Assembly: GCF_000820765.1 (NCBI RefSeq)
Contig: NZ_CCYH01000004.1
Span: forward strand, 1 to 64,000
Length of the DNA stretch: 64,000 bases
Direction: 5' to 3'
From: Candidatus Soleaferrea massiliensis AP7
Lineage (GTDB): Bacteria > Bacillota > Clostridia > Oscillospirales > Ruminococcaceae
The notes beneath the pieces are model-generated. The model saw only the letters and a list, made by a program, of their open reading frames with translations. It was not told the DNA's origin and searched no databases. The position numbers and the translations under genes are program-made. Of the stretch, positions 1 through 64,000 are shown one piece after another (position 1 is the first letter of the stretch; every line of letters begins with the position of its first letter).

Positions 1-1797
1 GGCCCGCAAGGTCAGCAAGGTCCCGGAGGAGAACCCGGCATGCAGGGCCCGCAGGGCATACAGGGAGAACCGGGTCCGCAGGGACCTGCTGGTCCCCAGG
101 GCAGAACAGGGCCAACGGGTCCCCAGGGGGATATGGGGCCAAAGGGCGATCGCGGAGACATGGGTCTCCAAGGAGCGCGGGGAAATCAAGGGCCGACCGG
201 TCCGCAGGGCCCTGCTGGTCCCCAGGGTAGAATAGGGCCAACGGGTCCCCAGGGGGATACGGGACCAAAGGGCGATCGCGGAGACATGGGTCTCCAAGGC
301 GCTCGGGGAAATCAAGGTCCGGTCGGCCCGCAGGGTGCAGCAGGTCCGAAAGGTGATACAGGAGAACGAGGTCCTCAGGGAGAACCGGGCGCAGTGGGTC
401 CAACGGGAGCAACGGGAGCGCAGGGGTTGGATGGTCCTGCGGGTGCGACAGGCGCAACAGGAGCCAGTCCCACAGTGACGGTGGGAACCGTGGAAGCAGG
501 AACGACGGCAAACGTGACTGCCGCTCCCACGGATACCGGAATCGCATTGGATTTTGTCGTTCCGATAGGCCCAACGGGAGCAACGGGAGCGCAGGGGTTG
601 AATGGTCCTGTGGGTGCGACAGGCGCAACAGGAGCCAGTCCCACAGTGACGGTGGGAACCGTGGAGTCAGGAACGACGGCAAACGTGACTGCCACCCCCA
701 CGGATACCGGGGTCGCATTGGATTTTGTCGTTCCGATAGGCCCAACGGGAGCAGCGGGAGCGCAGGGTTCAGATGGTCCTGCGGGTGCGACAGGCGCAAC
801 AGGAGCCAGTCCCACAGTGACGGTGGGAACCGTGGAAGCAGGAACGACGGCAAACGTGACTGCCACCCCCACGGATGCCGGAGTCGCGTTGGATTTTGTC
901 GTCCCGATAGGTCCAATAGGCGCCATGGGAGAACAGGGGCCCGTGGGGCCGACCGGGCCGATGGGAGCCAGTCCCTCCGTGACTGTGGGGACGGTGGAAG
1001 CTGGGACGACGGCAAATGTGACCGCCACCCCCACGGATACCGGAGTCGCATTGGACTTTGTCGTTCCGATAGGCCCAACGGGAGCGACGGGAGCGACGGG
1101 AGTGCAGGGTTTGGTTGGCCCTGCAGGCCCAACCGGCGCCGCACCGACAGTATCTGTTGGAAGCATCACCACCAGCACCAATGGCAGCGCAGATGTTACC
1201 GGTACTCCCACGGAAAGCGGTGTGGAGCTCAATTTCACTCTGCCGCAGGGACCGGCTGGGGAGACGGGTGCAACAGGGGGAACCGGGCCCGCACCGGAAA
1301 TCACTGTGGAAGAAGATACGCCTACCAGTTACAAGGTTCATTTTAAAACGGCCGATCAGGATATCGTCAGCCCGAATCTCCGTTCCACGATGGATTGCCA
1401 CAACGTCAATTTGTCCGCTGCAAGCAGCACAGTGGATATTCCCGTGGGGCGCCTGGTCCTTACCTATCAGAATACATCCACAGCGGCAATCCGGATTTCC
1501 GTTCGCGCCCAGGATGCCGCGGTTCCGATTCTGGCCGATATCCGCCGGGCATCCATTTATGATAGTGCTGTTGAAGGACAGACTCTCAACAATACCCAAA
1601 TTTCAACGCGTGTGGTGTTGGATGATACCGTTTACAGCAATTCTCAAGAGATGCATTGGATGAGAATCAGGCAGCGGGATCCCGATACAAACCTGTGGTC
1701 CATGTGTGAAGTGCGCACCTTTGCGTCCCTTGGCGGAGCGAGAACATCTGTCTGCATAGAATGGTTCTATACCGGAGCAGCGTTTCAGACGCCCTGA
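1..1797 (+). CDS. Collagen-like surface protein, 5' end missing
   Basis: The frame is open from the first base, so the start lies outside the window. The first ~145 visible residues are Gly-X-Y triplets rich in Pro, Gln and Thr. Four near-identical modules follow, each a short collagen stretch plus a beta-type segment (ASPTVTVGTVEAG...ALDFVVPI); at DNA level the period is 171, 171 and 162 bp. A fifth, diverged module precedes a non-repetitive C-terminal domain of ~150 residues. Bacterial collagen-like proteins of this design form trimeric stalks on spores or cell surfaces (family knowledge); surface location here is inferred because the signal or anchor is not visible. The near-identical modules suggest copy-number change by recombination. 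Confidence 0.9.
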   Translation, partial: GPQGQQGPGGEPGMQGPQGIQGEPGPQGPAGPQGRTGPTGPQGDMGPKGDRGDMGLQGARGNQGPTGPQGPAGPQGRIGPTGPQGDTGPKGDRGDMGLQGARGNQGPVGPQGAAGPKGDTGERGPQGEPGAVGPTGATGAQGLDGPAGATGATGASPTVTVGTVEAGTTANVTAAPTDTGIALDFVVPIGPTGATGAQGLNGPVGATGATGASPTVTVGTVESGTTANVTATPTDTGVALDFVVPIGPTGAAGAQGSDGPAGATGATGASPTVTVGTVEAGTTANVTATPTDAGVALDFVVPIGPIGAMGEQGPVGPTGPMGASPSVTVGTVEAGTTANVTATPTDTGVALDFVVPIGPTGATGATGVQGLVGPAGPTGAAPTVSVGSITTSTNGSADVTGTPTESGVELNFTLPQGPAGETGATGGTGPAPEITVEEDTPTSYKVHFKTADQDIVSPNLRSTMDCHNVNLSAASSTVDIPVGRLVLTYQNTSTAAIRISVRAQDAAVPILADIRRASIYDSAVEGQTLNNTQISTRVVLDDTVYSNSQEMHWMRIRQRDPDTNLWSMCEVRTFASLGGARTSVCIEWFYTGAAFQTP

Positions 1798-1879
1798 TGC
1801 CTGCCGGTCAGCGGCATCATCTGCCGGAATAGGGACGTCATCAAAGCGAAACGATATCATAATGCGATATAGGAAAAGA

Positions 1880-1913
1880 AAAAGCCGTTCGTATCGAGAC
1901 GAACGGCTTTTTT
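1880..1913. terminator. Bidirectional rho-independent terminator
   Basis: A 12-bp stem (AAAGCCGTTCGT / ACGAACGGCTTT) with a 6-nt loop has T tracts on both strands. It ends the collagen-like gene on the plus strand and could end transcripts of the decayed regulator on the minus strand. Confidence 0.85.
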
Positions 1914-1958
1914 ACGCGACCAACTGTGATATGGGGGATTCCATCATCCCTTCACGAC

Positions 1959-2532
1959 TCAGATGGTCTTCTCTGCTGAGCGGACATATGCCTTTCGATA
2001 GTCTGCGGGAGACATCCCCGATTCGCGTTTGAACATCTTGGAGGTAGACATATTCCGCCTTGGCGCAGATTTCACGGACCGATTTATCGGTGCTTTCCAG
2101 CAGCTTTGCATATTCCATCCGTTTTTTACAGATGCAATCCGAAATCGATATCTGTTCCTCCCGTTTGAACAGCCGCGAGAAATCATTCGGATTCGAGTAA
2201 ACGTGATGACTGATCTGTTCACGCGCCAGCTCGCTTAGCAGATGGCGGTCAATATACTGCTGTTTGATCTTCCGTTCATTGAGCTGCTGCTCATAGATGC
2301 TGATCTTCAAATCCTTGATTCCCCGGACCGTCGCGTTGAAGATGCCATAGACCTGGTCGAATTTCGCCAGCCGGGTCTGCTGGGTGATGCGCACGTCGAG
2401 GTCTGCGTCCCAAACCCGGCGCATTGCGGTAACAAGCGCCTTGAACGGCCGGGAAACCGAACGGATCGACTGCAGGAAGGCCCCCATCAGAACCAGGAAG
2501 ACGCATATAATAGTAGCGAGGAACAAAAACAT
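1959..2532 (-). pseudogene. Decayed AraC-type transmembrane regulator
   Basis: The N-terminal frame gives one membrane helix (FLATIICVFLVLMGAFLQ), a HAMP-like linker and a coiled segment, then jumps directly into the first helix-turn-helix of an AraC domain (NDFSRLFKREEQISISDCICKKRMEYAKLLES). The last AraC helices (SKMFKRESGMSPADYRKAY) are in another frame, so a frameshift lies near the EY that precedes them. The sensor half expected of such regulators and part of the DNA-binding domain are missing. It is best read as an internally deleted, frameshifted remnant of a Cache/HAMP/AraC regulator. A frameshift introduced in sequencing would explain the second defect but not the deletion. Confidence 0.75.
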
Positions 2533-2586
2533 ATTTAAATATGTTTTTTGAGAGCTGATGCATGCGTCAGCTCTTGTTTTTTACTT
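2525..2586. other. Palindrome followed by a T-tailed hairpin
   Basis: A perfect 24-bp AT-rich palindrome (arms AAAAACATATTT) spans 2525-2548. Directly after it is a GAGCTGA/TCAGCTC hairpin at 2552-2573 followed by TTGTTTTTT on the plus strand. No plus-strand gene precedes it, so its role is unclear; it overlaps the start of the decayed regulator. Confidence 0.4.
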
Positions 2587-2709
2587 TTTATTGAAAACTG
2601 TGGATAAAACACGGCAGAGGTTGTCCCGCTTCTGCCATTTTTATTTGTTAACTGATAATCGCTTGGGTCTGTTTATAATTCTGTATAGGAAGGATCAAAG
2701 TTATTCTCG

Positions 2710-3138
2710 TTATGGAATCTCCCGCTCATTTCGTTTTTTAGCGTTGCGAGGGAGCACGGTGGCTTTTTTTGATCGGCTGAAGGGGCTTTTATTTTGAGAA
2801 GTCAACAAAAAGTCCAGATAATTTAGCAATAAATGCCGATTCTCGGTTAACAGTGAAGAAAAATCGGAAAGCAGTGTACTTATCATAACTTGTTGATAAA
2901 ATGGTTTTTTCAAGGTATCGAGCGAATGCTTATAATCTGAAAGTCCTAAAATATAATCGGCACTGCAATTGTATAGCTTTACAAGTTCTGTTAAATGGCG
3001 TACTGGTAATTCATACACTCCTTTTTCATATTCAGAGTAATACTGTTGGCGGATTCCTAAAAATTCTGCAACCTGTTTTTGAGTCATATTGTGATCTTCC
3101 CGGATTTCACGGATCCTTATGTGCGGCGGTTTTATCAT
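2710..3138 (-). CDS. XRE-family transcriptional regulator
   Basis: A 142-residue protein. Residues ~8-65 form a Cro/CI-type helix-turn-helix (IREIREDHNMTQKQVAEFLGIRQQYYSEYEKG) followed by a short helical C-terminal part ending in a basic tail. It acts as a cytoplasmic DNA-binding repressor or activator (family knowledge). A promoter and a palindrome lie just upstream on the same strand, consistent with autoregulation. It is divergent from the DUF262/HNH gene and may control it; that link is inferred only from position. Confidence 0.85.
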   Translation of the reverse strand: MIKPPHIRIREIREDHNMTQKQVAEFLGIRQQYYSEYEKGVYELPVRHLTELVKLYNCSADYILGLSDYKHSLDTLKKPFYQQVMISTLLSDFSSLLTENRHLLLNYLDFLLTSQNKSPFSRSKKATVLPRNAKKRNEREIP

Positions 3139-3174
3139 TTATTTATCACACCGTTTCATTCTATTTTATGTTTG

Positions 3175-3210
3175 ATACTTAAAGTATAGCTACTAGACTT
3201 TAAAAATCAA
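3175..3210 (-). promoter_or_regulatory. XRE gene promoter with palindromic operator
   Basis: On the minus strand TTGATT (3205-3210) and TATACT (3183-3188) are separated by 16 bp. The palindrome ATACTT-A-AAGTAT (3175-3187) covers the -10 box and is a good candidate for the XRE protein's own operator. Confidence 0.5.
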
Positions 3211-3282
3211 TTGCCTGTAAACAGGTGATGATACAGAGTCCCTGGTTCCACAAAAAATGATGAAATGATACCTTCAAAACAG

Positions 3283-3318
3283 TTGGCCAATTCTTGATTA
3301 TATAATGGGATTGGTCAA
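3283..3318. promoter_or_regulatory. Inverted repeat around a TATAAT box
   Basis: TTGGCCAAT and ATTGGTCAA form a nearly perfect 9-bp inverted repeat with an 18-bp spacer that contains TATATAAT. It lies in the intergenic stretch between the XRE gene and the DUF262/HNH gene, so it may be a second operator or promoter of that divergent pair. Confidence 0.35.
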
Positions 3319-3383
3319 AGCATACTTTTTGACAACCTCCCAAAGTGGTGCAAGCTTCTGTTGTTCTTTTTTGTTATTTTAGG

Positions 3384-3411
3384 TGGACAATTGTAATATT
3401 TATGTTATAAT
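3384..3411 (+). promoter_or_regulatory. Promoter of the DUF262/HNH gene
   Basis: TGGACA (3384-3389), a 16-bp spacer and TATAAT (3406-3411) lie about 40 bp before the ribosome binding site AAAGGAG at 3437-3443. Confidence 0.55.
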
Positions 3412-3463
3412 TGTAGTAAATATTTAGGAGTATTACAAAGGAGATCAGGTTTTATGTCAAATT

Positions 3464-4690
3464 ATGTATGGATTAATTGTGCATACAGAACAGAAGGATT
3501 TGACACTTGCACAGTTGAAAGAAATGTATGACGCGAATGATATAATTACAGATCCTGATTATCAAAGGAATTATATCTATAATAGGGAAAGAGCATCAAG
3601 CTTAGTAGAGTCTATTTTAATTGGGATTCCGATACCTATTGTTTACTTATGCGAAGAAGATGAAGGAATTTATTCTGTTATTGATGGTCAGCAACGAATA
3701 ACATCATTTGTAAAATATCTTAAAAACGAATATGCTTTAACAGGGCTTACAGAGTTGCCCCAACTGAATGGACTGTATTTTAGGGATTTAGAAAAGAGTA
3801 TTCAAAGAAAATTGAATGCCAAAGCACTAAAAGCGATTAGTTTAAATAGAGATTCTCAGGAATTGAAATACGAAATTTTCTCTAGGCTAAATCTTGGTGC
3901 TGTCTCATTAAAACCCCAGGAGCTTCGCAACTGTTTATATCGAGGCAGTTTTAACAACATGTTAAAAGAAATTGCTAAGAGTAATACTAATTTGCAAGTT
4001 ATGTTTCATGATAGCAATGAGAGAAGTTCATATGAAGAGCGAATACTTAGATTTTTTACACTGAGAGAAAACTATGCCATTAAATCTACCTATGTAAAGG
4101 CTATGAATAGTTTTATGGAAAAGCATCAAAACGATTCAATAATAGAGTTACAAAAAGCTAAAACTCTTTTTAATAGTACAATAGATATTGTAAAACAAAT
4201 CTTAGGTGAAGATGCGTTTTTCTCAATTAAACAACGAAAAAAATTCAATGGGTCAGTGTATGATTCAATTATGATTCCTTTTTCATTTTTTGATAGACAT
4301 GATTTGATTCTTCATGCAGATGAAATACGAACTGAAATATTAAAAATAAGAGAATTAGATGAAGATTACAAACAAAGTGTATATTCAGGCTCTAATTCCA
4401 GTAAAAAAGTCATTGGGAGAATTTCTAAAATAGCAAATGTACTTACTAAAGTCACAGGTAAATCAGGCTGTGATAGAGTTAGCAGGTTTTTTTCAGAGGA
4501 AGTAAAAGAACAGCTATTTACACCAGGATGTGTATGTAGTTATTGTGGAAATGTCATCTTGAATATCGATGATTGTGAAGTGGATCATATTGTTCCTTTT
4601 TCACAAGGTGGACCTACTGAATTAAGCAATGCACAACTTTTACATCGCTACTGTAACCGAAAAAAAAGCGATAAAATATGTGAGCAATAA
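3464..4690 (+). CDS. DUF262/HNH nuclease-like defence protein with disrupted start
   Basis: A 408-residue protein. The N-terminal half is a DUF262 (GmrS-like, ParB-related) domain with DPDYQRNYIY and the nucleotide-binding type motif DGQQR. The C-terminus is an HNH nuclease module with CSYCGN, CEVDHIVPFSQGG and a closing HRYCNRKKSD. Proteins of this architecture belong to modification-dependent restriction or phage defence families. The good AAAGGAG site sits 10 nt before an ATG at 3454 whose frame ends after 25 codons; a tandem TATG-TATG at 3463-3470 puts that ATG out of frame. Removing one copy would give MSNYGLIVHTEQ in one frame. As it stands translation must begin at 3464, 20 nt from the Shine-Dalgarno. 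Base composition is much more AT-rich than its neighbours, pointing to transfer. Confidence 0.85.
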   Translation: MYGLIVHTEQKDLTLAQLKEMYDANDIITDPDYQRNYIYNRERASSLVESILIGIPIPIVYLCEEDEGIYSVIDGQQRITSFVKYLKNEYALTGLTELPQLNGLYFRDLEKSIQRKLNAKALKAISLNRDSQELKYEIFSRLNLGAVSLKPQELRNCLYRGSFNNMLKEIAKSNTNLQVMFHDSNERSSYEERILRFFTLRENYAIKSTYVKAMNSFMEKHQNDSIIELQKAKTLFNSTIDIVKQILGEDAFFSIKQRKKFNGSVYDSIMIPFSFFDRHDLILHADEIRTEILKIRELDEDYKQSVYSGSNSSKKVIGRISKIANVLTKVTGKSGCDRVSRFFSEEVKEQLFTPGCVCSYCGNVILNIDDCEVDHIVPFSQGGPTELSNAQLLHRYCNRKKSDKICEQ

Positions 4691-4705
4691 GAAAAAGGTG
4701 AGACA

Positions 4706-5434
4706 ATGCCCCAAATCGTACAGCGCGGCTTTCTGCCGGATGATAACATCCAGTTCAGCGACGCGGCCATGCAGACGCTTCTGCGCGCCCAGCGCGAAAT
4801 CTGCTTCCTGCTCGACCATGGCTACGAGATGGAAAAGACCGTGACCTTCGTCGGCAACCATTACCAGCTGTCCGCCAGACAGCGTATGGCGCTGACCCGC
4901 GCTTCCTCCTCACAGGCGCAGCTGGAGGAACGGGCGAAAAAGCGGATATCCGGCGCCCTGGATGGCCGTCAGGTACAGATCGACGGCTTCAACCTGATCA
5001 TTACGCTGGAGACGGCACTGTCCGCTTCGACGCTGCTTTGCTGTATGGATGGTACGGCGCGCGACCTGTGTGGTCTGCACGGCACCTACCGGCTGATCGA
5101 CAAAACCGAACCGGCCGTCTGTCTGATCCTCGAAGAGCTGCGCCGCCGGGGCGCGGCATCCGCATGGTTCTGGCTGGACGCGCCGGTCTCCAATTCCGGC
5201 AGGCTGCGCGGGGAAATCGTGAGGCTTGCCCGGGAAATGGATTTCCCGGCCGAGGTACAGCTCGTGCCGAACGCCGACGCGATGCTCTGGGAACAGGACT
5301 GCGCCGTCACCAGCGACGCGGTGATTCTGGACCGGTGCGGAAGCTGGGTCAATCTGGCGCGTGAGATCATCGACGCCCGCCTGCCCGGCAGATGCTTCGT
5401 AAAGCTGGACGGCGGTGATCCTCCATCCGATTGA
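4706..5434 (+). CDS. DUF434 domain protein
   Basis: A 242-residue cytoplasmic protein, GC-rich unlike the preceding gene, starting 15 nt after it behind a weak AAAGGTGAG site. The N-terminal ~55 residues (FSDAAMQTLLRAQREICFLLDHGYEMEKTVTFVGNHYQLSARQR) match what I know of the DUF434 family; the rest (VQIDGFNLIITLETALS, then a Rossmann-like DAPVSNSGRL region) resembles the companion DUF5616-type domain. The family has no established reaction. Short intergenic distance could allow co-transcription with the DUF262 gene, but the composition break suggests the two have different histories. Confidence 0.75.
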   Translation: MPQIVQRGFLPDDNIQFSDAAMQTLLRAQREICFLLDHGYEMEKTVTFVGNHYQLSARQRMALTRASSSQAQLEERAKKRISGALDGRQVQIDGFNLIITLETALSASTLLCCMDGTARDLCGLHGTYRLIDKTEPAVCLILEELRRRGAASAWFWLDAPVSNSGRLRGEIVRLAREMDFPAEVQLVPNADAMLWEQDCAVTSDAVILDRCGSWVNLAREIIDARLPGRCFVKLDGGDPPSD

Positions 5435-5460
5435 ACGGTAAAAACAGCATATCGACGCGG

Positions 5461-5502
5461 ACGCGCGGAGGACAGAACCCTCTTCTGTCATCCGCGCGTT
5501 CT
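5461..5502 (+). terminator. Terminator after the DUF434 gene
   Basis: A long hairpin (ACGCGCGGA.GACAGAA / TTCTGTC.TCCGCGCGT) with a 5-nt loop is followed by a short TTCTT tail. Confidence 0.6.
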
Positions 5503-5539
5503 TGATGCCGCGGGGAACGTTCTGTTAAAAAATCTTGAA

Positions 5540-5594
5540 GATGGTTGAATACGCAACCATCTCGTGCTATACTGAAAACAGTTGAGCATCCAAC
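5540..5594 (+). promoter_or_regulatory. MarR-MATE operon promoter with two operators
   Basis: TTGAAT (5545-5550) and TATACT (5568-5573) are separated by 17 bp. The inverted repeat GATGGTTG-N6-CAACCATC (5540-5561) covers the -35 box and a second GTTG-N6-CAAC (5581-5594) covers the transcription start. Identical half-sites and spacing suggest two binding sites for the encoded MarR protein. Confidence 0.75.
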
Positions 5595-5618
5595 CGATTG
5601 AGACAAGGGGAAAACGGG

Positions 5619-6071
5619 ATGAAGAAACCGCATTTTCTGACGAAACACACCTCCATCATCTACCGGCAGGGCAACCGGTTTTATGACCGGGAACTGTCCC
5701 GCTACAATATCGGCTGCGGACAGCAGTTTTTTTTATTGCGCATTTATGAGAATGAGGGTATCAGCATGGTTGATCTGGCACAGCTGGGCTTCTATGACAA
5801 GGGCACCGTGACCAAGGCGGTGCAGAAGCTGGAGGAACAGGGATACATCGCGATCAAATCGGACCCGCTGGACAAGCGCATCCGGCGGGTGTATACGACC
5901 CGGGAAGCACAGCCGATCATCGAGGGGATTTATGACGCGCGCAGGAGATGGAACGAGGTGCTGACCGCCGGCATGACCGATGAGGAGGCCGGCATGGCCG
6001 AACAGCTGCTTGACAGAATGGCGGACAACGCCTATCAGTATATGAACAGGAAGGAGCCTGACAAGGAATGA
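5619..6071 (+). CDS. MarR-family regulator
   Basis: A 150-residue winged-helix protein: helical dimerization ends flank a helix-turn-helix (ISMVDLAQLGFYDKGTVTKAVQKLEEQGYI) and a wing with KSDPLDKRIRRVYTT, the DxR(x)R hallmark of MarR proteins. ATG 5619 is chosen over an upstream TTG because AAGGGG lies 8 nt before it. Its stop overlaps the MATE start (ATGA), so it is the first gene of a two-gene operon. It presumably represses this operon through the paired GTTG-N6-CAAC sites and is released by a transported compound; the inducer is unknown. Confidence 0.9.
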   Translation: MKKPHFLTKHTSIIYRQGNRFYDRELSRYNIGCGQQFFLLRIYENEGISMVDLAQLGFYDKGTVTKAVQKLEEQGYIAIKSDPLDKRIRRVYTTREAQPIIEGIYDARRRWNEVLTAGMTDEEAGMAEQLLDRMADNAYQYMNRKEPDKE

Positions 6072-7519
6072 ATGAAAAGGAACAAGAGGTGCAGACACAA
6101 AACCCATTGGGATACAAGCCAATCGGGAAGCTGCTGCTGGCGTTTTCAGTGCCGGCGGTGGTTTCCTGCATTGTGAACTCGGTATACAACATCGTAGACC
6201 AGATCTTCATCGGACAGGGCGTTGGATACTTAGGAAACGCGGCGACCACCGTCGCGTTTCCGGTCATGACGATCATCATGGCGATTGCGACGCTGATCGG
6301 TTCGGGCGGCGGCGCCTATGCGGCGATCAAGCTCGGTGAGGGAAACAAACAGGAGGCGCAGAAGACGCTCAACAATGTGTTCGCGCTTTCACTTGCGGCG
6401 GGCGTCGTGATCATGATTCTGGGACTTCTCTTTATGGAGCCGGTGCTGCGGGTGTTCGGCGCGGCGGATGAAAGCATCATGGCCTATTCGAAGGAATATG
6501 TCTGGGTGATCCTGCTCGGCGTCCCGTTCAGCGTGCTGGGCGTGGCATTGTCCAGTATGGCGCGGACCGACGGCGCGCCGCGGCTCTCGATGTACGGCAT
6601 CCTGATCGGCGCGGTGCTGAACACGATTCTCGACCCGATCTATATCTTTACGTTCAACTGGGGCGTCAAGGGCGCGGCGCTGGCGACCATTACGTCGCAG
6701 ATGCTTTCGGCGGTGATCCTGACCGTTTACTTCTGGAAGCGCGGGCATATGCGCCTGAAGCTGCGCGAGATGAAACCGAACCTGCGGGTCTGCCGGAAAA
6801 CCTGCACGCTTGGGGTATCCTCGGGCATCACGCAGCTGGTGGCCTGCATCATGCAGGTGGTCATGAACAACACGCTGGTTACATACGGCAACCAAAGCCC
6901 GATTGGCGGCGGCGTGGCGCTCAGCGCGATGGGCATCGTGCTGAAGATCGGCATGATTCTGGCGTCGGTCGGCATCGGCATCGGTATCGGCGCGCAGCCG
7001 ATCCTTGGGTTCAATTACGGCGCGCAGAAGCCTCAGCGCATCCGGCGGACCTACCTGACGGCGGTGACAGCCGCGACCGGCATCATCTTCCTGGGCTTCA
7101 TCGTCTGCCAGACCATGCCGGAACCGATTCTGCAGCTGTTTGGCGGCGGAAACGAGCAGTTCAGTGTATTTGCCGTCAAATGTATGCGCATCTATCTGGG
7201 CGGCATCTTCTGCGCCGGCATCCAGATCGTCTCGACGAACTATTTCCAGGCGACCGGCCAGCCGATGAAGGCCGCCGTCCTGTCGATGCTGCGGCAGCTG
7301 CTGCTGTTGATTCCGCTGATCATCCTGCTGCCGATGTTCTTCGGACTGGACGGCGTCCTGTTTGCGGGACCGGCCGCGGACATCACCTCGGCGGTGATCG
7401 TCATCTGCTTCGTGGTGCCGGAGATGCGCAAGCTTTCCCGCCAGATTCGGGAAGCGCAGAGCAGGCAGGCATTGGAACCGGAATTGTCCCAGCCGGTCGG
7501 GCAGGGAGTATCAATATAA
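6068..7519 (+). CDS. MATE-family multidrug efflux transporter
   Basis: A 483-residue integral membrane protein with about 12 predicted helices in two homologous halves. It opens with the usual MATE pattern (GKLLLAFSVPAVVSCIVNSVYNIVDQIFIGQGVG) and repeats that pattern in the second half (FGLDGVLFAGPAADITS). MATE proteins export cationic drugs or metabolites using Na+ or H+ gradients (family knowledge); the substrate here is unknown. It overlaps the marR stop by four bases and is translationally coupled, with AGGAG inside the end of marR. Confidence 0.92.
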   Translation: MNEKEQEVQTQNPLGYKPIGKLLLAFSVPAVVSCIVNSVYNIVDQIFIGQGVGYLGNAATTVAFPVMTIIMAIATLIGSGGGAYAAIKLGEGNKQEAQKTLNNVFALSLAAGVVIMILGLLFMEPVLRVFGAADESIMAYSKEYVWVILLGVPFSVLGVALSSMARTDGAPRLSMYGILIGAVLNTILDPIYIFTFNWGVKGAALATITSQMLSAVILTVYFWKRGHMRLKLREMKPNLRVCRKTCTLGVSSGITQLVACIMQVVMNNTLVTYGNQSPIGGGVALSAMGIVLKIGMILASVGIGIGIGAQPILGFNYGAQKPQRIRRTYLTAVTAATGIIFLGFIVCQTMPEPILQLFGGGNEQFSVFAVKCMRIYLGGIFCAGIQIVSTNYFQATGQPMKAAVLSMLRQLLLLIPLIILLPMFFGLDGVLFAGPAADITSAVIVICFVVPEMRKLSRQIREAQSRQALEPELSQPVGQGVSI

Positions 7520-7523
7520 ACCG

Positions 7524-7565
7524 AAGGGTCCCGTGCAAAGCATATGCTTTGCACGGGACCCTTTT
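7524..7565 (+). terminator. Terminator after the MATE gene
   Basis: An uninterrupted stem of about 18 bp (AAGGGTCCCGTGCAAAGC and its complement) runs into CCCTTTT, only 5 nt after the stop codon. Confidence 0.9.
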
Positions 7566-7928
7566 AAATTCTGTTAATGAACGGTATGCGTTCGAGTCCG
7601 GATTGTAAAGATACACGTTGCCGGATAATTGCTGTGTGGCTGCGGCATAGCCGTTTCATTGCATCCGCCAAGTGCCGCTTTGGCCGGAAAGATGTATCCT
7701 CTGGTTTGCTGTGGAGCGGTGCGCTTCATTTAGTTTGTCGAATAATTTGTAAAGTTTTGCTCGGGGCAGTGGGCTTCGAGCCGAAATAGATTGAACAGAT
7801 GGGATCGAACCTATCATTTCATGTCTTGCAGTACGCCGGCAAAGCCCGCATCCACTGTTGTGGATGCGGGCTTTCTTTGAGATTTAATCTCCGCGATCGA
7901 TATGTGTATGGTGTGCGCTGTGTATCTG
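7566..7928. other. Intergenic stretch without a supported gene
   Basis: About 360 bp. No open frame has both a ribosome binding site and recognizable sequence. The only clear structure is the hairpin at 7841-7874. Confidence 0.5.
7841..7874 (+). terminator. Strong hairpin, probable terminator
   Basis: AAAGCCCGCATCCAC and its exact complement form a 15-bp stem with a TGTT loop, followed by TTTCTTTG on the plus strand. It lies between convergent genes; the minus-strand tail is poorer, so it may act mainly as a barrier. Confidence 0.6.
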
Positions 7929-9857
7929 TTACATCGTCCAACCACTCCAAGACTGAAAACGGCTGCTTAAGGATTTAAAGAAATGCAGCTGCACTTTACC
8001 ATCCGTATAATTATACTTGGAAATTACATCATCGATGCCGTCGCCGTCAAAGTCGCCGGCAACCAGGCTGTTGACATGGTTGGCATAATACCATTTTGGC
8101 GTCATCTCTGAAAACCAGATGCCCGGGGTCTGAAAGCTCGCACCGGTGGAGGCAAAAACATGAACCTGTGATTTTCCATCCCCGTAGTCATACATCGTCA
8201 CAATGTCATCCTTGCCGTCATTGTTGAAGTCTCCGGTGGTCATGCGGTTTCCAACATCCTGCGCTTTGTATCCGGGATCGGAGTACCACCACTTGATGCC
8301 CGCAAACGACGTGCCGGTTGATAGGAAGGTGTGCAGGGACATGCCGCCTGTCGAACCCTCATAGTCATACATCTCCGCGATATCGTCCTTGCCGTCGCCG
8401 TTGAAGTCGCCTGCAACCAGCCGGCCGGTTACCTTGCTGGCATTGAACTGCGTTTCGTTGCGCCACCACTTCGGACCCTGGAAGGATGTTCCTGTTGACA
8501 GGAAGGTGTGAATCGATGCGTTGCCGCTGCCATAATCGTACATGGAGGCGATATCATCCTTACCGTCGCCATTGAAATCGCCGGCAACCATACGGCCATC
8601 CACCTTCAGCGCATTGTACTCCTTGTCGGAATACCACCACTTTACATCGTTAAAGGAGGAACCGGTGGACATGAATGTGAGAAGGGCCATTTCACTGCCG
8701 CCGTAATAGTACATGACCGCGATATCATCCTTGCCGTCGCCGTTAAAGTCGCCGGCGACAATACGGTTTCCCACATTGCTGAATGTAAACCATGAGGTGC
8801 GCCGCCACAGCTGGTAGGATTTGTCGCTGCCTGCCAGCCGGACGCAGATGCTCATGGTGTTGTGCCCGCCGGTATCTTTTCCGCCGTCAAACAGCGTCGC
8901 CACGTCGTCCTTGCCGTCGCCGTTGAAATCCCCTGACAACGCAACCGCGGACGCCGGCACATAGGTGCGCTCGTCAGTCAGGACATAAGCGTAACCGTTG
9001 CTGATCTGAGGGGACTCGAACAGGTTATAGGAGATATAACCGTACCCGTTGAGTCCATAACCGGGGCCCCATGAATTGATGAATTTAAATGCTTGCTTGC
9101 TGTCATCATAACCAACCAGACAGATGGCATGGTTGCCGCCCATTTTACCGGCTGTTGAGTCGTAGACCTGATTGGTACTGCTGATATTATCAAAATCAGG
9201 ATAGGTCACAATATGAATAACAACACAGTCACCCGATGCCAAGTATTGTTTTACAGCACTGGTTCCCTTAATGGTTCCATTTTTAACGGCTTTGTATTTG
9301 GATGCTATATTCCGCTGCGTGGTGTTCGGCTGTGTCCGATAATCATTTTGGTTGTATGGCATATCCGCCAGTGTACACACGCCCTGCTGGACAATCAGTT
9401 TCATCGCGTCAGCTATAGAAGAACCCTCATCCCTGCCGCCATTGATCTGATTGTAGATATATGCCGGGCTGAATTGTGTCGCAGTGCTGGAAACGCCCCA
9501 TCCTCTTTCTGCATTTTCCTGATAGGACTTCAAGGCATAACCCACAGCCCAGGCAGTACAGCTTCCCTGCGTTCCCTGATTACCGGGGGCCGGAACCTTA
9601 GATGAGAGATCGACTGTCGACGGCAGCGCGTCTGCGCTTGGCAAATCACTGGAACTAAGCAGTAGTGACTGCAGTTCTTCTTCCGAATCGGGAATACATC
9701 CATAAGAATGTTCCGTATCCTCCGCATTGGCTATAGAGGATGTCAATCCAGGGGAAACGGTCAAAGTAACGACCAACGCAAGGGATAGAATCATACTTAA
9801 AAAAGATTTTGTGTTTTTGCCGCCTTTATGTACAGCATGCCACAAATGTTTTTTCAT
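7929..9857 (-). CDS. Secreted papain-like (C1A) protease with FG-GAP repeats
   Basis: A 642-residue exported protein with a signal peptide (about residues 18-46, ending ANA). Residues ~80-300 are a C1A cysteine protease: the active cysteine is C100 in GNQGTQGSCTAW, the histidine lies in GGNHAICLVGYDD and the asparagine in FINSWG. The rest is six FG-GAP/VCBS-type repeats with calcium-loop motifs (DFNGDGKDD), which in other proteins build a beta propeller for binding. There is no sortase or dockerin signal, so it is probably released or loosely bound. GAAAGGAAG precedes ATG 9857. Substrate is unknown; extracellular protein digestion is inferred. Confidence 0.92.
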   Translation of the reverse strand: MKKHLWHAVHKGGKNTKSFLSMILSLALVVTLTVSPGLTSSIANAEDTEHSYGCIPDSEEELQSLLLSSSDLPSADALPSTVDLSSKVPAPGNQGTQGSCTAWAVGYALKSYQENAERGWGVSSTATQFSPAYIYNQINGGRDEGSSIADAMKLIVQQGVCTLADMPYNQNDYRTQPNTTQRNIASKYKAVKNGTIKGTSAVKQYLASGDCVVIHIVTYPDFDNISSTNQVYDSTAGKMGGNHAICLVGYDDSKQAFKFINSWGPGYGLNGYGYISYNLFESPQISNGYAYVLTDERTYVPASAVALSGDFNGDGKDDVATLFDGGKDTGGHNTMSICVRLAGSDKSYQLWRRTSWFTFSNVGNRIVAGDFNGDGKDDIAVMYYYGGSEMALLTFMSTGSSFNDVKWWYSDKEYNALKVDGRMVAGDFNGDGKDDIASMYDYGSGNASIHTFLSTGTSFQGPKWWRNETQFNASKVTGRLVAGDFNGDGKDDIAEMYDYEGSTGGMSLHTFLSTGTSFAGIKWWYSDPGYKAQDVGNRMTTGDFNNDGKDDIVTMYDYGDGKSQVHVFASTGASFQTPGIWFSEMTPKWYYANHVNSLVAGDFDGDGIDDVISKYNYTDGKVQLHFFKSLSSRFQSWSGWTM

Positions 9858-10163
9858 GGATAAAAACTTCCTTTCTGTTTAAACACAGTGTTCTTATATC
9901 AGAGACTATTTGCTGTACATTGGAATCGCCTCCGTAAAACGCATAATAAATTTTTTGACAGAAAATATTAAATTTTACTTAAATAATATCATAATATGAA
10001 TATAAAATGTTTGATATTTTAATAAATGATAGATGGATTTTATGCTTTTTTTCGACTGTAAAAATGATTATTTTTATTATTTCGACGTATATTTTATGAA
10101 TATTTATTATTCACCGTTTCATCAAGTACATTGCATGAGATTTCGTTCCATAACCGTCGGCAT
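9858..10163. other. AT-rich protease upstream region
   Basis: About 300 bp of strongly AT-rich sequence upstream of the protease gene on its strand. It should hold that gene's promoter; many T/A-rich hexamers occur and none can be picked with confidence. Confidence 0.4.
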
Positions 10164-10199
10164 GAAAAGACCGGGAGGAAACCGTATGCTTCCTCCCGG
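10164..10199 (-). terminator. Terminator after ispE
   Basis: On the minus strand CCGGGAGGAA and TTCCTCCCGG form a stem followed by TCTTTTC, about 20 nt past the ispE stop. Confidence 0.85.
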
Positions 10200-10220
10200 C
10201 TGATGATCCATTTCGGCGGT

Positions 10221-11171
10221 TCATTCCACACAGACCGCGCCTTTGCTGACCGGTTCTGTCAAATAGCACTGGTCATATTTTTCCCGCATGGCTTCGAATG
10301 CATGTCCGGCCTTCTCCGCATCCCGATAAAGGCCGATGACCGCGCTGCCGGACCCGGTCATCACCGATCCGTCCGCGCCGAGCGCCGTCATCTCAGACAC
10401 AATTGCTTCGACCGGCTCGATACGCTGCATCGTCTGCAGGACGTTGCCCATCGACTTTGCGGCAAGCTTGATGTCCCGTGCGGCGATCGCCTGTTTGAGC
10501 TGCTTGGTTTTCGGCCTGAACCTGGAACCAACCTCGTCGTACCGCTTGAAGCTCGCGGCGGTCTCAATGCCGATGGACGGCTTGGCAATCAGGATATGGC
10601 ATCCGGTGAGCGGCGGGAGCGGCGTGACATGCTCGCCGATGCCTTCTACGAACGCGGTGCCGCCGCGGATGCAGAACGGCAGGTCGGCGCCGATTTGGAC
10701 GCCGATTTCACAGAGCTCTGCGGTGGAAAGAATCCCTCCATACATCCGGTTCAGCCCAACGAGCACCGCCGCCCCGTCCGCGCTGCCGCCGGCAAGCCCC
10801 GCCTGTGCCGGAATCCGCTTCTGGATAGCGATATGGATGCCCGACAGTCCGGCATCCGCCTGATGATTGATGCGGCTGTCTGAAGATAAAGAATCCCTGT
10901 GTCCCTTTCGATCTTCATCCGCCGCCCGGACCGTTATCTGTTCCAGAAAGCGCTGAGCCGCCCGGTATGCGATGTTTCTGCGGTCACAGGGCACGGCCGG
11001 GTCGTCGCAGGTGATGGTAATCTCCCCGCGGTCCGGGCGCAGTGTGACAGTATCATACAGGGAAACCGTCTGCATGACCATCTCCAGCAGATGGTAGCCG
11101 TCCGGCCTGACGCCGACAATATCCAGACTCAGATTGACCTTGGCCGGAGCCTTCACCGTGATAATTTCCAT
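10221..11171 (-). CDS. ispE: 4-diphosphocytidyl-2-C-methyl-D-erythritol kinase
   Basis: A GHMP kinase of 316 residues that phosphorylates CDP-methylerythritol in the MEP isoprenoid pathway. It opens with the family pattern KAPAKVNLSLDIVGVRPDGYH; the ATP-binding glycine-rich motif is PAQAGLAGGSADGAA and the third GHMP motif is MTGSGSAVIGLY. ATG 11171 is preferred to an ATG three codons upstream because AGGAAAGG is then correctly spaced. Between the first domain and the ATP motif there is an extra polar segment (about ADEDRKGHRDSLSSDSR) longer than usual. It is divergent from metA. Confidence 0.95.
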   Translation of the reverse strand: MEIITVKAPAKVNLSLDIVGVRPDGYHLLEMVMQTVSLYDTVTLRPDRGEITITCDDPAVPCDRRNIAYRAAQRFLEQITVRAADEDRKGHRDSLSSDSRINHQADAGLSGIHIAIQKRIPAQAGLAGGSADGAAVLVGLNRMYGGILSTAELCEIGVQIGADLPFCIRGGTAFVEGIGEHVTPLPPLTGCHILIAKPSIGIETAASFKRYDEVGSRFRPKTKQLKQAIAARDIKLAAKSMGNVLQTMQRIEPVEAIVSEMTALGADGSVMTGSGSAVIGLYRDAEKAGHAFEAMREKYDQCYLTEPVSKGAVCVE

Positions 11172-11257
11172 GAATAACATCCTTTCCTGTCACAGTTGAT
11201 CGTATGGCTTATCCCTTATCATAGCCCGGGTGGGATGGAAAAGTCAAGCGCGAATAC

Positions 11258-11286
11258 TTGCGAAACGGATGATTTCGCGTTATAAT
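11258..11286 (+). promoter_or_regulatory. metA promoter
   Basis: TTGCGA (11258-11263), a 17-bp spacer and a perfect TATAAT (11281-11286). I see no SAM riboswitch or T-box in the ~70-nt leader that follows. Confidence 0.7.
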
Positions 11287-11359
11287 AGAAGAAATATTCC
11301 CAAATCAAGCGCCGGTGAACGGATGAAACCGGATTGGATCAATAAGAGGAGTGAACGGT

Positions 11360-12298
11360 ATGCCTATCAATATTCCCGATACCCTGCCCGCAAAAAAGGT
11401 ACTGGAAAATGAGAATATCTTTGTTATGACCGAACAGCGGGCGACCCATCAGGACATCCGCCCGCTGAAAATCGCCATCCTGAACCTGATGCCCAAGAAG
11501 ATCGACACCGAAACCCAGCTTCTGCGCCTGCTTGGAAACACCTCCCTGCAGGTGGATATTGAGCTGCTGCAGACCGCGTCGCATCAGTCCAAAAATACGC
11601 CGAGCGAGCATCTGTTTAAATTTTATAAGGTGTTTGAGGACATCAGGGATCAGAAGTTCGACGGTCTGATCATCACCGGCGCCCCGGTGGAGAACCTCGA
11701 TTTCTGCGAGGTGGATTACTGGGAGGAGCTTACCCGCATCATGGAGTGGAGCAAGACGCATGTTTATTCCACCCTGCACATCTGCTGGGGGGCGCAGGCC
11801 GGGCTTTACTATCATTACGGCATCAACAAATATGAGCTGGATGAAAAACAGTTCGGCATCTTTGAGCATCATGTTCTGCATCCGACCCATCAGCTGGTGC
11901 GGGGCTTCGATGAAAAATTTTATGTGCCGCATTCCCGGCACACCTATACCAAGCGCGAGGATATCGACAACCATCCCGATTTGGAGCTGCTCACCTATTC
12001 CCCGCAGGCCGGGGTACATATTGTCGCCGATAAAAAGGCGCGCAACTTCTTTGTGACCGGTCATTCGGAATATGACCGGAACACGCTGGCGGATGAATAT
12101 CACCGCGATCTGGACAAGGGGCTTCCGATCAAGGTGCCGTATCATTATTTTCCAAATGACAATCCGAACATGACGCCGCTGTTTCAATGGCGTGCGCATG
12201 CGAATCTTTTATTCTCGAACTGGCTGAACTACTTCCTGTATCAGCAGACGCCGTATGACTTGAGCCGGCTTGGACACGCGCAGGAGGAACGCTTATGA
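11360..12298 (+). CDS. metA: Homoserine O-acetyltransferase (MetA type)
   Basis: A 312-residue cytoplasmic enzyme that activates homoserine for methionine synthesis. The nucleophile is C142 in [15 protein letters not shown] and the His-Glu pair is in GHSEYD. Residue 111 is glutamate (ITGAPVEN), the residue known to select acetyl-CoA rather than succinyl-CoA in this family, so despite the MetA fold the product is probably O-acetylhomoserine. ATG 11360 follows AAGAGGAG at correct spacing; a GTG three codons upstream overlaps that site. The stop overlaps the next start (ATGA). Confidence 0.95.
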
Positions 12299-12648
12299 TC
12301 ATGTATGAAACCTGGGTCATCTTTCTGATGATGTATCTGCTGCCGCTGGTGATGATTCTGCTGGGCTTTCTGCTCAAGCTGTTTCCGCCGAAGTATGACA
12401 ACGCCATTTTTGGATTCCGCTCGGAGCGGTCGCTTTCATCCAAAGAGATGTGGCGGTATGCGCAGCAGTCGTTTGCCAAAAAGAGTCTGCTTGCCGGGGC
12501 GATCATTCTGGTGGCTTTGATGTTTGTAAACATGCTCTGGCCGCTGCACCAGCCGATTCTCAATATCACCGCTGTCACGGTGAGCGTGATTGCGCTGGTT
12601 GTCATTTATGTTTGGGTGGAGCTGGAGCTTAAAAAGAAGATGAAGTGA
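12295..12648 (+). CDS. SdpI-family membrane protein
   Basis: A 117-residue protein with three membrane helices. Between helices 1 and 2 lies [20 protein letters not shown], the conserved cytoplasmic loop of the SdpI C-terminal family (known from the immunity protein to the SdpC toxin in Bacillus, but widespread with unknown roles). It overlaps metA by four bases and shares its terminator, so it is co-transcribed. No toxin gene is nearby, so an immunity role is not supported. Confidence 0.8.
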
Positions 12649-12663
12649 ATTCTTTCTGATAGA

Positions 12664-12701
12664 AAAGAGACTGACAATTGATTTTGTCAGTCTCTTTTTT
12701 T
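12664..12701 (+). terminator. Terminator of the metA operon
   Basis: AAAGAGACTGACAA and its complement form a stem followed by seven T residues, starting 15 nt after the SdpI-like stop. Confidence 0.9.
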
Positions 12702-13020
12702 GCCAAGATACCTTGGCGCGGTGGAGGCTATGCCGCTGTGACGCGGCGGTCTTATCGTATTTGCCAAGTGACACTTGGCTGTGTGGTCGTTACTCTTTTG
12801 CGCGGCCAAAAGAGTAACCAGAAAAGGCCGTTCAAGGGGGCCATGCACAGTGCCGCTCCTAGCCAGATGGCCCCCTTGAAAATCCCCTCTGATATCCCGT
12901 TATCTGCTACGGCCGCCTGCGGGCGGCATTTTGCTTTTGGCTGGGTGGTTGGGTATACCTAGCAGCGGACGCTTCCCCGGTTACTGGTTTCTCGCATAGT
13001 ACCCCAATACTTCGGCTGGT
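12702..13020 (+). repeat. Structured ~300-bp repeat, copy A
   Basis: The same sequence recurs inverted at 13910-14200 and 51071-51375. It contains nested inverted repeats: GCCAAGTG-A-CACTTGGC, GTTACTCTTTTG.../CCAAAAGAGTAAC, CAAGGGGGCCAT.../ATGGCCCCCTTG and a GCCGCC/GGCGGC hairpin, and ends with AGCAGCGGACGCTTCCCCGG. An open frame runs through it, but its sequence follows the palindromes and has no ribosome binding site. It looks like an extragenic palindromic or miniature mobile element rather than a gene. Confidence 0.85.
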
Positions 13021-13281
13021 ACGGATAAATATCATTTAAAAGATATGTTTTTACCGCTAGACGAAGAAGCCCAAAAACTTTTATAGCAAAACTATTCTTT
13101 AGCGTAACTACTATGCCAGACATTTAACGTCTAAATTCTGATGAATAAGCTCTTAGATCGTATACTAGAAAATAAACACTGTAGTAACGTTGTTTCTGCT
13201 ATTACAGATCACATTTCTATCGTTTTCTTCTGGAATCTTTATAATAGAAATAGAACGATAAAAGAGGAAGTATGTATAAAT

Positions 13282-13446
13282 ATGGATCGGGATCAGCTTG
13301 ATATAGAAATCTGTACATGGAGAAGCAAACTAAATCTGCTTGTCGAAAACCATGCAGATCAAAATGAAATTTTGCAGGTAAGCAGGAAACTGGACGAGCT
13401 TTTGAATGCATATGAGACTTTCTGCATGGAAGATGAAAAGAACTAA
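13282..13446 (+). CDS. Spo0E-like aspartyl-phosphate phosphatase
   Basis: A 54-residue protein of two helices with ILQVSRKLDELLNAYE, matching the Spo0E signature (S..LD.LI..Y). Spo0E proteins dephosphorylate Spo0A~P and delay sporulation (family knowledge). It is paralogous to the gene at 50409-50621 but stops about 17 codons earlier, just before the region that is still recognizable at DNA level. A GAGGAAG site precedes ATG 13282. It lies 47 nt upstream of an XRE gene and between inverted repeat copies. Confidence 0.75.
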   Translation: MDRDQLDIEICTWRSKLNLLVENHADQNEILQVSRKLDELLNAYETFCMEDEKN

Positions 13447-13493
13447 TAAGTTTATATGCGGTTACATAAAGAAAAGGCAGCAGGAGTTGGACA

Positions 13494-13826
13494 ATGAAGA
13501 ATTTGCAGAAGTTCCGGGAATCGATACGTTTAAATCAGCTTGCGCTGGCCATGAGAATCGGCGTGGCACAGGAAACAATCAGCGCGTATGAAAGTGGCCG
13601 GTCAAATCCCAGCATCAATACTCTGCTGAAACTTTGTGATGAATTGGATGTATCAGCTGATTATCTGCTGGACCGAACCAATGTTCCCACTTCAATTGAA
13701 CAATTCTTACAAAAAGACTTATCTGAAGAAGAATTAGAAATGCTGTCAGCCTATCGAAAGCTTCCTGTCACCAAGCAGAAACGCGCAGTTGGAATCTTAA
13801 TTGGGATGCTCTATAAAGATGAATAA
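13494..13826 (+). CDS. XRE-family regulator of the Spo0E-like cassette, copy 1
   Basis: A 110-residue protein with a Cro/CI helix-turn-helix at residues ~5-60 (IRLNQLALAMRIGVAQETISAYESGRSNPSINTLLKLCDELDVSADYLLDRT) and a helical tail. It is about 90% identical to the copy at 50080-50412. AGGAG precedes ATG 13494. Its constant pairing with a Spo0E-like gene suggests that it controls expression of that phosphatase. Confidence 0.88.
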   Translation: MKNLQKFRESIRLNQLALAMRIGVAQETISAYESGRSNPSINTLLKLCDELDVSADYLLDRTNVPTSIEQFLQKDLSEEELEMLSAYRKLPVTKQKRAVGILIGMLYKDE

Positions 13827-13909
13827 AAAGTATCGCAGGGTTGCCCCGGCGATGCTTTTCTTATATAAACTTACGATTCCATCCGCTCAATTTATTCAAG
13901 ATACATTCC

Positions 13910-14200
13910 AGCCAAGGTATTGGGGTACCGCAGGTACAACCTGTAACCGGGGAAGCGTCCGCTGCTAGGTATGCCCAACCACCCTGCCAAAAACAAGAAG
14001 CCGCCCGCAGGCGGCCGAAGGGGAAAGCGGGATATCAGAGGGGATTTTCAAGGGGGCCATCTTGCCAGGAGCGGCACAGTGTATGGCCCCCTTGAACGGC
14101 CTTTCTTGGTTACTTCTTTGGCCGCGCAAAGAAGTAACGACCACACAGCCAAGTGTCACTTGGCAAACAAAGAAAAACCGCTGTGCCACAGCGGAGTAAT
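13910..14200 (-). repeat. Structured ~300-bp repeat, copy B (inverted)
   Basis: Reverse complement of copy A, with the same internal hairpins; the end near 14200 is more decayed. Copies A and B bracket the Spo0E-like/XRE cassette as long inverted repeats. Confidence 0.85.
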
Positions 14201-14289
14201 AGCCATGTGATACTTAGTAAATAAAATGATATGATAAAAAGGGGAGCCTGTCGAATGGGCAAGCCAGATAAGGAAGTAATTATGTAGGG

Positions 14290-14332
14290 GATACGGTGCG
14301 GAGCCGGAATGGCGCTGCGCCGTATCTTTTTC
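14290..14332 (+). terminator. Hairpin near the left end of the mobile element
   Basis: GATACGG.GCG and CGC.GCCGTATC form a stem with CTTTTT on the plus strand, abutting the 3' end of the serine recombinase gene. It would block plus-strand reading into the element. Confidence 0.5.
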
Positions 14333-14334
14333 CG

Positions 14335-16032
14335 TTAGGCTACGAATTTGAAGCTCTGCGGGTTTTCCCGAATTTCTTCCATCATAGCCCGGATTTCTTT
14401 TTCGGTGGGAATATCGATCATTCCCACCGCTGTGAAGTAGATATCCACCTTGACGTGACAGTGACCGTCATACTTGTCGTTGTTGTGAACTTCAATGCGC
14501 TCGATCAGCGAGTTGACGAGGGTAGGCGTAAGCTCCTTGACGTCGGTGATCTCCCGCAGAGTACGGAGTACCAGCCGCAAATCCACCGCTTTCTGTTCGG
14601 CGTTCTGCAAGGTCTTCTGACCTTCGGCAACCTCCGCAGACAACGTTTTCTGCTCCTGCTCGTATTTTCGGAGCATTACCGCAAAGCGTTCATCGGAGAG
14701 AATACCCGAAGCGTTTTGCTCGAATACCCGTTCAATCAGTCGGTCGATTTCCGTGATCCGCTTTGTTCCATTATCCACCGCCTGCTGGAGCCTTTTGTAT
14801 TCTTTCTGCCGCATAGCGTTGTTCTTCTTTGCCAGCATATACAGAAACACCGGCTCGTAGCAGCGTACAAAGTCCGCAAGATTGCTGACCGCCTCCAACA
14901 CGATTCGCTCCAACACAACGTCCCGGATATAGTGGATTTGGCATTTTCCTCTGCCGGATTTGTAATTAGAACAGCGCCAAAACTCCTGATTGCGTCTCAG
15001 GCTTTTTGCGGCGCAGAAATGCAGCTTGGCTCCGCAGTCGGGACAGTAGACCAAGCCGGAAAAGAGACTTGCCCTGCCGGTCTTGGTGGGTCTGCGGCGG
15101 TTTTCCCGAAGCTCCTGCACCCGAAGCCACTGTTCTTCCGAGATAATCGGTTCCTGCATATCGGGGATGATCCGGTGTTCCTCCTTCGGCTTGTAGATCG
15201 TTTTATGCACCTTGTAGCTGACGGTGGTGGTCTTGAAGTTGACCGCGCAGCCGGTGTACTGCCGGTTTTCAAGAATACCTACAATCGTTTTCTGATCCCA
15301 CGCATAGGGATTTTGGTACTCTTTCCGTGCGTGGGTTCTGCCTACGGATTCATAGTAGGCGCTTGGGATCAGCACCTGCTCTTTCTCAAGCTGCCGTGCG
15401 ATCTGGGACGGGCCACGCCCCGCAAGGCAGAGCGCATAAATCCGTTTTACCATCTCTGCGGCGGGTTCGTCTATGACCCATTGCTTCTGGTCGCTCTCCG
15501 ACTTCTTGTATCCAAACGGTACGGTTGGGGATACCCGTTCGCCGTGTTCCGCTTTCGACTGCCATACCGCACGAATTTTCTTGGAAGTCTGCGCCGCATA
15601 CCACTCGTTGAAAATATTATGGAACGGCATCAATTCCGCACCGCTGTTCCGAAAGGTGTCCACATTTTCCTGAATGGCGATAAACCGAACGCCCAATGAA
15701 GGATAGCGGATTTCAAGGTACTGCCCAACCTCCAGATAATTCCTGCCGAAGCGTGAAAGGTCTTTTACGACCACGGTAGAAACCTCGCCATTCTCAATCA
15801 TTGCCTCCATCCGCTTAAATCCTTCCCGCTCAAATGTTGTACCGGAAATACCATCGTCCACGAAAATTTGCGGGTTTGCCAGTCCGTTCTGACGGGCATA
15901 TGAAAGCAGGATGTCCTTTTGGTGACTGATGGAATTCGACTCGGAATCCAGTCCATCGTCTACGGATAAGCGGCAGTAAAGCGCCGTAATTTTTTCTTCG
16001 GTTTGCCCGTTTGTTTTGTTTGCTGTTGTCAT
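14335..16032 (-). CDS. Large serine recombinase (TnpX-like)
   Basis: A 565-residue site-specific recombinase that excises and integrates the element. The resolvase domain has catalytic S23 (ALYCRLSVDD) and the DLSRFGRNYLEVG motif; a Recombinase domain, a zinc ribbon (CPDCGAKLHFC...CSNY...C) and a coiled-coil region with a C-terminal DUF4368-like part follow. ATG 16032 is chosen because GGAGAA precedes it; a TTG eight codons upstream lacks a site. In Tn4451 relatives TnpX alone suffices for both excision and insertion. Confidence 0.93.
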   Translation of the reverse strand: MTTANKTNGQTEEKITALYCRLSVDDGLDSESNSISHQKDILLSYARQNGLANPQIFVDDGISGTTFEREGFKRMEAMIENGEVSTVVVKDLSRFGRNYLEVGQYLEIRYPSLGVRFIAIQENVDTFRNSGAELMPFHNIFNEWYAAQTSKKIRAVWQSKAEHGERVSPTVPFGYKKSESDQKQWVIDEPAAEMVKRIYALCLAGRGPSQIARQLEKEQVLIPSAYYESVGRTHARKEYQNPYAWDQKTIVGILENRQYTGCAVNFKTTTVSYKVHKTIYKPKEEHRIIPDMQEPIISEEQWLRVQELRENRRRPTKTGRASLFSGLVYCPDCGAKLHFCAAKSLRRNQEFWRCSNYKSGRGKCQIHYIRDVVLERIVLEAVSNLADFVRCYEPVFLYMLAKKNNAMRQKEYKRLQQAVDNGTKRITEIDRLIERVFEQNASGILSDERFAVMLRKYEQEQKTLSAEVAEGQKTLQNAEQKAVDLRLVLRTLREITDVKELTPTLVNSLIERIEVHNNDKYDGHCHVKVDIYFTAVGMIDIPTEKEIRAMMEEIRENPQSFKFVA

Positions 16033-16118
16033 TCTGAAAATTCTCCTTTCCGACAACCGGGCATTGCAAAGGCATTATCATTTTACAATACCCGGCTGTC
16101 CTTTTCCAATGTGTGAAA

Positions 16119-16394
16119 CTAAATCAGCTTTTCCGAGAGGATCAGCCGCTTGAATTGCTCCAGTACGCTTTCTTTACCCGTTGTGCTGAAATGGGTGCGG
16201 ACGTCATAAGCGGTGCCGCCGATTTTCAGAGAAAACTCATCTTCTCCCCGAAAGCACACCAATTCTCCGCTTTCAATGTTGACGTCAGGGCAGGATCGAA
16301 GTACAATATCATTGAGATTGTCTTCCTCTACAGGCTTCGGCGGCAGCATCCAAATAACATTGGGATCAAAGGTATAACCGTCTTTTGTTTTCAT
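16119..16394 (-). CDS. tnpW: TnpW-family transposon protein
   Basis: A 91-residue protein whose C-terminal half (KIGGTAYDVRTHFSTTGKE.. followed by LEQFKRLI) matches the small TnpW proteins found beside TnpX-type recombinases. Its function is unknown. It sits between the recombinase and parB-like genes on the same strand. Confidence 0.75.
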   Translation of the reverse strand: MKTKDGYTFDPNVIWMLPPKPVEEDNLNDIVLRSCPDVNIESGELVCFRGEDEFSLKIGGTAYDVRTHFSTTGKESVLEQFKRLILSEKLI

Positions 16395-16405
16395 CTTCCT
16401 TCACC

Positions 16406-17266
16406 TTACCTTTCGTCACGGCTTCTCTGCCGAATGAGAAATTTGCGGTAATGCTCGCAGGCTTTGAGGACGAAATCCTCCGCCTGTTTCGGGTTGGCAT
16501 TGGGGACAAACTGCCTGATGCGCTCCATCGGCAGCTTGAACATCTCCCGCTGGTTCGCCTTTTCCTCCGTCATAATGTCCCGGAGGACAGGCGGCGAAAG
16601 CAGTCCCTCCCGGTCTGCCTTGTGCAGCCGGAACGCCTGCGAATAGGACGGGGTGCAGTCGTTCATCTCGCACTGCTCCAAAATCTCCCGCTGTGTCGCC
16701 TTATCCAGATAGGAAAGCTCCACGCCAACGGACAGCGCCATCTTGCCCTCATCCATTTTGTCGAGGAATTCAGGGATCAGGTGGGTTAGGCGGATATAGC
16801 GGCGTACTTGAGATTTGCTGTCATCGGACTGTTGAGCGATAATCTCCGCTGTTTCTAACTTCCGACCAACTTGGTCGGAAGTTAAATCTGAACGGTATCC
16901 CTGTCGGCTCATCGCATCCAGCTTCAACTTGTACGCAAACGCCTTTTCGGAGGGTAGGATATGCTCACGGTGGAGGTTGCTGTCCACAAGGAGGATGGCG
17001 GCGGCTTCTCGGTCGATAGCATAAATCAAGGCAGGAACCGTTTCCAGCCCTGCCTTCTTCGCCGCATACAGCCTGCGGTGTCCCGATATGACCTCATAGT
17101 GATCCGGTTGTCCGTCCATCGGTCGGACGAGCAGCGGAGAAAGGATTCCGTTTTGTCGGATGCTTTCCGTCAAGCTCTCCATTTCCTCGTTGTCCTGCAC
17201 TTTGTACGGATGCCCCTCAAAAGGGTATAATTGCTTCATAGATATATTTGTTTTTGTATTCTTCAT
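16406..17266 (-). CDS. ParB/Spo0J-like protein
   Basis: A 286-residue protein. Residues ~10-95 are a ParB N-terminal nuclease/CTPase-type domain (PFEGHPYKVQDNEEM, SGHRRLYAAKKAG), followed by a helix-turn-helix centre (AEIIAQQSDDSKSQVRRYIRLTHL). It overlaps the relaxase gene end by four bases. In such elements ParB-like proteins may aid maintenance or regulate replication; no parA is present. A 27-bp palindrome at 16857-16883 lies inside the coding region. Confidence 0.88.
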   Translation of the reverse strand: MKNTKTNISMKQLYPFEGHPYKVQDNEEMESLTESIRQNGILSPLLVRPMDGQPDHYEVISGHRRLYAAKKAGLETVPALIYAIDREAAAILLVDSNLHREHILPSEKAFAYKLKLDAMSRQGYRSDLTSDQVGRKLETAEIIAQQSDDSKSQVRRYIRLTHLIPEFLDKMDEGKMALSVGVELSYLDKATQREILEQCEMNDCTPSYSQAFRLHKADREGLLSPPVLRDIMTEEKANQREMFKLPMERIRQFVPNANPKQAEDFVLKACEHYRKFLIRQRSRDER

Positions 17267-18636
17267 CGTTCATGACCTCGTTCTTTCTTCATAATTAAAT
17301 TGTTGTGTTTCATTTCGACTTGCTGTTCTGCGTCAAGAAGCTCCTTGATCCTCGGAATATGCTCCTCAATGCGCTTGGCAATTTTTAATTCTTTGCGTAA
17401 AGGCGTGATCTGCCTTGTGAGTTCCTTTGCCTGTTCCTTCAACGCCGCACCTTCCTCCGGCGATTTTACCCGCCGCAGCTTCAGGCGCAGGGCGTAGCGC
17501 TTTTTCTCCAATGCAGCAATCCGGGCAGACAAATCTTCCTGAAACGACAAAAGCTCCTTTGGCGACTGGATGTTGTTGTCGCAAAGGAGCCTATATTCTT
17601 CCAGATATTGATCTAATTTCCGTACTTCTGCCCGCATCACCGGGGAAAGCGGGCGGTTTGGCTGCTGCTCAATGTTGCTGCCGGTACAGAGTTTTAAGAG
17701 TTCTATGAATAACTGAAACAGCAGCGTCACCATGTCCATCCGCTGCGCCTTTCGGAATTCATATTCAAAGGACAGCAGCGGCTTTCGTTTCCATACGGGA
17801 TATACGACCGCATACAGTTCGGGTTTGCGCTGATTATCGAGCAGTTTTTCCCGTATGCTCTCTCTGGAATACTGCTCTCCGAGACTGTCGATGCGGATGG
17901 CTCTCTGCCAACCGGTGGCGGTTACAGAAGGATGTTCATAGCGGAAATCCCGTTCCAAGCGGTAACCGAGGGATTTCAGATAGTATTCAAGACTCTTGTA
18001 GCTGGAACACTTCGAGAGCGCTTCATCCATATCTTTTTGCAGTTGTCCACGGTGGGTGAGTTTGCCGGACTTTTCAGCCCAGTACGCTCTTTTATCGCCG
18101 TAAAAGTGCGTGAACGGGATGACGGATTTCCCATGTTCTCTGCAAATGGCATCGGAGATTTTGCGAAGCTCGATGTGGTCACGGATATGGTTTTCAAACT
18201 TCCTGCCGGTCTTGAAGGATACCGAATTGACCACAAAATGATTATGAAGATTATCCGTGTTCAGATGGGTGGTGACAACGACCTCATATTCCTTGCCCCA
18301 CATCCGCCGTGCGGTTTCCACGCCGATTTTGTGCGCTTCCTCCGGTGTGATCTCGCCCGACGCAAAGCTCTGATACCCGTGATACGCCACATTGCCGCCG
18401 AGCTTGCCGTATCGCCGCTTGGTCGCCATCATGCAGCGGTACGCTCTCTGCTTCGGGCAGTTGATCCCCGATACATACATTGTCCGGTCGGTCTTCTGAC
18501 CGTTCTTCACATACCGCAGCGCCGCCCACAAATCTTCGTCTAAAAACCTTTTGTCGGTGGTCTTATCGGGATTCTCTGCGTAGTCGATGACCTCCTTCAA
18601 TCGGGATTTGACCGGCCAGAAGCCTGTTGACGCCAT
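17263..18636 (-). CDS. Relaxase/mobilization nuclease
   Basis: A 457-residue MobA/VirD2-like relaxase. The nuclease domain is N-terminal, with the histidine cluster HLNTDNLHNHFVVNSVSF that binds the metal and an upstream FASGEITPEEAHKIG helix; the C-terminal third is a long basic coiled coil. It nicks oriT and pilots the strand into a conjugative pore supplied by another element, since no type IV secretion genes are present. The start overlaps the mobC end. Confidence 0.92.
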   Translation of the reverse strand: MASTGFWPVKSRLKEVIDYAENPDKTTDKRFLDEDLWAALRYVKNGQKTDRTMYVSGINCPKQRAYRCMMATKRRYGKLGGNVAYHGYQSFASGEITPEEAHKIGVETARRMWGKEYEVVVTTHLNTDNLHNHFVVNSVSFKTGRKFENHIRDHIELRKISDAICREHGKSVIPFTHFYGDKRAYWAEKSGKLTHRGQLQKDMDEALSKCSSYKSLEYYLKSLGYRLERDFRYEHPSVTATGWQRAIRIDSLGEQYSRESIREKLLDNQRKPELYAVVYPVWKRKPLLSFEYEFRKAQRMDMVTLLFQLFIELLKLCTGSNIEQQPNRPLSPVMRAEVRKLDQYLEEYRLLCDNNIQSPKELLSFQEDLSARIAALEKKRYALRLKLRRVKSPEEGAALKEQAKELTRQITPLRKELKIAKRIEEHIPRIKELLDAEQQVEMKHNNLIMKKERGHER

Positions 18637-18956
18637 TCCGCCACCTCCCGCACGATTGCCTTTCTGCTCTGCTTCGGCGTATCTATGAATTCTGCATAAA
18701 TCTCGTCAAACAGCGCCATTGCCGCCGCTTCGGTTTCGGGAGTAAGTTCCCGGTTCAGAAGCTCGCACAGTTTGTCGTAGAAATCAAAAAAGGCGTCGGG
18801 CTGCACCGCTGTCGGTGCATAGCCCAGCGCCCTTTTTACAACATATTCACTCATCGGCAGTCCGCACGTTTTGGCTATATGACGGATGGCTTCTTTTTCT
18901 TTCGGCTTGACCCGTATCTCGATCCGGGCAAGTTTTTCTTTTTTGTTTGTGTTCAT
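18597..18956 (-). CDS. MobC-like relaxosome protein
   Basis: A 119-residue protein with an N-terminal ribbon-helix-helix (RIEIRVKPKEKEAIRHIAKTCGLPMSEYVVKRAL) and a helical C-terminus. MobC proteins bind oriT and assist the relaxase. ATG 18956 (MNTNKKEK) has AGAAGGA six bases upstream. It overlaps the relaxase gene by 40 bp and the three inverted repeats directly upstream are its likely binding region. Confidence 0.85.
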   Translation of the reverse strand: MNTNKKEKLARIEIRVKPKEKEAIRHIAKTCGLPMSEYVVKRALGYAPTAVQPDAFFDFYDKLCELLNRELTPETEAAAMALFDEIYAEFIDTPKQSRKAIVREVAEWRQQASGRSNPD

Positions 18957-18984
18957 ATACATTCCTTCTTTCTCTGATGGGGTC

Positions 18985-19090
18985 TTAGGGGCATAGCCCC
19001 TAAAGTGGGGCAGGCAGCGTTCCCGCTGCCTGCTCCTTTGGGAACTTGCCGTACAAGTTCCCTGCTTGCTACGGTGTAAGACGCACACCG
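18985..19090. other. Candidate origin of transfer (oriT)
   Basis: Four successive inverted repeats lie directly upstream of mobC: TTAGGGGC-ATA-GCCCCTAA (18985-19003), GCAGGCAGCG-N4-CGCTGCCTGC (19010-19033), GGGAACTTG-N5-CAAGTTCCC (19040-19062) and CGGTGT/ACACCG (19072-19090). Clustered hairpins beside mobC are typical of oriT; the nick site cannot be assigned by reading. Confidence 0.55.
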
Positions 19091-19306
19091 CAGGTGAATT
19101 TCTCCCATCCTCTGCGGCTTGTACCGTAGGGGAGCGTTCTCATTTGTGCAAACCTTTCGAGGAGTTCCGTTTTTCTTTGATTTCGCCGTCATTCTTTAGT
19201 CGTGTGCCGTCAATATTCCGGAATAGTGGAACCGTTAGATATGGTGGGGGCAATTCTTTTGAATGTTGCAATCATAGTACCGTCAAAAACGGGAAAAAGT
19301 GTACCC

Positions 19307-19633
19307 TCAGAAGTTATCAAGGAAATCAAGCACCGCTTCTTCGGCCTCGGCACTGTTTTCTTTCGCTTCTGGTATTTGTGCGGGCGGTGTCTGCACAAAC
19401 TGCAATAAACCGCCAAGGGGATTGTACTTTGCCATTTCCGTCCGAACGGTGGATATGACCCTTTCAAGGAAAGCATCTTCGGCTGCCGTCCTTTCGGATA
19501 ACTCCACAAACCCGCATATAGCGAAAATGACCGCCTTGCTGTACGATTTCTCTGCGCTTTGCAGATAGTCATACGCCCTGCGGTCATTCTCTTTATTCAG
19601 ATTAAAGCGGATTTTTACATTTTTTACATTCAT
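19307..19633 (-). CDS. ParR-like partner of the ParM-like protein
   Basis: A 108-residue protein with a basic N-terminal segment (MNVKNVKIRFNLNKENDRRAYDYLQ) of ribbon-helix-helix type and an acidic tail. It overlaps the actin-like gene by four bases, which is the arrangement of parM-parR (stbA-stbB) segregation pairs. The assignment rests mainly on this context. Confidence 0.6.
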   Translation of the reverse strand: MNVKNVKIRFNLNKENDRRAYDYLQSAEKSYSKAVIFAICGFVELSERTAAEDAFLERVISTVRTEMAKYNPLGGLLQFVQTPPAQIPEAKENSAEAEEAVLDFLDNF

Positions 19634-20556
19634 TTCGCACCGCCGTTTCTGCCAAGCGAAACAAGGGCCATATACTCATATCCTTTTGCCGGTGCGCAAA
19701 TATCCGATTCGATATACACACGGGTTTTGTCGTACTCCGCAAAGTTGCGGATCAGACAGCCACCGCCGCCGACCACATAAAGATTCATTAGTTTGGGGTC
19801 GTACTCGTGTTCACGCAAGCGGCGCAAGATACCGGCAGTGTATTCTTTTGCAGTTTTGATAACCGTATCAAGATACTGCCCGTCAATGTCTGCCGTCCCT
19901 TTCTTCAAAATCTCCGTGGTGATCGTATCGTCAAGGGAAGCGTGGTGCAGCTTCATCATCTGCTCCCGAATGAGCAGGGAGCATTGATACGTCCCATACT
20001 TCTCGGTAAACATATTCTGCGCGTCCGGCTTTTTGTTCACGATTCGAAGCAGGTTCATCGTGCCGTTGCCGATGTCGCAAAGCATACTGACGCCGGTGAA
20101 TTGATTCAGCTTGTCCGCAACGGCGGCAAACCCCTGCGGGAAAATATCTGCCCCGACAATGCGGACGGAGTATTCCACGTTCCGAAACACAAAGGTCACA
20201 TTCCTGTTCTGAAGCAGGTAATTCTTAAATTCCGCTTTCTGCCCGCTTACCCAAGTAAGCGGAAGTCCTGCGGCGATGTGAACGTCGGCGGAGGTGATAT
20301 TTTCTCTGCGAAGCTCACGGGCAATGGCGGCAAGCGTGAGAACATAATAGTCCTCGTCGTTAAACTTGTCCGCCGTAAACTCCTTATGACCGACGCCGAT
20401 GGAATAGTATTTGCCGTTCCATACAAGCAGGTCGCTCACAAAGACGGGTTCAGTATCGCTTTTCATAACGCCGGTGGGGAAACAGCAGTTTGCCGTTTTC
20501 ATATTGCCGTATCCGTGGTCGATACCGATGATTTTTGTGTTGTTAAAGTTTTTCAT
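19630..20556 (-). CDS. ParM/StbA actin-like protein
   Basis: A 308-residue ATPase of the actin/Hsp70 fold. Phosphate 1 motif is GIDHGYGNMKTA, phosphate 2 is CDIGNGTMNLL and the adenosine motif is YVVGGGGCLIRNF. ParM filaments push plasmid copies apart; in an integrated element such a system may stabilize the excised circle (inference). GAAAAGGAAAAGGAC lies before the ATG. Confidence 0.88.
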   Translation of the reverse strand: MKNFNNTKIIGIDHGYGNMKTANCCFPTGVMKSDTEPVFVSDLLVWNGKYYSIGVGHKEFTADKFNDEDYYVLTLAAIARELRRENITSADVHIAAGLPLTWVSGQKAEFKNYLLQNRNVTFVFRNVEYSVRIVGADIFPQGFAAVADKLNQFTGVSMLCDIGNGTMNLLRIVNKKPDAQNMFTEKYGTYQCSLLIREQMMKLHHASLDDTITTEILKKGTADIDGQYLDTVIKTAKEYTAGILRRLREHEYDPKLMNLYVVGGGGCLIRNFAEYDKTRVYIESDICAPAKGYEYMALVSLGRNGGAK

Positions 20557-20598
20557 GTCCTTTTCCTTCTTTCTCCCCGTCTTTCCGGGGCGTCGATT

Positions 20599-20835
20599 TT
20601 AAGGGTTGATTTTGTTCTGCCGTAAAATGTCCGCATACAGTTCTTTTTCGGCGGGCAATACCGCCTTTTTGAAATAGTTGCAGTAGATACCGTAAATGGA
20701 GATCAACTGCACACAGCGATGGCTTTCGCCGTCGTCCAGCAGCAGGCAGTTGCCGTCCCCGTCGCAGTTGGCGCACAGCCTTTGCACAAGGCGGTGAACA
20801 GCGGCGGACTGCCTCGGCTTCATTCTCCAAGCCAT
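20599..20835 (-). CDS. Cysteine-rich VLP-family protein
   Basis: A 78-residue protein with a cysteine pattern C-x2-CDGDGNCLLLDDG-x3-C...C (LCANCDGDGNCLLL, RCVQ, YCNYF) and AVLP near the C-terminus, as in the cysteine-rich VLP family of conjugative transposons. Function is unknown; metal binding is likely. GGAAAGGAGG precedes ATG 20835, which sets the start well inside a longer open frame. Confidence 0.75.
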   Translation of the reverse strand: MAWRMKPRQSAAVHRLVQRLCANCDGDGNCLLLDDGESHRCVQLISIYGIYCNYFKKAVLPAEKELYADILRQNKINP

Positions 20836-21116
20836 TTGTTTTCCCTCCTTTCCTTTTTCGGGCAGCAAAAAAGCCGCCGGTTTCCCGACGGCACAGCCCT
20901 GCATATTTGTGAGGTTTTTGATCCCTCTACTATATAGAATGTGGGAAAATGCGAAAATCAAATGGAATAGCGCAACAGCACGAAACAGAAAAACGCAACA
21001 CGGCTCATCCCTTGATTTTCCGCTGTTTTTATGGTATAATGAGAAAAAATCAAGCAGAAGAAACCGGAACGGTGAAACATGTTTATCAAATCTTCTGCAA
21101 AGAGGGAGGCAAGCCT

Positions 21117-22241
21117 ATGAATCCGTTTCTTACGGCGGAATACCGGGACGGCAGGGTACGAATCGGAGATAAAACCTATGCGGCGGGCGCTTACGCCGTC
21201 CATCTGATGAATCAGTATTACAAAAACGATACCGCCGCACGCATTGCCGTATTCACAACGGATAATTTCCGGTTGGAAAATATGCTTCGGCTCGGTTATC
21301 TGAATCTTTCCGAATATATCCGTTCAGGTGAACGGCTGGCAAATATTTTCACCGCCCTGCCGTGGCTGAAGCCTTTTGATCTGCTCGACACAGACAGCGA
21401 AAGAAATAGAATCGCAAAGCTGTTCGCAAAAGACAACGGCGAGATGATCCGGGAATATTTTGCCCGCCGCAGCAAGATGAGTGAAATGGACGACGCACAG
21501 GAAGTATTTCATATTTACCCGAAAGAATACGATAAGGATTTCTTTACCCATGCGGAGGCTTTGCTGGAAGAAGTAAATGCGGCGCTGTGTTTCTACGATG
21601 CTTTGAGCGAGGATATCCGGAATGCCTTTGAAAAACTCCGGGATTTCGTAAACCGCATGGGTGAAGTCTCCCGCTTTGATGAAGCGCATCTTCTCCCGAT
21701 TGCGCTGGAGATATTCAACGCGGCTCCCTTTCCCGTCCGAACGGAATATGTGCCGCAGCAGAAGAACGCCAAAAGCTCCGTCTCCGTGGTCGCACGGAAG
21801 CTGTACTTTGACCGTTATTACAGCTTTGTCATAACGGATTTCTTTGAGGGACTGCATTACGGGCATTATCCGAGACGGTGCGGGATTTGCAAAAACTATT
21901 TCCTGATGACCTCCGCCCGCCGCCAGCAGTATTGCAATGGGATCGCTCCCTATGAAGTCCGTGGCAAAAGGCTCACCTGCCGGAAGTACGCCGCCAGCGT
22001 TCACCGCAAGGAGCTTGCTGCCGCCGATCCGGTCATCGACCTCTACAATCGCCGCTGCGCCGCCATCCGTGTGGAAAAAGGCAGGCAGACGATCACGCCG
22101 GAGTTTGCCAAGGCGGCGCAGACGCTGGCGAAGGAATACAAGCTGCGTGCCAAGCAGGACGCGGCATATGCCAAAAAACAGTATGCCGTAAACATGAGCC
22201 GGGAACGGCTCTATGCCGAAACGGACAAGCGGATGAAATGA
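21117..22241 (+). CDS. DUF6076-like protein of the mobile element
   Basis: A 374-residue protein starting at ATG 21117 behind AGAGGGAGG. The middle is helical without clear motifs; the last third has a zinc-finger-like pattern RRCGICKNYFLMTSARRQQYC followed by CRKY, then a basic helical tail. It matches proteins I know as DUF6076, commonly carried by Clostridia mobilizable elements. No function is established. It opens the plus-strand half of the element and is followed by the sigma-like gene. Confidence 0.65.
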   Translation: MNPFLTAEYRDGRVRIGDKTYAAGAYAVHLMNQYYKNDTAARIAVFTTDNFRLENMLRLGYLNLSEYIRSGERLANIFTALPWLKPFDLLDTDSERNRIAKLFAKDNGEMIREYFARRSKMSEMDDAQEVFHIYPKEYDKDFFTHAEALLEEVNAALCFYDALSEDIRNAFEKLRDFVNRMGEVSRFDEAHLLPIALEIFNAAPFPVRTEYVPQQKNAKSSVSVVARKLYFDRYYSFVITDFFEGLHYGHYPRRCGICKNYFLMTSARRQQYCNGIAPYEVRGKRLTCRKYAASVHRKELAAADPVIDLYNRRCAAIRVEKGRQTITPEFAKAAQTLAKEYKLRAKQDAAYAKKQYAVNMSRERLYAETDKRMK

Positions 22242-22272
22242 ACTGCATTTTCCCCGGAAGGAGGCGGACGCC

Positions 22273-23133
22273 GTGGAGGAGTGGGAAGATGAATTTACGA
22301 TGTACCGTATCACCCCGGCTCCGCCGAGGGAAAGCGATTTGCAGAGATATATCGACCGATACCTTGCCGAAAAAGACAAGAAATACTTCGGTTGGTTTCT
22401 TCATTATTACGAGCGCATTATCAACGAAAAGGCTATGGGGATCGTGCAGGATTATGCGATGGCGGGGCATTTTTCCGACGTCAAGCAGGCGTATGCTATG
22501 GGAATGTGGGCTGCGCTGCAAACATACGACCCAAACCGCGGCGTTCCTTTTATCGTGTATAAGGAATACGCCGCCATGCGGGCGGTACACGACCACATCC
22601 GAACCATGCGCAACGGTCATACGGTGCCGACCGATGACGAATACCGAAGACTTCGCCGGGCTATGCGGCTGTATTGGGAATACGGCGAAAAGTCTGATCC
22701 TGCCACGATGGAAAAGATTGCAGCCGAGCTTGCAACCAGCGTGGAAAAAACGCTTGAAATTATAGAGGCCGGACTGCGCAGTACGCGGTTTGTGGAGTTT
22801 TACCGAACATACGCCGATGTGGACAGCGAGGAGGGTCAAGAGGAAATCGCATACGACAGTACATCCGAAACGGAAACGCTGTTCTTCCGGCTTGAACGGG
22901 CAAATGCAGTCATGGCGGCGTTTGAGAGCCTCGACTACCGGGAACGGGCAGTCGTTTCAGCGCACCTCGGATTCTGTATGGAGTGTTATTCCACGAAAGA
23001 TAAAGGAGAGCCGTTCATCGACATTGCCATTGACCACGCCTTATCCTCCCCCGATACAGCGGACAAGATTTACCGCAGAGCCTTGCGGAAAATGAAAGAG
23101 AATTTGGAAAAACAGGAACTTGATGAGGCGTAA
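22273..23133 (+). CDS. Sigma-70-like protein of the mobile element
   Basis: A 286-residue protein beginning at GTG 22273 behind GGAAGGAGG. A region-2-like part (ALQTYDPNRGVPFIVYKEYAAMRAVHDHIRTMR) and a region-4-like end (LDYRERAVVSAHLGF...IDIAIDHALSSPDTADKIYRRALRKMK) are separated by a region-3-like helix bundle. Such proteins in mobile elements probably direct transcription of element genes; no cognate promoter can be named here. Confidence 0.75.
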   Translation: MEEWEDEFTMYRITPAPPRESDLQRYIDRYLAEKDKKYFGWFLHYYERIINEKAMGIVQDYAMAGHFSDVKQAYAMGMWAALQTYDPNRGVPFIVYKEYAAMRAVHDHIRTMRNGHTVPTDDEYRRLRRAMRLYWEYGEKSDPATMEKIAAELATSVEKTLEIIEAGLRSTRFVEFYRTYADVDSEEGQEEIAYDSTSETETLFFRLERANAVMAAFESLDYRERAVVSAHLGFCMECYSTKDKGEPFIDIAIDHALSSPDTADKIYRRALRKMKENLEKQELDEA

Positions 23134-23142
23134 AAACGCAAA

Positions 23143-23188
23143 AAAGCCCCGTCCGAACGCAGAAAAACTGCAAATCGGGCGGGGCTTT
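23143..23188 (+). terminator. Terminator after the sigma-like gene
   Basis: AAAGCCCCG.CCGA and TCGG.CGGGGCTTT pair with an 18-nt loop; the T tail is short (TTTG). It separates the sigma-like gene from the tyrosine recombinase. Confidence 0.6.
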
Positions 23189-23309
23189 GCCATGCATGAA
23201 AATCGGCACATTCGATTCTTCCTCTGTATTTGCCTAAAATGGGTGTGTCCATATTTTTCATGCTTTTCGGGTAAAATACAGATACAATTTATCCGGAGGT
23301 CAAAACAAA

Positions 23310-24152
23310 ATGGAAAGGAAAATCACAAACGAAGTCATGAAGCGTTTCAGAGAATATCTGCGAAGGGAGGAAAAAAGCAAAAACACCGTGGAAAAGTATA
23401 TGCGGGACACACTGGCCTTCACCGTATGGCTGGACGGCGCAGAGGTCACGAAGGACACGGCGGTGGCCTTCAAGCAGCAGCTTGTGGAGGCGGGCTACGC
23501 CGTGCGGAGCGTCAATTCCATACTGGCAAGCCTCAACAGCCTGTTTTCCTTCCTCGGCTGGACGGAGTGCAAGGTGAAAGCGCTGAAGCTCCAGCGGCAG
23601 GTTTACTGCCCCGAAGAAAAGGAACTGACCAAAGGCGAGTATGAGCGCCTGTGCCGGACGGCACAGAAAAAGCACAACAAAAGGCTCAACCTCATCCTGC
23701 AAACCCTCTGCGGCACGGGCATCCGGGTGAGCGAACTGCGATTTATCACGGTGGAAGCGGTCAAACGCGGCGAAGCGACCGTATCGCTCAAGGGCAAAAC
23801 CCGGACGGTATTTCTCGTAAAAGACCTGCAAAAGAAGCTGCTGCGCTATATCGCAGAGCAGAAGATCGAATCCGGCGCGGTTTTCGTCACCCGCACGGGC
23901 AAGCCGATGAACCGCACCAATGTCTGGCGAGAGATGAAAGCGCTGTGCAAGGAAGCAAATGTCAACCCCGATAAGGTGTTCCCGCACAATCTGCGCCACC
24001 TGTTCGCACGGGTGTTCTACGGGATCGAGAAGGATATCGCCAAGCTGGCGGACATCCTCGGCCACAGCAGTATCGACACCACACGCATTTATATCGTCTC
24101 TACCGGCACGGAGCACCGCCGCCGCATGGAGAAAATGCGGCTGATCTTATAA
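23310..24152 (+). CDS. Tyrosine recombinase, probable DNA invertase of the adjacent switch
   Basis: A 280-residue XerC/D-like integrase. The N-terminal SAM-like domain binds the core site; catalytic residues are R139 (GTGIRVSEL), the HNLRH pair, the GHSS histidine and Y261 (TTRIYIVS). CGGAGG precedes the ATG. The gene ends 22 bp before the left 28-bp inverted repeat of a 263-bp segment, the usual place for a dedicated invertase of the FimB/Tsr kind. The element already has its own TnpX-type integrase, so inversion rather than integration is the likelier task; it could also resolve dimers. Confidence 0.92.
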   Translation: MERKITNEVMKRFREYLRREEKSKNTVEKYMRDTLAFTVWLDGAEVTKDTAVAFKQQLVEAGYAVRSVNSILASLNSLFSFLGWTECKVKALKLQRQVYCPEEKELTKGEYERLCRTAQKKHNKRLNLILQTLCGTGIRVSELRFITVEAVKRGEATVSLKGKTRTVFLVKDLQKKLLRYIAEQKIESGAVFVTRTGKPMNRTNVWREMKALCKEANVNPDKVFPHNLRHLFARVFYGIEKDIAKLADILGHSSIDTTRIYIVSTGTEHRRRMEKMRLIL

Positions 24153-24174
24153 AAAACGCCGCCGAAACCCGACA

Positions 24175-24202
24175 GCGACATAATCCGTATTATGTTGCAG
24201 AT
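24175..24202 (+). repeat. Left 28-bp inverted repeat of the promoter switch (IRL)
   Basis: Exact reverse complement of 24466-24493. The repeat is itself nearly palindromic around ACATAATCCGTATTATGT, the form expected of a tyrosine recombinase crossover core with two inverted binding arms. Confidence 0.93.
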
Positions 24203-24243
24203 ATGGGAAAAGGGTATAGCTATCCCACCCTGTAACCGTACAT

Positions 24244-24272
24244 AGTTTAGCACATTTTTCGATACTTGTCAA
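24244..24272 (-). promoter_or_regulatory. Invertible promoter
   Basis: On the minus strand TTGACA (24267-24272), a 17-bp spacer and TAAACT (24244-24249). This is close to the sigma-A consensus. In the sequenced state it transcribes across IRL into the 3' end of the recombinase gene in antisense. Confidence 0.85.
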
Positions 24273-24332
24273 TATGCCAGACTCGAAAAAGCATGAAAAG
24301 TAGAAAAAATTTTCAAAATGGACATGAGAAAT

Positions 24333-24383
24333 AAGCCTCTCTCGTCCTTCATTTTTTTGAAATGGAGGGAGGCTTGGTTTTTT
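24333..24383 (+). terminator. Terminator inside the invertible segment
   Basis: AAGCCTC.CTC.TCC pairs with GGA.GGAGGCTT around an A/T-rich loop, followed by GGTTTTTT. In the OFF orientation it stops read-through from the recombinase gene into the operon, tightening the OFF state. Confidence 0.7.
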
Positions 24384-24465
24384 GCGCCCATTTTCCATTG
24401 TAAAACGCCTGTTTTCTTGAATCAGACGCTGACCGCCGATTTCCCGCAGGTACTTTTATCCTGCG

Positions 24466-24493
24466 ATCTGCAACATAATACGGATTATGTCGC
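24466..24493 (-). repeat. Right 28-bp inverted repeat of the promoter switch (IRR)
   Basis: Exact reverse complement of IRL; matching stops abruptly on both sides. It lies in the would-be leader of the SipW gene, 18 bp before AAGGAGG. Confidence 0.93.
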
Positions 24494-24530
24494 ATTGTGC
24501 GGCAGGCAAAGAAGGAGGGGCTTCTATCCA

Positions 24531-25229
24531 TTGGAATCGGAACAGATGATAAGCAAAACCGGCGCTGATCCACGGTACAGAGAGCCTGCTCACAGGCGAA
24601 AACAGCGATTATTCAGTATCCCCAATATCATCGGGATCATTCTCTGCGTTCTGATGCTCCCCGGATTTCTCATTTCCATGACGCTGTTTATCGGCTCATT
24701 GATCCATCCGGGCGTCCCGCCAAGCTGCTTTGGCTACACGCCGCTGATGGTGCAGTCGGGCAGTATGTCTCCTCTGTTTGACGAGGACGACCTTGTGCTG
24801 ATTCAGAACAGCGCCGATGATGCACTTTATGGAATAGGCGATATTATCTGCTTTCAAAGCGGAGACGCCTATGTGACCCACCGGATCAAGGAAATCACGG
24901 CGGACGAGAACGGGAACGCCGTTTATACCACGCAGGGCGACGCCAACAACACGCCGGACAAAGATGCGGTGCGCCCGGATCAGATCCTCGGCGTTTACAA
25001 AACGCATTTTAAGGGCATGGGCAGGGCGCTTCTGTTTATCCAAACGCCAGTCGGCATGATCGTCTGCGTGATGCTGCCCATCTTCCTTGTATTCCTGCTT
25101 TTCACCGTGCCGCCTCGGATTGCGGCTCGCAAAAAGCGGAAACACATGACTGCCCGCCGTATTCCGAGAGATTTCACGGATGGAAACGGTATGGGCAGCA
25201 CCCCGGAAGGGCGCAATGAAATTCGGTAA
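24531..25229 (+). CDS. sipW: SipW-type signal peptidase, first gene of the fibre operon
   Basis: An S26B (ER/archaeal type) signal peptidase with a Ser-His pair: serine in VQSGSMSPLFDEDDLVLI, histidine in DAYVTHRIKEI, and the conserved GDANNTPDKDAV. A membrane helix precedes the catalytic part and another (VGMIVCVMLPIFLVFLLFTV) follows, then a basic tail. The start is uncertain: TTG 24531 is 12 nt from AAGGAGG, whereas ATG 24546 is 27 nt away; the open frame extends upstream through the switch but without a usable start site. In Bacillus, SipW processes TasA and TapA; here the substrates are probably the following SipW-type signal proteins. Confidence 0.9.
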   Translation: MESEQMISKTGADPRYREPAHRRKQRLFSIPNIIGIILCVLMLPGFLISMTLFIGSLIHPGVPPSCFGYTPLMVQSGSMSPLFDEDDLVLIQNSADDALYGIGDIICFQSGDAYVTHRIKEITADENGNAVYTTQGDANNTPDKDAVRPDQILGVYKTHFKGMGRALLFIQTPVGMIVCVMLPIFLVFLLFTVPPRIAARKKRKHMTARRIPRDFTDGNGMGSTPEGRNEIR

Positions 25230-25294
25230 TAACCAGGTCGGCCACACGGCTTCGGGGATTACATATATCAAAAATTTTACAGGAGGTCTTACAA

Positions 25295-25897
25295 ATGGCT
25301 AAGACAAAAAACAATCGTTTTCTCAAAGTCGCCGGTCTGATGCTGGGCGTCACCATGCTCGCCACCTGTGTTCTCTCTGGGACTATGGCAAAGTACACCT
25401 CCACCGGCACCGCTAACTCCGTTACTGCAAATGCCGGTAAGTGGAGCATTACTGTTGACGGAGAGGAATTGGAAGAAACCATGAATCTCAGCATTGCCGA
25501 TATGACAATCACCGCTGATGAAGCTGTTGCCGGTGGCACTGCGTATGCTGGCACGGCTCCTGTTCCGGGCACTTACGGCTATAAGGCCATCGAAATCAAG
25601 AACGAGAGCGTTGTTGACGCAGAGGTTTCCGTTTCGGCTACCGGCGCCACCAATACTGACTCTTCGATTACCGTTGGTTTCGTGAAGTCCATTCCGGATG
25701 GCGACGCTATCACGAGCGAAGATCTGAGCAGCACGCCTTTGAAGATCAATGCCGGTCAGACCGAAACCATCTACATCGCTTACAACTGGGAATTTGAAGG
25801 ACAGGATGATGCTGACACGACTCTCGGTAAAGACACGGGCGCTATCAACTTCGGTTCCATCACTGTTACCGCAACTCAGGCTCAACTGGCTCACTAA
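25295..25897 (+). CDS. TasA/CalY-like SipW-dependent secreted protein
   Basis: A 200-residue protein with a SipW-class signal peptide (FLKVAGLMLGVTMLATCVLSG then TMAKYTSTGTA) followed by a Thr/Ala-rich beta-sandwich region typical of camelysin/TasA proteins (IEIKNESVVDAEVSVSATG). ACAGGAGG gives it the strongest ribosome binding site of the operon and a structured 3' region follows, so it is probably the major subunit. TasA-type proteins polymerize into extracellular fibres (family knowledge); polymerization here is inferred. Confidence 0.88.
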   Translation: MAKTKNNRFLKVAGLMLGVTMLATCVLSGTMAKYTSTGTANSVTANAGKWSITVDGEELEETMNLSIADMTITADEAVAGGTAYAGTAPVPGTYGYKAIEIKNESVVDAEVSVSATGATNTDSSITVGFVKSIPDGDAITSEDLSSTPLKINAGQTETIYIAYNWEFEGQDDADTTLGKDTGAINFGSITVTATQAQLAH

Positions 25898-26110
25898 GAT
25901 ATTCTCTCAACCGTAAGCAGACGGCCTCAGACTTGCCGCCTGTGGTTGACCCAACTATGGACGGACAGCCTTAGATGTGGCGCTGGGGCTGTCTGCTATG
26001 GTTGAACCAAGCATTTAAACCTTTAACGGTACGGCTTGCTGTGCGAAGCAGCCGGCAGGCCGTATCCTTAAGGGCTTAAATCAAGCAATCAAGGAAACGA
26101 GGAATGCAGT
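25898..26110 (+). promoter_or_regulatory. Structured intergenic region after the major subunit gene
   Basis: It contains several stem-loops, including GGACAGCC/GGCTGTCT and TACGGC.TGCTG/CAGC...GCCGTA, but no T-rich tail. Such structures usually stabilize or segment an operon mRNA so that the first product is made in excess; this role is inferred. Confidence 0.45.
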
Positions 26111-26851
26111 ATGGAAATATGTGAAAGTACAGAACGCAGAAACCGTCCCTTCTTTTCTTGCCTTGCCGCCTCCCTGTCGATCCTGCTGGGGCTGAGCGTC
26201 TTTCTCGCCTCTCCCCATGTGGGTACGGCAAAAGCCGACCCGGCTTCCGGGGACGAGGCGTTTTTGATTGTGCAGGATTCGGACGGAAAACGCTGGACGG
26301 AGCTTGACGGGCTGAATGTGTTTGCAAATGCGCAGTTCGACGGGAAGTCCATCGTCGTGCCCGGCAGCGAGGGTAATTACACCTTCACCGTGGAGAACAC
26401 CGCCAACTTCCCATTGAAGTACGAGATCAGCTTCGGGGAGGAAAACGTGGACGGTGTTCCGCTGGAGTTCCGACTGAAAAGTGAGGATGGGTATCTCACC
26501 GAGGACTGGACGAGTGCGCCCGAACTTGCCGAAATTGAGGAAGAACTTGCCATTGACTCGAAAGCCGGATACACGCTGGAATGGCGCTGGATATTGAACG
26601 GCGATGACGAGCATGACACGGCGCTGGGCAGAAAAGCCGCCGAAACAGAGGTGCCGTATGTTCTGAAAGTAAGCTACGCCGCCGAACAGAACGGCGAGGA
26701 GGTCAACCCGCCGCAGCCGGGAAACCCGGATTCCCCGCAGACCGGCGACGACAGCAATCTGCCGCTTTGGATCGCCCTGATGGTCTGCTCCGGCACGGCG
26801 CTGCTTCTCACGATGGTTTTGCGTCGCAGAGACGAAAATGAGGCGGAATAA
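26111..26851 (+). CDS. Surface protein with SPQTG sorting signal
   Basis: A 246-residue exported protein: signal helix (ASLSILLGLSVFLASPHVGTAKA), a beta-rich extracellular part resembling the CalY/TasA fold (YTFTVENTANFPLKYEISFG), a proline linker, then SPQTGDD, a membrane helix and RRRDE. The C-terminus is a sortase signal of the variant used by several Clostridia, so it may anchor the fibre to the wall, as TapA does functionally in Bacillus. No sortase gene is in the window. Confidence 0.82.
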   Translation: MEICESTERRNRPFFSCLAASLSILLGLSVFLASPHVGTAKADPASGDEAFLIVQDSDGKRWTELDGLNVFANAQFDGKSIVVPGSEGNYTFTVENTANFPLKYEISFGEENVDGVPLEFRLKSEDGYLTEDWTSAPELAEIEEELAIDSKAGYTLEWRWILNGDDEHDTALGRKAAETEVPYVLKVSYAAEQNGEEVNPPQPGNPDSPQTGDDSNLPLWIALMVCSGTALLLTMVLRRRDENEAE

Positions 26852-27365
26852 GGTGGCGGCAAGGTTTGGCCGGGCGGCTTCGGCCGTACTGGCGGCGCTG
26901 TTTCTCCTGATTGCGGCTCTGCTTTGTTACACGGCGGTCGCACGGGCGGCGGGAAATCCCCTCCCCACGGTTTTCGGCTGGGGCAACGCCGTGGTGCTGT
27001 CCGGCAGTATGGAGCCGGAACTTCCGGTAGGTTCGCTGCTTTTAATCCACCGGGAGGAAAGCTACGAAGTCGGAGAGATCGTCACCTATGAAGATGAAAA
27101 CGGGAGTCTTGTCACCCATCGGCTTGCGTCTTTGGCAAACGGAGAAGCAGTCACGAAGGGCGACGCAAACAACACGGAGGACGCCCCGTTTCCCGTATCG
27201 CAGATTTATGGAAAAGTACGGGCTGTGCTGCCCGGCGTCGGCGGCACGATCCTTTGGCTGAAGACGCCGCCGGGCATCTGCACGGTTCTGCTGATCGGAG
27301 CAGTCCTGCTCTTTGTTCCGGGAACTATCATTAGAAAGGTGGGCAAAACGCATGACAGATCATAA
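26838..27365 (+). CDS. Second SipW-type signal peptidase
   Basis: A 175-residue S26B peptidase with serine in VVLSGSMEPELPVGSLLLI, histidine in GSLVTHRLASL and GDANNTEDAPFPV, between two membrane helices. It overlaps the preceding gene by 14 bp and is close to the usual SipW length, unlike the longer first peptidase. Two such enzymes in one operon may split the substrates between them. Confidence 0.9.
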   Translation: MRRNKVAARFGRAASAVLAALFLLIAALLCYTAVARAAGNPLPTVFGWGNAVVLSGSMEPELPVGSLLLIHREESYEVGEIVTYEDENGSLVTHRLASLANGEAVTKGDANNTEDAPFPVSQIYGKVRAVLPGVGGTILWLKTPPGICTVLLIGAVLLFVPGTIIRKVGKTHDRS

Positions 27366-28212
27366 CGACAGACCGATGATCCTGTTGCCGAAGCCGGACA
27401 CGGTACAGCCGGTTCTTGGGTGGAGCTATCGGGCAAAGCATTTGAAAAAGCGCAGAGGGAGAAAACTGTTCCGGCTGGGCGTATCCTGCCTGTCCATGCT
27501 GGTAATCACGGCTCTGCTGTCGGTGGGCGGCACATTCTCGAAATATACCACATCCGGCGGCACGGAGGAGGCTCTTTCTATTCAAACGGGAACATTTGCC
27601 AGTTCTGGAGAAGATATTACGGACACTGTAAGAACCAACAAGATGACCTATGGGTTGGCCGACACGGATGTCGTTGTTGCGGCTTTTACGATTAGAAACA
27701 GCAAAGCCGGAAAGACCTCCGTCGTTGATTTGAATGTGGATGTGAATTTGATAGGATTGAGTGGTCAATATACGGCACAGGCGCAATTTAGTGGTAGCAC
27801 TCTTGAATTTCAGACCGAAGAAATGGCAAAGAATGCAAAGTTTGTTTCTGCACTGAAATCCTCACTGAAGGTAGGCACTCTTGAAGATGGTGTTTTTACT
27901 CCGCTGGAGCAACAACCAACACCGACTGCAATTACATATTCTGAGGATAATAGCCTTGAGAATCCCGAATATGGTATAATGCCTGCGGCATTTACTCCGT
28001 TTCCTTTTGTTGCGGATTGTAGCAACCATTGGAATAATGCCTTCACGATTCTCAGTACTGACAGCCGAACCTATGTTGGCATCATTATAATTGACACAAA
28101 CATTACAGATGTGGAATATGGCAAACTTACATATACAGGCCCGGATCTCCTGCTCAATGCTGGTAATCAAAATCTTGTAGTGACTGTCAATCAAGCTCGG
28201 CTGGGAGACTAA
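27352..28212 (+). CDS. SipW-signal secreted protein
   Basis: A 286-residue protein with an unusually long basic N-terminus before a SipW-type signal (FRLGVSCLSMLVITALLSVGGTFSKYTTSGG). The mature part is beta-rich (VVVAAFTIRNSKAGKTSVVDLNVDVNL) and ends in LVVTVNQARLGD, a common terminal strand of TasA-like domains. Start ATG 27352 has AAAGGTGG upstream and overlaps the second peptidase. It is likely a minor or tip subunit (inference). Codon use becomes more AT-rich from here on. Confidence 0.8.
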   Translation: MTDHNDRPMILLPKPDTVQPVLGWSYRAKHLKKRRGRKLFRLGVSCLSMLVITALLSVGGTFSKYTTSGGTEEALSIQTGTFASSGEDITDTVRTNKMTYGLADTDVVVAAFTIRNSKAGKTSVVDLNVDVNLIGLSGQYTAQAQFSGSTLEFQTEEMAKNAKFVSALKSSLKVGTLEDGVFTPLEQQPTPTAITYSEDNSLENPEYGIMPAAFTPFPFVADCSNHWNNAFTILSTDSRTYVGIIIIDTNITDVEYGKLTYTGPDLLLNAGNQNLVVTVNQARLGD

Positions 28213-28224
28213 GGAGGCGCTCAT

Positions 28225-28854
28225 ATGAAAAAGATATTTGAAAATCGAAAGATACTTTGTGTAGCTCCTTCCCTTCTGTTAATAGCAGTTTTATTAGTTC
28301 CTGTTAGCTTAACTGTGGCAAAATACAGCGAGCCGTATAGATACACGGCAAGTGTAACTATTACCGGCTTGAGAGCCGGTGATGAGCCGATATCCGGTGG
28401 TGATAATACCCCCGGTATCGTAGATGAAATGCCGAACACAGTCTATCAGGTGCAGCCCGGCGATACGCTTTCCGCTATTGCAGAAAAGTTCCACACAACC
28501 GTGGAGGCGTTGGCTGCGTACAACCAGTTAGACGACGCCAATGCGATCCAAGCCGGTATCATCCTGCGCATCCCTCCGGCAGGTTATGTTATTCCTGAGA
28601 CAGATGCAGATGAAACAGAAGAAACAAGTTCTTCGGAACCGGCGACAGAAACCGATACGACCGAAACGACATCACCTTCCGAGACTCCGAATTCCACAGA
28701 ACCGGATATTTCCGCTGATTCTGCTTCTTCCTCCGAGCCGACGCCGGAAAGCGAGCCGAGTACGGAGGCCGTTGAAACATCTGGTTCGGCTGAATCCGAA
28801 TCGTCTGACGGCGATGCTTCAGCGGAAGAAGTAACGAATGACGGGACGGAGTGA
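28225..28854 (+). CDS. SipW-signal LysM protein with Ser/Thr/Glu-rich tail
   Basis: A 209-residue protein. The signal segment (LLIAVLLVPVSLTVAKYSEP) is SipW-like and is followed by a beta strand motif, then a LysM domain at about residues 73-115 (YQVQPGDTLSAIAEKFHTTVEALAAYNQLDDANAI in part) that binds peptidoglycan, then ~85 residues of acidic Ser/Thr/Glu/Pro sequence. It offers a non-covalent wall attachment for the fibre, complementing the SPQTG protein. AAGGAGG precedes ATG. Confidence 0.85.
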   Translation: MKKIFENRKILCVAPSLLLIAVLLVPVSLTVAKYSEPYRYTASVTITGLRAGDEPISGGDNTPGIVDEMPNTVYQVQPGDTLSAIAEKFHTTVEALAAYNQLDDANAIQAGIILRIPPAGYVIPETDADETEETSSSEPATETDTTETTSPSETPNSTEPDISADSASSSEPTPESEPSTEAVETSGSAESESSDGDASAEEVTNDGTE

Positions 28855-29125
28855 ACAAAGGAAATTGGGAGTAGTGCTCTTTATAACAGGTCTGGCAGTA
28901 GGCGGGGCGGTTTCGTTCTTCCTTGCTGCGGCATTATCGGCACGGCGTGTTTCGCAATATGAGGTGATTACTGCAAAGCTGCGCCAACAGAATAAACGAC
29001 TTGCGGATTCCCTGCCGGAGAAAACCCTGAAAAGCATTAACGGTTCTGATCACTGCGTATGCTGCGGCGATCCGGTTCCAGAAGGCAATATGGTCTGCAC
29101 CAACTGCCTGAGAGAAAAGCTGTGA
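28838..29125 (+). CDS. Small membrane protein with zinc ribbon
   Basis: A 95-residue protein with one N-terminal membrane helix (LGVVLFITGLAVGGAVSFFLAAAL), a short coiled segment and a C-terminal CVCCGDPVPEGNMVCTNC ribbon. It overlaps the LysM gene by 17 bp and is the last gene before the terminator. Function is unknown; it may be an assembly or regulatory factor on the cytoplasmic side. Confidence 0.75.
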   Translation: MTGRSEQRKLGVVLFITGLAVGGAVSFFLAAALSARRVSQYEVITAKLRQQNKRLADSLPEKTLKSINGSDHCVCCGDPVPEGNMVCTNCLREKL

Positions 29126-29162
29126 TCCACAGCCTGCTTAATTAAGCTTTTTCCCTTTTTTC

Positions 29163-29206
29163 GGCGGTACTCACTTTAGTGCGAAGGTGAGTACCGCATT
29201 TTTTGT
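29163..29206 (+). terminator. Terminator of the SipW operon
   Basis: GCGGTACTCAC and GTGAGTACCGC form a stem with a 10-12-nt loop, followed by ATTTTTTG. Confidence 0.9.
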
Positions 29207-29236
29207 GCAGACGCTGAAATGAAATTGATCAAATAT

Positions 29237-29280
29237 GAAAAACGACATCCCCGCTTTATTGCTGAAACGGGAATGTCGTT
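29237..29280 (-). terminator. Terminator after tnpV
   Basis: On the minus strand AACGACATTCCCG pairs with CGGGGATGTCGTT and runs into TTTTTC, right after the tnpV stop. Confidence 0.85.
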
Positions 29281-29284
29281 CCTT

Positions 29285-29659
29285 TTATCTGTAAATCAGT
29301 TCCTTGTTGACGATCTCGGTCGCTCTGTTTCGGATGTTGTTCATCCGCCCGACCCACATCAGTTGATCCTGCGCTTTGAGTTCTTCCGTTACGCCCTCAC
29401 GCTCTGCCATCTGTTTTACCAGCCGAGAGAACATTTCCTCCGCCTGCCGGTCGATGTCGGCAAGATAGCAGTTCAGCTTACAGGCGGTGAGCAAATTGTA
29501 GTATAGAATGCGATGATGTTCTTTCAGATACCGCCTGTGTCGCTGCCCCCAAATGCCTATGGGCTGTTTCTCCTCGGCGGGCAATGTCAGGCAAGGCAGC
29601 AGGTAATCTCCATGTCGTTCGTATTTTCCGCCCATCTGCTCAAATAAACTCTTTTCCAT
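29285..29659 (-). CDS. tnpV: TnpV-family transposon protein
   Basis: A 124-residue helical protein with the family pattern IGIWGQRHRRYLKEHHRI, then LNCYLADIDRQAEEMF and MNNIRNRATEIV. TnpV is a constant accessory of Tn4451-type elements, of unknown function. Its position after the fibre operon marks the far end of the element. The start overlaps the end of the next upstream small gene. Confidence 0.88.
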   Translation of the reverse strand: MEKSLFEQMGGKYERHGDYLLPCLTLPAEEKQPIGIWGQRHRRYLKEHHRILYYNLLTACKLNCYLADIDRQAEEMFSRLVKQMAEREGVTEELKAQDQLMWVGRMNNIRNRATEIVNKELIYR

Positions 29660-29847
29660 TACGAAACCTCCTTGTAATTCACCTTGAATTTCTTGATCGG
29701 CGCATTGGCAATCTTTATGAGAATATCGTCAACGGCGTCCGTGTATCTTCCGTCTGCAATCAGCTTGTTCCGCAGATTGTTCAGGCTGTCAATGACGATT
29801 CTCCGTTCTTGCTCGTCCAATGCTATGTAGTATTTTGGCTCCCGCAT
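29659..29847 (-). CDS. Small transposon protein upstream of tnpV
   Basis: A 62-residue basic protein (YYIALDEQERRIVIDSLNNLRNKLIADGRYTDAVDDILIKI) overlapping tnpV by one base, preceded by GGAGGGCAGAAGAA. Small proteins of this kind accompany TnpV in related elements; I know of no function. Confidence 0.7.
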   Translation of the reverse strand: MREPKYYIALDEQERRIVIDSLNNLRNKLIADGRYTDAVDDILIKIANAPIKKFKVNYKEVS

Positions 29848-29923
29848 TTCTTCTGCCCTCCTTCGCCCTTATTGTAGCAAAGAGATTTCCATTTGACGAA
29901 TGTGCGGATTTGAGTACCTGATA

Positions 29924-29970
29924 GACAGAAAGGCAGCGCAGAAAGCATTTTCGCTCTCTGCGCTGCCCTT
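29924..29970 (-). terminator. clpB terminator
   Basis: On the minus strand GGCAGCGCAGA and TCTGCGCTGCC form a stem followed by TTTCTGTC, about 90 nt past the clpB stop. It places the end of the mobile element to its left. Confidence 0.7.
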
Positions 29971-30059
29971 TGCCTTTGCTAATGCCGATTCGGTTGATTA
30001 AACTGTTGGATTCAAATTACTGCCTTATCTGGCGTTTTCAAAACAGGCTCCCTTTTTTA

Positions 30060-32660
30060 TCATTCATGAACAACAAGCTTCTTCCCATCGTAATCCACAA
30101 CCAGCGCCGTACGCGGCTTGAGATCCGATGCGATGATCATCCGCGCGATCAGCGTCTCAACATGGCTCTGTACATAGCGCTTGAGCGGCCGCGCGCCGTA
30201 AACAGGATCATAGCCCTGGTCAACAATGAAATTCTTGGCCTTTTCGGTCAGCTCAACCTTGAGCTGCTTCTGATCCAGCCGCCGCTGCAGATCGGCCATC
30301 ACCAGATCGACAATCCGGTAAATCTCATCCCGCGTCAGCGGCTTGTAGAACACAATGTCGTCCAGCCTGTTTAAAAATTCCGGCCGAAATTGACTCTTGA
30401 GCAGGGAACTGACCTGCTCCTTCGCCTCATCGCTGATCTGTCCCTCCGAATCGATGCCCTCCAAAATAAACTGCGAACCGAGATTCGAGGTCAGAATGAT
30501 GATCGTGTTCTTGAAATCCACCGTGCGTCCCTGCGAATCGGTGATGCGCCCGTCGTCCAGCACCTGCAGAAGGATGTTGAACACATCCGGATGCGCCTTT
30601 TCAACCTCATCGAACAGCACCACGCTGTATGGGCGGCGGCGCACCGCTTCGGTCAGCTGTCCGCCCTCCTCGTAGCCGACATATCCCGGAGGCGCTCCAA
30701 TCAGCCGCGATACGCTGTACTTCTCCATATATTCCGTCATGTCAATGCGCACCATGTTGTGCTCGTCGTCGAACAGCGATTCGGCCAGCGCCTTCGCAAG
30801 CTCGGTTTTGCCGACGCCGGTCGGGCCTAAGAACAGAAACGATCCGATCGGACGGTTCGGGTCCTTGATGCCCGCACGGGAACGCAGAATCGCGTCGGTT
30901 ACCTTCTCGACCGCCTCATCCTGGCCGATCACGCGTTCATGCAGGATGTCTCCAAGCTTCAGCAGCTTTTCGCGTTCGCCCTCCATCAGCTTGGCGACCG
31001 GGATGCCGGTCCACCGGCCGACAATCCGCGCGATCTGCTCCTCCGTGACCCGGTCGCGCAGCAGCGTGTTCGCGCTCTGGTTGAGTTCGGCCAGCTTCTC
31101 TTCTTCCTCCAGCTCTTTGGTGAGCTGCGGCAGCCTGCCGTATTTCAGTTCAGCGGCGCGGTTGAGGTCATACTGCTGCTCGGCCTTCTCGATTTCGGCG
31201 TTGACCTGCTCAAGCTCCTCGCGCAGCTTCTGCACCTTGGAGATCGCGTCCTTCTCGTTCGCCCATTTGGCCTTCATCTCCTTGAACTGCTCGCGCTGCT
31301 CGGCCAGCTCCTTCTGGATCTCTTTGAGATGCTCCTTCGACAGCGTGTCGGTCTCCTTCTTGAGCGCCGCTTCCTCGATCTCATACTGCATGATCTTGCG
31401 GGAGATCTCATCCAGCTCGGTCGGCATCGAGTCCATTTCGGTGCGGACCATCGCGCACGCCTCGTCAACCAGGTCGATCGCATTATCCGGCAGGAACCGG
31501 TCGGAGATGTACCGGTGGGACAGCACCGCCGCCGCAATCAGCGCCTGATCCTGAATCTTGACGCCGTGAAACACCTCGTAGCGTTCCTTAAGCCCGCGCA
31601 GGATCGAGATGGAATCCTCCACCGTCGGCTCATCCACCATGACCGGCTGGAACCGGCGTTCCAAGGCCGCGTCCTTCTCGATATACTGATGATATTCGTC
31701 CAGCGTCGTCGCGCCGATGCAGTGCAGCTCGCCGCGCGCCAGCATCGGCTTGAGCAGGTTGCCGGCATCCATCGAGCCTTCGGTTTTACCCGCGCCGACA
31801 ATGGTATGCAGCTCGTCGATGAACAGGATAATGCGGCCCTCGCTCTTTTTGACCTCGTTTAAAACGGCCTTGAGCCGTTCCTCAAATTCGCCGCGGAACT
31901 TTGCGCCGGCAATCAGCGCGCCCATATCCAGGGAAAACAGCTTGCGGTCCTTGAGGTTATCCGGCACGTCGCCGCGTACAATCCTGCGGGCAAGCCCCTC
32001 GGCGATGGCGGTTTTGCCGACGCCCGGCTCGCCGATCAGCACCGGGTTGTTTTTGGTCTTCCTCGACAGGATGCGGATCACATTGCGGATTTCGCCGTCC
32101 CGTCCGATGACCGGGTCGAGCTTATGGCTGCGCGCCAGTTCCACCAGGTCCTGTCCGTATTTGGAGAGCGCGTCGTAGGTTTCCTCCGGTGTGTCGCTCG
32201 TCACCCGCGTATTGCCGCGCACGCTGGACAGCGCGGATAAAAAGCGGTTGGCGTCGATCGAAAAGCGCTTGAAGATTTCCCGCAGCTCATTGTTCGGATG
32301 GCCGATCAGGGAAAGCATGATGTGTTCCACCGAGATGTATTCATCCTTCATGCGCGCCGCCTGCTTTTCAGCGTCTGCCAGCACGGTGTCCACATCGCCC
32401 GAGATGTAGATCTTCCCGGCCTCACGGCCCGGGCCGCTGACCTGCGGCAGCTTGTTCACGGCTTCCTGCACCGCGGAAAGGACAGCGGATTCATCCACGT
32501 TCATCTTTTTGAGCAGCTGCGGGATCAGCCCGTTTTCCTGTGTCAGCAGCGCGGCCGCCAGATGCTGCTGTTCGATCTGCATATGGCCGTGCTCCAACGC
32601 GATATTCTGTGAAAGCTGGATGGCCTCCAGCGATTTTTGTGTGAATTTCTGTGTGTTCAT
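30060..32660 (-). CDS. clpB: ClpB protein disaggregase
   Basis: An 866-residue AAA+ unfoldase that rescues aggregated protein with DnaK. An N-terminal Clp repeat domain ([13 protein letters not shown]) is followed by NBD1 with Walker [10 protein letters not shown] and Walker B VLFIDELH-like [14 protein letters not shown], the coiled-coil M domain that separates ClpB from ClpA/ClpC, and NBD2 with [16 protein letters not shown] and a sensor region. TTAGGAGG precedes ATG 32660; an upstream in-frame ATG lacks a site. I see no CIRCE or CtsR box upstream. Confidence 0.96.
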
Positions 32661-32959
32661 AGCTGATGTCCTCCTAACATTCCAGTCTGAAGGCGATTCT
32701 GTTATAATGAAGAAGCCTCCAATGGTTAGTATAGGACTCAAGTGTGATAATATTGTGAATACACGGAAAGTTCATAGAAATAGACAATTTGCGGGTTTTT
32801 ACAATGGATTCATTCAGACAAATTTCTATAGAATATTTAAGATGGTGAAAACTATCGGTTATCTTGTACATAATCGGAGCTGTCGTTGAAAAAAATCGGA
32901 ATTTGTGTGTGACAATTCCGTGATGAAAACGTTTATGAAGTGAAGGGGGGCAAAGGAGA

Positions 32960-33451
32960 ATGGAACCCGATGCATTGGAGTCTATCTATCTGTCATACTA
33001 CCGTGAACTGTACCTCTATGCGCGTTCCCTGTGCGGTGACTGTGCGACCGCGGACGACCTGGTCAGCGAGACCTTTTTGAAAGCCCTCCTTTCCGCCGAA
33101 CTATCCGGCGATTCCATGAAGTTCTGGCTGTTCCGTGTCTGCAAAAACCTGTGGCTTGATGAGCTGCGAAAACAAAAACGCCACCCATCCTTTGCGCTGC
33201 ACGAACAGGAATCCTCATCGGAAGAAAGTGCTCTGCAGCAAATCCTGAAAACAGAACAGAATCAGCGTCTGTATGGTGCAATCCTGACGCTTCCGCAGCC
33301 ATACCGCGAGATTGTGGTGCTCCATTACTTTGGCCAAACCCCCCTGAATAAGGTGGCCGAGCTGTATGGAATTTCTCCGGGGAACGCGCGCACCCTGCTT
33401 TACCGTGCCAGAATCAAACTTAGAAACATCCTGAAAGAAGGCGGTGAATGA
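32960..33451 (+). CDS. ECF sigma factor
   Basis: A 163-residue sigma factor with region 2 (YYRELYLYARSLCGDCATADDLVSETFLKAL...FWLFRVCKNLWLDELRK in part) and region 4 (LPQPYREIVVLHYFGQTPLNKVAELYGISPGNARTLLYRARIKLR in part). AAAGGAG precedes the ATG. Its stop overlaps the anti-sigma gene start, the usual pairing. A sequence reading TGTGACAATTCC with CGTTTATG further on (32908-32938) could be its own promoter, but this is only suggestive. Confidence 0.92.
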   Translation: MEPDALESIYLSYYRELYLYARSLCGDCATADDLVSETFLKALLSAELSGDSMKFWLFRVCKNLWLDELRKQKRHPSFALHEQESSSEESALQQILKTEQNQRLYGAILTLPQPYREIVVLHYFGQTPLNKVAELYGISPGNARTLLYRARIKLRNILKEGGE

Positions 33452-34593
33452 TGATGAAACCCTTTGAAGATATTGTCCGGCGCTACCTTGCCGGAACAGC
33501 CAGCGAAGAGGAAATCGCGCTGGTGGAAGAGGAGGTCAAGAAAAGCGAACTGATCAACGAGCTGATCTCTCAAAATATTCTGCTGGAACTGGAAAACAGC
33601 CCTGCGGATGAATCCAAGAGCAGGCGGGAGGTTTCCCGGGTCCGCAAAAAAATCAATTTCAAGATTGTCCGCATCACCCTGCTGATCGGCATGCTGGCGC
33701 TCGCGGTAATCCTCACATCCGTTTGGGCGGTCGACCTGTACTGCAAAAACAGCAGCTATGATCCATCCGTCATCCTGAATCCGGATGAGGATTATCCCAT
33801 CAACAAGCTGCAGCTGGACATGTCGGTCTATCTGGAGCTGACCCGCGGGCTGTATGTCACAGATACCACGGTCACGCCGCGGGGCTTTGGAAACTATGAT
33901 TTCCGGTTTCAGCTAAGCAACCGGTTCGACCGATATAAAACAATGGTGGACGGCTCTATCAGCCGGAATTCGCTGAAAGAAGTACAGAATAACTTTAATT
34001 GGCCCACTTCATATTCACAATCAGGAAACCCGCCTGATGAGCTTAAACGTTTGCCGGAGACGGCGATTGTCGATGCGACTATTTCCGTGCGGGACCCCAT
34101 ACCATACGACGATCTCTGGGGACAGATGGTTGAAAATTTGATGATCAAATATGTTAAGGTGCAAACCATAGAATTCTCACCGGAACTGGGTGGCCAAGCA
34201 TGGCTTGGTTTTTTCCCGAAATATGAAATCCCCTTTTATGAAAACGCATATGATAAGGAAAGATATCCCGGCCTTTATGGAGAAACGGAACTTGATCCGT
34301 CCACGAGGCTTATTTCGATGATTCAATATATTATCGATCAGAAAGATTTTCTGGAAGCTTTTCAAATCGATGACGATATCATCTGGGTTAACTTGTCTTC
34401 CGCAGAATACTTCAAACCAGCTGCTGAACAGCTTGAAAAAGCCAAAGCTTATATTGAAAAAAACGGCGTCAATATCTGTTCCATGCGGGTGGTTGGCAGC
34501 TGCGACCAGATTCTGGAACTGCTCGATTCGCTTGGCCATAATGTCCGCTATGTTTCGATTGATGACGTTAAGCTTTCTGAATATGCAAAGTAG
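33448..34593 (+). CDS. Membrane-bound anti-sigma factor
   Basis: A 381-residue protein: a cytoplasmic N-terminal helical part (~residues 1-70) that should bind the sigma factor, one membrane helix (IVRITLLIGMLALAVILTSVWAV) and a ~280-residue extracytoplasmic domain that matches the sigma-regulator C-terminal family. It overlaps the sigma gene by four bases. The signal it senses is unknown; cell-envelope stress is the usual kind for this architecture. Confidence 0.85.
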   Translation: MMMKPFEDIVRRYLAGTASEEEIALVEEEVKKSELINELISQNILLELENSPADESKSRREVSRVRKKINFKIVRITLLIGMLALAVILTSVWAVDLYCKNSSYDPSVILNPDEDYPINKLQLDMSVYLELTRGLYVTDTTVTPRGFGNYDFRFQLSNRFDRYKTMVDGSISRNSLKEVQNNFNWPTSYSQSGNPPDELKRLPETAIVDATISVRDPIPYDDLWGQMVENLMIKYVKVQTIEFSPELGGQAWLGFFPKYEIPFYENAYDKERYPGLYGETELDPSTRLISMIQYIIDQKDFLEAFQIDDDIIWVNLSSAEYFKPAAEQLEKAKAYIEKNGVNICSMRVVGSCDQILELLDSLGHNVRYVSIDDVKLSEYAK

Positions 34594-34651
34594 TTTCACG
34601 TGTTTACCAGCACAGACCAGAATAAACAACTCCCCTCTTCTTACCCCCGGC

Positions 34652-34690
34652 AGAAGGAGCGGCAGAGATAACTCTGCCGCTCCTTCTCTT
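34652..34690 (+). terminator. Terminator of the sigma/anti-sigma operon
   Basis: AGAAGGAGCGGCAGA and its exact complement form a 15-bp stem with a 6-nt loop, followed by CTTTCCC. Confidence 0.8.
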
Positions 34691-34781
34691 TCCCTGCGAT
34701 ATACGTAGCCAAATTTATAAGTATTGGTTCACAAGTTTTACGTGAAGCAACCACCTCCATGTTGTTTTCTTCTCATGCAAA

Positions 34782-34824
34782 TAAAAAGACACCCCTGTTT
34801 GTAGTTCCACAAACAGGGGTGTCT
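34782..34824 (-). terminator. Terminator after the lipoprotein gene
   Basis: AGACACCCCTGTTTGT and its complement form a 16-bp stem; on the minus strand TTTTTATTT follows. Confidence 0.92.
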
Positions 34825-34846
34825 GAACAGTTTTGCTTGTATGTGC

Positions 34847-35218
34847 TTATTTCTTGGAGAAAGTCAGGGTTGCGCCTGCGCTCTCCATGGTGATGCTGCC
34901 GTTTTCATAGGTGCACTCCTGATCCTGGCCTTCGATGCTCAGGGTCAGCTTGCTGCCATCCAGCTTGTAGGTGCCTTCCTGTGTGACTTCCGCAGCGGTC
35001 ATGGACATCTTGCTGTCGGCTTTGAACTCCATTTTGATTTCGCCGAAGAGCGAAGTGACCTGTTCGCCGGTGACTTCCTGTCCGCCGGATTTTCCGCTGG
35101 TCAGTGTCCAGGTGGTGTTTGCCAGATCGTCGCCGCCTTCTGCTTTGCTTCCACAGCCTGCGAATACCAGTGTGCAGATCATGAGTACGGAAAGTACGAG
35201 TGAGATTGCTTTTTTCAT
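34847..35218 (-). CDS. Small lipoprotein
   Basis: A 123-residue protein with a lipoprotein signal (ISLVLSVLMICTLVFAGC, lipobox VFAGC) and a mature part of alternating beta strands (GTYKLDGSKLTLSIEGQDQECTYENGSITME), as in lipocalin-like domains of Clostridia lipoproteins. It is a single-gene unit with its own terminator. Ligand and role are unknown. Confidence 0.85.
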   Translation of the reverse strand: MKKAISLVLSVLMICTLVFAGCGSKAEGGDDLANTTWTLTSGKSGGQEVTGEQVTSLFGEIKMEFKADSKMSMTAAEVTQEGTYKLDGSKLTLSIEGQDQECTYENGSITMESAGATLTFSKK

Positions 35219-35431
35219 TGTCTAACGACTCCTTTAATATTTTTTCAAGTGGTCCCGTATATTATACAGAATTTGGCGGCATCCGTCAAGTGCCGCGAAA
35301 AACGCGCCGGATGCCTGTCTATTGCTGTTTTGTATAAAAAAATCTTCTGGTTGCGGCCTGAATCTGCAGTCTTGCAAAAACGCCTGTGCAGGCGTACCTA
35401 TTATATGGATATTGTTCCGTATAAAAGCCAC

Positions 35432-35483
35432 AAAAAAACGGGGAAAAGACACACAGAAATCTCCCATGTGCCCTTTCCCGTTT
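35432..35483 (-). terminator. Terminator after the dockerin-protein gene
   Basis: On the minus strand AACGGGAAA.GG.CACA pairs imperfectly with TGTG..CTTTTCCCCGTT and is followed by TTTTTTG. Confidence 0.6.
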
Positions 35484-35501
35484 GATGCGGAAAACGATGG
35501 T

Positions 35502-38500
35502 TTAACCGCGGAGAATCTCAAATTTGAGCGCAACCAGGTCAAAAATGTTGATGATGCCGTCCGCATTGACGTCGGCCGCCAGTTTCTGGTCATCGACAAA
35601 GTCTGTGCGTCCCAGAATCTGCGATTTCATGAGCAGAAGGTCCTGCACACCCAGCGTCTCATCGCCGTTCACGTCGCCCTTGAGCGTCGGGATGTCGTAG
35701 GCGGTATAAATCTGGATATCGTCGAAGCTGGTCGCTGTGCGTGTCGTGAATACGCCGGTTTTTCCTTCCGGGAACAGGTTCTTATCGGTTGCGGAGACAA
35801 TCTCCTTGCCGTCCAACAGCAGCCTGATCGTATTTCCGGTCACCGTGACGCCCAGGGTATACCATTTGTTCAGATCCAGCGTGGTGTTCTTGGTCACCAG
35901 GTTGGTGAACTGTCCGTTGACCCGTTTCTCAATCTTCAGCAGATTGCTGTAGTAGCTGACCACATAGTAGTTGCTTGGGTCCTGATACCGGAACATGATG
36001 CCCGCGCCGCTCAGATTGCTTGCCTGTGCATGCATCTTGAATCTGGCCGAAATGTCCAGATCACCGCGCAGCACGCCCTGCCGGATGCAGGCAACGTTTG
36101 CATTCTCCGCAGCGCCCTGCGACTGTTTCAGGACATGATTGCCGCCGTCGTCCACGATCGACCAATTGCCTGCGCTCGGGTTGCCGATCATCAGGGTCGG
36201 CTCCCAGTCCGCCGGGAACTGCTGGTCCTCGAAGTCCAGCGCCTCCTTGACAATCTCCTGTTTGCGCGTGCTGGCGCTGAGGCTGAAATCGTCAAAGTCG
36301 GCGTCGCAGCGCATGGTGTAGACGCCCACCTTTCCAGATGGGAAGAGGTTGTCGCTGGCGGTGAACTGCTCCACGCCGTCGAGCGTGACGGTCATCTGCT
36401 TACCCTTCACGGTCAGTCCCAGCTCATACCACTGGCCGTCCTTCAAGGTCATGTTTTTAGAAACAACGGTGGAATAGTTTCCGCCGATGCGCTTTTCAAT
36501 CTTGAGCACCTTGTTGTAGTAACAGGCGACATAGTAGTTGCCGTTGTCCTGATAACGGAACATCATGCCCGCGCCGTAGCTTCCGTTGTGGGCGTTCATC
36601 CGGAATCTGGTGGACATCTGCAGGTCGCCCGACACCCGGTTGCTGCGCAGGAACGCGACGTTGTTGTTGTTATTTGCGCACAGGGACTGGTTCAGCACCT
36701 TGCCTTCGCCGTCGTCCTTGATGGTCCAGTTGCCGGCGCTCGGCGCGCTCATCTGCATTTCCGCCCGCCAGCCGTTCGGAAGCTGTCCGCTTTCGTAGTC
36801 GTTGGACTCTATCTCGCGAAGCTCCCGTCTGGGCTCCACCGTGACGGTCTTCGTATCCGACAGCGTGACGCCGCCGAAGCTTACCGTGACGGTGAGGGTG
36901 GTCTCTCCCGGGAAGTTGGCCGTCACGACGCCGTCCTGGTCCACCGAGAGGATGTTGTCGTTGCCGGATTGATATACCACGCTGGAGTTCTGGTCGTTCA
37001 TGTAGAGCTGCACCTCTTTGTTGACCGAAACGCCGGCGCGGGCCGTTCCACCGTTCAGCACGCTGTCTGTAACACTGAGCTTTACACTGGTCAGCGTTCC
37101 TGTATTCTGGGCGAGCGGTTCATTGGTGAAGCGGTACATGTCGTTTTCCTTCATCCAGAGTGCGGTGTAGGAGTACGCAATGTGGCAGGCCACCCATTCC
37201 TCGCGGGAATAGAAGGTGTCCTCGTTCGAAGCCTGGTAATACCGTCCGTCCTCGGAGCGCGCCTGCATGCGCAGCATCTCCTGGCTGCGGGCCTTGGCGA
37301 ACTCGATTGCCTTGGTGGAGCAGTTCGCGTCCTCGCCGAAGACATATGCCACGATATCCATCAGCTGGTAGTTTGCCTGGCGCTGTCCGCCCCAGTCGTT
37401 GCCCTGCGGGTAGTACATCCTGTGGCTGGCGCTGCCGTCCTCGTTTCTTGTGTAGAAGGTGCCGCCCGGCTTCTGGTACTGATCCGGTGAAAAATACAGG
37501 TCGGTCAGCGCGTAGTACAGACGGTCGCCGTTGAAGCGCGCGGCCATCGGGATCTCCCTGCCGGCGTAGCCGTAGGCCCAGGCGTTCATGTAGTTCTGCA
37601 TGATGGCGACCATATAGTCCGCATGCACGATGTCGTGGTTGATGACCGTGCCGTCCAGCTCCATATTCGAGCCGTTCAGAACGCGGTTCAGCTGCATGCC
37701 GTTGACGACCTCGCGGCTGTCCATATCGTCCGGCGCCGCAAAGGCGGAAATCTCAAGCTCAACCATCTTGCTGACCCATTTGTCATAGTTTTCATGGTTT
37801 GGCATCATGGCTGTCGCAAACTGCAGGATGTTGGCGTTCCAGGAATTCTCCTCCGCTTTGGAATCTCCCGCATAGTTGACCTTGCCCTCCCGGTCTTTGT
37901 AATACGGGACATCATAGCTGATGAAGCGGTTCGACTCATAGACGGTCATGTTTTTCACATATTCCCGATCCTGTTCGGAAAGCTTGTCCCACATCATCCA
38001 GCCGGCCTGCGCCACCTGGCTGGCCCAGAACGCGCTCTGCCAGGCATCGCCCCAGCCGCCGCTGGAGTTGGATTTGTGCCGGTAGGCAAGGGAGCCGATC
38101 AGCCGCAGCGTGATCTCCTCCGCCTTTTCTGCCGAAACGCCGGTATATTCGGGATCATAGACGTTCAGCCGCAGCGAGGTCGCGAGCGCCATCGCCTCAT
38201 GCGAGACCGGGCGGATGTTGTTCTCGCCGGTTCCGCCGAAGGTCAGGTATTCGCCGGTCTGGGATGCGAATTTTTTGATGTCGTTGTACCAGCTTGTCAC
38301 CGCATACTTGTTGGAATTCAGGAGGATCTGCGCGGTGTCCCTGGAAAGCTCGTCGGTCAGCGGCGCGGTGTCCATGGAATCCCAGTCGATGGGAACAACT
38401 TCGTCGCTGTAAGCTTTTTGGGGCGGTGTCTGGGCCAGCGCGAACGATCCGGCGCTGAAACCGGAAAGAACGCAGGCCGAGGCCAGCACGCCGCAAAGCA

Positions 38501-38522
38501 GCCTGGTCAGTCTTTTTTTCAT
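35502..38522 (-). CDS. Dockerin-bearing secreted protein, probable polysaccharide-active enzyme
   Basis: A 1006-residue exported protein. A signal peptide (LLCGVLASACVLSGFSAGSFALA) is followed by ~450 residues of a helical fold rich in Trp/Tyr (GGWGDAWQSAFWASQVAQAGWMMWD, SWNANILQFATAMMPNHENYDKW), resembling alpha/alpha-toroid glycan lyases or hydrolases. Then come a BIG2-like Ig domain (GNDNILSVDQDGVVTANFPGETTLTV in part), two concanavalin-like domains of ~165 residues that are clear duplicates (MMFRYQDNGNYYVACYY, IMFRYQDPSNYYVVSYY), and a C-terminal type I dockerin (GDVNGDETLGVQDLLLMKSQ, ADVNADGIINIFDLVALKFE). Dockerins bind cohesins; none is in the window. Start ATG 38522 follows GAAAGGCAGGA. 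The catalytic family is not certain. Confidence 0.85.
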   Translation of the reverse strand: MKKRLTRLLCGVLASACVLSGFSAGSFALAQTPPQKAYSDEVVPIDWDSMDTAPLTDELSRDTAQILLNSNKYAVTSWYNDIKKFASQTGEYLTFGGTGENNIRPVSHEAMALATSLRLNVYDPEYTGVSAEKAEEITLRLIGSLAYRHKSNSSGGWGDAWQSAFWASQVAQAGWMMWDKLSEQDREYVKNMTVYESNRFISYDVPYYKDREGKVNYAGDSKAEENSWNANILQFATAMMPNHENYDKWVSKMVELEISAFAAPDDMDSREVVNGMQLNRVLNGSNMELDGTVINHDIVHADYMVAIMQNYMNAWAYGYAGREIPMAARFNGDRLYYALTDLYFSPDQYQKPGGTFYTRNEDGSASHRMYYPQGNDWGGQRQANYQLMDIVAYVFGEDANCSTKAIEFAKARSQEMLRMQARSEDGRYYQASNEDTFYSREEWVACHIAYSYTALWMKENDMYRFTNEPLAQNTGTLTSVKLSVTDSVLNGGTARAGVSVNKEVQLYMNDQNSSVVYQSGNDNILSVDQDGVVTANFPGETTLTVTVSFGGVTLSDTKTVTVEPRRELREIESNDYESGQLPNGWRAEMQMSAPSAGNWTIKDDGEGKVLNQSLCANNNNNVAFLRSNRVSGDLQMSTRFRMNAHNGSYGAGMMFRYQDNGNYYVACYYNKVLKIEKRIGGNYSTVVSKNMTLKDGQWYELGLTVKGKQMTVTLDGVEQFTASDNLFPSGKVGVYTMRCDADFDDFSLSASTRKQEIVKEALDFEDQQFPADWEPTLMIGNPSAGNWSIVDDGGNHVLKQSQGAAENANVACIRQGVLRGDLDISARFKMHAQASNLSGAGIMFRYQDPSNYYVVSYYSNLLKIEKRVNGQFTNLVTKNTTLDLNKWYTLGVTVTGNTIRLLLDGKEIVSATDKNLFPEGKTGVFTTRTATSFDDIQIYTAYDIPTLKGDVNGDETLGVQDLLLMKSQILGRTDFVDDQKLAADVNADGIINIFDLVALKFEILRG

Positions 38523-38600
38523 ACTTGGTCCTGCCTTTCTCTTTTGGAAGTGTTTTCCTAAAGGAATCGCTTCCTTTTTTCTCTGTGTTTTTATATCCAT

Positions 38601-38641
38601 GATTCATTTAACACGTTAAATGAATCTGCACCAATATTATA
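38601..38641 (-). promoter_or_regulatory. Dockerin-protein promoter with LacI-like operator
   Basis: A perfect palindrome with 12-bp arms (GATTCATTTAAC-AC-GTTAAATGAATC) spans 38601-38626, directly downstream of an extended -10 box TGCTATAAT (minus strand, 38636-38641 for the hexamer). TTTAAC/GTTAAA halves are typical of LacI-family operators, and the position suggests repression relieved by a sugar. No regulator gene is adjacent. Confidence 0.65.
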
Positions 38642-39052
38642 GCATACCGCGTCTGTGAATACCATATAAAATTCTACGCAGTTTGCAGCAAATTTCTACG
38701 TTTCTGAAAGCACAGGCCGCGTCCATTGCCATTCGCGGTTATTTTGCAGAAATATTCTGAAATTTGCGTAAAAAGCCCTTGCGCCGGCATGCAAATCGCG
38801 GTACAATAAGGATGAAAAACGCCGAAAATTCCCGATCATAACGCGGCGTTTCATCCTCGAAACAAACGGCTGAGGGCCGACAGGCGGTTCCAGTGCGGTC
38901 ATGACGGCAGCTTCGGGAATGCCGGCCCGGAAAATTCATATTTATTCATTTTAGAAGATGGATATGAATACAGTCCGCATCCGTTTAGAGGATTTGAGAC
39001 GGCCTGCCGCGCAGGGCCGCCCTTACAGTATGTGCGCGGAGAAATGGCGGTA
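38642..39052. other. Intergenic region before pduL
   Basis: About 410 bp without a supported gene. A possible plus-strand promoter is TTGCGC (38779-38784), 17 bp, TACAAT (38802-38807), giving a 245-nt leader to pduL. No known riboswitch was recognized in that leader. Confidence 0.4.
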
Positions 39053-39631
39053 ATGACAATGGATAAAGTATTGATTGAAACATCAGCGCGTCACGTTCAT
39101 GTGACCGAAGAGGATTTGAAGACGCTGTTTGGCCCGGATGCCAAGCTGACCGTCAAAAAGATGCTGTCCCAGCCGGGCCAGTTTGCCAGCAACGAGCGCG
39201 TCACCGTGGTCGGACCGAAGAAGGAGTTCCCGAACGTCTCGATTCTCGGACCGTGCAGAAGCGCAACGCAGGTGGAGATCTCCCTGACCGACGCGAGAAG
39301 TCTTGGCATCGCGGTTCCGGTGCGCCAGTCCGGCGACGTCAAGGGCAGCGCGCCCTGCAAGCTGGTCGGCCCGTGCGGTGAGGTGGAGATCGGCGAGGGC
39401 GCCATCGCAGCGATGCGCCACATCCACATCACGCCCGAGGATGCGGAGAAGTTCGGCCTTTCGGACAATCAGGTCGTTTCGGTCAAGGTGGATTCCGACG
39501 GCCGCAGCCTGATCTTCGGCGATGTCGTGGTCCGTGTCAGCGAGAAGTTCGCTACGGCGATGCACATCGACACCGACGAATCCAACGCGGCGGGACTCGG
39601 CCCGAATGTCTACGGTGAGATCATCAAATAA
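39053..39631 (+). CDS. pduL: PduL-type phosphotransacylase
   Basis: A 192-residue enzyme that exchanges CoA and phosphate on short acyl groups (acetyl or propionyl). Two duplicated beta-barrel halves each carry the zinc-binding histidines: SARHVHVTEED and MRHIHITPEDAEKFG. No microcompartment genes or encapsulation peptide are near, so it probably replaces Pta in acetate or propionate formation. ATG 39053 is chosen for spacing from CGGAG; ATG 39059 is also possible. Confidence 0.9.
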   Translation: MTMDKVLIETSARHVHVTEEDLKTLFGPDAKLTVKKMLSQPGQFASNERVTVVGPKKEFPNVSILGPCRSATQVEISLTDARSLGIAVPVRQSGDVKGSAPCKLVGPCGEVEIGEGAIAAMRHIHITPEDAEKFGLSDNQVVSVKVDSDGRSLIFGDVVVRVSEKFATAMHIDTDESNAAGLGPNVYGEIIK

Positions 39632-40351
39632 TTGTTCCCGCAATGCCGGCTACGGCATCGGGTTTTCGGAAAAGGGCAGCCGGGGTTTCCGCGCTGCCGC
39701 TTTTCGTGCCTTCCCACAGCGGAGGTGTATCCGCGCGGGCGCCGGACATGTATGGGAAATCCTGTCGGCAGCCGGAATTTATGCGCTGCCGTTTGCCGAG
39801 CCTTCCAGCATTTGCAGCATTTCCAAGCGGGTGCCGGATGCTTATGAGCTGAGCCTGCCATCTGTGGGATTTATCTGCCGCTTTTCGTGTCTTCCCGTAG
39901 CCGCTGCGCTTTCGAGCAGGAACCGGCCGCATATGGGATGAAGCCTGTCATCATGCAGCAGTGCAGCTCCTGTGCGTCTGTGCCTTCCGCTGATGCTGTG
40001 CGTGCGCAAAGTCCACCCTTCTCATCCTGAATGGCTCAGGGAACGAACATGTCCTGTCTGGATGCCGCGGAAACCATCTTCCAGCCGCAGAGGCTGACAA
40101 ACCGGATGTTCTGCTGCCGGAGTGGATATCCTGTCGCAATTCTGTGAAATTCCGCTGAAATTGCGGGAAAAGCTGAAAAAATAAAAGTAAATTTTTCTTA
40201 AAAGCATAGAAAACAGGCACTCGTTTTGATATAATGGTATCTGTATGAAGCTTGTCCATATCGTACATCCAAAAAGGAGGCGGGACAACGCTTTGCTTAT
40301 ATAGGAATCTCAATATAAAAGAAAGAAAAAATTTAGGAGGTAAGGTTTATA
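39632..40351. other. Long intergenic region with degenerate repeats
   Basis: 720 bp without a convincing gene. A weak hairpin GGCAGC/GCTGCC with CTTTT follows pduL at 39673-39705. Similar phrases recur (GCCGCTTTTCGTG at 39698 and 39877), suggesting decayed tandem repeats. TATAAT at 40230-40235 may be the -10 of ppdK, with no good -35 box. Confidence 0.4.
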
Positions 40352-42982
<2,631 letters not shown>

Positions 42983-43013
42983 ATTTTTCTTTCTTTTAAA
43001 CTTATATAAAAAA

Positions 43014-43051
43014 CCGGACAGTTGGGGGACGCCCCGGCTGTCCGATTTTTT
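43014..43051 (+). terminator. ppdK terminator
   Basis: CGGACAG..GGGG pairs with CCCC..CTGTCCG and runs into ATTTTTT. Confidence 0.88.
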
Positions 43052-43293
43052 ATGCCGTGACGCGGCGGCGTTACACTGTCCATCTGCCTGTCTCACTGCC
43101 GTCGCTTTCTTCCGCTTTGTGTGCGTGCCGGTATCCAATTCAGCGGATACGGTTTCTTATCCTGTCCTTGACCCCATAAACCGCCATTCCTATCGATCAA
43201 AAAAAGATACAGAAATTATTCCCATATCTGAATAAGCTCAAAAATCCCGTCCCATACTGTAAGTACCACAGAAGATAAAGGACGGGATTGACA

Positions 43294-43899
43294 ATGAAAA
43301 AACTAGAAATCGCATTGCTGATCGGTATTATCCTGACCGTTTGGCTCGGCAGTATCAAAGGATTTGCGGATGACTGCTCCGATATCCGCGCGAACACCGT
43401 TCGTTTACATATTCTGGCCAACTCCGACTCCGTATCCGATCAGGAACTCAAAGTCAAGGTGCGGGACCGCATTCTGGCAGACTGCGACGGCCTGTTTGAA
43501 AATGTAGACTCCAAGACCGATGCCAAAACGGCCATCGGTGAGAGCGAAGAACAGATCAAAGCCTTGGCCGAGGATGAGATCCAGAAAAACGGATATGACT
43601 ATGCGGTTGAGATAGAATATGTCAACATGTATTTCGACACCAAGCAGTATACCGACTACACGCTGCCAGCGGGCAAATACGACGCGCTGCGCATCAAAAT
43701 CGGCGAAGCCGAGGGACACAACTGGTGGTGCGTGATGTTTCCGCCGCTCTGCCTGCCTGCCGCCGAAAATGTTGTAAAGCCGGGCGATGTGCTCTCCACC
43801 GGAGCGATGGGGGTCATCACCTCGAATCCGCAGGTGGAATACCGCTTTAAGATCGTTGAGATCTTTGAATCGATCTGCCACTTCTTATTTGGAGATTAA
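43294..43899 (+). CDS. spoIIR: Stage II sporulation protein R
   Basis: A 201-residue exported signalling protein made in the forespore that triggers SpoIIGA to process pro-sigma-E in the mother cell. A membrane/signal segment (LEIALLIGIILTVWLGSIKGFA) is followed by the family core RANTVRLHILANSDSVSDQELKVKVRDRIL in part, and by GHNWWCVMFPPLCLPA. Length fits the family. It marks the organism as genetically equipped for sporulation. ATG 43294 follows AAAGGAC. Confidence 0.95.
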   Translation: MKKLEIALLIGIILTVWLGSIKGFADDCSDIRANTVRLHILANSDSVSDQELKVKVRDRILADCDGLFENVDSKTDAKTAIGESEEQIKALAEDEIQKNGYDYAVEIEYVNMYFDTKQYTDYTLPAGKYDALRIKIGEAEGHNWWCVMFPPLCLPAAENVVKPGDVLSTGAMGVITSNPQVEYRFKIVEIFESICHFLFGD

Positions 43900-43975
43900 G
43901 ATAAATTGCTTCTTTTTCCACATTCATTTTTTTCTTCTCTTTTCTTTCTCTTTCCGGCGGTCCAGTACCGCCAAA

Positions 43976-44008
43976 CGGGCCGGGCAAAATTGTCCGGCCC
44001 GCTTTTTC
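43976..44008 (+). terminator. spoIIR terminator
   Basis: CGGGCCGG and CCGGCCCG with a 10-nt loop, then CTTTTTC, 75 nt past the stop. Confidence 0.8.
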
Positions 44009-44244
44009 TTACAGCGCTGCACGGGCATTTCATCTTTCACGATAATGGTCTGTAAACAGCCTGCCTGCCGCCGCTGCATACAAGGGTTCATTCGTAATAA
44101 CTGGAAACCGCTCTCCGCAAAATATCTTGCAATGATCTTATCTATGTTAAATGCGGACAGGATGGCACCTCTGCGGAAACCTGTCCTTCCTTTTTCCACA
44201 CGGATGTGGTAAAATGGTGGAAAACAGTAAGGAAGGGTTTCACT

Positions 44245-44718
44245 ATGTCTATTGAGCAGGTAAAAACCTATCTGCGGCAGTTTGGCCGTGAACAGGATAT
44301 CATGGAATTTGAGACATCCAGCGCGACGGTGGAGCTTGCCGCTCAGGCGGTCGGCGTCGAGCCTGCGCGCATTGCAAAAACACTCTCATTCAGGCTTCCG
44401 GAAGGCTGTGTGCTGGTCGTCGCCGCTGGGGACGCGCGCATCGACAACCGCAAGTTCAAGGATCAATTTCAGTGCAAAGCAAAAATGCTCTCGCCTGACG
44501 AGGTTGTAGCGTTCACGGGTCACCAAATCGGCGGCGTCTGCCCGTTTGCCATAGAGAACGACGCGGTCAGGGTTTATCTGGACCGCTCGCTGGAACGGTT
44601 CGACACGGTTTTCCCGGCCTGCGGCAGCAGCAACTCGGCGATTGAGTTCACCTGCGCGGACCTGTACACCTGCGCGAAAGCGCTTGGCTGGGTGGATGTC
44701 TGCAAGCTGCCCGAATAA
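44245..44718 (+). CDS. YbaK/EbsC-type aminoacyl-tRNA deacylase
   Basis: A 157-residue cytoplasmic protein that hydrolyses mischarged prolyl-tRNA-type substrates (family knowledge). It shows the conserved lysine in IAKTLSFRLPEG, GHQIGGVCPFAI and the CGSSNSAIEFT loop. ATG 44245 follows AGGAAGGG at good spacing. It is transcribed alone, with a terminator 12 nt after the stop. Confidence 0.92.
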   Translation: MSIEQVKTYLRQFGREQDIMEFETSSATVELAAQAVGVEPARIAKTLSFRLPEGCVLVVAAGDARIDNRKFKDQFQCKAKMLSPDEVVAFTGHQIGGVCPFAIENDAVRVYLDRSLERFDTVFPACGSSNSAIEFTCADLYTCAKALGWVDVCKLPE

Positions 44719-44730
44719 TCCATATAAAGA

Positions 44731-44777
44731 GAAACGCGTTTCCATCAAAACGAAGATGGAAACGCGTTTCGGCTTTT
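44731..44777 (+). terminator. Terminator after the YbaK-type gene
   Basis: GAAACGCGTTTCCATC and its exact complement form a 16-bp stem with an 8-nt loop, followed by GGCTTTTC. Confidence 0.85.
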
Positions 44778-45104
44778 CAGGAGAGCGTGTTTATTTTGTC
44801 CTTGCCTGTGAAAGGGACATTCGTATATTGAAACGGACGGTCCGCCGCAAATTCATCATACCGCTACGTGAAGCCGGGAACCACCAAATTTTTGTGATCT
44901 TTCTGTATATGCCGGTAAAACAAATTTTACAGACATCCGTTTTGCCGGTTTTCCGGACGCCGGGTGGAGAATGGAGGCAGGAGTCCGGCCGCCCGATGCG
45001 GCTTTACATGCTCTTTACGTGAAAATTCGGCCTGACAGGCGGGATTGCATTGCATCCGTGTCATCTGATATAATGAAAACAATCATTTGACAGGAGGCTT
45101 CCAT

Positions 45105-45629
45105 ATGCATACTGAACGTGCAGATACCAATGGTAAACATAAATTGACCGCGGGTCTGGTGATTCTGCTGGCGGGCGTCCTTTTCATCGTCGGCGGCATC
45201 GTGATAGGCATGAACTGGAACAGCTGGTTCTCCAAACAGGCATCCGTTCCAAACGCCGACCTGGATCCGGGTGCTGTAAGCTGGAGCGGTTCTCTGCCGC
45301 AGTCCGGTTCCGGGGATGAAAAGGGCATCGCGATCCCGGGATACCCCTCCATCGCCATTCCGGCCGGCGAGACGGACGTGAGGGTCGCGCTGACCAATCC
45401 CGAAGAGAATCCGTGTTATTTTACCTTCGAGCTGGTATTGAAGGACACCGGAGAAAGCCTGTACACCTCCAGGATGGTCGAACCCGGCAAGGCGCTGACA
45501 AGCATCACCCTTTCCCGTCCGCTCGAAGCCGGCGCCTATGACGCGTTTCTTCGCATCACCACCCATTCGCTGACGGATTTGTCCGGTATGAACGGCGCCA
45601 ATGTCGCCACACGGCTCGTCGTTTCCTGA
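45105..45629 (+). CDS. Membrane-anchored protein of unknown function
   Basis: A 174-residue protein with one N-terminal membrane helix (LTAGLVILLAGVLFIVGGIVIGM) and an extracytoplasmic beta-rich domain (FTFELVLKDTGESLYTSRMVEPGKALTSITLS in part) resembling Ig-like domains. ACAGGAGG lies before ATG 45105. I do not recognize the family, and its neighbours give no hint. Confidence 0.75.
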   Translation: MHTERADTNGKHKLTAGLVILLAGVLFIVGGIVIGMNWNSWFSKQASVPNADLDPGAVSWSGSLPQSGSGDEKGIAIPGYPSIAIPAGETDVRVALTNPEENPCYFTFELVLKDTGESLYTSRMVEPGKALTSITLSRPLEAGAYDAFLRITTHSLTDLSGMNGANVATRLVVS

Positions 45630-46594
45630 TATGCTTTCTCCCTGTGCCCGCCCCATGTGGAAATTCAGTCCGTTCATCTGAAGATGGGATATAAACGATA
45701 GACGATGCGGCTTACAGCCGTTTCCTATCCGCAGCACATATGAAAGGCCCTTTGTGAAACAGCATGGAACCGGCTGAATCCACGAAAGTCCTATTCTTCT
45801 ATACATTGATATAAATTTCGGATTTATTATACAATTCGTATTGCTGTTGGGAGAGTTTCATAGCCGGAAACGGCGGCGGCCAGCCTCAGTGGCAGCCGCA
45901 TACGGACGCTTTGCAATCGGTTTCCGCGTATGGCAGCCGATTGCAGACCGCCGCATCCGATTATAAGCAGGTAGAACAGTTCTCCGTTGTGCCCTGCCTG
46001 TTTTTTGATGGGCAAGCGGCAGCTTCTTTCCAGTCATTCCTTTCCTGGAAAGAAGAAGGATGGATTTTCCAATTGAACGCTGACTTCGTGATATAACGCT
46101 GGTTTTTTAGTTTAACGCTGATTTCGAGATTTGATGCAGTATCCAAAATGCAACATCAAAAATAAGCGGATTCCCGGTAGATTTATCACATGAAACTTTT
46201 CATCAATCGCTGGTAAACTCTGTATGATGCCGCGCAGAATGGATAACCTAAAAACAGGCTGTCCGGACTGCGCTGTTTTTTGCGGTTTATCATTCGGACG
46301 CGATATCCCAGCGGGAAAAAGCATCCGTAAAAGCCCGTTTTCCGGCGCGTCGACTTTTTTAGGCAATTCTCACAAACTTCCGGAATCGTCCGCTTTTTGG
46401 TTGATTTTTTACCGCTTTGTGGTATCATATAAGTATAGTTTTTTTACCAAAATTCATCAAGTTTTTGTGTAAGATCGCCCGGTTTCACGCTAAAATTGGA
46501 TATTGTTGGATTGCCTCTGTCGAGCAGGCCGATATCTTGTGCAAACCAGCCAAAATGTTACGATCAAAGTTATGGATGTTCTACAGAAATTGGA
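45630..46594. other. Long gene-free region upstream of adhE
   Basis: About 960 bp. Small open frames exist but none has a good start. A CTTCTTTCCAG/CTGGAAAGAAG hairpin (46023-46054) and a short phrase AACGCTGA.TTCG repeated near 46076 and 46118 are the only visible structures. Confidence 0.5.
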
Positions 46595-46645
46595 TTGACA
46601 TTGCGGCTGGAACATGATATATTGATATTGACAAAATAATAACAA
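46595..46645 (+). promoter_or_regulatory. adhE promoter with probable Rex box
   Basis: TTGACA (46595-46600), 17 bp, TATATT (46618-46623). Just downstream TTGACA-AAATAA-TAACAA (46628-46645) resembles the Rex consensus TTGTTA-N6-TAACAA: the right half is exact, the left matches 4 of 6. Rex represses adhE when NADH is low in other Clostridia, so redox control is a fair inference. Confidence 0.65.
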
Positions 46646-46780
46646 TCATTTCAGACAGATGTCAATCCTCCGGTCTGTGAAAACAAAGCGGAGACTTAAA
46701 CGCGATCAGTCACAGTGATTTGCAGTCCCTTTTGCGGGACACAAAACCAAATGATTTCATATAGGAAAGGATTTGAGCGA

Positions 46781-49387
46781 ATGGCACAGGAAAAAGCACA
46801 GGCAGCTCCCAAAATTGAAACCGCTGATATGATCGGCAAACTTGTCGAAAATGCCAACAAAGCCCTCGAAGGTTTCATGAAGATGGATCAGGAACAGGTG
46901 GACAAGGTTGTCCATGCAATGTCCCTCGCCGGACTGGATGCGCATCTGGACCTGGCAATTCTGGCATATGATGAGACCGGCCGCGGCGTTGTTGAAGACA
47001 AGGTCATCAAAAACATGTTCGCAACCGAATACATCTACCACAGCATTAAAAACGAAAAAACGGTCGGCATTGTCGACGAAAACGACATGGAAGGCTATGT
47101 CGAGGTTGCTGAGCCGGTCGGCATTGTCGCCGGCGTTACACCGGTCACCAACCCAACCTCCACCACCATGTTCAAATCCCTGATCTGCATCAAGACCAGA
47201 AACCCAATCATCTTTGCGTTCCATCCGTCCGCACAGAAATGTTCGGTTGCCGCCGCGAAGGTTCTGTACGAAGCAGCCATCGCCAACGGCGCTCCGGAAC
47301 ACTGCATCCAGTGGATCGAGTATCCGTCCATCGAGGCCACCAGCGCGCTGATGAATCATCCGGGCGTTTCGATGATCCTCGCAACCGGCGGTTCCGGCAT
47401 GGTAAAAAGCGCATACTCGGCTGGTAAGCCGGCTCTCGGCGTCGGCCCGGGTAACGTACCGTGCTACATCAACAAGGATGTCGATGTCAAACGCGCATGC
47501 AACGACCTGGTGCTTTCCAAAACCTTCGACAACGGTATGATCTGCGCATCTGAGCAGGCTGCCATCGTCGATGAGGCGATTGCACCGCAGTTTGAAAAAT
47601 ATATGACCGAATTCGGCTGCTACTTCTTAAAGCCGGATGAGATCAAAAAGGTGTCCGATTACGTCATCAACTCTGAAAAGGGCGCTGTCAATCCGGTTGT
47701 CGTCGGCAAGCCGGCCGCATGGATTGCAGAGCAGGCAGGCGTCAAGGTTCCGGAAGGCACCAAGATTCTCCTTGCCAAGCTCGACGATGTCGGACCGGAT
47801 TATCCGCTGTCCCGTGAAAAGCTCTCTCCGGTTCTCGCGTACTTTGTCGTCAAGAACGACAAGGAAGGCTTTGAAAAAGCCAGAAAGATGCTGGAATTCG
47901 GCGGCCTGGGACATTCCGCGGTCATCCACTCCAACAACCGCGACCTCTGCCACGCATACGGCGAAGCCATGAAGGTTGGACGCGTAATCGTCAACTCCCC
48001 GTCCTCGCAGGGCGCAATCGGCGATATCTACAACACCAACACCCCGTCCCTGACACTGGGATGCGGATCCTTTGGACGCAACTCCACCACCTCGAACGTA
48101 TCCTCTGTCAACCTGATCAATAAGAAACGCATCGCAAAGAGGAGAGTTAATATGCAGTGGTTTAAAGTTCCGCCAAAAATCTACTTTGAAAACGACTCGG
48201 TCCAGTACCTTGAGAAGATGCCGGATATCTCCCGCGCATTCATCGTTACCGACCCGATGATGGTCAAACTCGGTTACGTCGAAAAGGTCCTGTATTATCT
48301 GAGAAAACGTAAAGTATACTGCCACAGTGAAATCTTCTCCGATGTCGAGCCGGATCCGTCCGTTGAGACCATCATGCGCGGCGTTGAAGCGATGAACAAC
48401 TTCAAGCCGGACGTCATCATCGCGCTGGGCGGCGGTTCCTCCATGGACGCCGCGAAGGGTATGTGGCTGTTCTACGAGCATCCGGATACCTCCTTCGACG
48501 GCCTGAGAATGCGCTTCCTCGACATCAGAAAGAGAACCTTCCACTTCCCGAGACTGGGAACCAAGGCGCAGATGGTTTGTATCCCGACCACATCGGGCAC
48601 CGGTTCGGAGGTCACCTCCTTCTCGGTCATCACCGACAAGGTCAACGGAAACATCAAATACCCGCTTGCCGACTACGAGCTGACCCCGGATGTCGCCATC
48701 ATCGACCCGCAGTTCGTCATGAGCATGCCGAAATCCATCACCGCCGATACCGGTATGGACGTTCTGACCCACGCGATCGAGGCCTATGTTTCGATCATGG
48801 CATCCGATTACACCGACGGTCTGGCAATCAAGGCGATTGAACTCGTCATGGAATACCTGCCGCGCGCTTATAGAAATCCGGACGACGCCGAAGCGAGAGA
48901 GAAGATGCACAACGCTTCCTGTATTGCCGGTATGGCCTTCTCGAATGCGTTCCTGGGCATCAACCACTCGCTGGCGCACAAGATCGGCGGCGAATACCAT
49001 GTCTCCCATGGACGCGCAAACGCCATCCTGCTGCCGTATGTCATCGACTTCAACTCGAAGATGCCGACCAAGTTCGTCTCCTGGCCGAAGTACGAGACCT
49101 TCATCGCAGACAAGAAGTATGCGAAGATCGCAAGATACCTGGGTCTCCCGGCTAAGACCGACGCCGAGGGCGTCCAGAGCCTGATCAAGAAGATCAACGA
49201 CATGATGACCGAGCTGAACATGCCGCATTCCTTCCAGGAATACGGACTGGATGAGACCCTCTTCATGAAGAACCTGAGACATCTGTCGGAGAAGGCCTTC
49301 GAAGACCAGTGCACCACGGCGAACCCGAGATACCCGCTGATCAGCGAGATCGAAGGTATCTACAAGAACGCTTACTACGGTAAATAA
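46781..49387 (+). CDS. adhE: Bifunctional acetaldehyde-CoA/alcohol dehydrogenase
   Basis: An 868-residue fusion that reduces acetyl-CoA to ethanol with two NADH. The N-terminal half is a CoA-acylating aldehyde dehydrogenase with catalytic C255 ([15 protein letters not shown]); the linker ends near residue 457; the C-terminal half is an iron-dependent alcohol dehydrogenase with [13 protein letters not shown] and the metal-binding [29 protein letters not shown] precedes ATG 46781. Codon bias is strong. It is a main electron sink in fermentation. Confidence 0.97.
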
Positions 49388-49448
49388 TTCCGCCTGCAAG
49401 AAGACGGCCAAAGGCCGGCGGATTCTAAAGGAATTGTAAGTGAATAGA

Positions 49449-49487
49449 AAAAGCATCGCGGGAGTGATCTCCTGCGATGCTTTTTTG
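49449..49487 (+). terminator. adhE terminator
   Basis: AAAAGCATCGC.GGAG pairs with CTCC.GCGATGCTTTT, followed by further T residues. Confidence 0.88.
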
Positions 49488-49556
49488 ATTTGAGATGATT
49501 CTTTCATCATGCAAATTGCCATGGGTTCCTCTTGTGAAATATGACCATTGGTTTTG

Positions 49557-49877
49557 TCAGCCGTCGTATCGTACTTCTAAAGGAATTCCCGGGTCTTCCA
49601 TGCAGCTTTTAAATCCCCATAAGTAGTAGGATTCCGTACCCATCTTATACACAGATAGCGTCCCGGTCATTTTGCGCCACATGATGATCTGATAGCCCAG
49701 TCCGATATAGTAACTGCTCCCGCCGTCGTTGATGCTCATGTAATGCAGGGAAAAGACAGGCTTCTTGTACTGCTTGGCAAGGCTCAAATCAACAGAATAG
49801 GAGGTCAGCGACAGGCTGAAGAAGACCAATGCGACCGTCAGTATCAACGGCATATGCCGGAATCGAAGCTTTATCAT
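49557..49877 (-). CDS. Small exported or membrane protein, unknown
   Basis: A 106-residue protein with an N-terminal hydrophobic segment (MPLILTVALVFFSLSLTSYSV) and a mature part rich in Tyr and Gly with no motif I know. GGAGGTG precedes ATG 49877. It has no obvious partners; the adhE gene is convergent. Confidence 0.6.
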   Translation of the reverse strand: MIKLRFRHMPLILTVALVFFSLSLTSYSVDLSLAKQYKKPVFSLHYMSINDGGSSYYIGLGYQIIMWRKMTGTLSVYKMGTESYYLWGFKSCMEDPGIPLEVRYDG

Positions 49878-50079
49878 GACACCACCTCCGCGATCGGGTT
49901 CCACAGCGAAAAGCAATTTGTTGCAGCTTCGTACAGAGAAAGATAAATAAGCCTGTTATTGTGTTCTGCCAATTTCCATAATATCACTTCTTTGTTTGGG
50001 TGTCAACCGACGATCAGACATTGTATGCACGGTATTACTCGTTAGAATGCAGAACACCAATATCCTGTTGTGCAGTTTC

Positions 50080-50412
50080 TCAGTCTTCTCTATAAAGCAT
50101 GCCCATTAAAAAGCCGACAGCATGCTTCTGCTTTGTAACGGGAAGCTTTCGATAAACCGACAGCATGCCCAGTTCTTCTTCGGACAGGTCTTTTTGAAGA
50201 AACCGTTCAATGGAAATGGGGACATTGGTTCGGTCCAGCAGAAAATCGGCGGACACATCCAGCTCGTCGCAGAGCTTCAGCAAGGTACTGATGCTGGGAT
50301 TTGACCGGCCGCTTTCATAGGCACTGATCGTTTCCTGTGCAACACCAATCCTCATAGCCAGCGCAAGCTGATTGAGATGTATGGATTCCCGGTATTTCTG
50401 CAAATTCTTCAT
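50080..50412 (-). CDS. XRE-family regulator of the Spo0E-like cassette, copy 2
   Basis: A 110-residue Cro/CI-type regulator nearly identical to the protein at 13494-13826 (same start MKNLQK, same helix-turn-helix, differences scattered). Its start overlaps the Spo0E-like stop (ATGA), so the two genes are translationally coupled here, unlike in copy 1. Confidence 0.9.
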   Translation of the reverse strand: MKNLQKYRESIHLNQLALAMRIGVAQETISAYESGRSNPSISTLLKLCDELDVSADFLLDRTNVPISIERFLQKDLSEEELGMLSVYRKLPVTKQKHAVGFLMGMLYRED

Positions 50413-50621
50413 TGTCGACTCCCGTTGCTTTCTCTATTTTGTAGCCGAAGATATTCACTGTCTTCTTCGTTCTCTGCGTCATACAATTCAAATTGGTTTA
50501 TAAGCTCGTCCAGCTGTCTGCTTACCTGCAAAATCTTTTTATAATCTGCTTGGCTTTCGATGAGCTGATGCAGTTGATTTCTCAGTACAAAAATGTCTTT
50601 ATCCAGTTGGCTCCAGTCCAT
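50409..50621 (-). CDS. Spo0E-like aspartyl-phosphate phosphatase, full-length copy
   Basis: A 70-residue helical hairpin with ILQVSRQLDELINQFE, the Spo0E-type S..LD signature, and a longer charged C-terminus than copy 1. Presumed target is Spo0A~P. It is transcribed with the XRE gene downstream of it. Confidence 0.78.
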   Translation of the reverse strand: MDWSQLDKDIFVLRNQLHQLIESQADYKKILQVSRQLDELINQFELYDAENEEDSEYLRLQNRESNGSRQ

Positions 50622-50845
50622 ATTACTGTATACTTCCTATATAATTGATATAGTTCTATTATATCGAAAAAAGAAGAAACAAATAGAAATATGGCCTATA
50701 ATAATAGTACCAACGTTACTATTCATATATATTATAACATAGCCTCATCCATTTTACATGATACCAAATTTATGCCGTCACTTAAGTGTATGTATCTTTT
50801 TGTCATGTGTAATCCTTTCTTTGACCGAATAGAAATAGAATTAAA

Positions 50846-50879
50846 AAAGGTGCCGCAGACTTTCATCTGCGGCACCTTT
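50846..50879 (-). terminator. Terminator after the truncated XRE copy; part of a 37-bp direct repeat
   Basis: AAAGGTGCCGCAGA pairs with TCTGCGGCACCTTT; on the minus strand TTTTTTAATT follows. The 37 bp at 50848-50884 recur exactly at 51421-51457. Confidence 0.75.
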
Positions 50880-50895
50880 CAGTTATATAATTTTG

Positions 50896-50966
50896 TTACA
50901 AATCTTCTCTATAAAGCATACCCATTAAAAAGTCAACAGCGTGGTTCTGCTTGGTAACAGGAAGCG
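50896..50966 (-). pseudogene. 3' remnant of a third XRE gene
   Basis: The minus strand encodes LPVTKQNHAVDFLMGMLYREDL and a stop, matching the last ~21 codons of the XRE proteins at 13494 and 50080 with small changes. The rest of the gene is gone; the sequence breaks off just before repeat copy C. Confidence 0.85.
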
Positions 50967-51070
50967 GTCAAGAAACGATAAATAACGATTGCCGCGCCAC
51001 CTGGCGGTGGGGCAATCGCCTACAGCGCTCTATGGTCAAGGAATCATTTACGCAGCAGCTGCGGGAATCG

Positions 51071-51375
51071 GGGTACCGGTAAAGACTGTCGAAGGGAGTG
51101 TTAGCGTCCGCTGCTAGCCATTCCCGACACAAAGACCCTCCCAATGCCGTCCGCAGACGGCCGAAGCAGATAAAGAGATATCGTAGGGGGATTTTCAAGG
51201 GGGGCCATCTGGCTCGCGGCGGCACAGTGCATGGCCCCCCTTGAACGGCCTTTCTTGGTTACTTCTTTGGCCGGCAAAGAAGTAACGACCACATTGCCAA
51301 GTGTCACTTGGCAAACAAAGCATGGCCGCCGCGCCACGGCGGAACAATGACCACCCAGCCAAGGTGTCTTGGCGA
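51071..51375 (-). repeat. Structured ~300-bp repeat, copy C
   Basis: Same orientation as copy B and the same internal hairpins as copies A and B, including GCCAAGTG/CACTTGGC, GTTACTTCTTTG/CAAAGAAGTAAC and CAAGGGGGGCCAT/ATGGCCCCCCTTG. It lies beside the truncated XRE gene. Confidence 0.85.
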
Positions 51376-51420
51376 ACGTCGTGAAGCCGCTGAGATACGG
51401 CATTCAGTTTTTACAGCCTG

Positions 51421-51457
51421 AGGTGCCGCAGACTTTCATCTGCGGCACCTTTCAGTT
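51421..51457 (-). repeat. Second copy of the 37-bp hairpin repeat
   Basis: Identical to 50848-50884. It sits 38 bp past the stop of the heptad-repeat protein gene and would be its terminator, but here the hairpin has lost the T tract present at the other copy. Confidence 0.8.
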
Positions 51458-51494
51458 TGCCCGTATGTAGTCTTTGTTGTAAAGGGATGTTTTA

Positions 51495-53321
51495 TCAGCT
51501 GAACAATGCAGCGACCCGATCCCAGAAGGACAGCTCGCGTTCCTCCGGAGGCGGGGATGCAGGCGGTTCCTCTGCCGCGATGCCGGGCGTTTTGCAGATG
51601 AACTGCACGGTTCCGACCGCCTGATTGCCGGCGGAGACAAAGGAAACCGGCTCGAAATCGGACTGCAGGAAGGCGTCCATCGCCTGTTCGAGCTGTTCCC
51701 GCATATCGTCGTCCATCGTTGCGGTGCCTTCGCGCAGCTGGCCGGTTCCGCCGGTCAGCTGCCGCATGCCGTCCCGCGCTTCGCCAAGGCCGCCAGAAAG
51801 GGAATGAACGCCGCCCTGAACGCCGTCGTAGGCATCGGCCAGATCGGATACGCCGGAGGTATAGCCGCACAGCCCGTCATGGAAGCCGCGGTACTGTGCT
51901 GAGAGCGTACGCAGGCCGCCGGACAGCGCTTTCATTCCATCAAGCGTCTGGGATATCTGACCGGAAAGCTGACCGCCCATCCCGGCCACGGTGCCGGCCA
52001 GCGTACCGGCGCTGTCCGCAATCCCATCAAGGGATGCGCACAGAAGCTCGAGCGCCTTTTGATCCTCGAGCAGAGCCGCCTTGACGTTGCGGATGCCATC
52101 CGACTGCTTTCGATACGCCTGCAGCAGGATCTGGACGTTCGGGTCTTCGCTCCCGCTGAGCGCATCCGCCGCGGATGCAACCGCTTCGTCCTCTTCATCC
52201 GGCAGCATATTTGCGATGCTTCCAAGCTGGGAGACACAGCGCTTCATGTTTTCACTGACGGCCTGCAGGGAACCTGAGAGCGTGCGGATGCCGCCGGAAA
52301 GCGCATCCAGGCCGCCGGTCAGCTGGTCATCAGAGTCCCCGTATTCGGCAGGCAGCGCATCCGACAGAGCTTCGAGCGCACCCAGCACCTGCGCCGACGC
52401 GGACTGCAGTGTGCCGGCGTTCGACTGCAGGCTTTTGAGGCCAGAACCAAATTGGCCGGCACCGCCATCCAGGTCCAAGGCCCCGTCCGACAGCGCGCAC
52501 AGGCCGCTGTACAGCGCCTGTGCGCCGTCGTCCAGCTCAGCGACGCCGTTCTGCAGCGTTTGAATGTCCCCGGTGAAGTCTGCGGCGTCCCCAAGGTCCA
52601 CCGCCAGATTCAGCGGAAGCGCGGTCAGCTGCAGGCCGTCCATCGTGAAGTCCCGGACATCCGCTTCGATCGTGAACGACGCTTCTTTCCCGGGCAATAC
52701 CATAAAGGAGAGCGTTTTCTGGGAGCCGACCGCGGCGACCGTCGCCGATTCGGTCGTGATATTCCGGCATTTCGCCGCATCAAGCGTCATCGATGCCTGC
52801 ACGCAGTAGTGCTCAAAGAACAGCGCCTGCCCCGCTTTGTTCTGCTGGATGCGAAGTTCGATGGACAGCTGCCCGCTTTTTCCGGCCAGCTCTTCAGCCG
52901 GCATTTCCCGGCCATCCAGCTTATAGGTGAGCGCGATATCCCACGGAAGCGCGGCGTTTTCCAGGTCGCCCTGATAATAGAACCGTCCCGCCGGCGCGCT
53001 GCCGGTCACCGTGCCGCCGCTGCAGGAGATCGGATCGGTGGTGCTCAGATTGGTCACACGGGTATAGTTCCCGTAATCGGTCCAGCTGCCCGCCGCGGGC
53101 AGTTCAAAGGAGTTGACGACATATACGCCGTCAACCGAGCCGTCGTTCATCAGATTGACATAGATCGATTCATCCTTGTCCCGCGAGCCGACGGCGTTTG
53201 CCGGCGTGCTCTTCTGGATTGATTCATTACCGGCCTGTTCGGCGGCCGCGAGCGATCCTGCAGGGAACAAAAAGGCCAGGACCGCGGCCAGGCACAGGAC
53301 CGGGATTCGCCATCGTTTCAT
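51495..53321 (-). CDS. Exported YhgE-like protein with Leu-Gly heptad repeats
   Basis: A 608-residue protein with a signal peptide (VLCLAAVLAFLFPAGSLAAAE), a ~200-residue beta-rich N-terminal domain and then many seven-residue repeats of the L..G type (LSGGIRTLSGSLQ, LTGGTGQLREGTATM) that form a helical rod, ending in a hydrophobic-to-basic tail without a clear second membrane span. Such repeats occur in YhgE/Pip-type and MMPL-linked export proteins. It lies downstream of the MMPL gene on the same strand and probably works with it as an envelope-spanning partner (inference). Confidence 0.8.
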   Translation of the reverse strand: MKRWRIPVLCLAAVLAFLFPAGSLAAAEQAGNESIQKSTPANAVGSRDKDESIYVNLMNDGSVDGVYVVNSFELPAAGSWTDYGNYTRVTNLSTTDPISCSGGTVTGSAPAGRFYYQGDLENAALPWDIALTYKLDGREMPAEELAGKSGQLSIELRIQQNKAGQALFFEHYCVQASMTLDAAKCRNITTESATVAAVGSQKTLSFMVLPGKEASFTIEADVRDFTMDGLQLTALPLNLAVDLGDAADFTGDIQTLQNGVAELDDGAQALYSGLCALSDGALDLDGGAGQFGSGLKSLQSNAGTLQSASAQVLGALEALSDALPAEYGDSDDQLTGGLDALSGGIRTLSGSLQAVSENMKRCVSQLGSIANMLPDEEDEAVASAADALSGSEDPNVQILLQAYRKQSDGIRNVKAALLEDQKALELLCASLDGIADSAGTLAGTVAGMGGQLSGQISQTLDGMKALSGGLRTLSAQYRGFHDGLCGYTSGVSDLADAYDGVQGGVHSLSGGLGEARDGMRQLTGGTGQLREGTATMDDDMREQLEQAMDAFLQSDFEPVSFVSAGNQAVGTVQFICKTPGIAAEEPPASPPPEERELSFWDRVAALFS

Positions 53322-53593
53322 GAAGATTCCTCCTTCCGGAATAGGGTGTACTGGGAATGGGTATACCTTGATCCGCTGCGTGTATGGAAGTCCATAAAAA
53401 TCTTATGGGCATCCGGGACAGCCGTCATATCCGTACAGGATCGCCGGCTGTTCCGGGTCGATTTGACAGGGATGTGCTGGAAACGCCGGCGAGCCAACGC
53501 CGCATCCGGACCGTACGCCGGGTTCACGGCCGTCCGCCGTTCGGGACAGAAACCAACGGCGGCATGGCGCTCTTGGAAATCACGATCCTGTTT

Positions 53594-55657
53594 TTATGGC
53601 CTATCCTTCTTCCAGAATGTCAGCTGCAGGGTGGTTTTCTCCACGACCCTGTCAAGCAGGCACAACAGGGCGGGCAGAACCAGCAGCACCATCACCGCAG
53701 AGAGGGCCGCGCCGCGCCCGAGCAGTACGCCGAGCTCGCTGACCACCTGCTGGTCGGAGCAGATGCCGATCGCCGCGCCGGCCGCCGTCAGAATCATCGC
53801 GGAGGTCAGGATGGACGCGGCGGTCTGCCGAACCGTCTCCACGACCGTTTCCCGCTTGGGAAGGGTGCGGCGCAGGCGCAGATAGTGCTGGGTAAAGAGG
53901 ATGGCATAGTCGACCGTAGCGCCCAGCTGAACCGTATTGATGACCAGGAAGCCGATGTAGCAGATCGGGTCTCCGGTGAAATATGGAACGGACAGGTTGA
54001 TCCAGATGGAGGTCTCGATGGTCAGCAGCAGAAGCAGCGGGATGGACAGGGAACGGAAGGTCAGCAGCAGCACCAGCCCGATTGCGATGATGGCCAGCGT
54101 GCTGACCACAAAGTTGTCCGCCGTGACCGTGTCGCGCATGTCGTAGTTGTTGACGCTGACGCCGCACAGAAGCGCATCCCCGCCGTAAGTGTCCGCGGCA
54201 AGCTTCCGGACATCCTCGACGAGCGCGAAGGCCTGCGGTCCTTCGGTTGGGGTATCGGCGTCGAGAATCATCCGGCTGTAGTGTTCGGAAACCATCTGCG
54301 AAAGGGTGTCGGACGGCAGGAACTCCTCCGGAATCGTGGTGCCGATCGTGCCGGCATATGAGATAACCGAACGGACGGCGGGAAGAGTCTCAAACGCGGC
54401 GGCCAGCGCGCGCTCCTTGCCAAAGCTGCCGCGCGGCACCATCACGACAATCTGAACCGACTGGCCGAAGGTGCCGTCGATGCGCTGGGTATCCTGCCCG
54501 GCCCGGGTCGCCATACTGAGCTCGGCGTTGCCATAGGTAAAATCGTTCTTCTGCTGTGCCAGAAAGCACGGGACAATCAGCAGGCAGATAAGTATCAAAG
54601 CGGGTATCCGGATGCGGAAGATCCCTTTGCCGAGCTTCCCCATCTTCGGCACAAATGACCGGTGCCGGGTTTTATCCAGCAGCTTCTGGCAGCAGATGGT
54701 CAGAGCGGGCAGGAAGATCATGACCGAAACAAGGCTCAGCAGGATGCCCTTTGCAAGCACGATGCCGAGGTCGGGGCCGATTTTAAAGCGCATAAGGACG
54801 AGCACCAGGAATCCCAGGATGGTGGTCAGCGCGCTGGCGAGCACAGCGGAGAAGGATTCCTTCATGGCAAGCGTCATGGCCTTCAGGCTGTCGTCCGTCT
54901 GTGTGCGGTGCCTGGCAAAGCTGTTCAGCAGGAAAATCGCGTAGTCCATTGACACGGCAAGCTGCAGGATGGGGCCGACGCTGAACGTGATGAACGAGGT
55001 CTCGCCGAGAAACAGGTTGGTGCCCATGTTGATGAGGATGGAACATCCGATGGTACACAGGAACAGCACCGGTTCGAACCAGGAGCGCGAGGTCAGCAGC
55101 AGAATCAGCAGCACAATCGGGATCAGCAGAGCCAGGATCACCGCCATGCTCGAGAAGGTCGTCTCCTGTGCGTTCGCGGTGTTGACAAGCTCTCCGGACA
55201 CCGCGCCCTCTTCGCCGATGATTTCCCGGATCTGATGGACAACCCGCACCGCATCCCCTTCATCCGCGCTCAGGGACAGCAGCGCGCCGGAATCTTTGTA
55301 GTAAGCTTCCACGATGCTCTGATCGGCCGTTTCAAGCGGCTGCTTTAAATCGAGGACATCGTCCAGCCAGCTCACGCCGCCGACTCCCTCCAGCGAGGAC
55401 AGCCGTTCCTTATACGAAAGCGCCTGCGGGATGCTGACATCCGGCAGATAAACCCGCGCGTTCGGCGCCGGCTGCGTGAATTCCTCTTCCATAACCTGCA
55501 GCGCTTTGGTAGAGGGCGCGTCGGCGGGCAGATAATCGATCAGGCTGAAGTTGATCCTTGTACCAAGGCACAGCAGGGTGCTCAGCCCCGTGACGGCGGC
55601 AAAGAGGATCAGCACCAGCTTGCGGTGCCTTAAAATCCATTCGGATGCCTTCTGCAT
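53594..55657 (-). CDS. MMPL/RND-family transporter
   Basis: A 687-residue membrane protein of two six-helix halves, each preceded by a large extracytoplasmic loop. The family signature is visible as LAVSMDYAIFLLNSFARHR in the first half and LGATVDYAILFTQHYLRLR in the second. MMPL proteins export lipids or other hydrophobic compounds using the proton gradient. ATG 55657 is chosen because GGAGGG is then spaced correctly. A 270-bp gap separates it from the YhgE-like gene. Confidence 0.92.
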   Translation of the reverse strand: MQKASEWILRHRKLVLILFAAVTGLSTLLCLGTRINFSLIDYLPADAPSTKALQVMEEEFTQPAPNARVYLPDVSIPQALSYKERLSSLEGVGGVSWLDDVLDLKQPLETADQSIVEAYYKDSGALLSLSADEGDAVRVVHQIREIIGEEGAVSGELVNTANAQETTFSSMAVILALLIPIVLLILLLTSRSWFEPVLFLCTIGCSILINMGTNLFLGETSFITFSVGPILQLAVSMDYAIFLLNSFARHRTQTDDSLKAMTLAMKESFSAVLASALTTILGFLVLVLMRFKIGPDLGIVLAKGILLSLVSVMIFLPALTICCQKLLDKTRHRSFVPKMGKLGKGIFRIRIPALILICLLIVPCFLAQQKNDFTYGNAELSMATRAGQDTQRIDGTFGQSVQIVVMVPRGSFGKERALAAAFETLPAVRSVISYAGTIGTTIPEEFLPSDTLSQMVSEHYSRMILDADTPTEGPQAFALVEDVRKLAADTYGGDALLCGVSVNNYDMRDTVTADNFVVSTLAIIAIGLVLLLTFRSLSIPLLLLLTIETSIWINLSVPYFTGDPICYIGFLVINTVQLGATVDYAILFTQHYLRLRRTLPKRETVVETVRQTAASILTSAMILTAAGAAIGICSDQQVVSELGVLLGRGAALSAVMVLLVLPALLCLLDRVVEKTTLQLTFWKKDRP

Positions 55658-55857
55658 AGCCATCCCTCCATTCTGTCAATTATGGGCTTTCTTCAATTTT
55701 ATTCTAACAAATTGAGGGCAAAAAACAATCGACAGCTTTCAGACACGCTGCATGTTTTTAAACAGAATCAACCACTTCTGTTCGATTTGCAGGGTTATTC
55801 ATATAAAATTAAAAAAGATTATGAGGTTTGCCCGCAAATATGGAAGATGAAGGATGC

Positions 55858-55886
55858 TTGACAGAATGAAGGGAATGCGGTATAAT
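55858..55886 (+). promoter_or_regulatory. Perfect consensus promoter
   Basis: TTGACA (55858-55863), 17 bp, TATAAT (55881-55886). Both hexamers are exact, which is rare in this window, and it drives the small open frame at 55919. Confidence 0.85.
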
Positions 55887-55918
55887 GAGCGCAGAATCTA
55901 AGAAAGGAGGCGGGCGGA

Positions 55919-56026
55919 ATGTTCCTGCTGCACAGTCAAAAACGCTGCATAACCGAAGGCTTTGAACAACCGATTTGGATGGAACATTGTGCAAAGCCTC
56001 AAAAAGATTCGTTTCATCGGCTATAA
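55919..56026 (+). CDS. 35-residue small protein or leader peptide
   Basis: An ATG lies 8 nt after AAAGGAGG and 33 nt after a consensus -10 box. The product is MFLLHSQKRC..., 35 residues with three cysteine/histidine-rich spots and no membrane helix. A terminator follows at 56101. Everything needed for strong expression is present, yet the peptide matches nothing I know; it may be a leader peptide, a small protein, or the coding part of a regulatory RNA. Confidence 0.5.
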   Translation: MFLLHSQKRCITEGFEQPIWMEHCAKPQKDSFHRL

Positions 56027-56100
56027 CGGGAATATCCAAGGGTGCGGCTGCCGCTGCGCTTTGTTTGCGTTACCGTTTTGCCGGTTAAATGATGTGTCTT

Positions 56101-56133
56101 AGGGCCGCGGTGTTTTCATCCGCGGCCCTTTTT
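56101..56133 (+). terminator. Terminator after the 35-residue frame
   Basis: AGGGCCGCGG and CCGCGGCCCT with a 9-nt loop, followed by TTTTG. Confidence 0.88.
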
Positions 56134-56311
56134 GCGTTTATTTGGGATTGCAGCCCTTTCGCTGCTGACTGTGGGGAAGGCCGCCAAATGCCAGCGTATG
56201 CCAACGCTTTATACAGCCGACCGGCGTTCATAGACCGCCGGCCGGCAAGGGGCTAATGGGCGGAGCTGAGCCGATGGCACACAGCGGAGATGTGAAAAAA
56301 CAAATAGCGGT

Positions 56312-56494
56312 CAGTGAAAAAACGCGGCCGGAATCAGGCAGCTTCAAAAGCAGCGTGCCAAGCGGTCAGCGAAAAAACGCGGCCGGAATCATGCGGCTTC
56401 AAAAGCAGCGTGCCAAGCGGTCAGTGAAAAGATGCAGCCGGAATCAGACAGCTTCAAAAGCAGCGTGCCAAGCGGACGGCGAAAGTATGAGCCG
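56312..56494. repeat. 55-bp tandem repeats
   Basis: Three full units (56312-56366, 56367-56421, 56422-56476) and a partial fourth, sharing CAGCTTCAAAAGCAGCGTGC-like cores and GCGGCCGGAATCA. They lie in the leader region before the second MATE gene and have no ribosome binding site. Confidence 0.9.
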
Positions 56495-56531
56495 GAAACC
56501 ATGCCGCCTTAAAGCGGCATAACAACAAAAG

Positions 56532-56668
56532 AAAGGAGGTATCCCATATGAAAATCGCACGTGGACTGCTCTGTGCAAGGTTTTGACGACAGCACCTGCA
56601 CAGAGCTTTGAGAGCTGTCTCAGGACTTTGCACCTTTCTGTGAGAAATTGATCAACGAATAAAGGAGC
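56532..56668 (+). promoter_or_regulatory. Leader-peptide attenuator of the second MATE gene
   Basis: A 12-codon frame (56548-56586, MKIARGLLCARF) has a very strong AAAGGAGGT site. Its codons 7-10 (GCTCTGTGC, 56568-56576) are exactly complementary to 56598-56606. GTGCAAGG (56573-56580) can instead pair with CTTTGCAC (56626-56633), and CCTTT (56633-56637) can hide the AAAGG of the MATE ribosome binding site (56662-56666). Alternative pairings set by ribosome stalling are the hallmark of drug-inducible translation attenuation. Confidence 0.7.
56548..56586 (+). CDS. 12-residue leader peptide
   Basis: MKIARGLLCARF, with AAAGGAGGT 7 nt upstream. Its role is probably regulatory: translation through or stalling within it should change which downstream hairpin forms. 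Confidence 0.65.
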   Translation: MKIARGLLCARF

Positions 56669-56676
56669 AGAGTCAT

Positions 56677-58068
56677 ATGAAACAACCAATGGATTTAACA
56701 AAGGGAAACGTTTGGAAACAATTGATGAAATTTGCGCTGCCGCTGTTTCTGGCAAACCTGCTGCAGTCGCTTTACGGCATGGTGGATATGGCCGTCGTGG
56801 GACGGTATGTCGGAAGCGCGGCGCTGGCCGCGCTGAGCAACGCGACGATGATCGTCTTCATCCTGACGGCGGTCTGCATCGGCGTCACCATGGGCGGCAG
56901 CGTGCTGGTCGCGCAGTACCGCGGCGCGCGCGATGAGGACGGCCAGCTTGGAAGCATCGGCACGCTGTTTGCGCTGACCGGCGCCGCGGCGCTGGTGATC
57001 ACCGTCCTCAGCCTGCTGACATTTGAGCGGGTGCTTACGATGATGGGACTCCCCGCGGAATCGATGCCGCACGCGGTCGAATACCTGCGGGTGATCTGCA
57101 TGGGCACGGTGTTTGTATTCGGATACAACGCGGTCTGCAGCATCCTGCGCGGCATGGGGGATTCGAAAAGCCCGCTTTACTTTGTCGCGGTCGCCGCGGC
57201 GGTGAATGTCGTACTGGATTTTGTGCTGGTGGGGGCCGCCGGGATGGGGACATCCGGCGCGGCCTGGGCGACGGTGCTGTCGCAGGCGGTCTCGTTTGGG
57301 GTCTCCCTGCTGCGCCTGCGCCGTACGTTGAAAGGGTTCCAAAGGAAGAAGGGCGCTTTGAAGCCGCAGGGAAAGCTTGCCTGGACCATTTTGAAGATCG
57401 GCCTGCCCAGCGCGGTCCAGAGCGCCGTGGTCAACGTCGCGTTCCTGCTGGTCACCTGCATCCTGAACAAATACGGCGTCGTGGTTGCCGCCGCGGCAGG
57501 CGTGGGGCTGAAGGTCGCGACCTTTCTGGCGATGCCCTGCTGGGCCGCCGGCCAGTCCGTCATGACGATGGTCGGGCAGAATATGGGCGCCGGAGAGATC
57601 ACGCGCGCGTCGTCGGTGTCCAGGGCCGGGCTGGTGCTGAGCCTTGCTTCAACCGGCATCATGGTGCTGTTTGTCCAGCTGTTTGCCCCGGGCATCATCG
57701 GCCTGTTCGATCAGAACCCCGCTGTCATCCGGGAGGGGGTGCTGTACCTGCGCATCTTCTGTTCGGTCAGCAGCTTTGCCTATGCGGCGATGTACCATTT
57801 CGACTCGTTTGCGACCGGCGTGGGCGCGGCGGTGCTCGCGATGGTCAACGCGCTGCTCGAGGGCATTGTGCTGCGGCTGGGGCTGATCTTCCTGTTTGAA
57901 ACGGTGCTGGGGCTTGGACGCATCGGCGTCTATCTCGGCCAGATGCTCTCCACCTTCCCGCCGGCAGTGATCGGCCTGCTGTATTTTCTCAGGGGAAGCT
58001 GGAAGTGCCGCCGTCTGATTGATCAGAACACCGCGCAGCAGCTTGACGAGGAAGCGCAATTGGAATAG
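56677..58068 (+). CDS. MATE-family efflux transporter, second
   Basis: A 463-residue membrane protein with ~12 helices (start LTKGNVWKQLMKFALPLFLANLLQSLYGMVDMAVVGRYVG in part). It belongs to a different MATE branch from the protein at 6068. AAAGGAG precedes the ATG and is the target of the leader attenuator. A yjdF-type RNA and yjdF follow, suggesting a toxin-response locus. Substrate unknown; the leader peptide hints at induction by a ribosome-acting compound. Confidence 0.92.
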   Translation: MKQPMDLTKGNVWKQLMKFALPLFLANLLQSLYGMVDMAVVGRYVGSAALAALSNATMIVFILTAVCIGVTMGGSVLVAQYRGARDEDGQLGSIGTLFALTGAAALVITVLSLLTFERVLTMMGLPAESMPHAVEYLRVICMGTVFVFGYNAVCSILRGMGDSKSPLYFVAVAAAVNVVLDFVLVGAAGMGTSGAAWATVLSQAVSFGVSLLRLRRTLKGFQRKKGALKPQGKLAWTILKIGLPSAVQSAVVNVAFLLVTCILNKYGVVVAAAAGVGLKVATFLAMPCWAAGQSVMTMVGQNMGAGEITRASSVSRAGLVLSLASTGIMVLFVQLFAPGIIGLFDQNPAVIREGVLYLRIFCSVSSFAYAAMYHFDSFATGVGAAVLAMVNALLEGIVLRLGLIFLFETVLGLGRIGVYLGQMLSTFPPAVIGLLYFLRGSWKCRRLIDQNTAQQLDEEAQLE

Positions 58069-58072
58069 AATA

Positions 58073-58190
58073 AGAGTGCGGAGATAGAAACACAGCCCGG
58101 TTGGTAGTCCGGGCGTGGCGAAGGCCATCAGTAACCTGCCCTCCCAGGGTTGTCCGTTCTCCGCCGGAATCTACAGAATGGGAGGGATTC
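58073..58190 (+). ncRNA. yjdF motif riboswitch
   Basis: The ~115 nt between the MATE stop and yjdF are compact and structured: GCCCGG/CCGGGC at 58094-58114, GTGGC/GCCAT beside it, then CCTGCCCTCCCAGG. The yjdF RNA motif, which binds azaaromatic compounds, lies upstream of yjdF genes in Firmicutes. The call rests mainly on position upstream of a clear yjdF and on structure, not on a covariance search. Confidence 0.7.
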
Positions 58191-58193
58191 TTC

Positions 58194-58613
58194 ATGGATC
58201 AAGTCACCGCGAAGTTTTCGGTGTACTTTGAACCGCCGTTTTGGATCGGCCTGTACGAGCGGGAGGAGGACGCGCGGCTGTGCGTCGCCCGCGTCGTCTT
58301 TGGCAGCGAGCCCAGCGACGCCGAGGTCTGGGCCTATCTGCTCGAAAACTTTGGACGCCTGCGCTTCACAAGGCCGGTGGAAGCCGGAGAAAGAAAGCCG
58401 AAGGCCGGCAATCCAAAACGCATGCAGCGCGCGGCAGCCAGGGAGCTGCAGACAGCCAGAACCGGTACCAAGGCACAGCAGGCCATCAAACAGCAGTTCG
58501 AGGAAAACAAGCTGGAACGCCGCTCACGCCACAAACGGGAGTCCGAGGAAGAAAAACAGCGGCAGTTTGCGCTGCGGCAGCAGAAGAAAAAAGAAAAGCA
58601 CCGGGGAAGGTAA
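58194..58613 (+). CDS. yjdF: YjdF (DUF2992) protein
   Basis: A 139-residue cytoplasmic protein with the family start (FSVYFEPPFWIGLYEREEDARLCVARVVFGSEPSDAEVWAYL in part), NPKRMQRAAARELQ, then TGTKAQQAIKQQFEENK and a highly basic, charged tail. Function is not established; the family is linked to response to aromatic toxins through its riboswitch. GGGAGG precedes ATG 58194. The last codons form the left arm of the terminator. Confidence 0.9.
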   Translation: MDQVTAKFSVYFEPPFWIGLYEREEDARLCVARVVFGSEPSDAEVWAYLLENFGRLRFTRPVEAGERKPKAGNPKRMQRAAARELQTARTGTKAQQAIKQQFEENKLERRSRHKRESEEEKQRQFALRQQKKKEKHRGR

Positions 58614-58630
58614 TCCTTCCCCGGTGCTTT
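58595..58630 (+). terminator. yjdF terminator overlapping the stop codon
   Basis: AAAGCACCGGGGAAGG-TAAT-CCTTCCCCGGTGCTTT is a perfect 16-bp stem whose loop contains the TAA stop; TTTCG follows. Confidence 0.8.
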
Positions 58631-58737
58631 CGCGCGGCGGGTTTGACAGCCAACAGAAATAAACCGTTGTCCCATGATCATTTCGCTCTGAGAACAGAGA
58701 AACCGCCATTGATATCATCCGGCCGCTTGTTAAACGG

Positions 58738-59133
58738 TCAGTTGTTCCTTGCCAGTACATCAATGGCTTCGTCATAGGAGCGCACCTTTTCTACTTGAAA
58801 ATACTTTTGAAACTCGGCCGACCATAAATCGATTTCATCCTCAATCGTTGGCACCTCGTTTAAGATGAAAACGCATGTTTTACAACTGGACTGCGCCATA
58901 TCCGGCAGTAAAACCTGGAACCCCCATGCGACGTCCTCCTTTTCATCTTCAAAGCCGTTTCTTGCATCAATGACAAAATGACTGCCGGGATTTTCGTAAA
59001 GCAGCTTCGATGCGAATAACGCCGGTGCCCGGTAGTCATCAAAACAGCAGAATTTTTTCCATGTCAGAAAAACGACGTTATCATGCTTTATATATTCAAC
59101 GTGGCAGAATTCTGAATCATAAATGGAATCCAC
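58738..59133 (-). CDS. STAS-like protein of unknown function
   Basis: A 131-residue soluble protein. Strand-helix alternation with NVVFLTWKKFCCFDDYRAPALFASKLL, SHFVIDARNGF and KTCVFILNE resembles the STAS/SpoIIAA-like fold, but no diagnostic motif is present. GTG 59133 is chosen as start because AAGGAGG lies 8 nt before it; the ATG 16 codons upstream has no site. Confidence 0.6.
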   Translation of the reverse strand: MDSIYDSEFCHVEYIKHDNVVFLTWKKFCCFDDYRAPALFASKLLYENPGSHFVIDARNGFEDEKEDVAWGFQVLLPDMAQSSCKTCVFILNEVPTIEDEIDLWSAEFQKYFQVEKVRSYDEAIDVLARNN

Positions 59134-59361
59134 GATCCAATCCTCCTTGCACTGTAATTTATCAGTGTTATTGATATCCACTCAAATGGATACGTACTTT
59201 AATACCAGAGCCTGTATCTGTCAATGACAAAAGCGCGGCAGCTGAAGCAATTCCAAGCAATTTCGGCGCCGCATGATGTTTCACCATGCAGAAGGCATAT
59301 GATTCAGGGAAAGCAAAACAGCCAGAATGACAGAAAATCATCACGATTTTTGAACTACCCC

Positions 59362-59392
59362 TTGACCTTACCACAGTGTCATGGTGTATGAT
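59362..59392 (+). promoter_or_regulatory. MerR-type promoter with 19-bp spacer
   Basis: TTGACC (59362-59367), a 19-bp spacer and TATGAT (59387-59392). The spacer contains the near-palindrome CCACAGTGTCATGG. Over-long spacers with a central dyad are the hallmark of promoters activated by MerR proteins through DNA distortion. Confidence 0.75.
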
Positions 59393-59436
59393 ACAGACAG
59401 AACCGGTTCAGAATCCATCAAAAAAGGAGATACAAG

Positions 59437-60234
59437 ATGTTCACCATCGGCGAATTTGCGCGGCTCGGACAGGTATCGGCCCGGATGCTGCGCCACTACG
59501 ATCAAATCGGCCTGTTCAGCCCTGCGCTGGTCGGCGAAAACGGCTACCGGCTTTACGATGTCTCGCAACTCGCGACGCTCGAAAAGATTGAGACGCTGAA
59601 AGGCTACGGCTTCACGCTCAGTGAGATTTCCGGCCTGCTGCCGCTGTCCGGCGGCCAGTTAGCGCTGCGCATCCATCAAAAGCGCATCGCCGCCTATGAT
59701 CAGCTCAACGAACTGCGCAGGACGCTGCGCCGCATGGAGGACGACATCTTTCGAATGGAGGGAAAGAACTTGGCAATGGAACATTATCATGTGATTTTGA
59801 TGAACAGCCCGGCACAGCGGGTCTTCAGCATCCGCAAACGGATCAATATCGGACAGGTGGGAGAATTGTTCGACGAGCTGCTTGAGGAGATGAAGAAGCG
59901 CGGCCTTGTCCGCACCGGCGCCTGCCAGATGCTGTACCACGGAGAGGAATTCTCCTACGACGACATGGACGCCGAAGCGCAGGTGCAGGTTTCGGGAGAG
60001 CATCCCGACGTCAAGGAGGTGCCGGAGATGCTCTGCGCCGCCACCACCCACATCGGTCCGTACGACACGGTCAAATACGCGTATGAGGCGATTGGGAACT
60101 GGATGCGGGAGCATCCCCAGTATCAGGTCTGCGCGCCGGCCATCGAGCGGTATTTGAAGGATGTGGATGAGGTGAACGCCCCCGAAGAGCTGGAGACGGG
60201 CATCCTGTTCCCGGTCAAAAAAATAGACGGATAG
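59437..60234 (+). CDS. MerR-family regulator with GyrI-like effector domain
   Basis: A 265-residue activator: MerR helix-turn-helix and wing at residues 1-70 (FTIGEFARLGQVSARMLRHYDQIGL, GYRLYD), a dimerization coiled coil, then a GyrI/BmrR-like small-molecule domain from ~120 (YHVILMNSPAQRVFSIR...YDTVKYAYEAIGNWM). AAAGGAG precedes the ATG. It should bind its own 19-bp-spacer promoter. Multidrug-type ligands are common for this architecture. Confidence 0.9.
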   Translation: MFTIGEFARLGQVSARMLRHYDQIGLFSPALVGENGYRLYDVSQLATLEKIETLKGYGFTLSEISGLLPLSGGQLALRIHQKRIAAYDQLNELRRTLRRMEDDIFRMEGKNLAMEHYHVILMNSPAQRVFSIRKRINIGQVGELFDELLEEMKKRGLVRTGACQMLYHGEEFSYDDMDAEAQVQVSGEHPDVKEVPEMLCAATTHIGPYDTVKYAYEAIGNWMREHPQYQVCAPAIERYLKDVDEVNAPEELETGILFPVKKIDG

Positions 60235-60366
60235 GCCCCTTCGGCGGAAAGCAGTCTAATCATTTGTTTTTAGAGCGCTGTAGAACCGCTGTTTCCTCCT
60301 GAGCATGCAGAAAAGCTTGCGGTAACGGTCAGGAAGCTTATGCGGATGCGATTTCAATAAACGGCA

Positions 60367-60565
60367 AAGGCTTGGACTGCCTGTTTCCCGTGTTCTTCGG
60401 CCTGAGAAGGCTTGGACTGCCCGTTTTCCGTGTTCTTCGGCCTGTAAAGACTGGACAGCCCGTTTCCCGTGTTCTTCGGTCTGCAAAGGCTTGGACTGCC
60501 GCGCCTCGTGTCCTTCGGTTTGAGAAGGATTGGACTCCTGTTCCCGGCATCCTTCGGCCTGCATA
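60367..60565. repeat. 40-bp tandem repeats
   Basis: Five units of 39-40 bp, each with AAGGCTTGGACTGCC and GTGTTCTTCGGCCTG, increasingly diverged toward 60565. Open frames cross it on the minus strand but lack starts, and a terminator interrupts them. Confidence 0.88.
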
Positions 60566-60613
60566 GGCCTGACCGGAATCATCACCCGTGAAAAGATAAT
60601 CGAATCCCCCCAA

Positions 60614-60652
60614 AAAAATCCCCGATGCACCCGGATGCATCGGGGATTTTTG
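60614..60652. terminator. Bidirectional terminator
   Basis: AAAATCCCCGATGCA and TGCATCGGGGATTTTT with a 6-nt loop have A/T tracts on both sides. Confidence 0.8.
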
Positions 60653-60795
60653 CTGTCTTGGCCTGTCAGATGGCATAAAAACTTTGAAAAAGCCAAATCT
60701 TAACTTGACAATGGACGGATTCATAGTATGATACTTAATAGGAAAGGATTCCTCACGGGATTTTTTCATCACAAAAGAGATGGAGATTGAATGCA

Positions 60796-61419
60796 ATGAA
60801 TATTCTGATAGTGGGATGCGGCAAGGTTGGCGCCAGCCTGGCGGGCATACTCGACCAGCAGCGCCATGCCGTTTCAATTGTGGACCGCCATGAAAGCAGC
60901 TTTGAGCGGCTGGACGACGATTTTTCGGGTCTTACCGTCGCGGGCGTGGAGATCGACCAGGATGTGCTGAAATCCGCCGGCATCGAGGCGTGCGACGCGC
61001 TTGCGGCAGTCACCAGCGACGACAACGTCAACATCATGGTGTCGCAGGTCGCCAAGCTGATCTTCAAGGTGCCGAAGGTTCTGGCGCGCATCTATGACCC
61101 GGCGCGCGAGGATATCTTTTCGAGCTTCGGCATCGACACGCTCTGCCCGACCAACCTGACGGTCGCGACCATCTGCTCGGTCTTTGCGGGCGTACAGCGC
61201 ACCAGCAAGATCGTCCCGATCGGCTCCTCCAACATCCAGATGACCACGACGCCTGTCCCGGAGGAGCTTGTGGGGCTGCACATATCGGAAATCGAGCTGC
61301 CCGAAGACGTCAGCCTGTTCGGTGTCATGCATGAGAATGACAAGGTGACCTTGTCGGGGACCTACAACATCAAGCTGAAGGAGACCGATTACCTGATGAT
61401 CAACCGCGTGGTGGATTGA
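60796..61419 (+). CDS. TrkA-type K+ uptake regulator, first
   Basis: A 207-residue RCK protein: Rossmann NAD-binding domain (ILIVGCGKVGASLAGIL, acidic IVDRHE) and a C-terminal RCK_C domain (LHISEIELPEDVSLFGVMHENDKV in part). It gates a TrkH/KtrB potassium channel, which is not in the window. A second, similar gene follows after 37 bp, so the two probably form a hetero-oligomeric gating ring. Confidence 0.9.
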   Translation: MNILIVGCGKVGASLAGILDQQRHAVSIVDRHESSFERLDDDFSGLTVAGVEIDQDVLKSAGIEACDALAAVTSDDNVNIMVSQVAKLIFKVPKVLARIYDPAREDIFSSFGIDTLCPTNLTVATICSVFAGVQRTSKIVPIGSSNIQMTTTPVPEELVGLHISEIELPEDVSLFGVMHENDKVTLSGTYNIKLKETDYLMINRVVD

Positions 61420-61456
61420 CACAATGCGTATCATCGTATAGAAAGTGGGATGTAAC

Positions 61457-62131
61457 ATGATTGTCATCGTGGTGGGCGGCGGCAAGGTTGGATTTTATCT
61501 TGCGCGCACGCTGATTGAACACGGGCATGAGCCCCGTATTATAGAAAAGGATAAGGCCTGCTGCCGGATGATCGCCAACAGCCTGGATATTCCGATCATC
61601 TGCGGAGACGGCACCTATATCGATGTGCTGGCCGGCGCCGGCATCGACGACGCGGATGCGCTGATCAGCGTGACCGGTAAGGATGAGGATAACCTGATCA
61701 CCTGCCAGCTGGCAAAGCGGCGGTTCCATGTCCAGAAAACCGTTGCGAAGATCAACAACCCGAAAAACGCCGGCGTCATGAAGCAGCTCGGCGTGGATAT
61801 CCCGATCAGCAGCACCGACAACATCGCGCGGCTGCTGGAACGGGAGGTGGACACCGCGCTGATCAAGCAGCTGATTGCGTTTGACCGCGGGGATACGTCG
61901 CTCAATGAGTTTGAGATTCCGATCCCGTATAAGCGCAGCGGCATCAAGCTCAGCGAGATGAAGCTGCCGGAGGATATCGCGGTTGTCAGCATCATCCGGG
62001 ACAACGAGCTGATCATCCCGCGCGGCAACACGCAGATCTTTGCCGGGGATAAGATTATGGTCGTATGTAAAAACAAAGCGCTGCACCGGATCGCGCCGGC
62101 TTTCGGCGTGGATGATCAGATCAGCAGATAG
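61457..62131 (+). CDS. TrkA-type K+ uptake regulator, second
   Basis: A 224-residue RCK protein with GGGKVGFYLARTLIEHGHEP, IIEKDK and CGDGTYIDVLAGAGIDDADALI, and a C-terminal domain with IKLSEMKLPEDIAVVSIIRDNELI. AGAAAGTGGG lies upstream of ATG 61457. Its end overlaps the convergent minus-strand gene by 16 bp. Confidence 0.92.
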   Translation: MIVIVVGGGKVGFYLARTLIEHGHEPRIIEKDKACCRMIANSLDIPIICGDGTYIDVLAGAGIDDADALISVTGKDEDNLITCQLAKRRFHVQKTVAKINNPKNAGVMKQLGVDIPISSTDNIARLLEREVDTALIKQLIAFDRGDTSLNEFEIPIPYKRSGIKLSEMKLPEDIAVVSIIRDNELIIPRGNTQIFAGDKIMVVCKNKALHRIAPAFGVDDQISR

Positions 62132-62721
62132 AGCAGCGCCAAGATCATCTTCTTGTCGGCGCCGTCGTTGAGCAGGATTAAGATCATCACCAGCAGCATG
62201 GCCTTTTCGCTGTCGAGCCCGAACCGGTCGAGAACGCCCTTTAAAAAGGTGCTCGGTTCAAATTCCGGCTCGTCGTTTTCCGTGTTGTTTTCATCGCAGG
62301 CTTCCTCCTCGTGAGGGGGCCTTTTTTGCGTTTCATCCTCCTGCGGCGCATGCGGATGCCTGTTCTGCCCGTCCTGATGCTGTGGATTCTGCTGCCAGCC
62401 TCCGGGGCCTTGGCGCTCATCGGGGTGGTTCCCGTTCCCGCTGCGGTGCTGCGTGTCGCCCGCGTTCTGTTGCCGGGAATTGCCCGTGTTCTGGTGCTGC
62501 CGGTTCTGCTGGTTTGTGCCGTTCGCGTGCGGGCTGTGCTGATGGTCGTTGTCTGTGTTCTGACGCTGCCGGTTCTGCTGAGAGGAACCGCGTGTGTTCT
62601 GCGCGCCCGCGTCGCCCCGCATGTTCTGGCTGCTGGCGCGCTGCATCTCCTTGACCCTGCGGATCGCGTCCTGCTGCATGCGCATCATATCGTCATAGGA
62701 ATAGTTGTTGGAATTCGCCAT
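62116..62721 (-). CDS. Gln/Asn/His-rich protein with hydrophobic C-terminus
   Basis: A 201-residue protein. Residues 1-30 form an amphipathic helix (YSYDDMMRMQQDAIRRVKEMQ), ~30-150 are low-complexity Gln/Asn/His/Arg sequence, and the last ~40 (LKGVLDRFGLDSEKAMLLVMILILLNDGADKKMILALLYLLI in part) are conserved-looking and strongly hydrophobic. GGAGAAAAGG precedes ATG 62721. I do not recognize it by name. The next two minus-strand genes encode related-looking helical proteins, suggesting one operon. Confidence 0.7.
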   Translation of the reverse strand: MANSNNYSYDDMMRMQQDAIRRVKEMQRASSQNMRGDAGAQNTRGSSQQNRQRQNTDNDHQHSPHANGTNQQNRQHQNTGNSRQQNAGDTQHRSGNGNHPDERQGPGGWQQNPQHQDGQNRHPHAPQEDETQKRPPHEEEACDENNTENDEPEFEPSTFLKGVLDRFGLDSEKAMLLVMILILLNDGADKKMILALLYLLI

Positions 62722-62816
62722 AGATATCCTGCCTTTTCTCCGGCGGTTCTTTTGTTTTAAAGTGGAAAAAGGCTGCCGTCCAAAGCCGCCGGGGAATGGA
62801 GCGGCAGCCGTCAGCG

Positions 62817-63737
62817 TCAACCGAGCAGGTTGTTCAGCAGACCGGATCTCGTAATCATCGGCAGTATGTTTACCAGCTGCAGCATACGGATGGCCTTGTC
62901 GATCTTGGCCTGCGTCTCCACACGCAGCAGCGGCCGGATCGCGCGCAGCATTCTGGTGCTCTGGTTCTCCTGGCGCATAGCCGAAATCGCCTTTTGAATG
63001 CCCATGATCATGTTGAGATCGATGTTTGGAAGAAGACCGTCTCCCTGGGCCGGGCCATGCTGCTTTGGCGATGGGGAGCCAAGGGAGGAGAGCATGCCGG
63101 CAAGGCCGGAAAGGTCAAGGCCCCCGCCGCTCTGCCCCCCCGCGCTCTGGCCGGAGAGCAGACCCGAAAGAGCCGCCATGTTCGGCCCGCCGCTCTTGCC
63201 GGCGCCGTTCTGGCTGGAAAGCATGCCGGCGAGCGCCGACAGGTCGAGGCCGCCGCCTTGCGCGCCGCCGTTCGACTGCGGCTGCGCGTTCTGGCCGTTC
63301 TGGCTGGAGAACTTGCCCGCGAGCGCCGACAAGTCGAGCCCGCCGCTTTGCGCGCCGCTGTTTGCCTGGGGCTGTGCATTCTGGCCGTTCAGGCCGGAAA
63401 ACATGCCGGCGAGCGCCGACAGATCGAGCCCGCCGCCGCTTTGCGCGCCGGAATCCGACTGGGGCGGTGCATCCGAAGCGTTCATGCCGGAAAGCATGCC
63501 TGCGAGCGCGGAGAGGTCGGGCATCGAGCCGGAACTGCCGGGTGTATCTGAATTGCCGCCGGAAGGCGCGTTCTGTCCGGATAACATATTTGAAAGCGCC
63601 GCCGGAAGCGAACCTGCATCAGATGCGGAAGAATCCGAACCGCTGTTTCCCGCCAGCATGCTGGCAAGGTTCTGCAGACTCTGCTGGCCCTGCTCGCTGT
63701 TCAGGATTTCTGAAAGCTTGGAAGAGAGGTCATCCAT
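62817..63737 (-). CDS. Repeat protein with conserved helical C-terminus
   Basis: A 306-residue protein. The N-terminus (MDDLSSKLSEILNSEQGQQSL) and the last ~75 residues (IMGIQKAISAMRQENQSTRMLRAIRPLLRVETQAKIDKAIRMLQLVNILP in part) resemble a small helical protein I have seen widely in Clostridia without known function. Between them seven or so Gly/Ser/Gln-rich repeats, each with LDLSALAGM-like cores, greatly extend the molecule. Start ATG 63737 follows AGGAGT. Confidence 0.75.
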   Translation of the reverse strand: MDDLSSKLSEILNSEQGQQSLQNLASMLAGNSGSDSSASDAGSLPAALSNMLSGQNAPSGGNSDTPGSSGSMPDLSALAGMLSGMNASDAPPQSDSGAQSGGGLDLSALAGMFSGLNGQNAQPQANSGAQSGGLDLSALAGKFSSQNGQNAQPQSNGGAQGGGLDLSALAGMLSSQNGAGKSGGPNMAALSGLLSGQSAGGQSGGGLDLSGLAGMLSSLGSPSPKQHGPAQGDGLLPNIDLNMIMGIQKAISAMRQENQSTRMLRAIRPLLRVETQAKIDKAIRMLQLVNILPMITRSGLLNNLLG

Positions 63738-63801
63738 ACCGCATTACTCCTAAAGGGTTTCATCCTGGGCTCAGCAGCGTTCCGCTTTCCGCCCAGGGCC
63801 A

Positions 63802-64000
63802 TTATTTCTTCTTTCCACCGAACAGACCGCCGACCTGGTCGTCGCTGTTCATCATCTTTTTGACCTGATCGACATTCTTCTGGTCTTTGAGCAGGTCGTT
63901 GTATTTGCCGCTCTGAATTTCATTCTGCAGCTGTTCCGGAGAGACGCCAAGCTGTTTGCTGGCCATCTGGAACAATTTGTTGATCTGATCTGGAGAGAAT
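63802..64000 (-). CDS. C-terminal part of a helical protein, cut by the window end
   Basis: The minus strand encodes about 66 residues ending in LFGGKKK and a stop, with MASKQLGVSPEQLQNEIQSG and LLKDQKNVDQVKKMM. The helical, Gln-rich composition matches the preceding two genes' conserved parts, so it is probably the first or upstream gene of the same operon. The start lies outside the window. Confidence 0.65.
   Translation of the reverse strand, partial: FSPDQINKLFQMASKQLGVSPEQLQNEIQSGKYNDLLKDQKNVDQVKKMMNSDDQVGGLFGGKKK

What the first reader, a model, noticed from the sequence alone, without database searches (positions are those of the whole stretch)
24175..24493. Invertible promoter switch caught in the OFF state
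Seen: perfect 28-bp inverted repeats (24175-24202, 24466-24493) enclose 263 bp that hold one near-consensus promoter, TTGACA-N17-TAAACT, on the minus strand. The repeat is itself near-palindromic and lies 22 bp after a complete tyrosine recombinase gene. Inverting the segment moves the promoter to ~24396-24424, pointing at the SipW operon with AAGGAGG 88 bp beyond. Known: fimS-type switches and gut 'invertron' promoters work this way. Inferred: this switch controls the operon and the sequenced cells are mostly OFF.
Basis: partly seen in the sequence, partly recalled or inferred. Interest (0 to 1): 0.95.

Follow-up and report, generated by a model that had tools for sequence, protein, structure and literature searches.

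The report
Portable self-flipping promoter on mobile element
A 319-base DNA segment bounded by perfect mirror-image repeats beside a recombinase gene carries one promoter-like site that points away from a cell-surface operon; flipping the segment would likely switch that operon on, and related segments in other bacteria lie in both directions next to very different genes.

Summary
In detail: perfect 28-bp inverted repeats, 22 bp after a tyrosine recombinase gene, enclose the only promoter-like site of the intergenic region, pointing away from a SipW-like signal-peptidase operon. Relatives support the interpretation. Of 88 recombinase loci with at least 450 bp of 3' DNA (window included), 79 carry two inverted copies of ACATAA-N6-TTATGT whose spacers match within one base (41 spacers in all); 9 do not, one of them (L026, truncated contig) with a direct pair. 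A promoter-like site at one fixed place occurs in 53 of 78 segments (shuffled mean 1.5). Segments lie in both orientations: 51 OFF, 11 ON of 62 clear. In one metagenome bin the recombinase contig and a cargo contig both stop exactly at the repeat edge, as a mixed population would give. Two terminator-like hairpins probably insulate the switch. Downstream cargo is almost unlinked from the recombinase tree, so this looks like a portable phase-variation cassette, here inside a mobilizable element. Inversion and expression are untested. A 2025 inverton survey probably contains relatives (group 139), but its motif could not be read.

The parts
23310..24152 (+). tyrosine recombinase (XerA/XerD-like), predicted invertase of this switch
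   Evidence: Pfam Phage_integrase 2.2e-28; R139 K163 H226 R229 H252 Y261 invariant in 105 of 105 aligned sequences, window included; catalytic role of these residues recalled
24157..24177 (-). terminator-like hairpin on the minus strand; predicted to stop the transcript of the OFF-facing promoter before the recombinase gene
   Evidence: -12.2 kcal/mol, z -3.8; comparable hairpin in 58 of 79 loci
24175..24202 (+). left 28-bp inverted repeat with site ACATAATCCGTATTATGT (24178-24195)
24203..24465 (.). 263-bp invertible interior
   Evidence: homologous interiors in both orientations among relatives
24244..24272 (-). promoter-like TTGACA-17-TAAACT with TG before the -10; would lie at 24396-24424 on the plus strand after inversion
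24331..24384 (+). terminator-like hairpin with T run inside the segment; predicted to block read-through from the recombinase into the operon in OFF
   Evidence: -22.4 kcal/mol, z -3.6; a hairpin with T run on either strand in 52 of 79 segments
24466..24493 (+). right 28-bp inverted repeat with site ACATAATACGGATTATGT (24473-24490)
24512..24518 (+). ribosome-binding-like AAGGAGG before the TTG start at 24531
   Evidence: L041 has an ATG start at about the matching place
24531..25229 (+). SipW-like signal peptidase I, first gene of the operon
   Evidence: TIGR02228 77 bits, cut-off 51.85
25295..25897 (+). secreted protein, called TasA-like from its place in the operon only
   Evidence: no Pfam or NCBIfam family; low-confidence fold
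26111..26851 (+). surface protein with SPQTG sorting-like tail
   Evidence: weak TIGR01167, E 0.026, below cut-off; motif seen by eye
26838..27365 (+). second SipW-like signal peptidase
   Evidence: TIGR02228 80.3 bits, cut-off 51.85
27352..28212 (+). second secreted SipW-operon protein
   Evidence: no family found
28225..28854 (+). LysM protein
   Evidence: PF01476 2e-14
28838..29125 (+). small protein, last operon gene
   Evidence: no family found
29164..29197 (+). hairpin with 11-bp stem and T run, likely operon terminator
   Evidence: read by eye in the sequence printed
14335..16056 (-). large serine recombinase of the carrying mobile element
   Evidence: Resolvase, Recombinase, Zn_ribbon_recom, DUF4368
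17263..18636 (-). relaxase of the mobile element
   Evidence: PF03432 1.8e-39
29285..29659 (-). TnpV
   Evidence: PF14198 7.3e-50

Best explanation
This is a 319-bp segment between perfect 28-bp inverted repeats that is predicted to be flipped by the tyrosine recombinase encoded 22 bp away, and it holds one promoter-like site that, in the assembled orientation, points away from a SipW-like surface-protein operon. Shown: repeats, promoter-like site, two terminator-like hairpins, and relatives with the segment in both orientations. Inferred: the recombinase exchanges strands within the spacer of each ACATAA-N6-TTATGT site and so inverts the interior. In OFF the promoter would make a short leftward RNA that ends at the hairpin 24177-24157, while the plus-strand hairpin 24331-24384 would block read-through from the recombinase gene. 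In ON the promoter would lie at 24396-24424 and transcribe the operon 24531-29125, which would make a phase-variable surface structure. Recombinase plus switch look like a portable cassette joined to different cargo in different hosts; here it rides on a mobilizable element (serine recombinase to TnpV, about 14.2-30.1 kb).
For: Perfect IR; exact site pair unique in the assembly. 79 of 88 loci with at least 450 bp 3' DNA (window included, duplicates dropped) have an inverted site pair with spacers matching within one base, with 41 distinct left spacers: the two copies agree within a locus although they differ between loci, as inversion requires. Promoter score of 10.5 or more at a fixed distance from the segment edge in 53 of 78; shuffled mean 1.5, maximum 5 in 100 runs. 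Orientation: 51 OFF and 11 ON of 62 clear calls; L083 and L090 are 78% identical over 176 bp in opposite orientation; the 11 ON rows need 11 changes on the recombinase tree, shuffled mean 10.3. L041 has the SipW cargo in ON. Contig ends: of 80 loci, 28 contigs end within 6 kb downstream and 12 of these within the first 350 bp (11 of the 12 after a site); upstream 38 end within 6 kb and 2 within 350 bp. L066 and L022 end exactly at the inner repeat edge, as partner contigs of the same genomes show; in the genome of L066 a cargo contig starts exactly at the other inner edge. Six catalytic-type residues invariant in 105 of 105. Hairpins.
Against: No reads were available, so inversion in this strain is not seen; the closest relatives (L036 94%, L037 88% recombinase identity) are also OFF. 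The -10 TAAACT matches 4 of 6. 9 of 88 loci lack a matched pair (L026, L028, L034, L035, L042, L052, L096, L110, L111); L026 has a direct pair 123 bp apart in a contig that ends soon after, while L028 and L110 have inverted repeats of other or degenerate sequence. 16 of 78 orientation calls are unclear, and 2 of 43 (L031, L115) disagree with homology. Contig breaks could also come from several related elements in one sample. Partner-contig searches for L061 and L027 (G171) found none, and the genome of L022 (G224) showed a more complex arrangement with three sites on the second contig.
Confidence: 0.9

Rival explanations
1. The repeats are attachment-type sites and the tyrosine recombinase moves DNA in or out rather than flipping it.
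For: Tyrosine recombinases often act as integrases (general knowledge); the gene lies in a mobile element; L018, L021 and L026 have direct site pairs in truncated contigs.
Against: The element has its own serine recombinase; sites are inverted in the 79 loci with a matched pair, and both orientations exist among relatives.
Confidence: 0.04
2. The switch is real in the family but locked OFF in this genome, so the operon is silent or uses another promoter.
For: The window and its two nearest relatives are all OFF; 11 of 62 clear loci are ON; no read evidence.
Against: Perfect 28-bp arms and an intact recombinase with the catalytic-type residues argue that the machinery is maintained; no plus-strand promoter-like site is present as assembled.
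Confidence: 0.15
3. The segment is a fixed terminator and regulatory region, and the inverted repeat is a protein-binding site only.
For: Stable hairpins are present.
Against: Locus-specific spacers that match between the two copies, and opposite orientations of homologous interiors, are not expected of a fixed region.
Confidence: 0.02

Closest known systems
Gut invertons with invertible promoters (PMC8748976 and others seen in a search listing only; the 2019 Science survey recalled, not held)
   Same: Short inverted repeats, promoter inside, recombinase, surface functions.
   Different: By title the main one listed concerns Bacteroidales; this one is in Clostridia with site ACATAA-N6-TTATGT, a recombinase gene at near-fixed distance, terminator-like hairpins, and exchangeable cargo.
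Inverton group 139 with invertase group 35, defined gut community hCom2 (PMC11892184; passages, sections 6 and 8 read)
   Same: 33 invertons, 32 of class Clostridia, nearly all with a nearby tyrosine recombinase; the two examples with coordinates span about 255 bp; reads show shifting orientations.
   Different: Its IR motif and cargo are in figures or supplements that were not read, so identity is likely but untested. The main text holds neither 'signal peptidase' nor 'conjugative'.
C. difficile cwpV and flagellar switches with RecV (PMC2784873, PMC5386303, PMC7446863; search listing only; PMC5903667 passages)
   Same: A tyrosine recombinase inverts a short segment before surface genes.
   Different: There the segment acts after the start of transcription (recalled; Rho is named in a listed title); here a promoter-like site lies inside the segment and the recombinase gene is adjacent.
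fimS/FimB/FimE of E. coli (recalled)
   Same: A promoter flips between short inverted repeats.
   Different: Different site and recombinase: the tyrosine-type DNA invertase models score 31.6 and 23 bits, cut-offs 221 and 222.

Membership tests
Invertible-promoter phase switch (inverton) | Inverted repeats around a promoter next to a gene start | tested here: met
Invertible-promoter phase switch (inverton) | Segment found in both orientations | tested here: met
   met among relatives; not seen for this very strain
Invertible-promoter phase switch (inverton) | Recombinase-dependent inversion | not testable with these tools
   adjacent intact recombinase gene only
Invertible-promoter phase switch (inverton) | Expression depends on orientation | not testable with these tools
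   no RNA data
hCom2 inverton group 139 / invertase group 35 | Shared IR motif and recombinase sequence group | not testable with these tools
Fim-type DNA invertase | Match to tyrosine-type DNA invertase models above cut-off | tested here: not met
   31.6 bits against 221, and 23 against 222
Tn4451-type mobilizable transposon | Large serine recombinase, TnpV and TnpW | tested here: met
   TnpW only just, 25.4 bits against 25; that these genes define Tn4451 is recalled
Tn4451-type mobilizable transposon | TnpZ relaxase and overall Tn4451 gene set | tested here: not met
   relaxase is MobA/VirD2-like PF03432; the TnpZ type is recalled; hence described only as Tn4451-like
Bacillus tapA-sipW-tasA operon | SipW of the Bacillus equivalog | tested here: not met
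   82.7 and 73.1 bits against 190; the signal peptidase I model TIGR02228 is met
Bacillus tapA-sipW-tasA operon | TasA fibre protein | tested here: inconclusive
   no family hit for the window's proteins; one relative (L037) matches TIGR04089 at 17 bits, cut-off 60; fold model pLDDT 62.6 with weak matches

The most novel reading that the evidence does not exclude
A cargo-agnostic phase-variation cassette of gut Clostridia: one recombinase and one insulated invertible promoter of about 250-320 bp that travel together, partly on mobilizable elements, and make whatever operon lands behind them phase-variable: surface fibres, adhesins, sensor kinases, SPFH operons, peptide synthetases, restriction-modification and other defence-like genes. 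Phase variation itself is the transferable trait.
Probability: 0.55. Interest if true: 0.75.

Novelty: new variant of a known kind. Interest (0 to 1): 0.62.

Why it matters
The invertible-promoter literature listed here is mostly about Bacteroidales. A single recombinase family with a readable site (ACATAA-N6-TTATGT) would predict phase variation across many gut Clostridia from sequence alone, including restriction-modification and surface operons. At least 7,994 protein clusters match the recombinase at E 1e-60 or better (7,999 candidates scored), so the site gives a direct genome-wide test, and public read data could decide which loci flip, when, and for what cargo.

Tried and rejected
Structure prediction of the TasA-like protein gave low confidence (pLDDT 62.6) and weak matches (best a PapG pilin domain, E 1e-3, TM 0.28 to the query); not used as evidence. 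A simple promoter scan of whole segments (66 minus, 16 plus, 4 undecided of 86, seven duplicates included) was noisy; replaced by the fixed-place score and by homology (the 478 of 482 consistent pairs include those that set the labels). The genus search covered one genome, the window's own, so no same-genus ON example. The own-genome paralogues of the recombinase are distant (31% and 33%). Ten paper searches listed no paper that I could see to treat a SipW operon under an invertible promoter or this cassette's layout and cargo exchange; several listings were capped, and the library lacks most subscription journals.

A first count of SPFH cargo (11) missed members by too strict a motif; the recount by sequence search is and replaces it. 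A first count of mobile-element hits (33 of 81) included one locus outside its denominator; one search gives 32 of 81.

Rows dropped: duplicates L007-L011, L014, L015 (same loci as L041, L038, L049, L057, L067, L091, L094) and L012 (same as L076); L053 (966-bp segment) from the promoter score; L045 and L080 from the tree because the translated span had a stop. The genome-contig scan kept the best 80 of 212 relatives. Site pairs were sought only 150-1000 bp apart. Pfam was run on 30 chosen cargo proteins of 27 loci, six of them cut to their first 1000 residues, not on all.

Full report
OBSERVATION. The arms 24175-24202 and 24466-24493 are perfect over 28 nt. The best promoter-like site, TTGACA-17-TAAACT with TG before the -10, is on the minus strand at 24272-24244. 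As assembled there is no plus-strand site of 9 of 12 or better between 24100 and 24545; after in-silico inversion there is exactly one, at 24396-24424. The genome assembly (3.1 Mb, 51 contigs) holds the exact site ACATAA-N6-TTATGT at these two places only, and the switch DNA matches nothing else in it apart from its own arms.

ANATOMY BEYOND THE FINDING. Two hairpins probably insulate the switch. A minus-strand hairpin followed by TTTTTT (24177-24157, -12.2 kcal/mol, z -3.8) lies between the recombinase stop and the left repeat, where it would end the transcript of the OFF-facing promoter; a comparable hairpin is found in 58 of 79 loci. A plus-strand hairpin with a T run (24331-24384, -22.4 kcal/mol, z -3.6) lies inside the segment and would keep recombinase transcripts out of the operon in OFF; a hairpin with T run, on one strand or the other, is found in 52 of 79 segments. 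Sequences and predicted folds are shown; termination is inferred, and no shuffled control was run for these hairpin counts in relatives.

RELATIVES. A scan of genome contigs with the recombinase gave 212 relatives, of which the best 80 were kept; six viral-collection loci and a family search (68 of 297 genomes at E 1e-60, own genome included) added more. Of 88 loci with at least 450 bp of 3' DNA (window included, duplicates dropped) 79 have two sites 150-1000 bp apart in inverted order with spacers that match within one base; 9 have no such pair, and one of these, L026, has a direct pair 123 bp apart in a contig that ends soon after. L018 and L021, too short for the count, also show direct pairs. 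The left spacers take 41 forms. A spacer that varies between loci but agrees between the two copies of a locus is what strand exchange by a tyrosine recombinase demands, so this is evidence for recombination and not only for conserved binding sites.

PROMOTER AND ORIENTATION. In 53 of 78 segments a promoter-like site scoring 10.5 or more lies 45-75 bp from one edge, against a mean of 1.5 and a maximum of 5 in 100 sets of shuffled interiors. By that site 62 segments have a clear direction: 51 OFF and 11 ON; 16 are unclear. Independently, alignments of the interiors find opposite orientations, for instance L083 and L090 (78% over 176 bp, inverted). Where both methods apply within the main homology group they agree in 41 of 43 cases; L031 and L115 disagree. 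On a tree of 77 recombinases the 11 ON loci need 11 changes, the highest number possible; shuffled labels need 10.3. Orientation thus shows no inheritance along this tree. Of the 11 SipW loci of the tree, L041 is ON, seven including the window are OFF and three unclear; L045 and L080, left out of the tree, are OFF.

MIXED POPULATIONS. Contigs break in the switch. Of 80 genome-contig loci, 28 contigs end within 6 kb downstream of the recombinase and 12 of these within the first 350 bp, 11 of them after a site; upstream, 38 end within 6 kb and 2 within 350 bp. L022, L027, L061 and L066 end 4-5 bases after the 18-base site. For L066 this is exactly the inner repeat edge: another contig of the same bin begins exactly at the inner edge of the right repeat, shares 27 bases with the first and runs into cargo, and the invertible segment is in neither contig. 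For L022 (G224) a second contig overlaps the first, shows the same edge, and carries the switch with three sites. The repeats are shorter than usual assembly word lengths (general knowledge), so such breaks are what both orientations in one sample would give. No partner contig was found for L061 and L027. One named strain, Subdoligranulum variabile TSDC17.2-1.1, has two such switches on two replicons, one promoter-like site facing the downstream side and one facing away. Of two other plasmid records looked at, Monoglobus has one exact site and a repeat, and Pusillibacter has an inverted repeat of another sequence.

CARGO. The SipW-like operon is one cargo of many: 11 of 72 tree loci with enough downstream DNA, plus L045 and L080. 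Fifteen relatives have an SPFH/Band 7 gene as the first gene after the switch, and L054 and L085 a more distant relative further down (Pfam checked on L038). Further cargo by Pfam includes a non-ribosomal peptide synthetase (L044), collagen-like and leucine-rich surface proteins (L056), GLUG and Listeria-Bacteroides repeat proteins, histidine kinases (L070, L073), polysaccharide synthesis (L079), a TIR protein (L085), type IIG-like restriction-modification pairs (L086, L116), a PLD-helicase (L100) and cohesin/dockerin proteins; 7 of the 30 proteins scanned had no family. On the recombinase tree the three cargo classes (SipW, SPFH, other) need 22 changes, against a shuffled mean of 24.7; 14 of 200 shuffles are as low, so cargo is nearly, though perhaps not fully, unlinked from the recombinase. 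This is the basis for calling it a portable cassette.

MOBILE ELEMENT. In the window the cassette lies between a large serine recombinase with TnpW, ParB, relaxase, NikA-like and actin-like genes on one side and TnpV on the other. Imperfect inverted repeats at 14226-14281 and 30015-30067 (80%), not matched elsewhere in the genome among the scored candidates, probably mark the ends. Of 81 relatives with at least 4 kb on one side, 32 have a hit to one of relaxase, ParB, ParM, serine recombinase or TnpV; the other 49 have none within the DNA held.

OPERON FUNCTION. Two signal peptidases pass the TIGR02228 cut-off; the secreted proteins match no family above a cut-off, and the fold model is too poor to use. 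That the operon builds a surface structure is inferred from the SipW-like peptidases, a sorting-like tail and a LysM protein.

WHAT IS KNOWN. Promoter inversion by a neighbouring recombinase is a known mechanism. A 2025 survey of a defined gut community (PMC11892184; passages and sections 6 and 8 read) reports inverton group 139, 33 invertons of which 32 are Clostridia, tied to tyrosine invertase group 35, with shifting orientations in reads and sizes near 255 bp in the two examples with coordinates. It is probably the same or an overlapping family, but its motif is not in the main text. The ten paper searches listed nothing that I could see on the SipW cargo, the insulated layout or the cargo exchange. 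I therefore rate it a new variant of a known kind.

VERDICT. What is shown is anatomy and comparative evidence; inversion in this strain, the share of OFF cells, and the effect on expression are untested.

Noticed in passing
window 14150-14199: A roughly 46-50-bp sequence with 54 further matches in the genome, 40 of 95 candidates scored; inverted 16-base matches also link 12760-12892 with about 14020-14167 (list cut).
   Followed up: partly
window 14226-14281 and 30015-30067: Imperfect 80% inverted repeats, likely ends of the mobile element; the right one touches the stop of the clpB-like gene.
   Followed up: partly
window 22273-23133: Sigma-70-like protein (below cut-offs) 176 bp before the recombinase gene; similar proteins start 1.9-2.2 kb before the recombinase end in L036, L037, L038, L040, L046, L062, L078 and L098.
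   Followed up: no
L017, L020, L047, L109, L115, L142: Three copies of the site instead of two, so more than one inversion, or a deletion between direct copies, would be possible.
   Followed up: no
L018, L021, L026: Two sites in direct orientation right after the recombinase in contigs that end soon after; no inverted partner in the contig.
   Followed up: no
L053: Inverted sites 966 bp apart instead of about 280, with the SipW cargo beyond.
   Followed up: no
L086 and L116, downstream of the switch: Type IIG-like restriction-modification genes behind the invertible segment; L086 is ON by promoter and homology, L116 by homology only.
   Followed up: partly
L016, L038, L040, L042, L043, L046, L049, L057, L058, L062, L074, L077, L081, L098, L113: SPFH/Band 7 gene as the first cargo gene after the switch.
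   Followed up: partly
window 3464-4690: GmrSD-type N-terminal domain with an HNH nuclease domain, outside the element.
   Followed up: no
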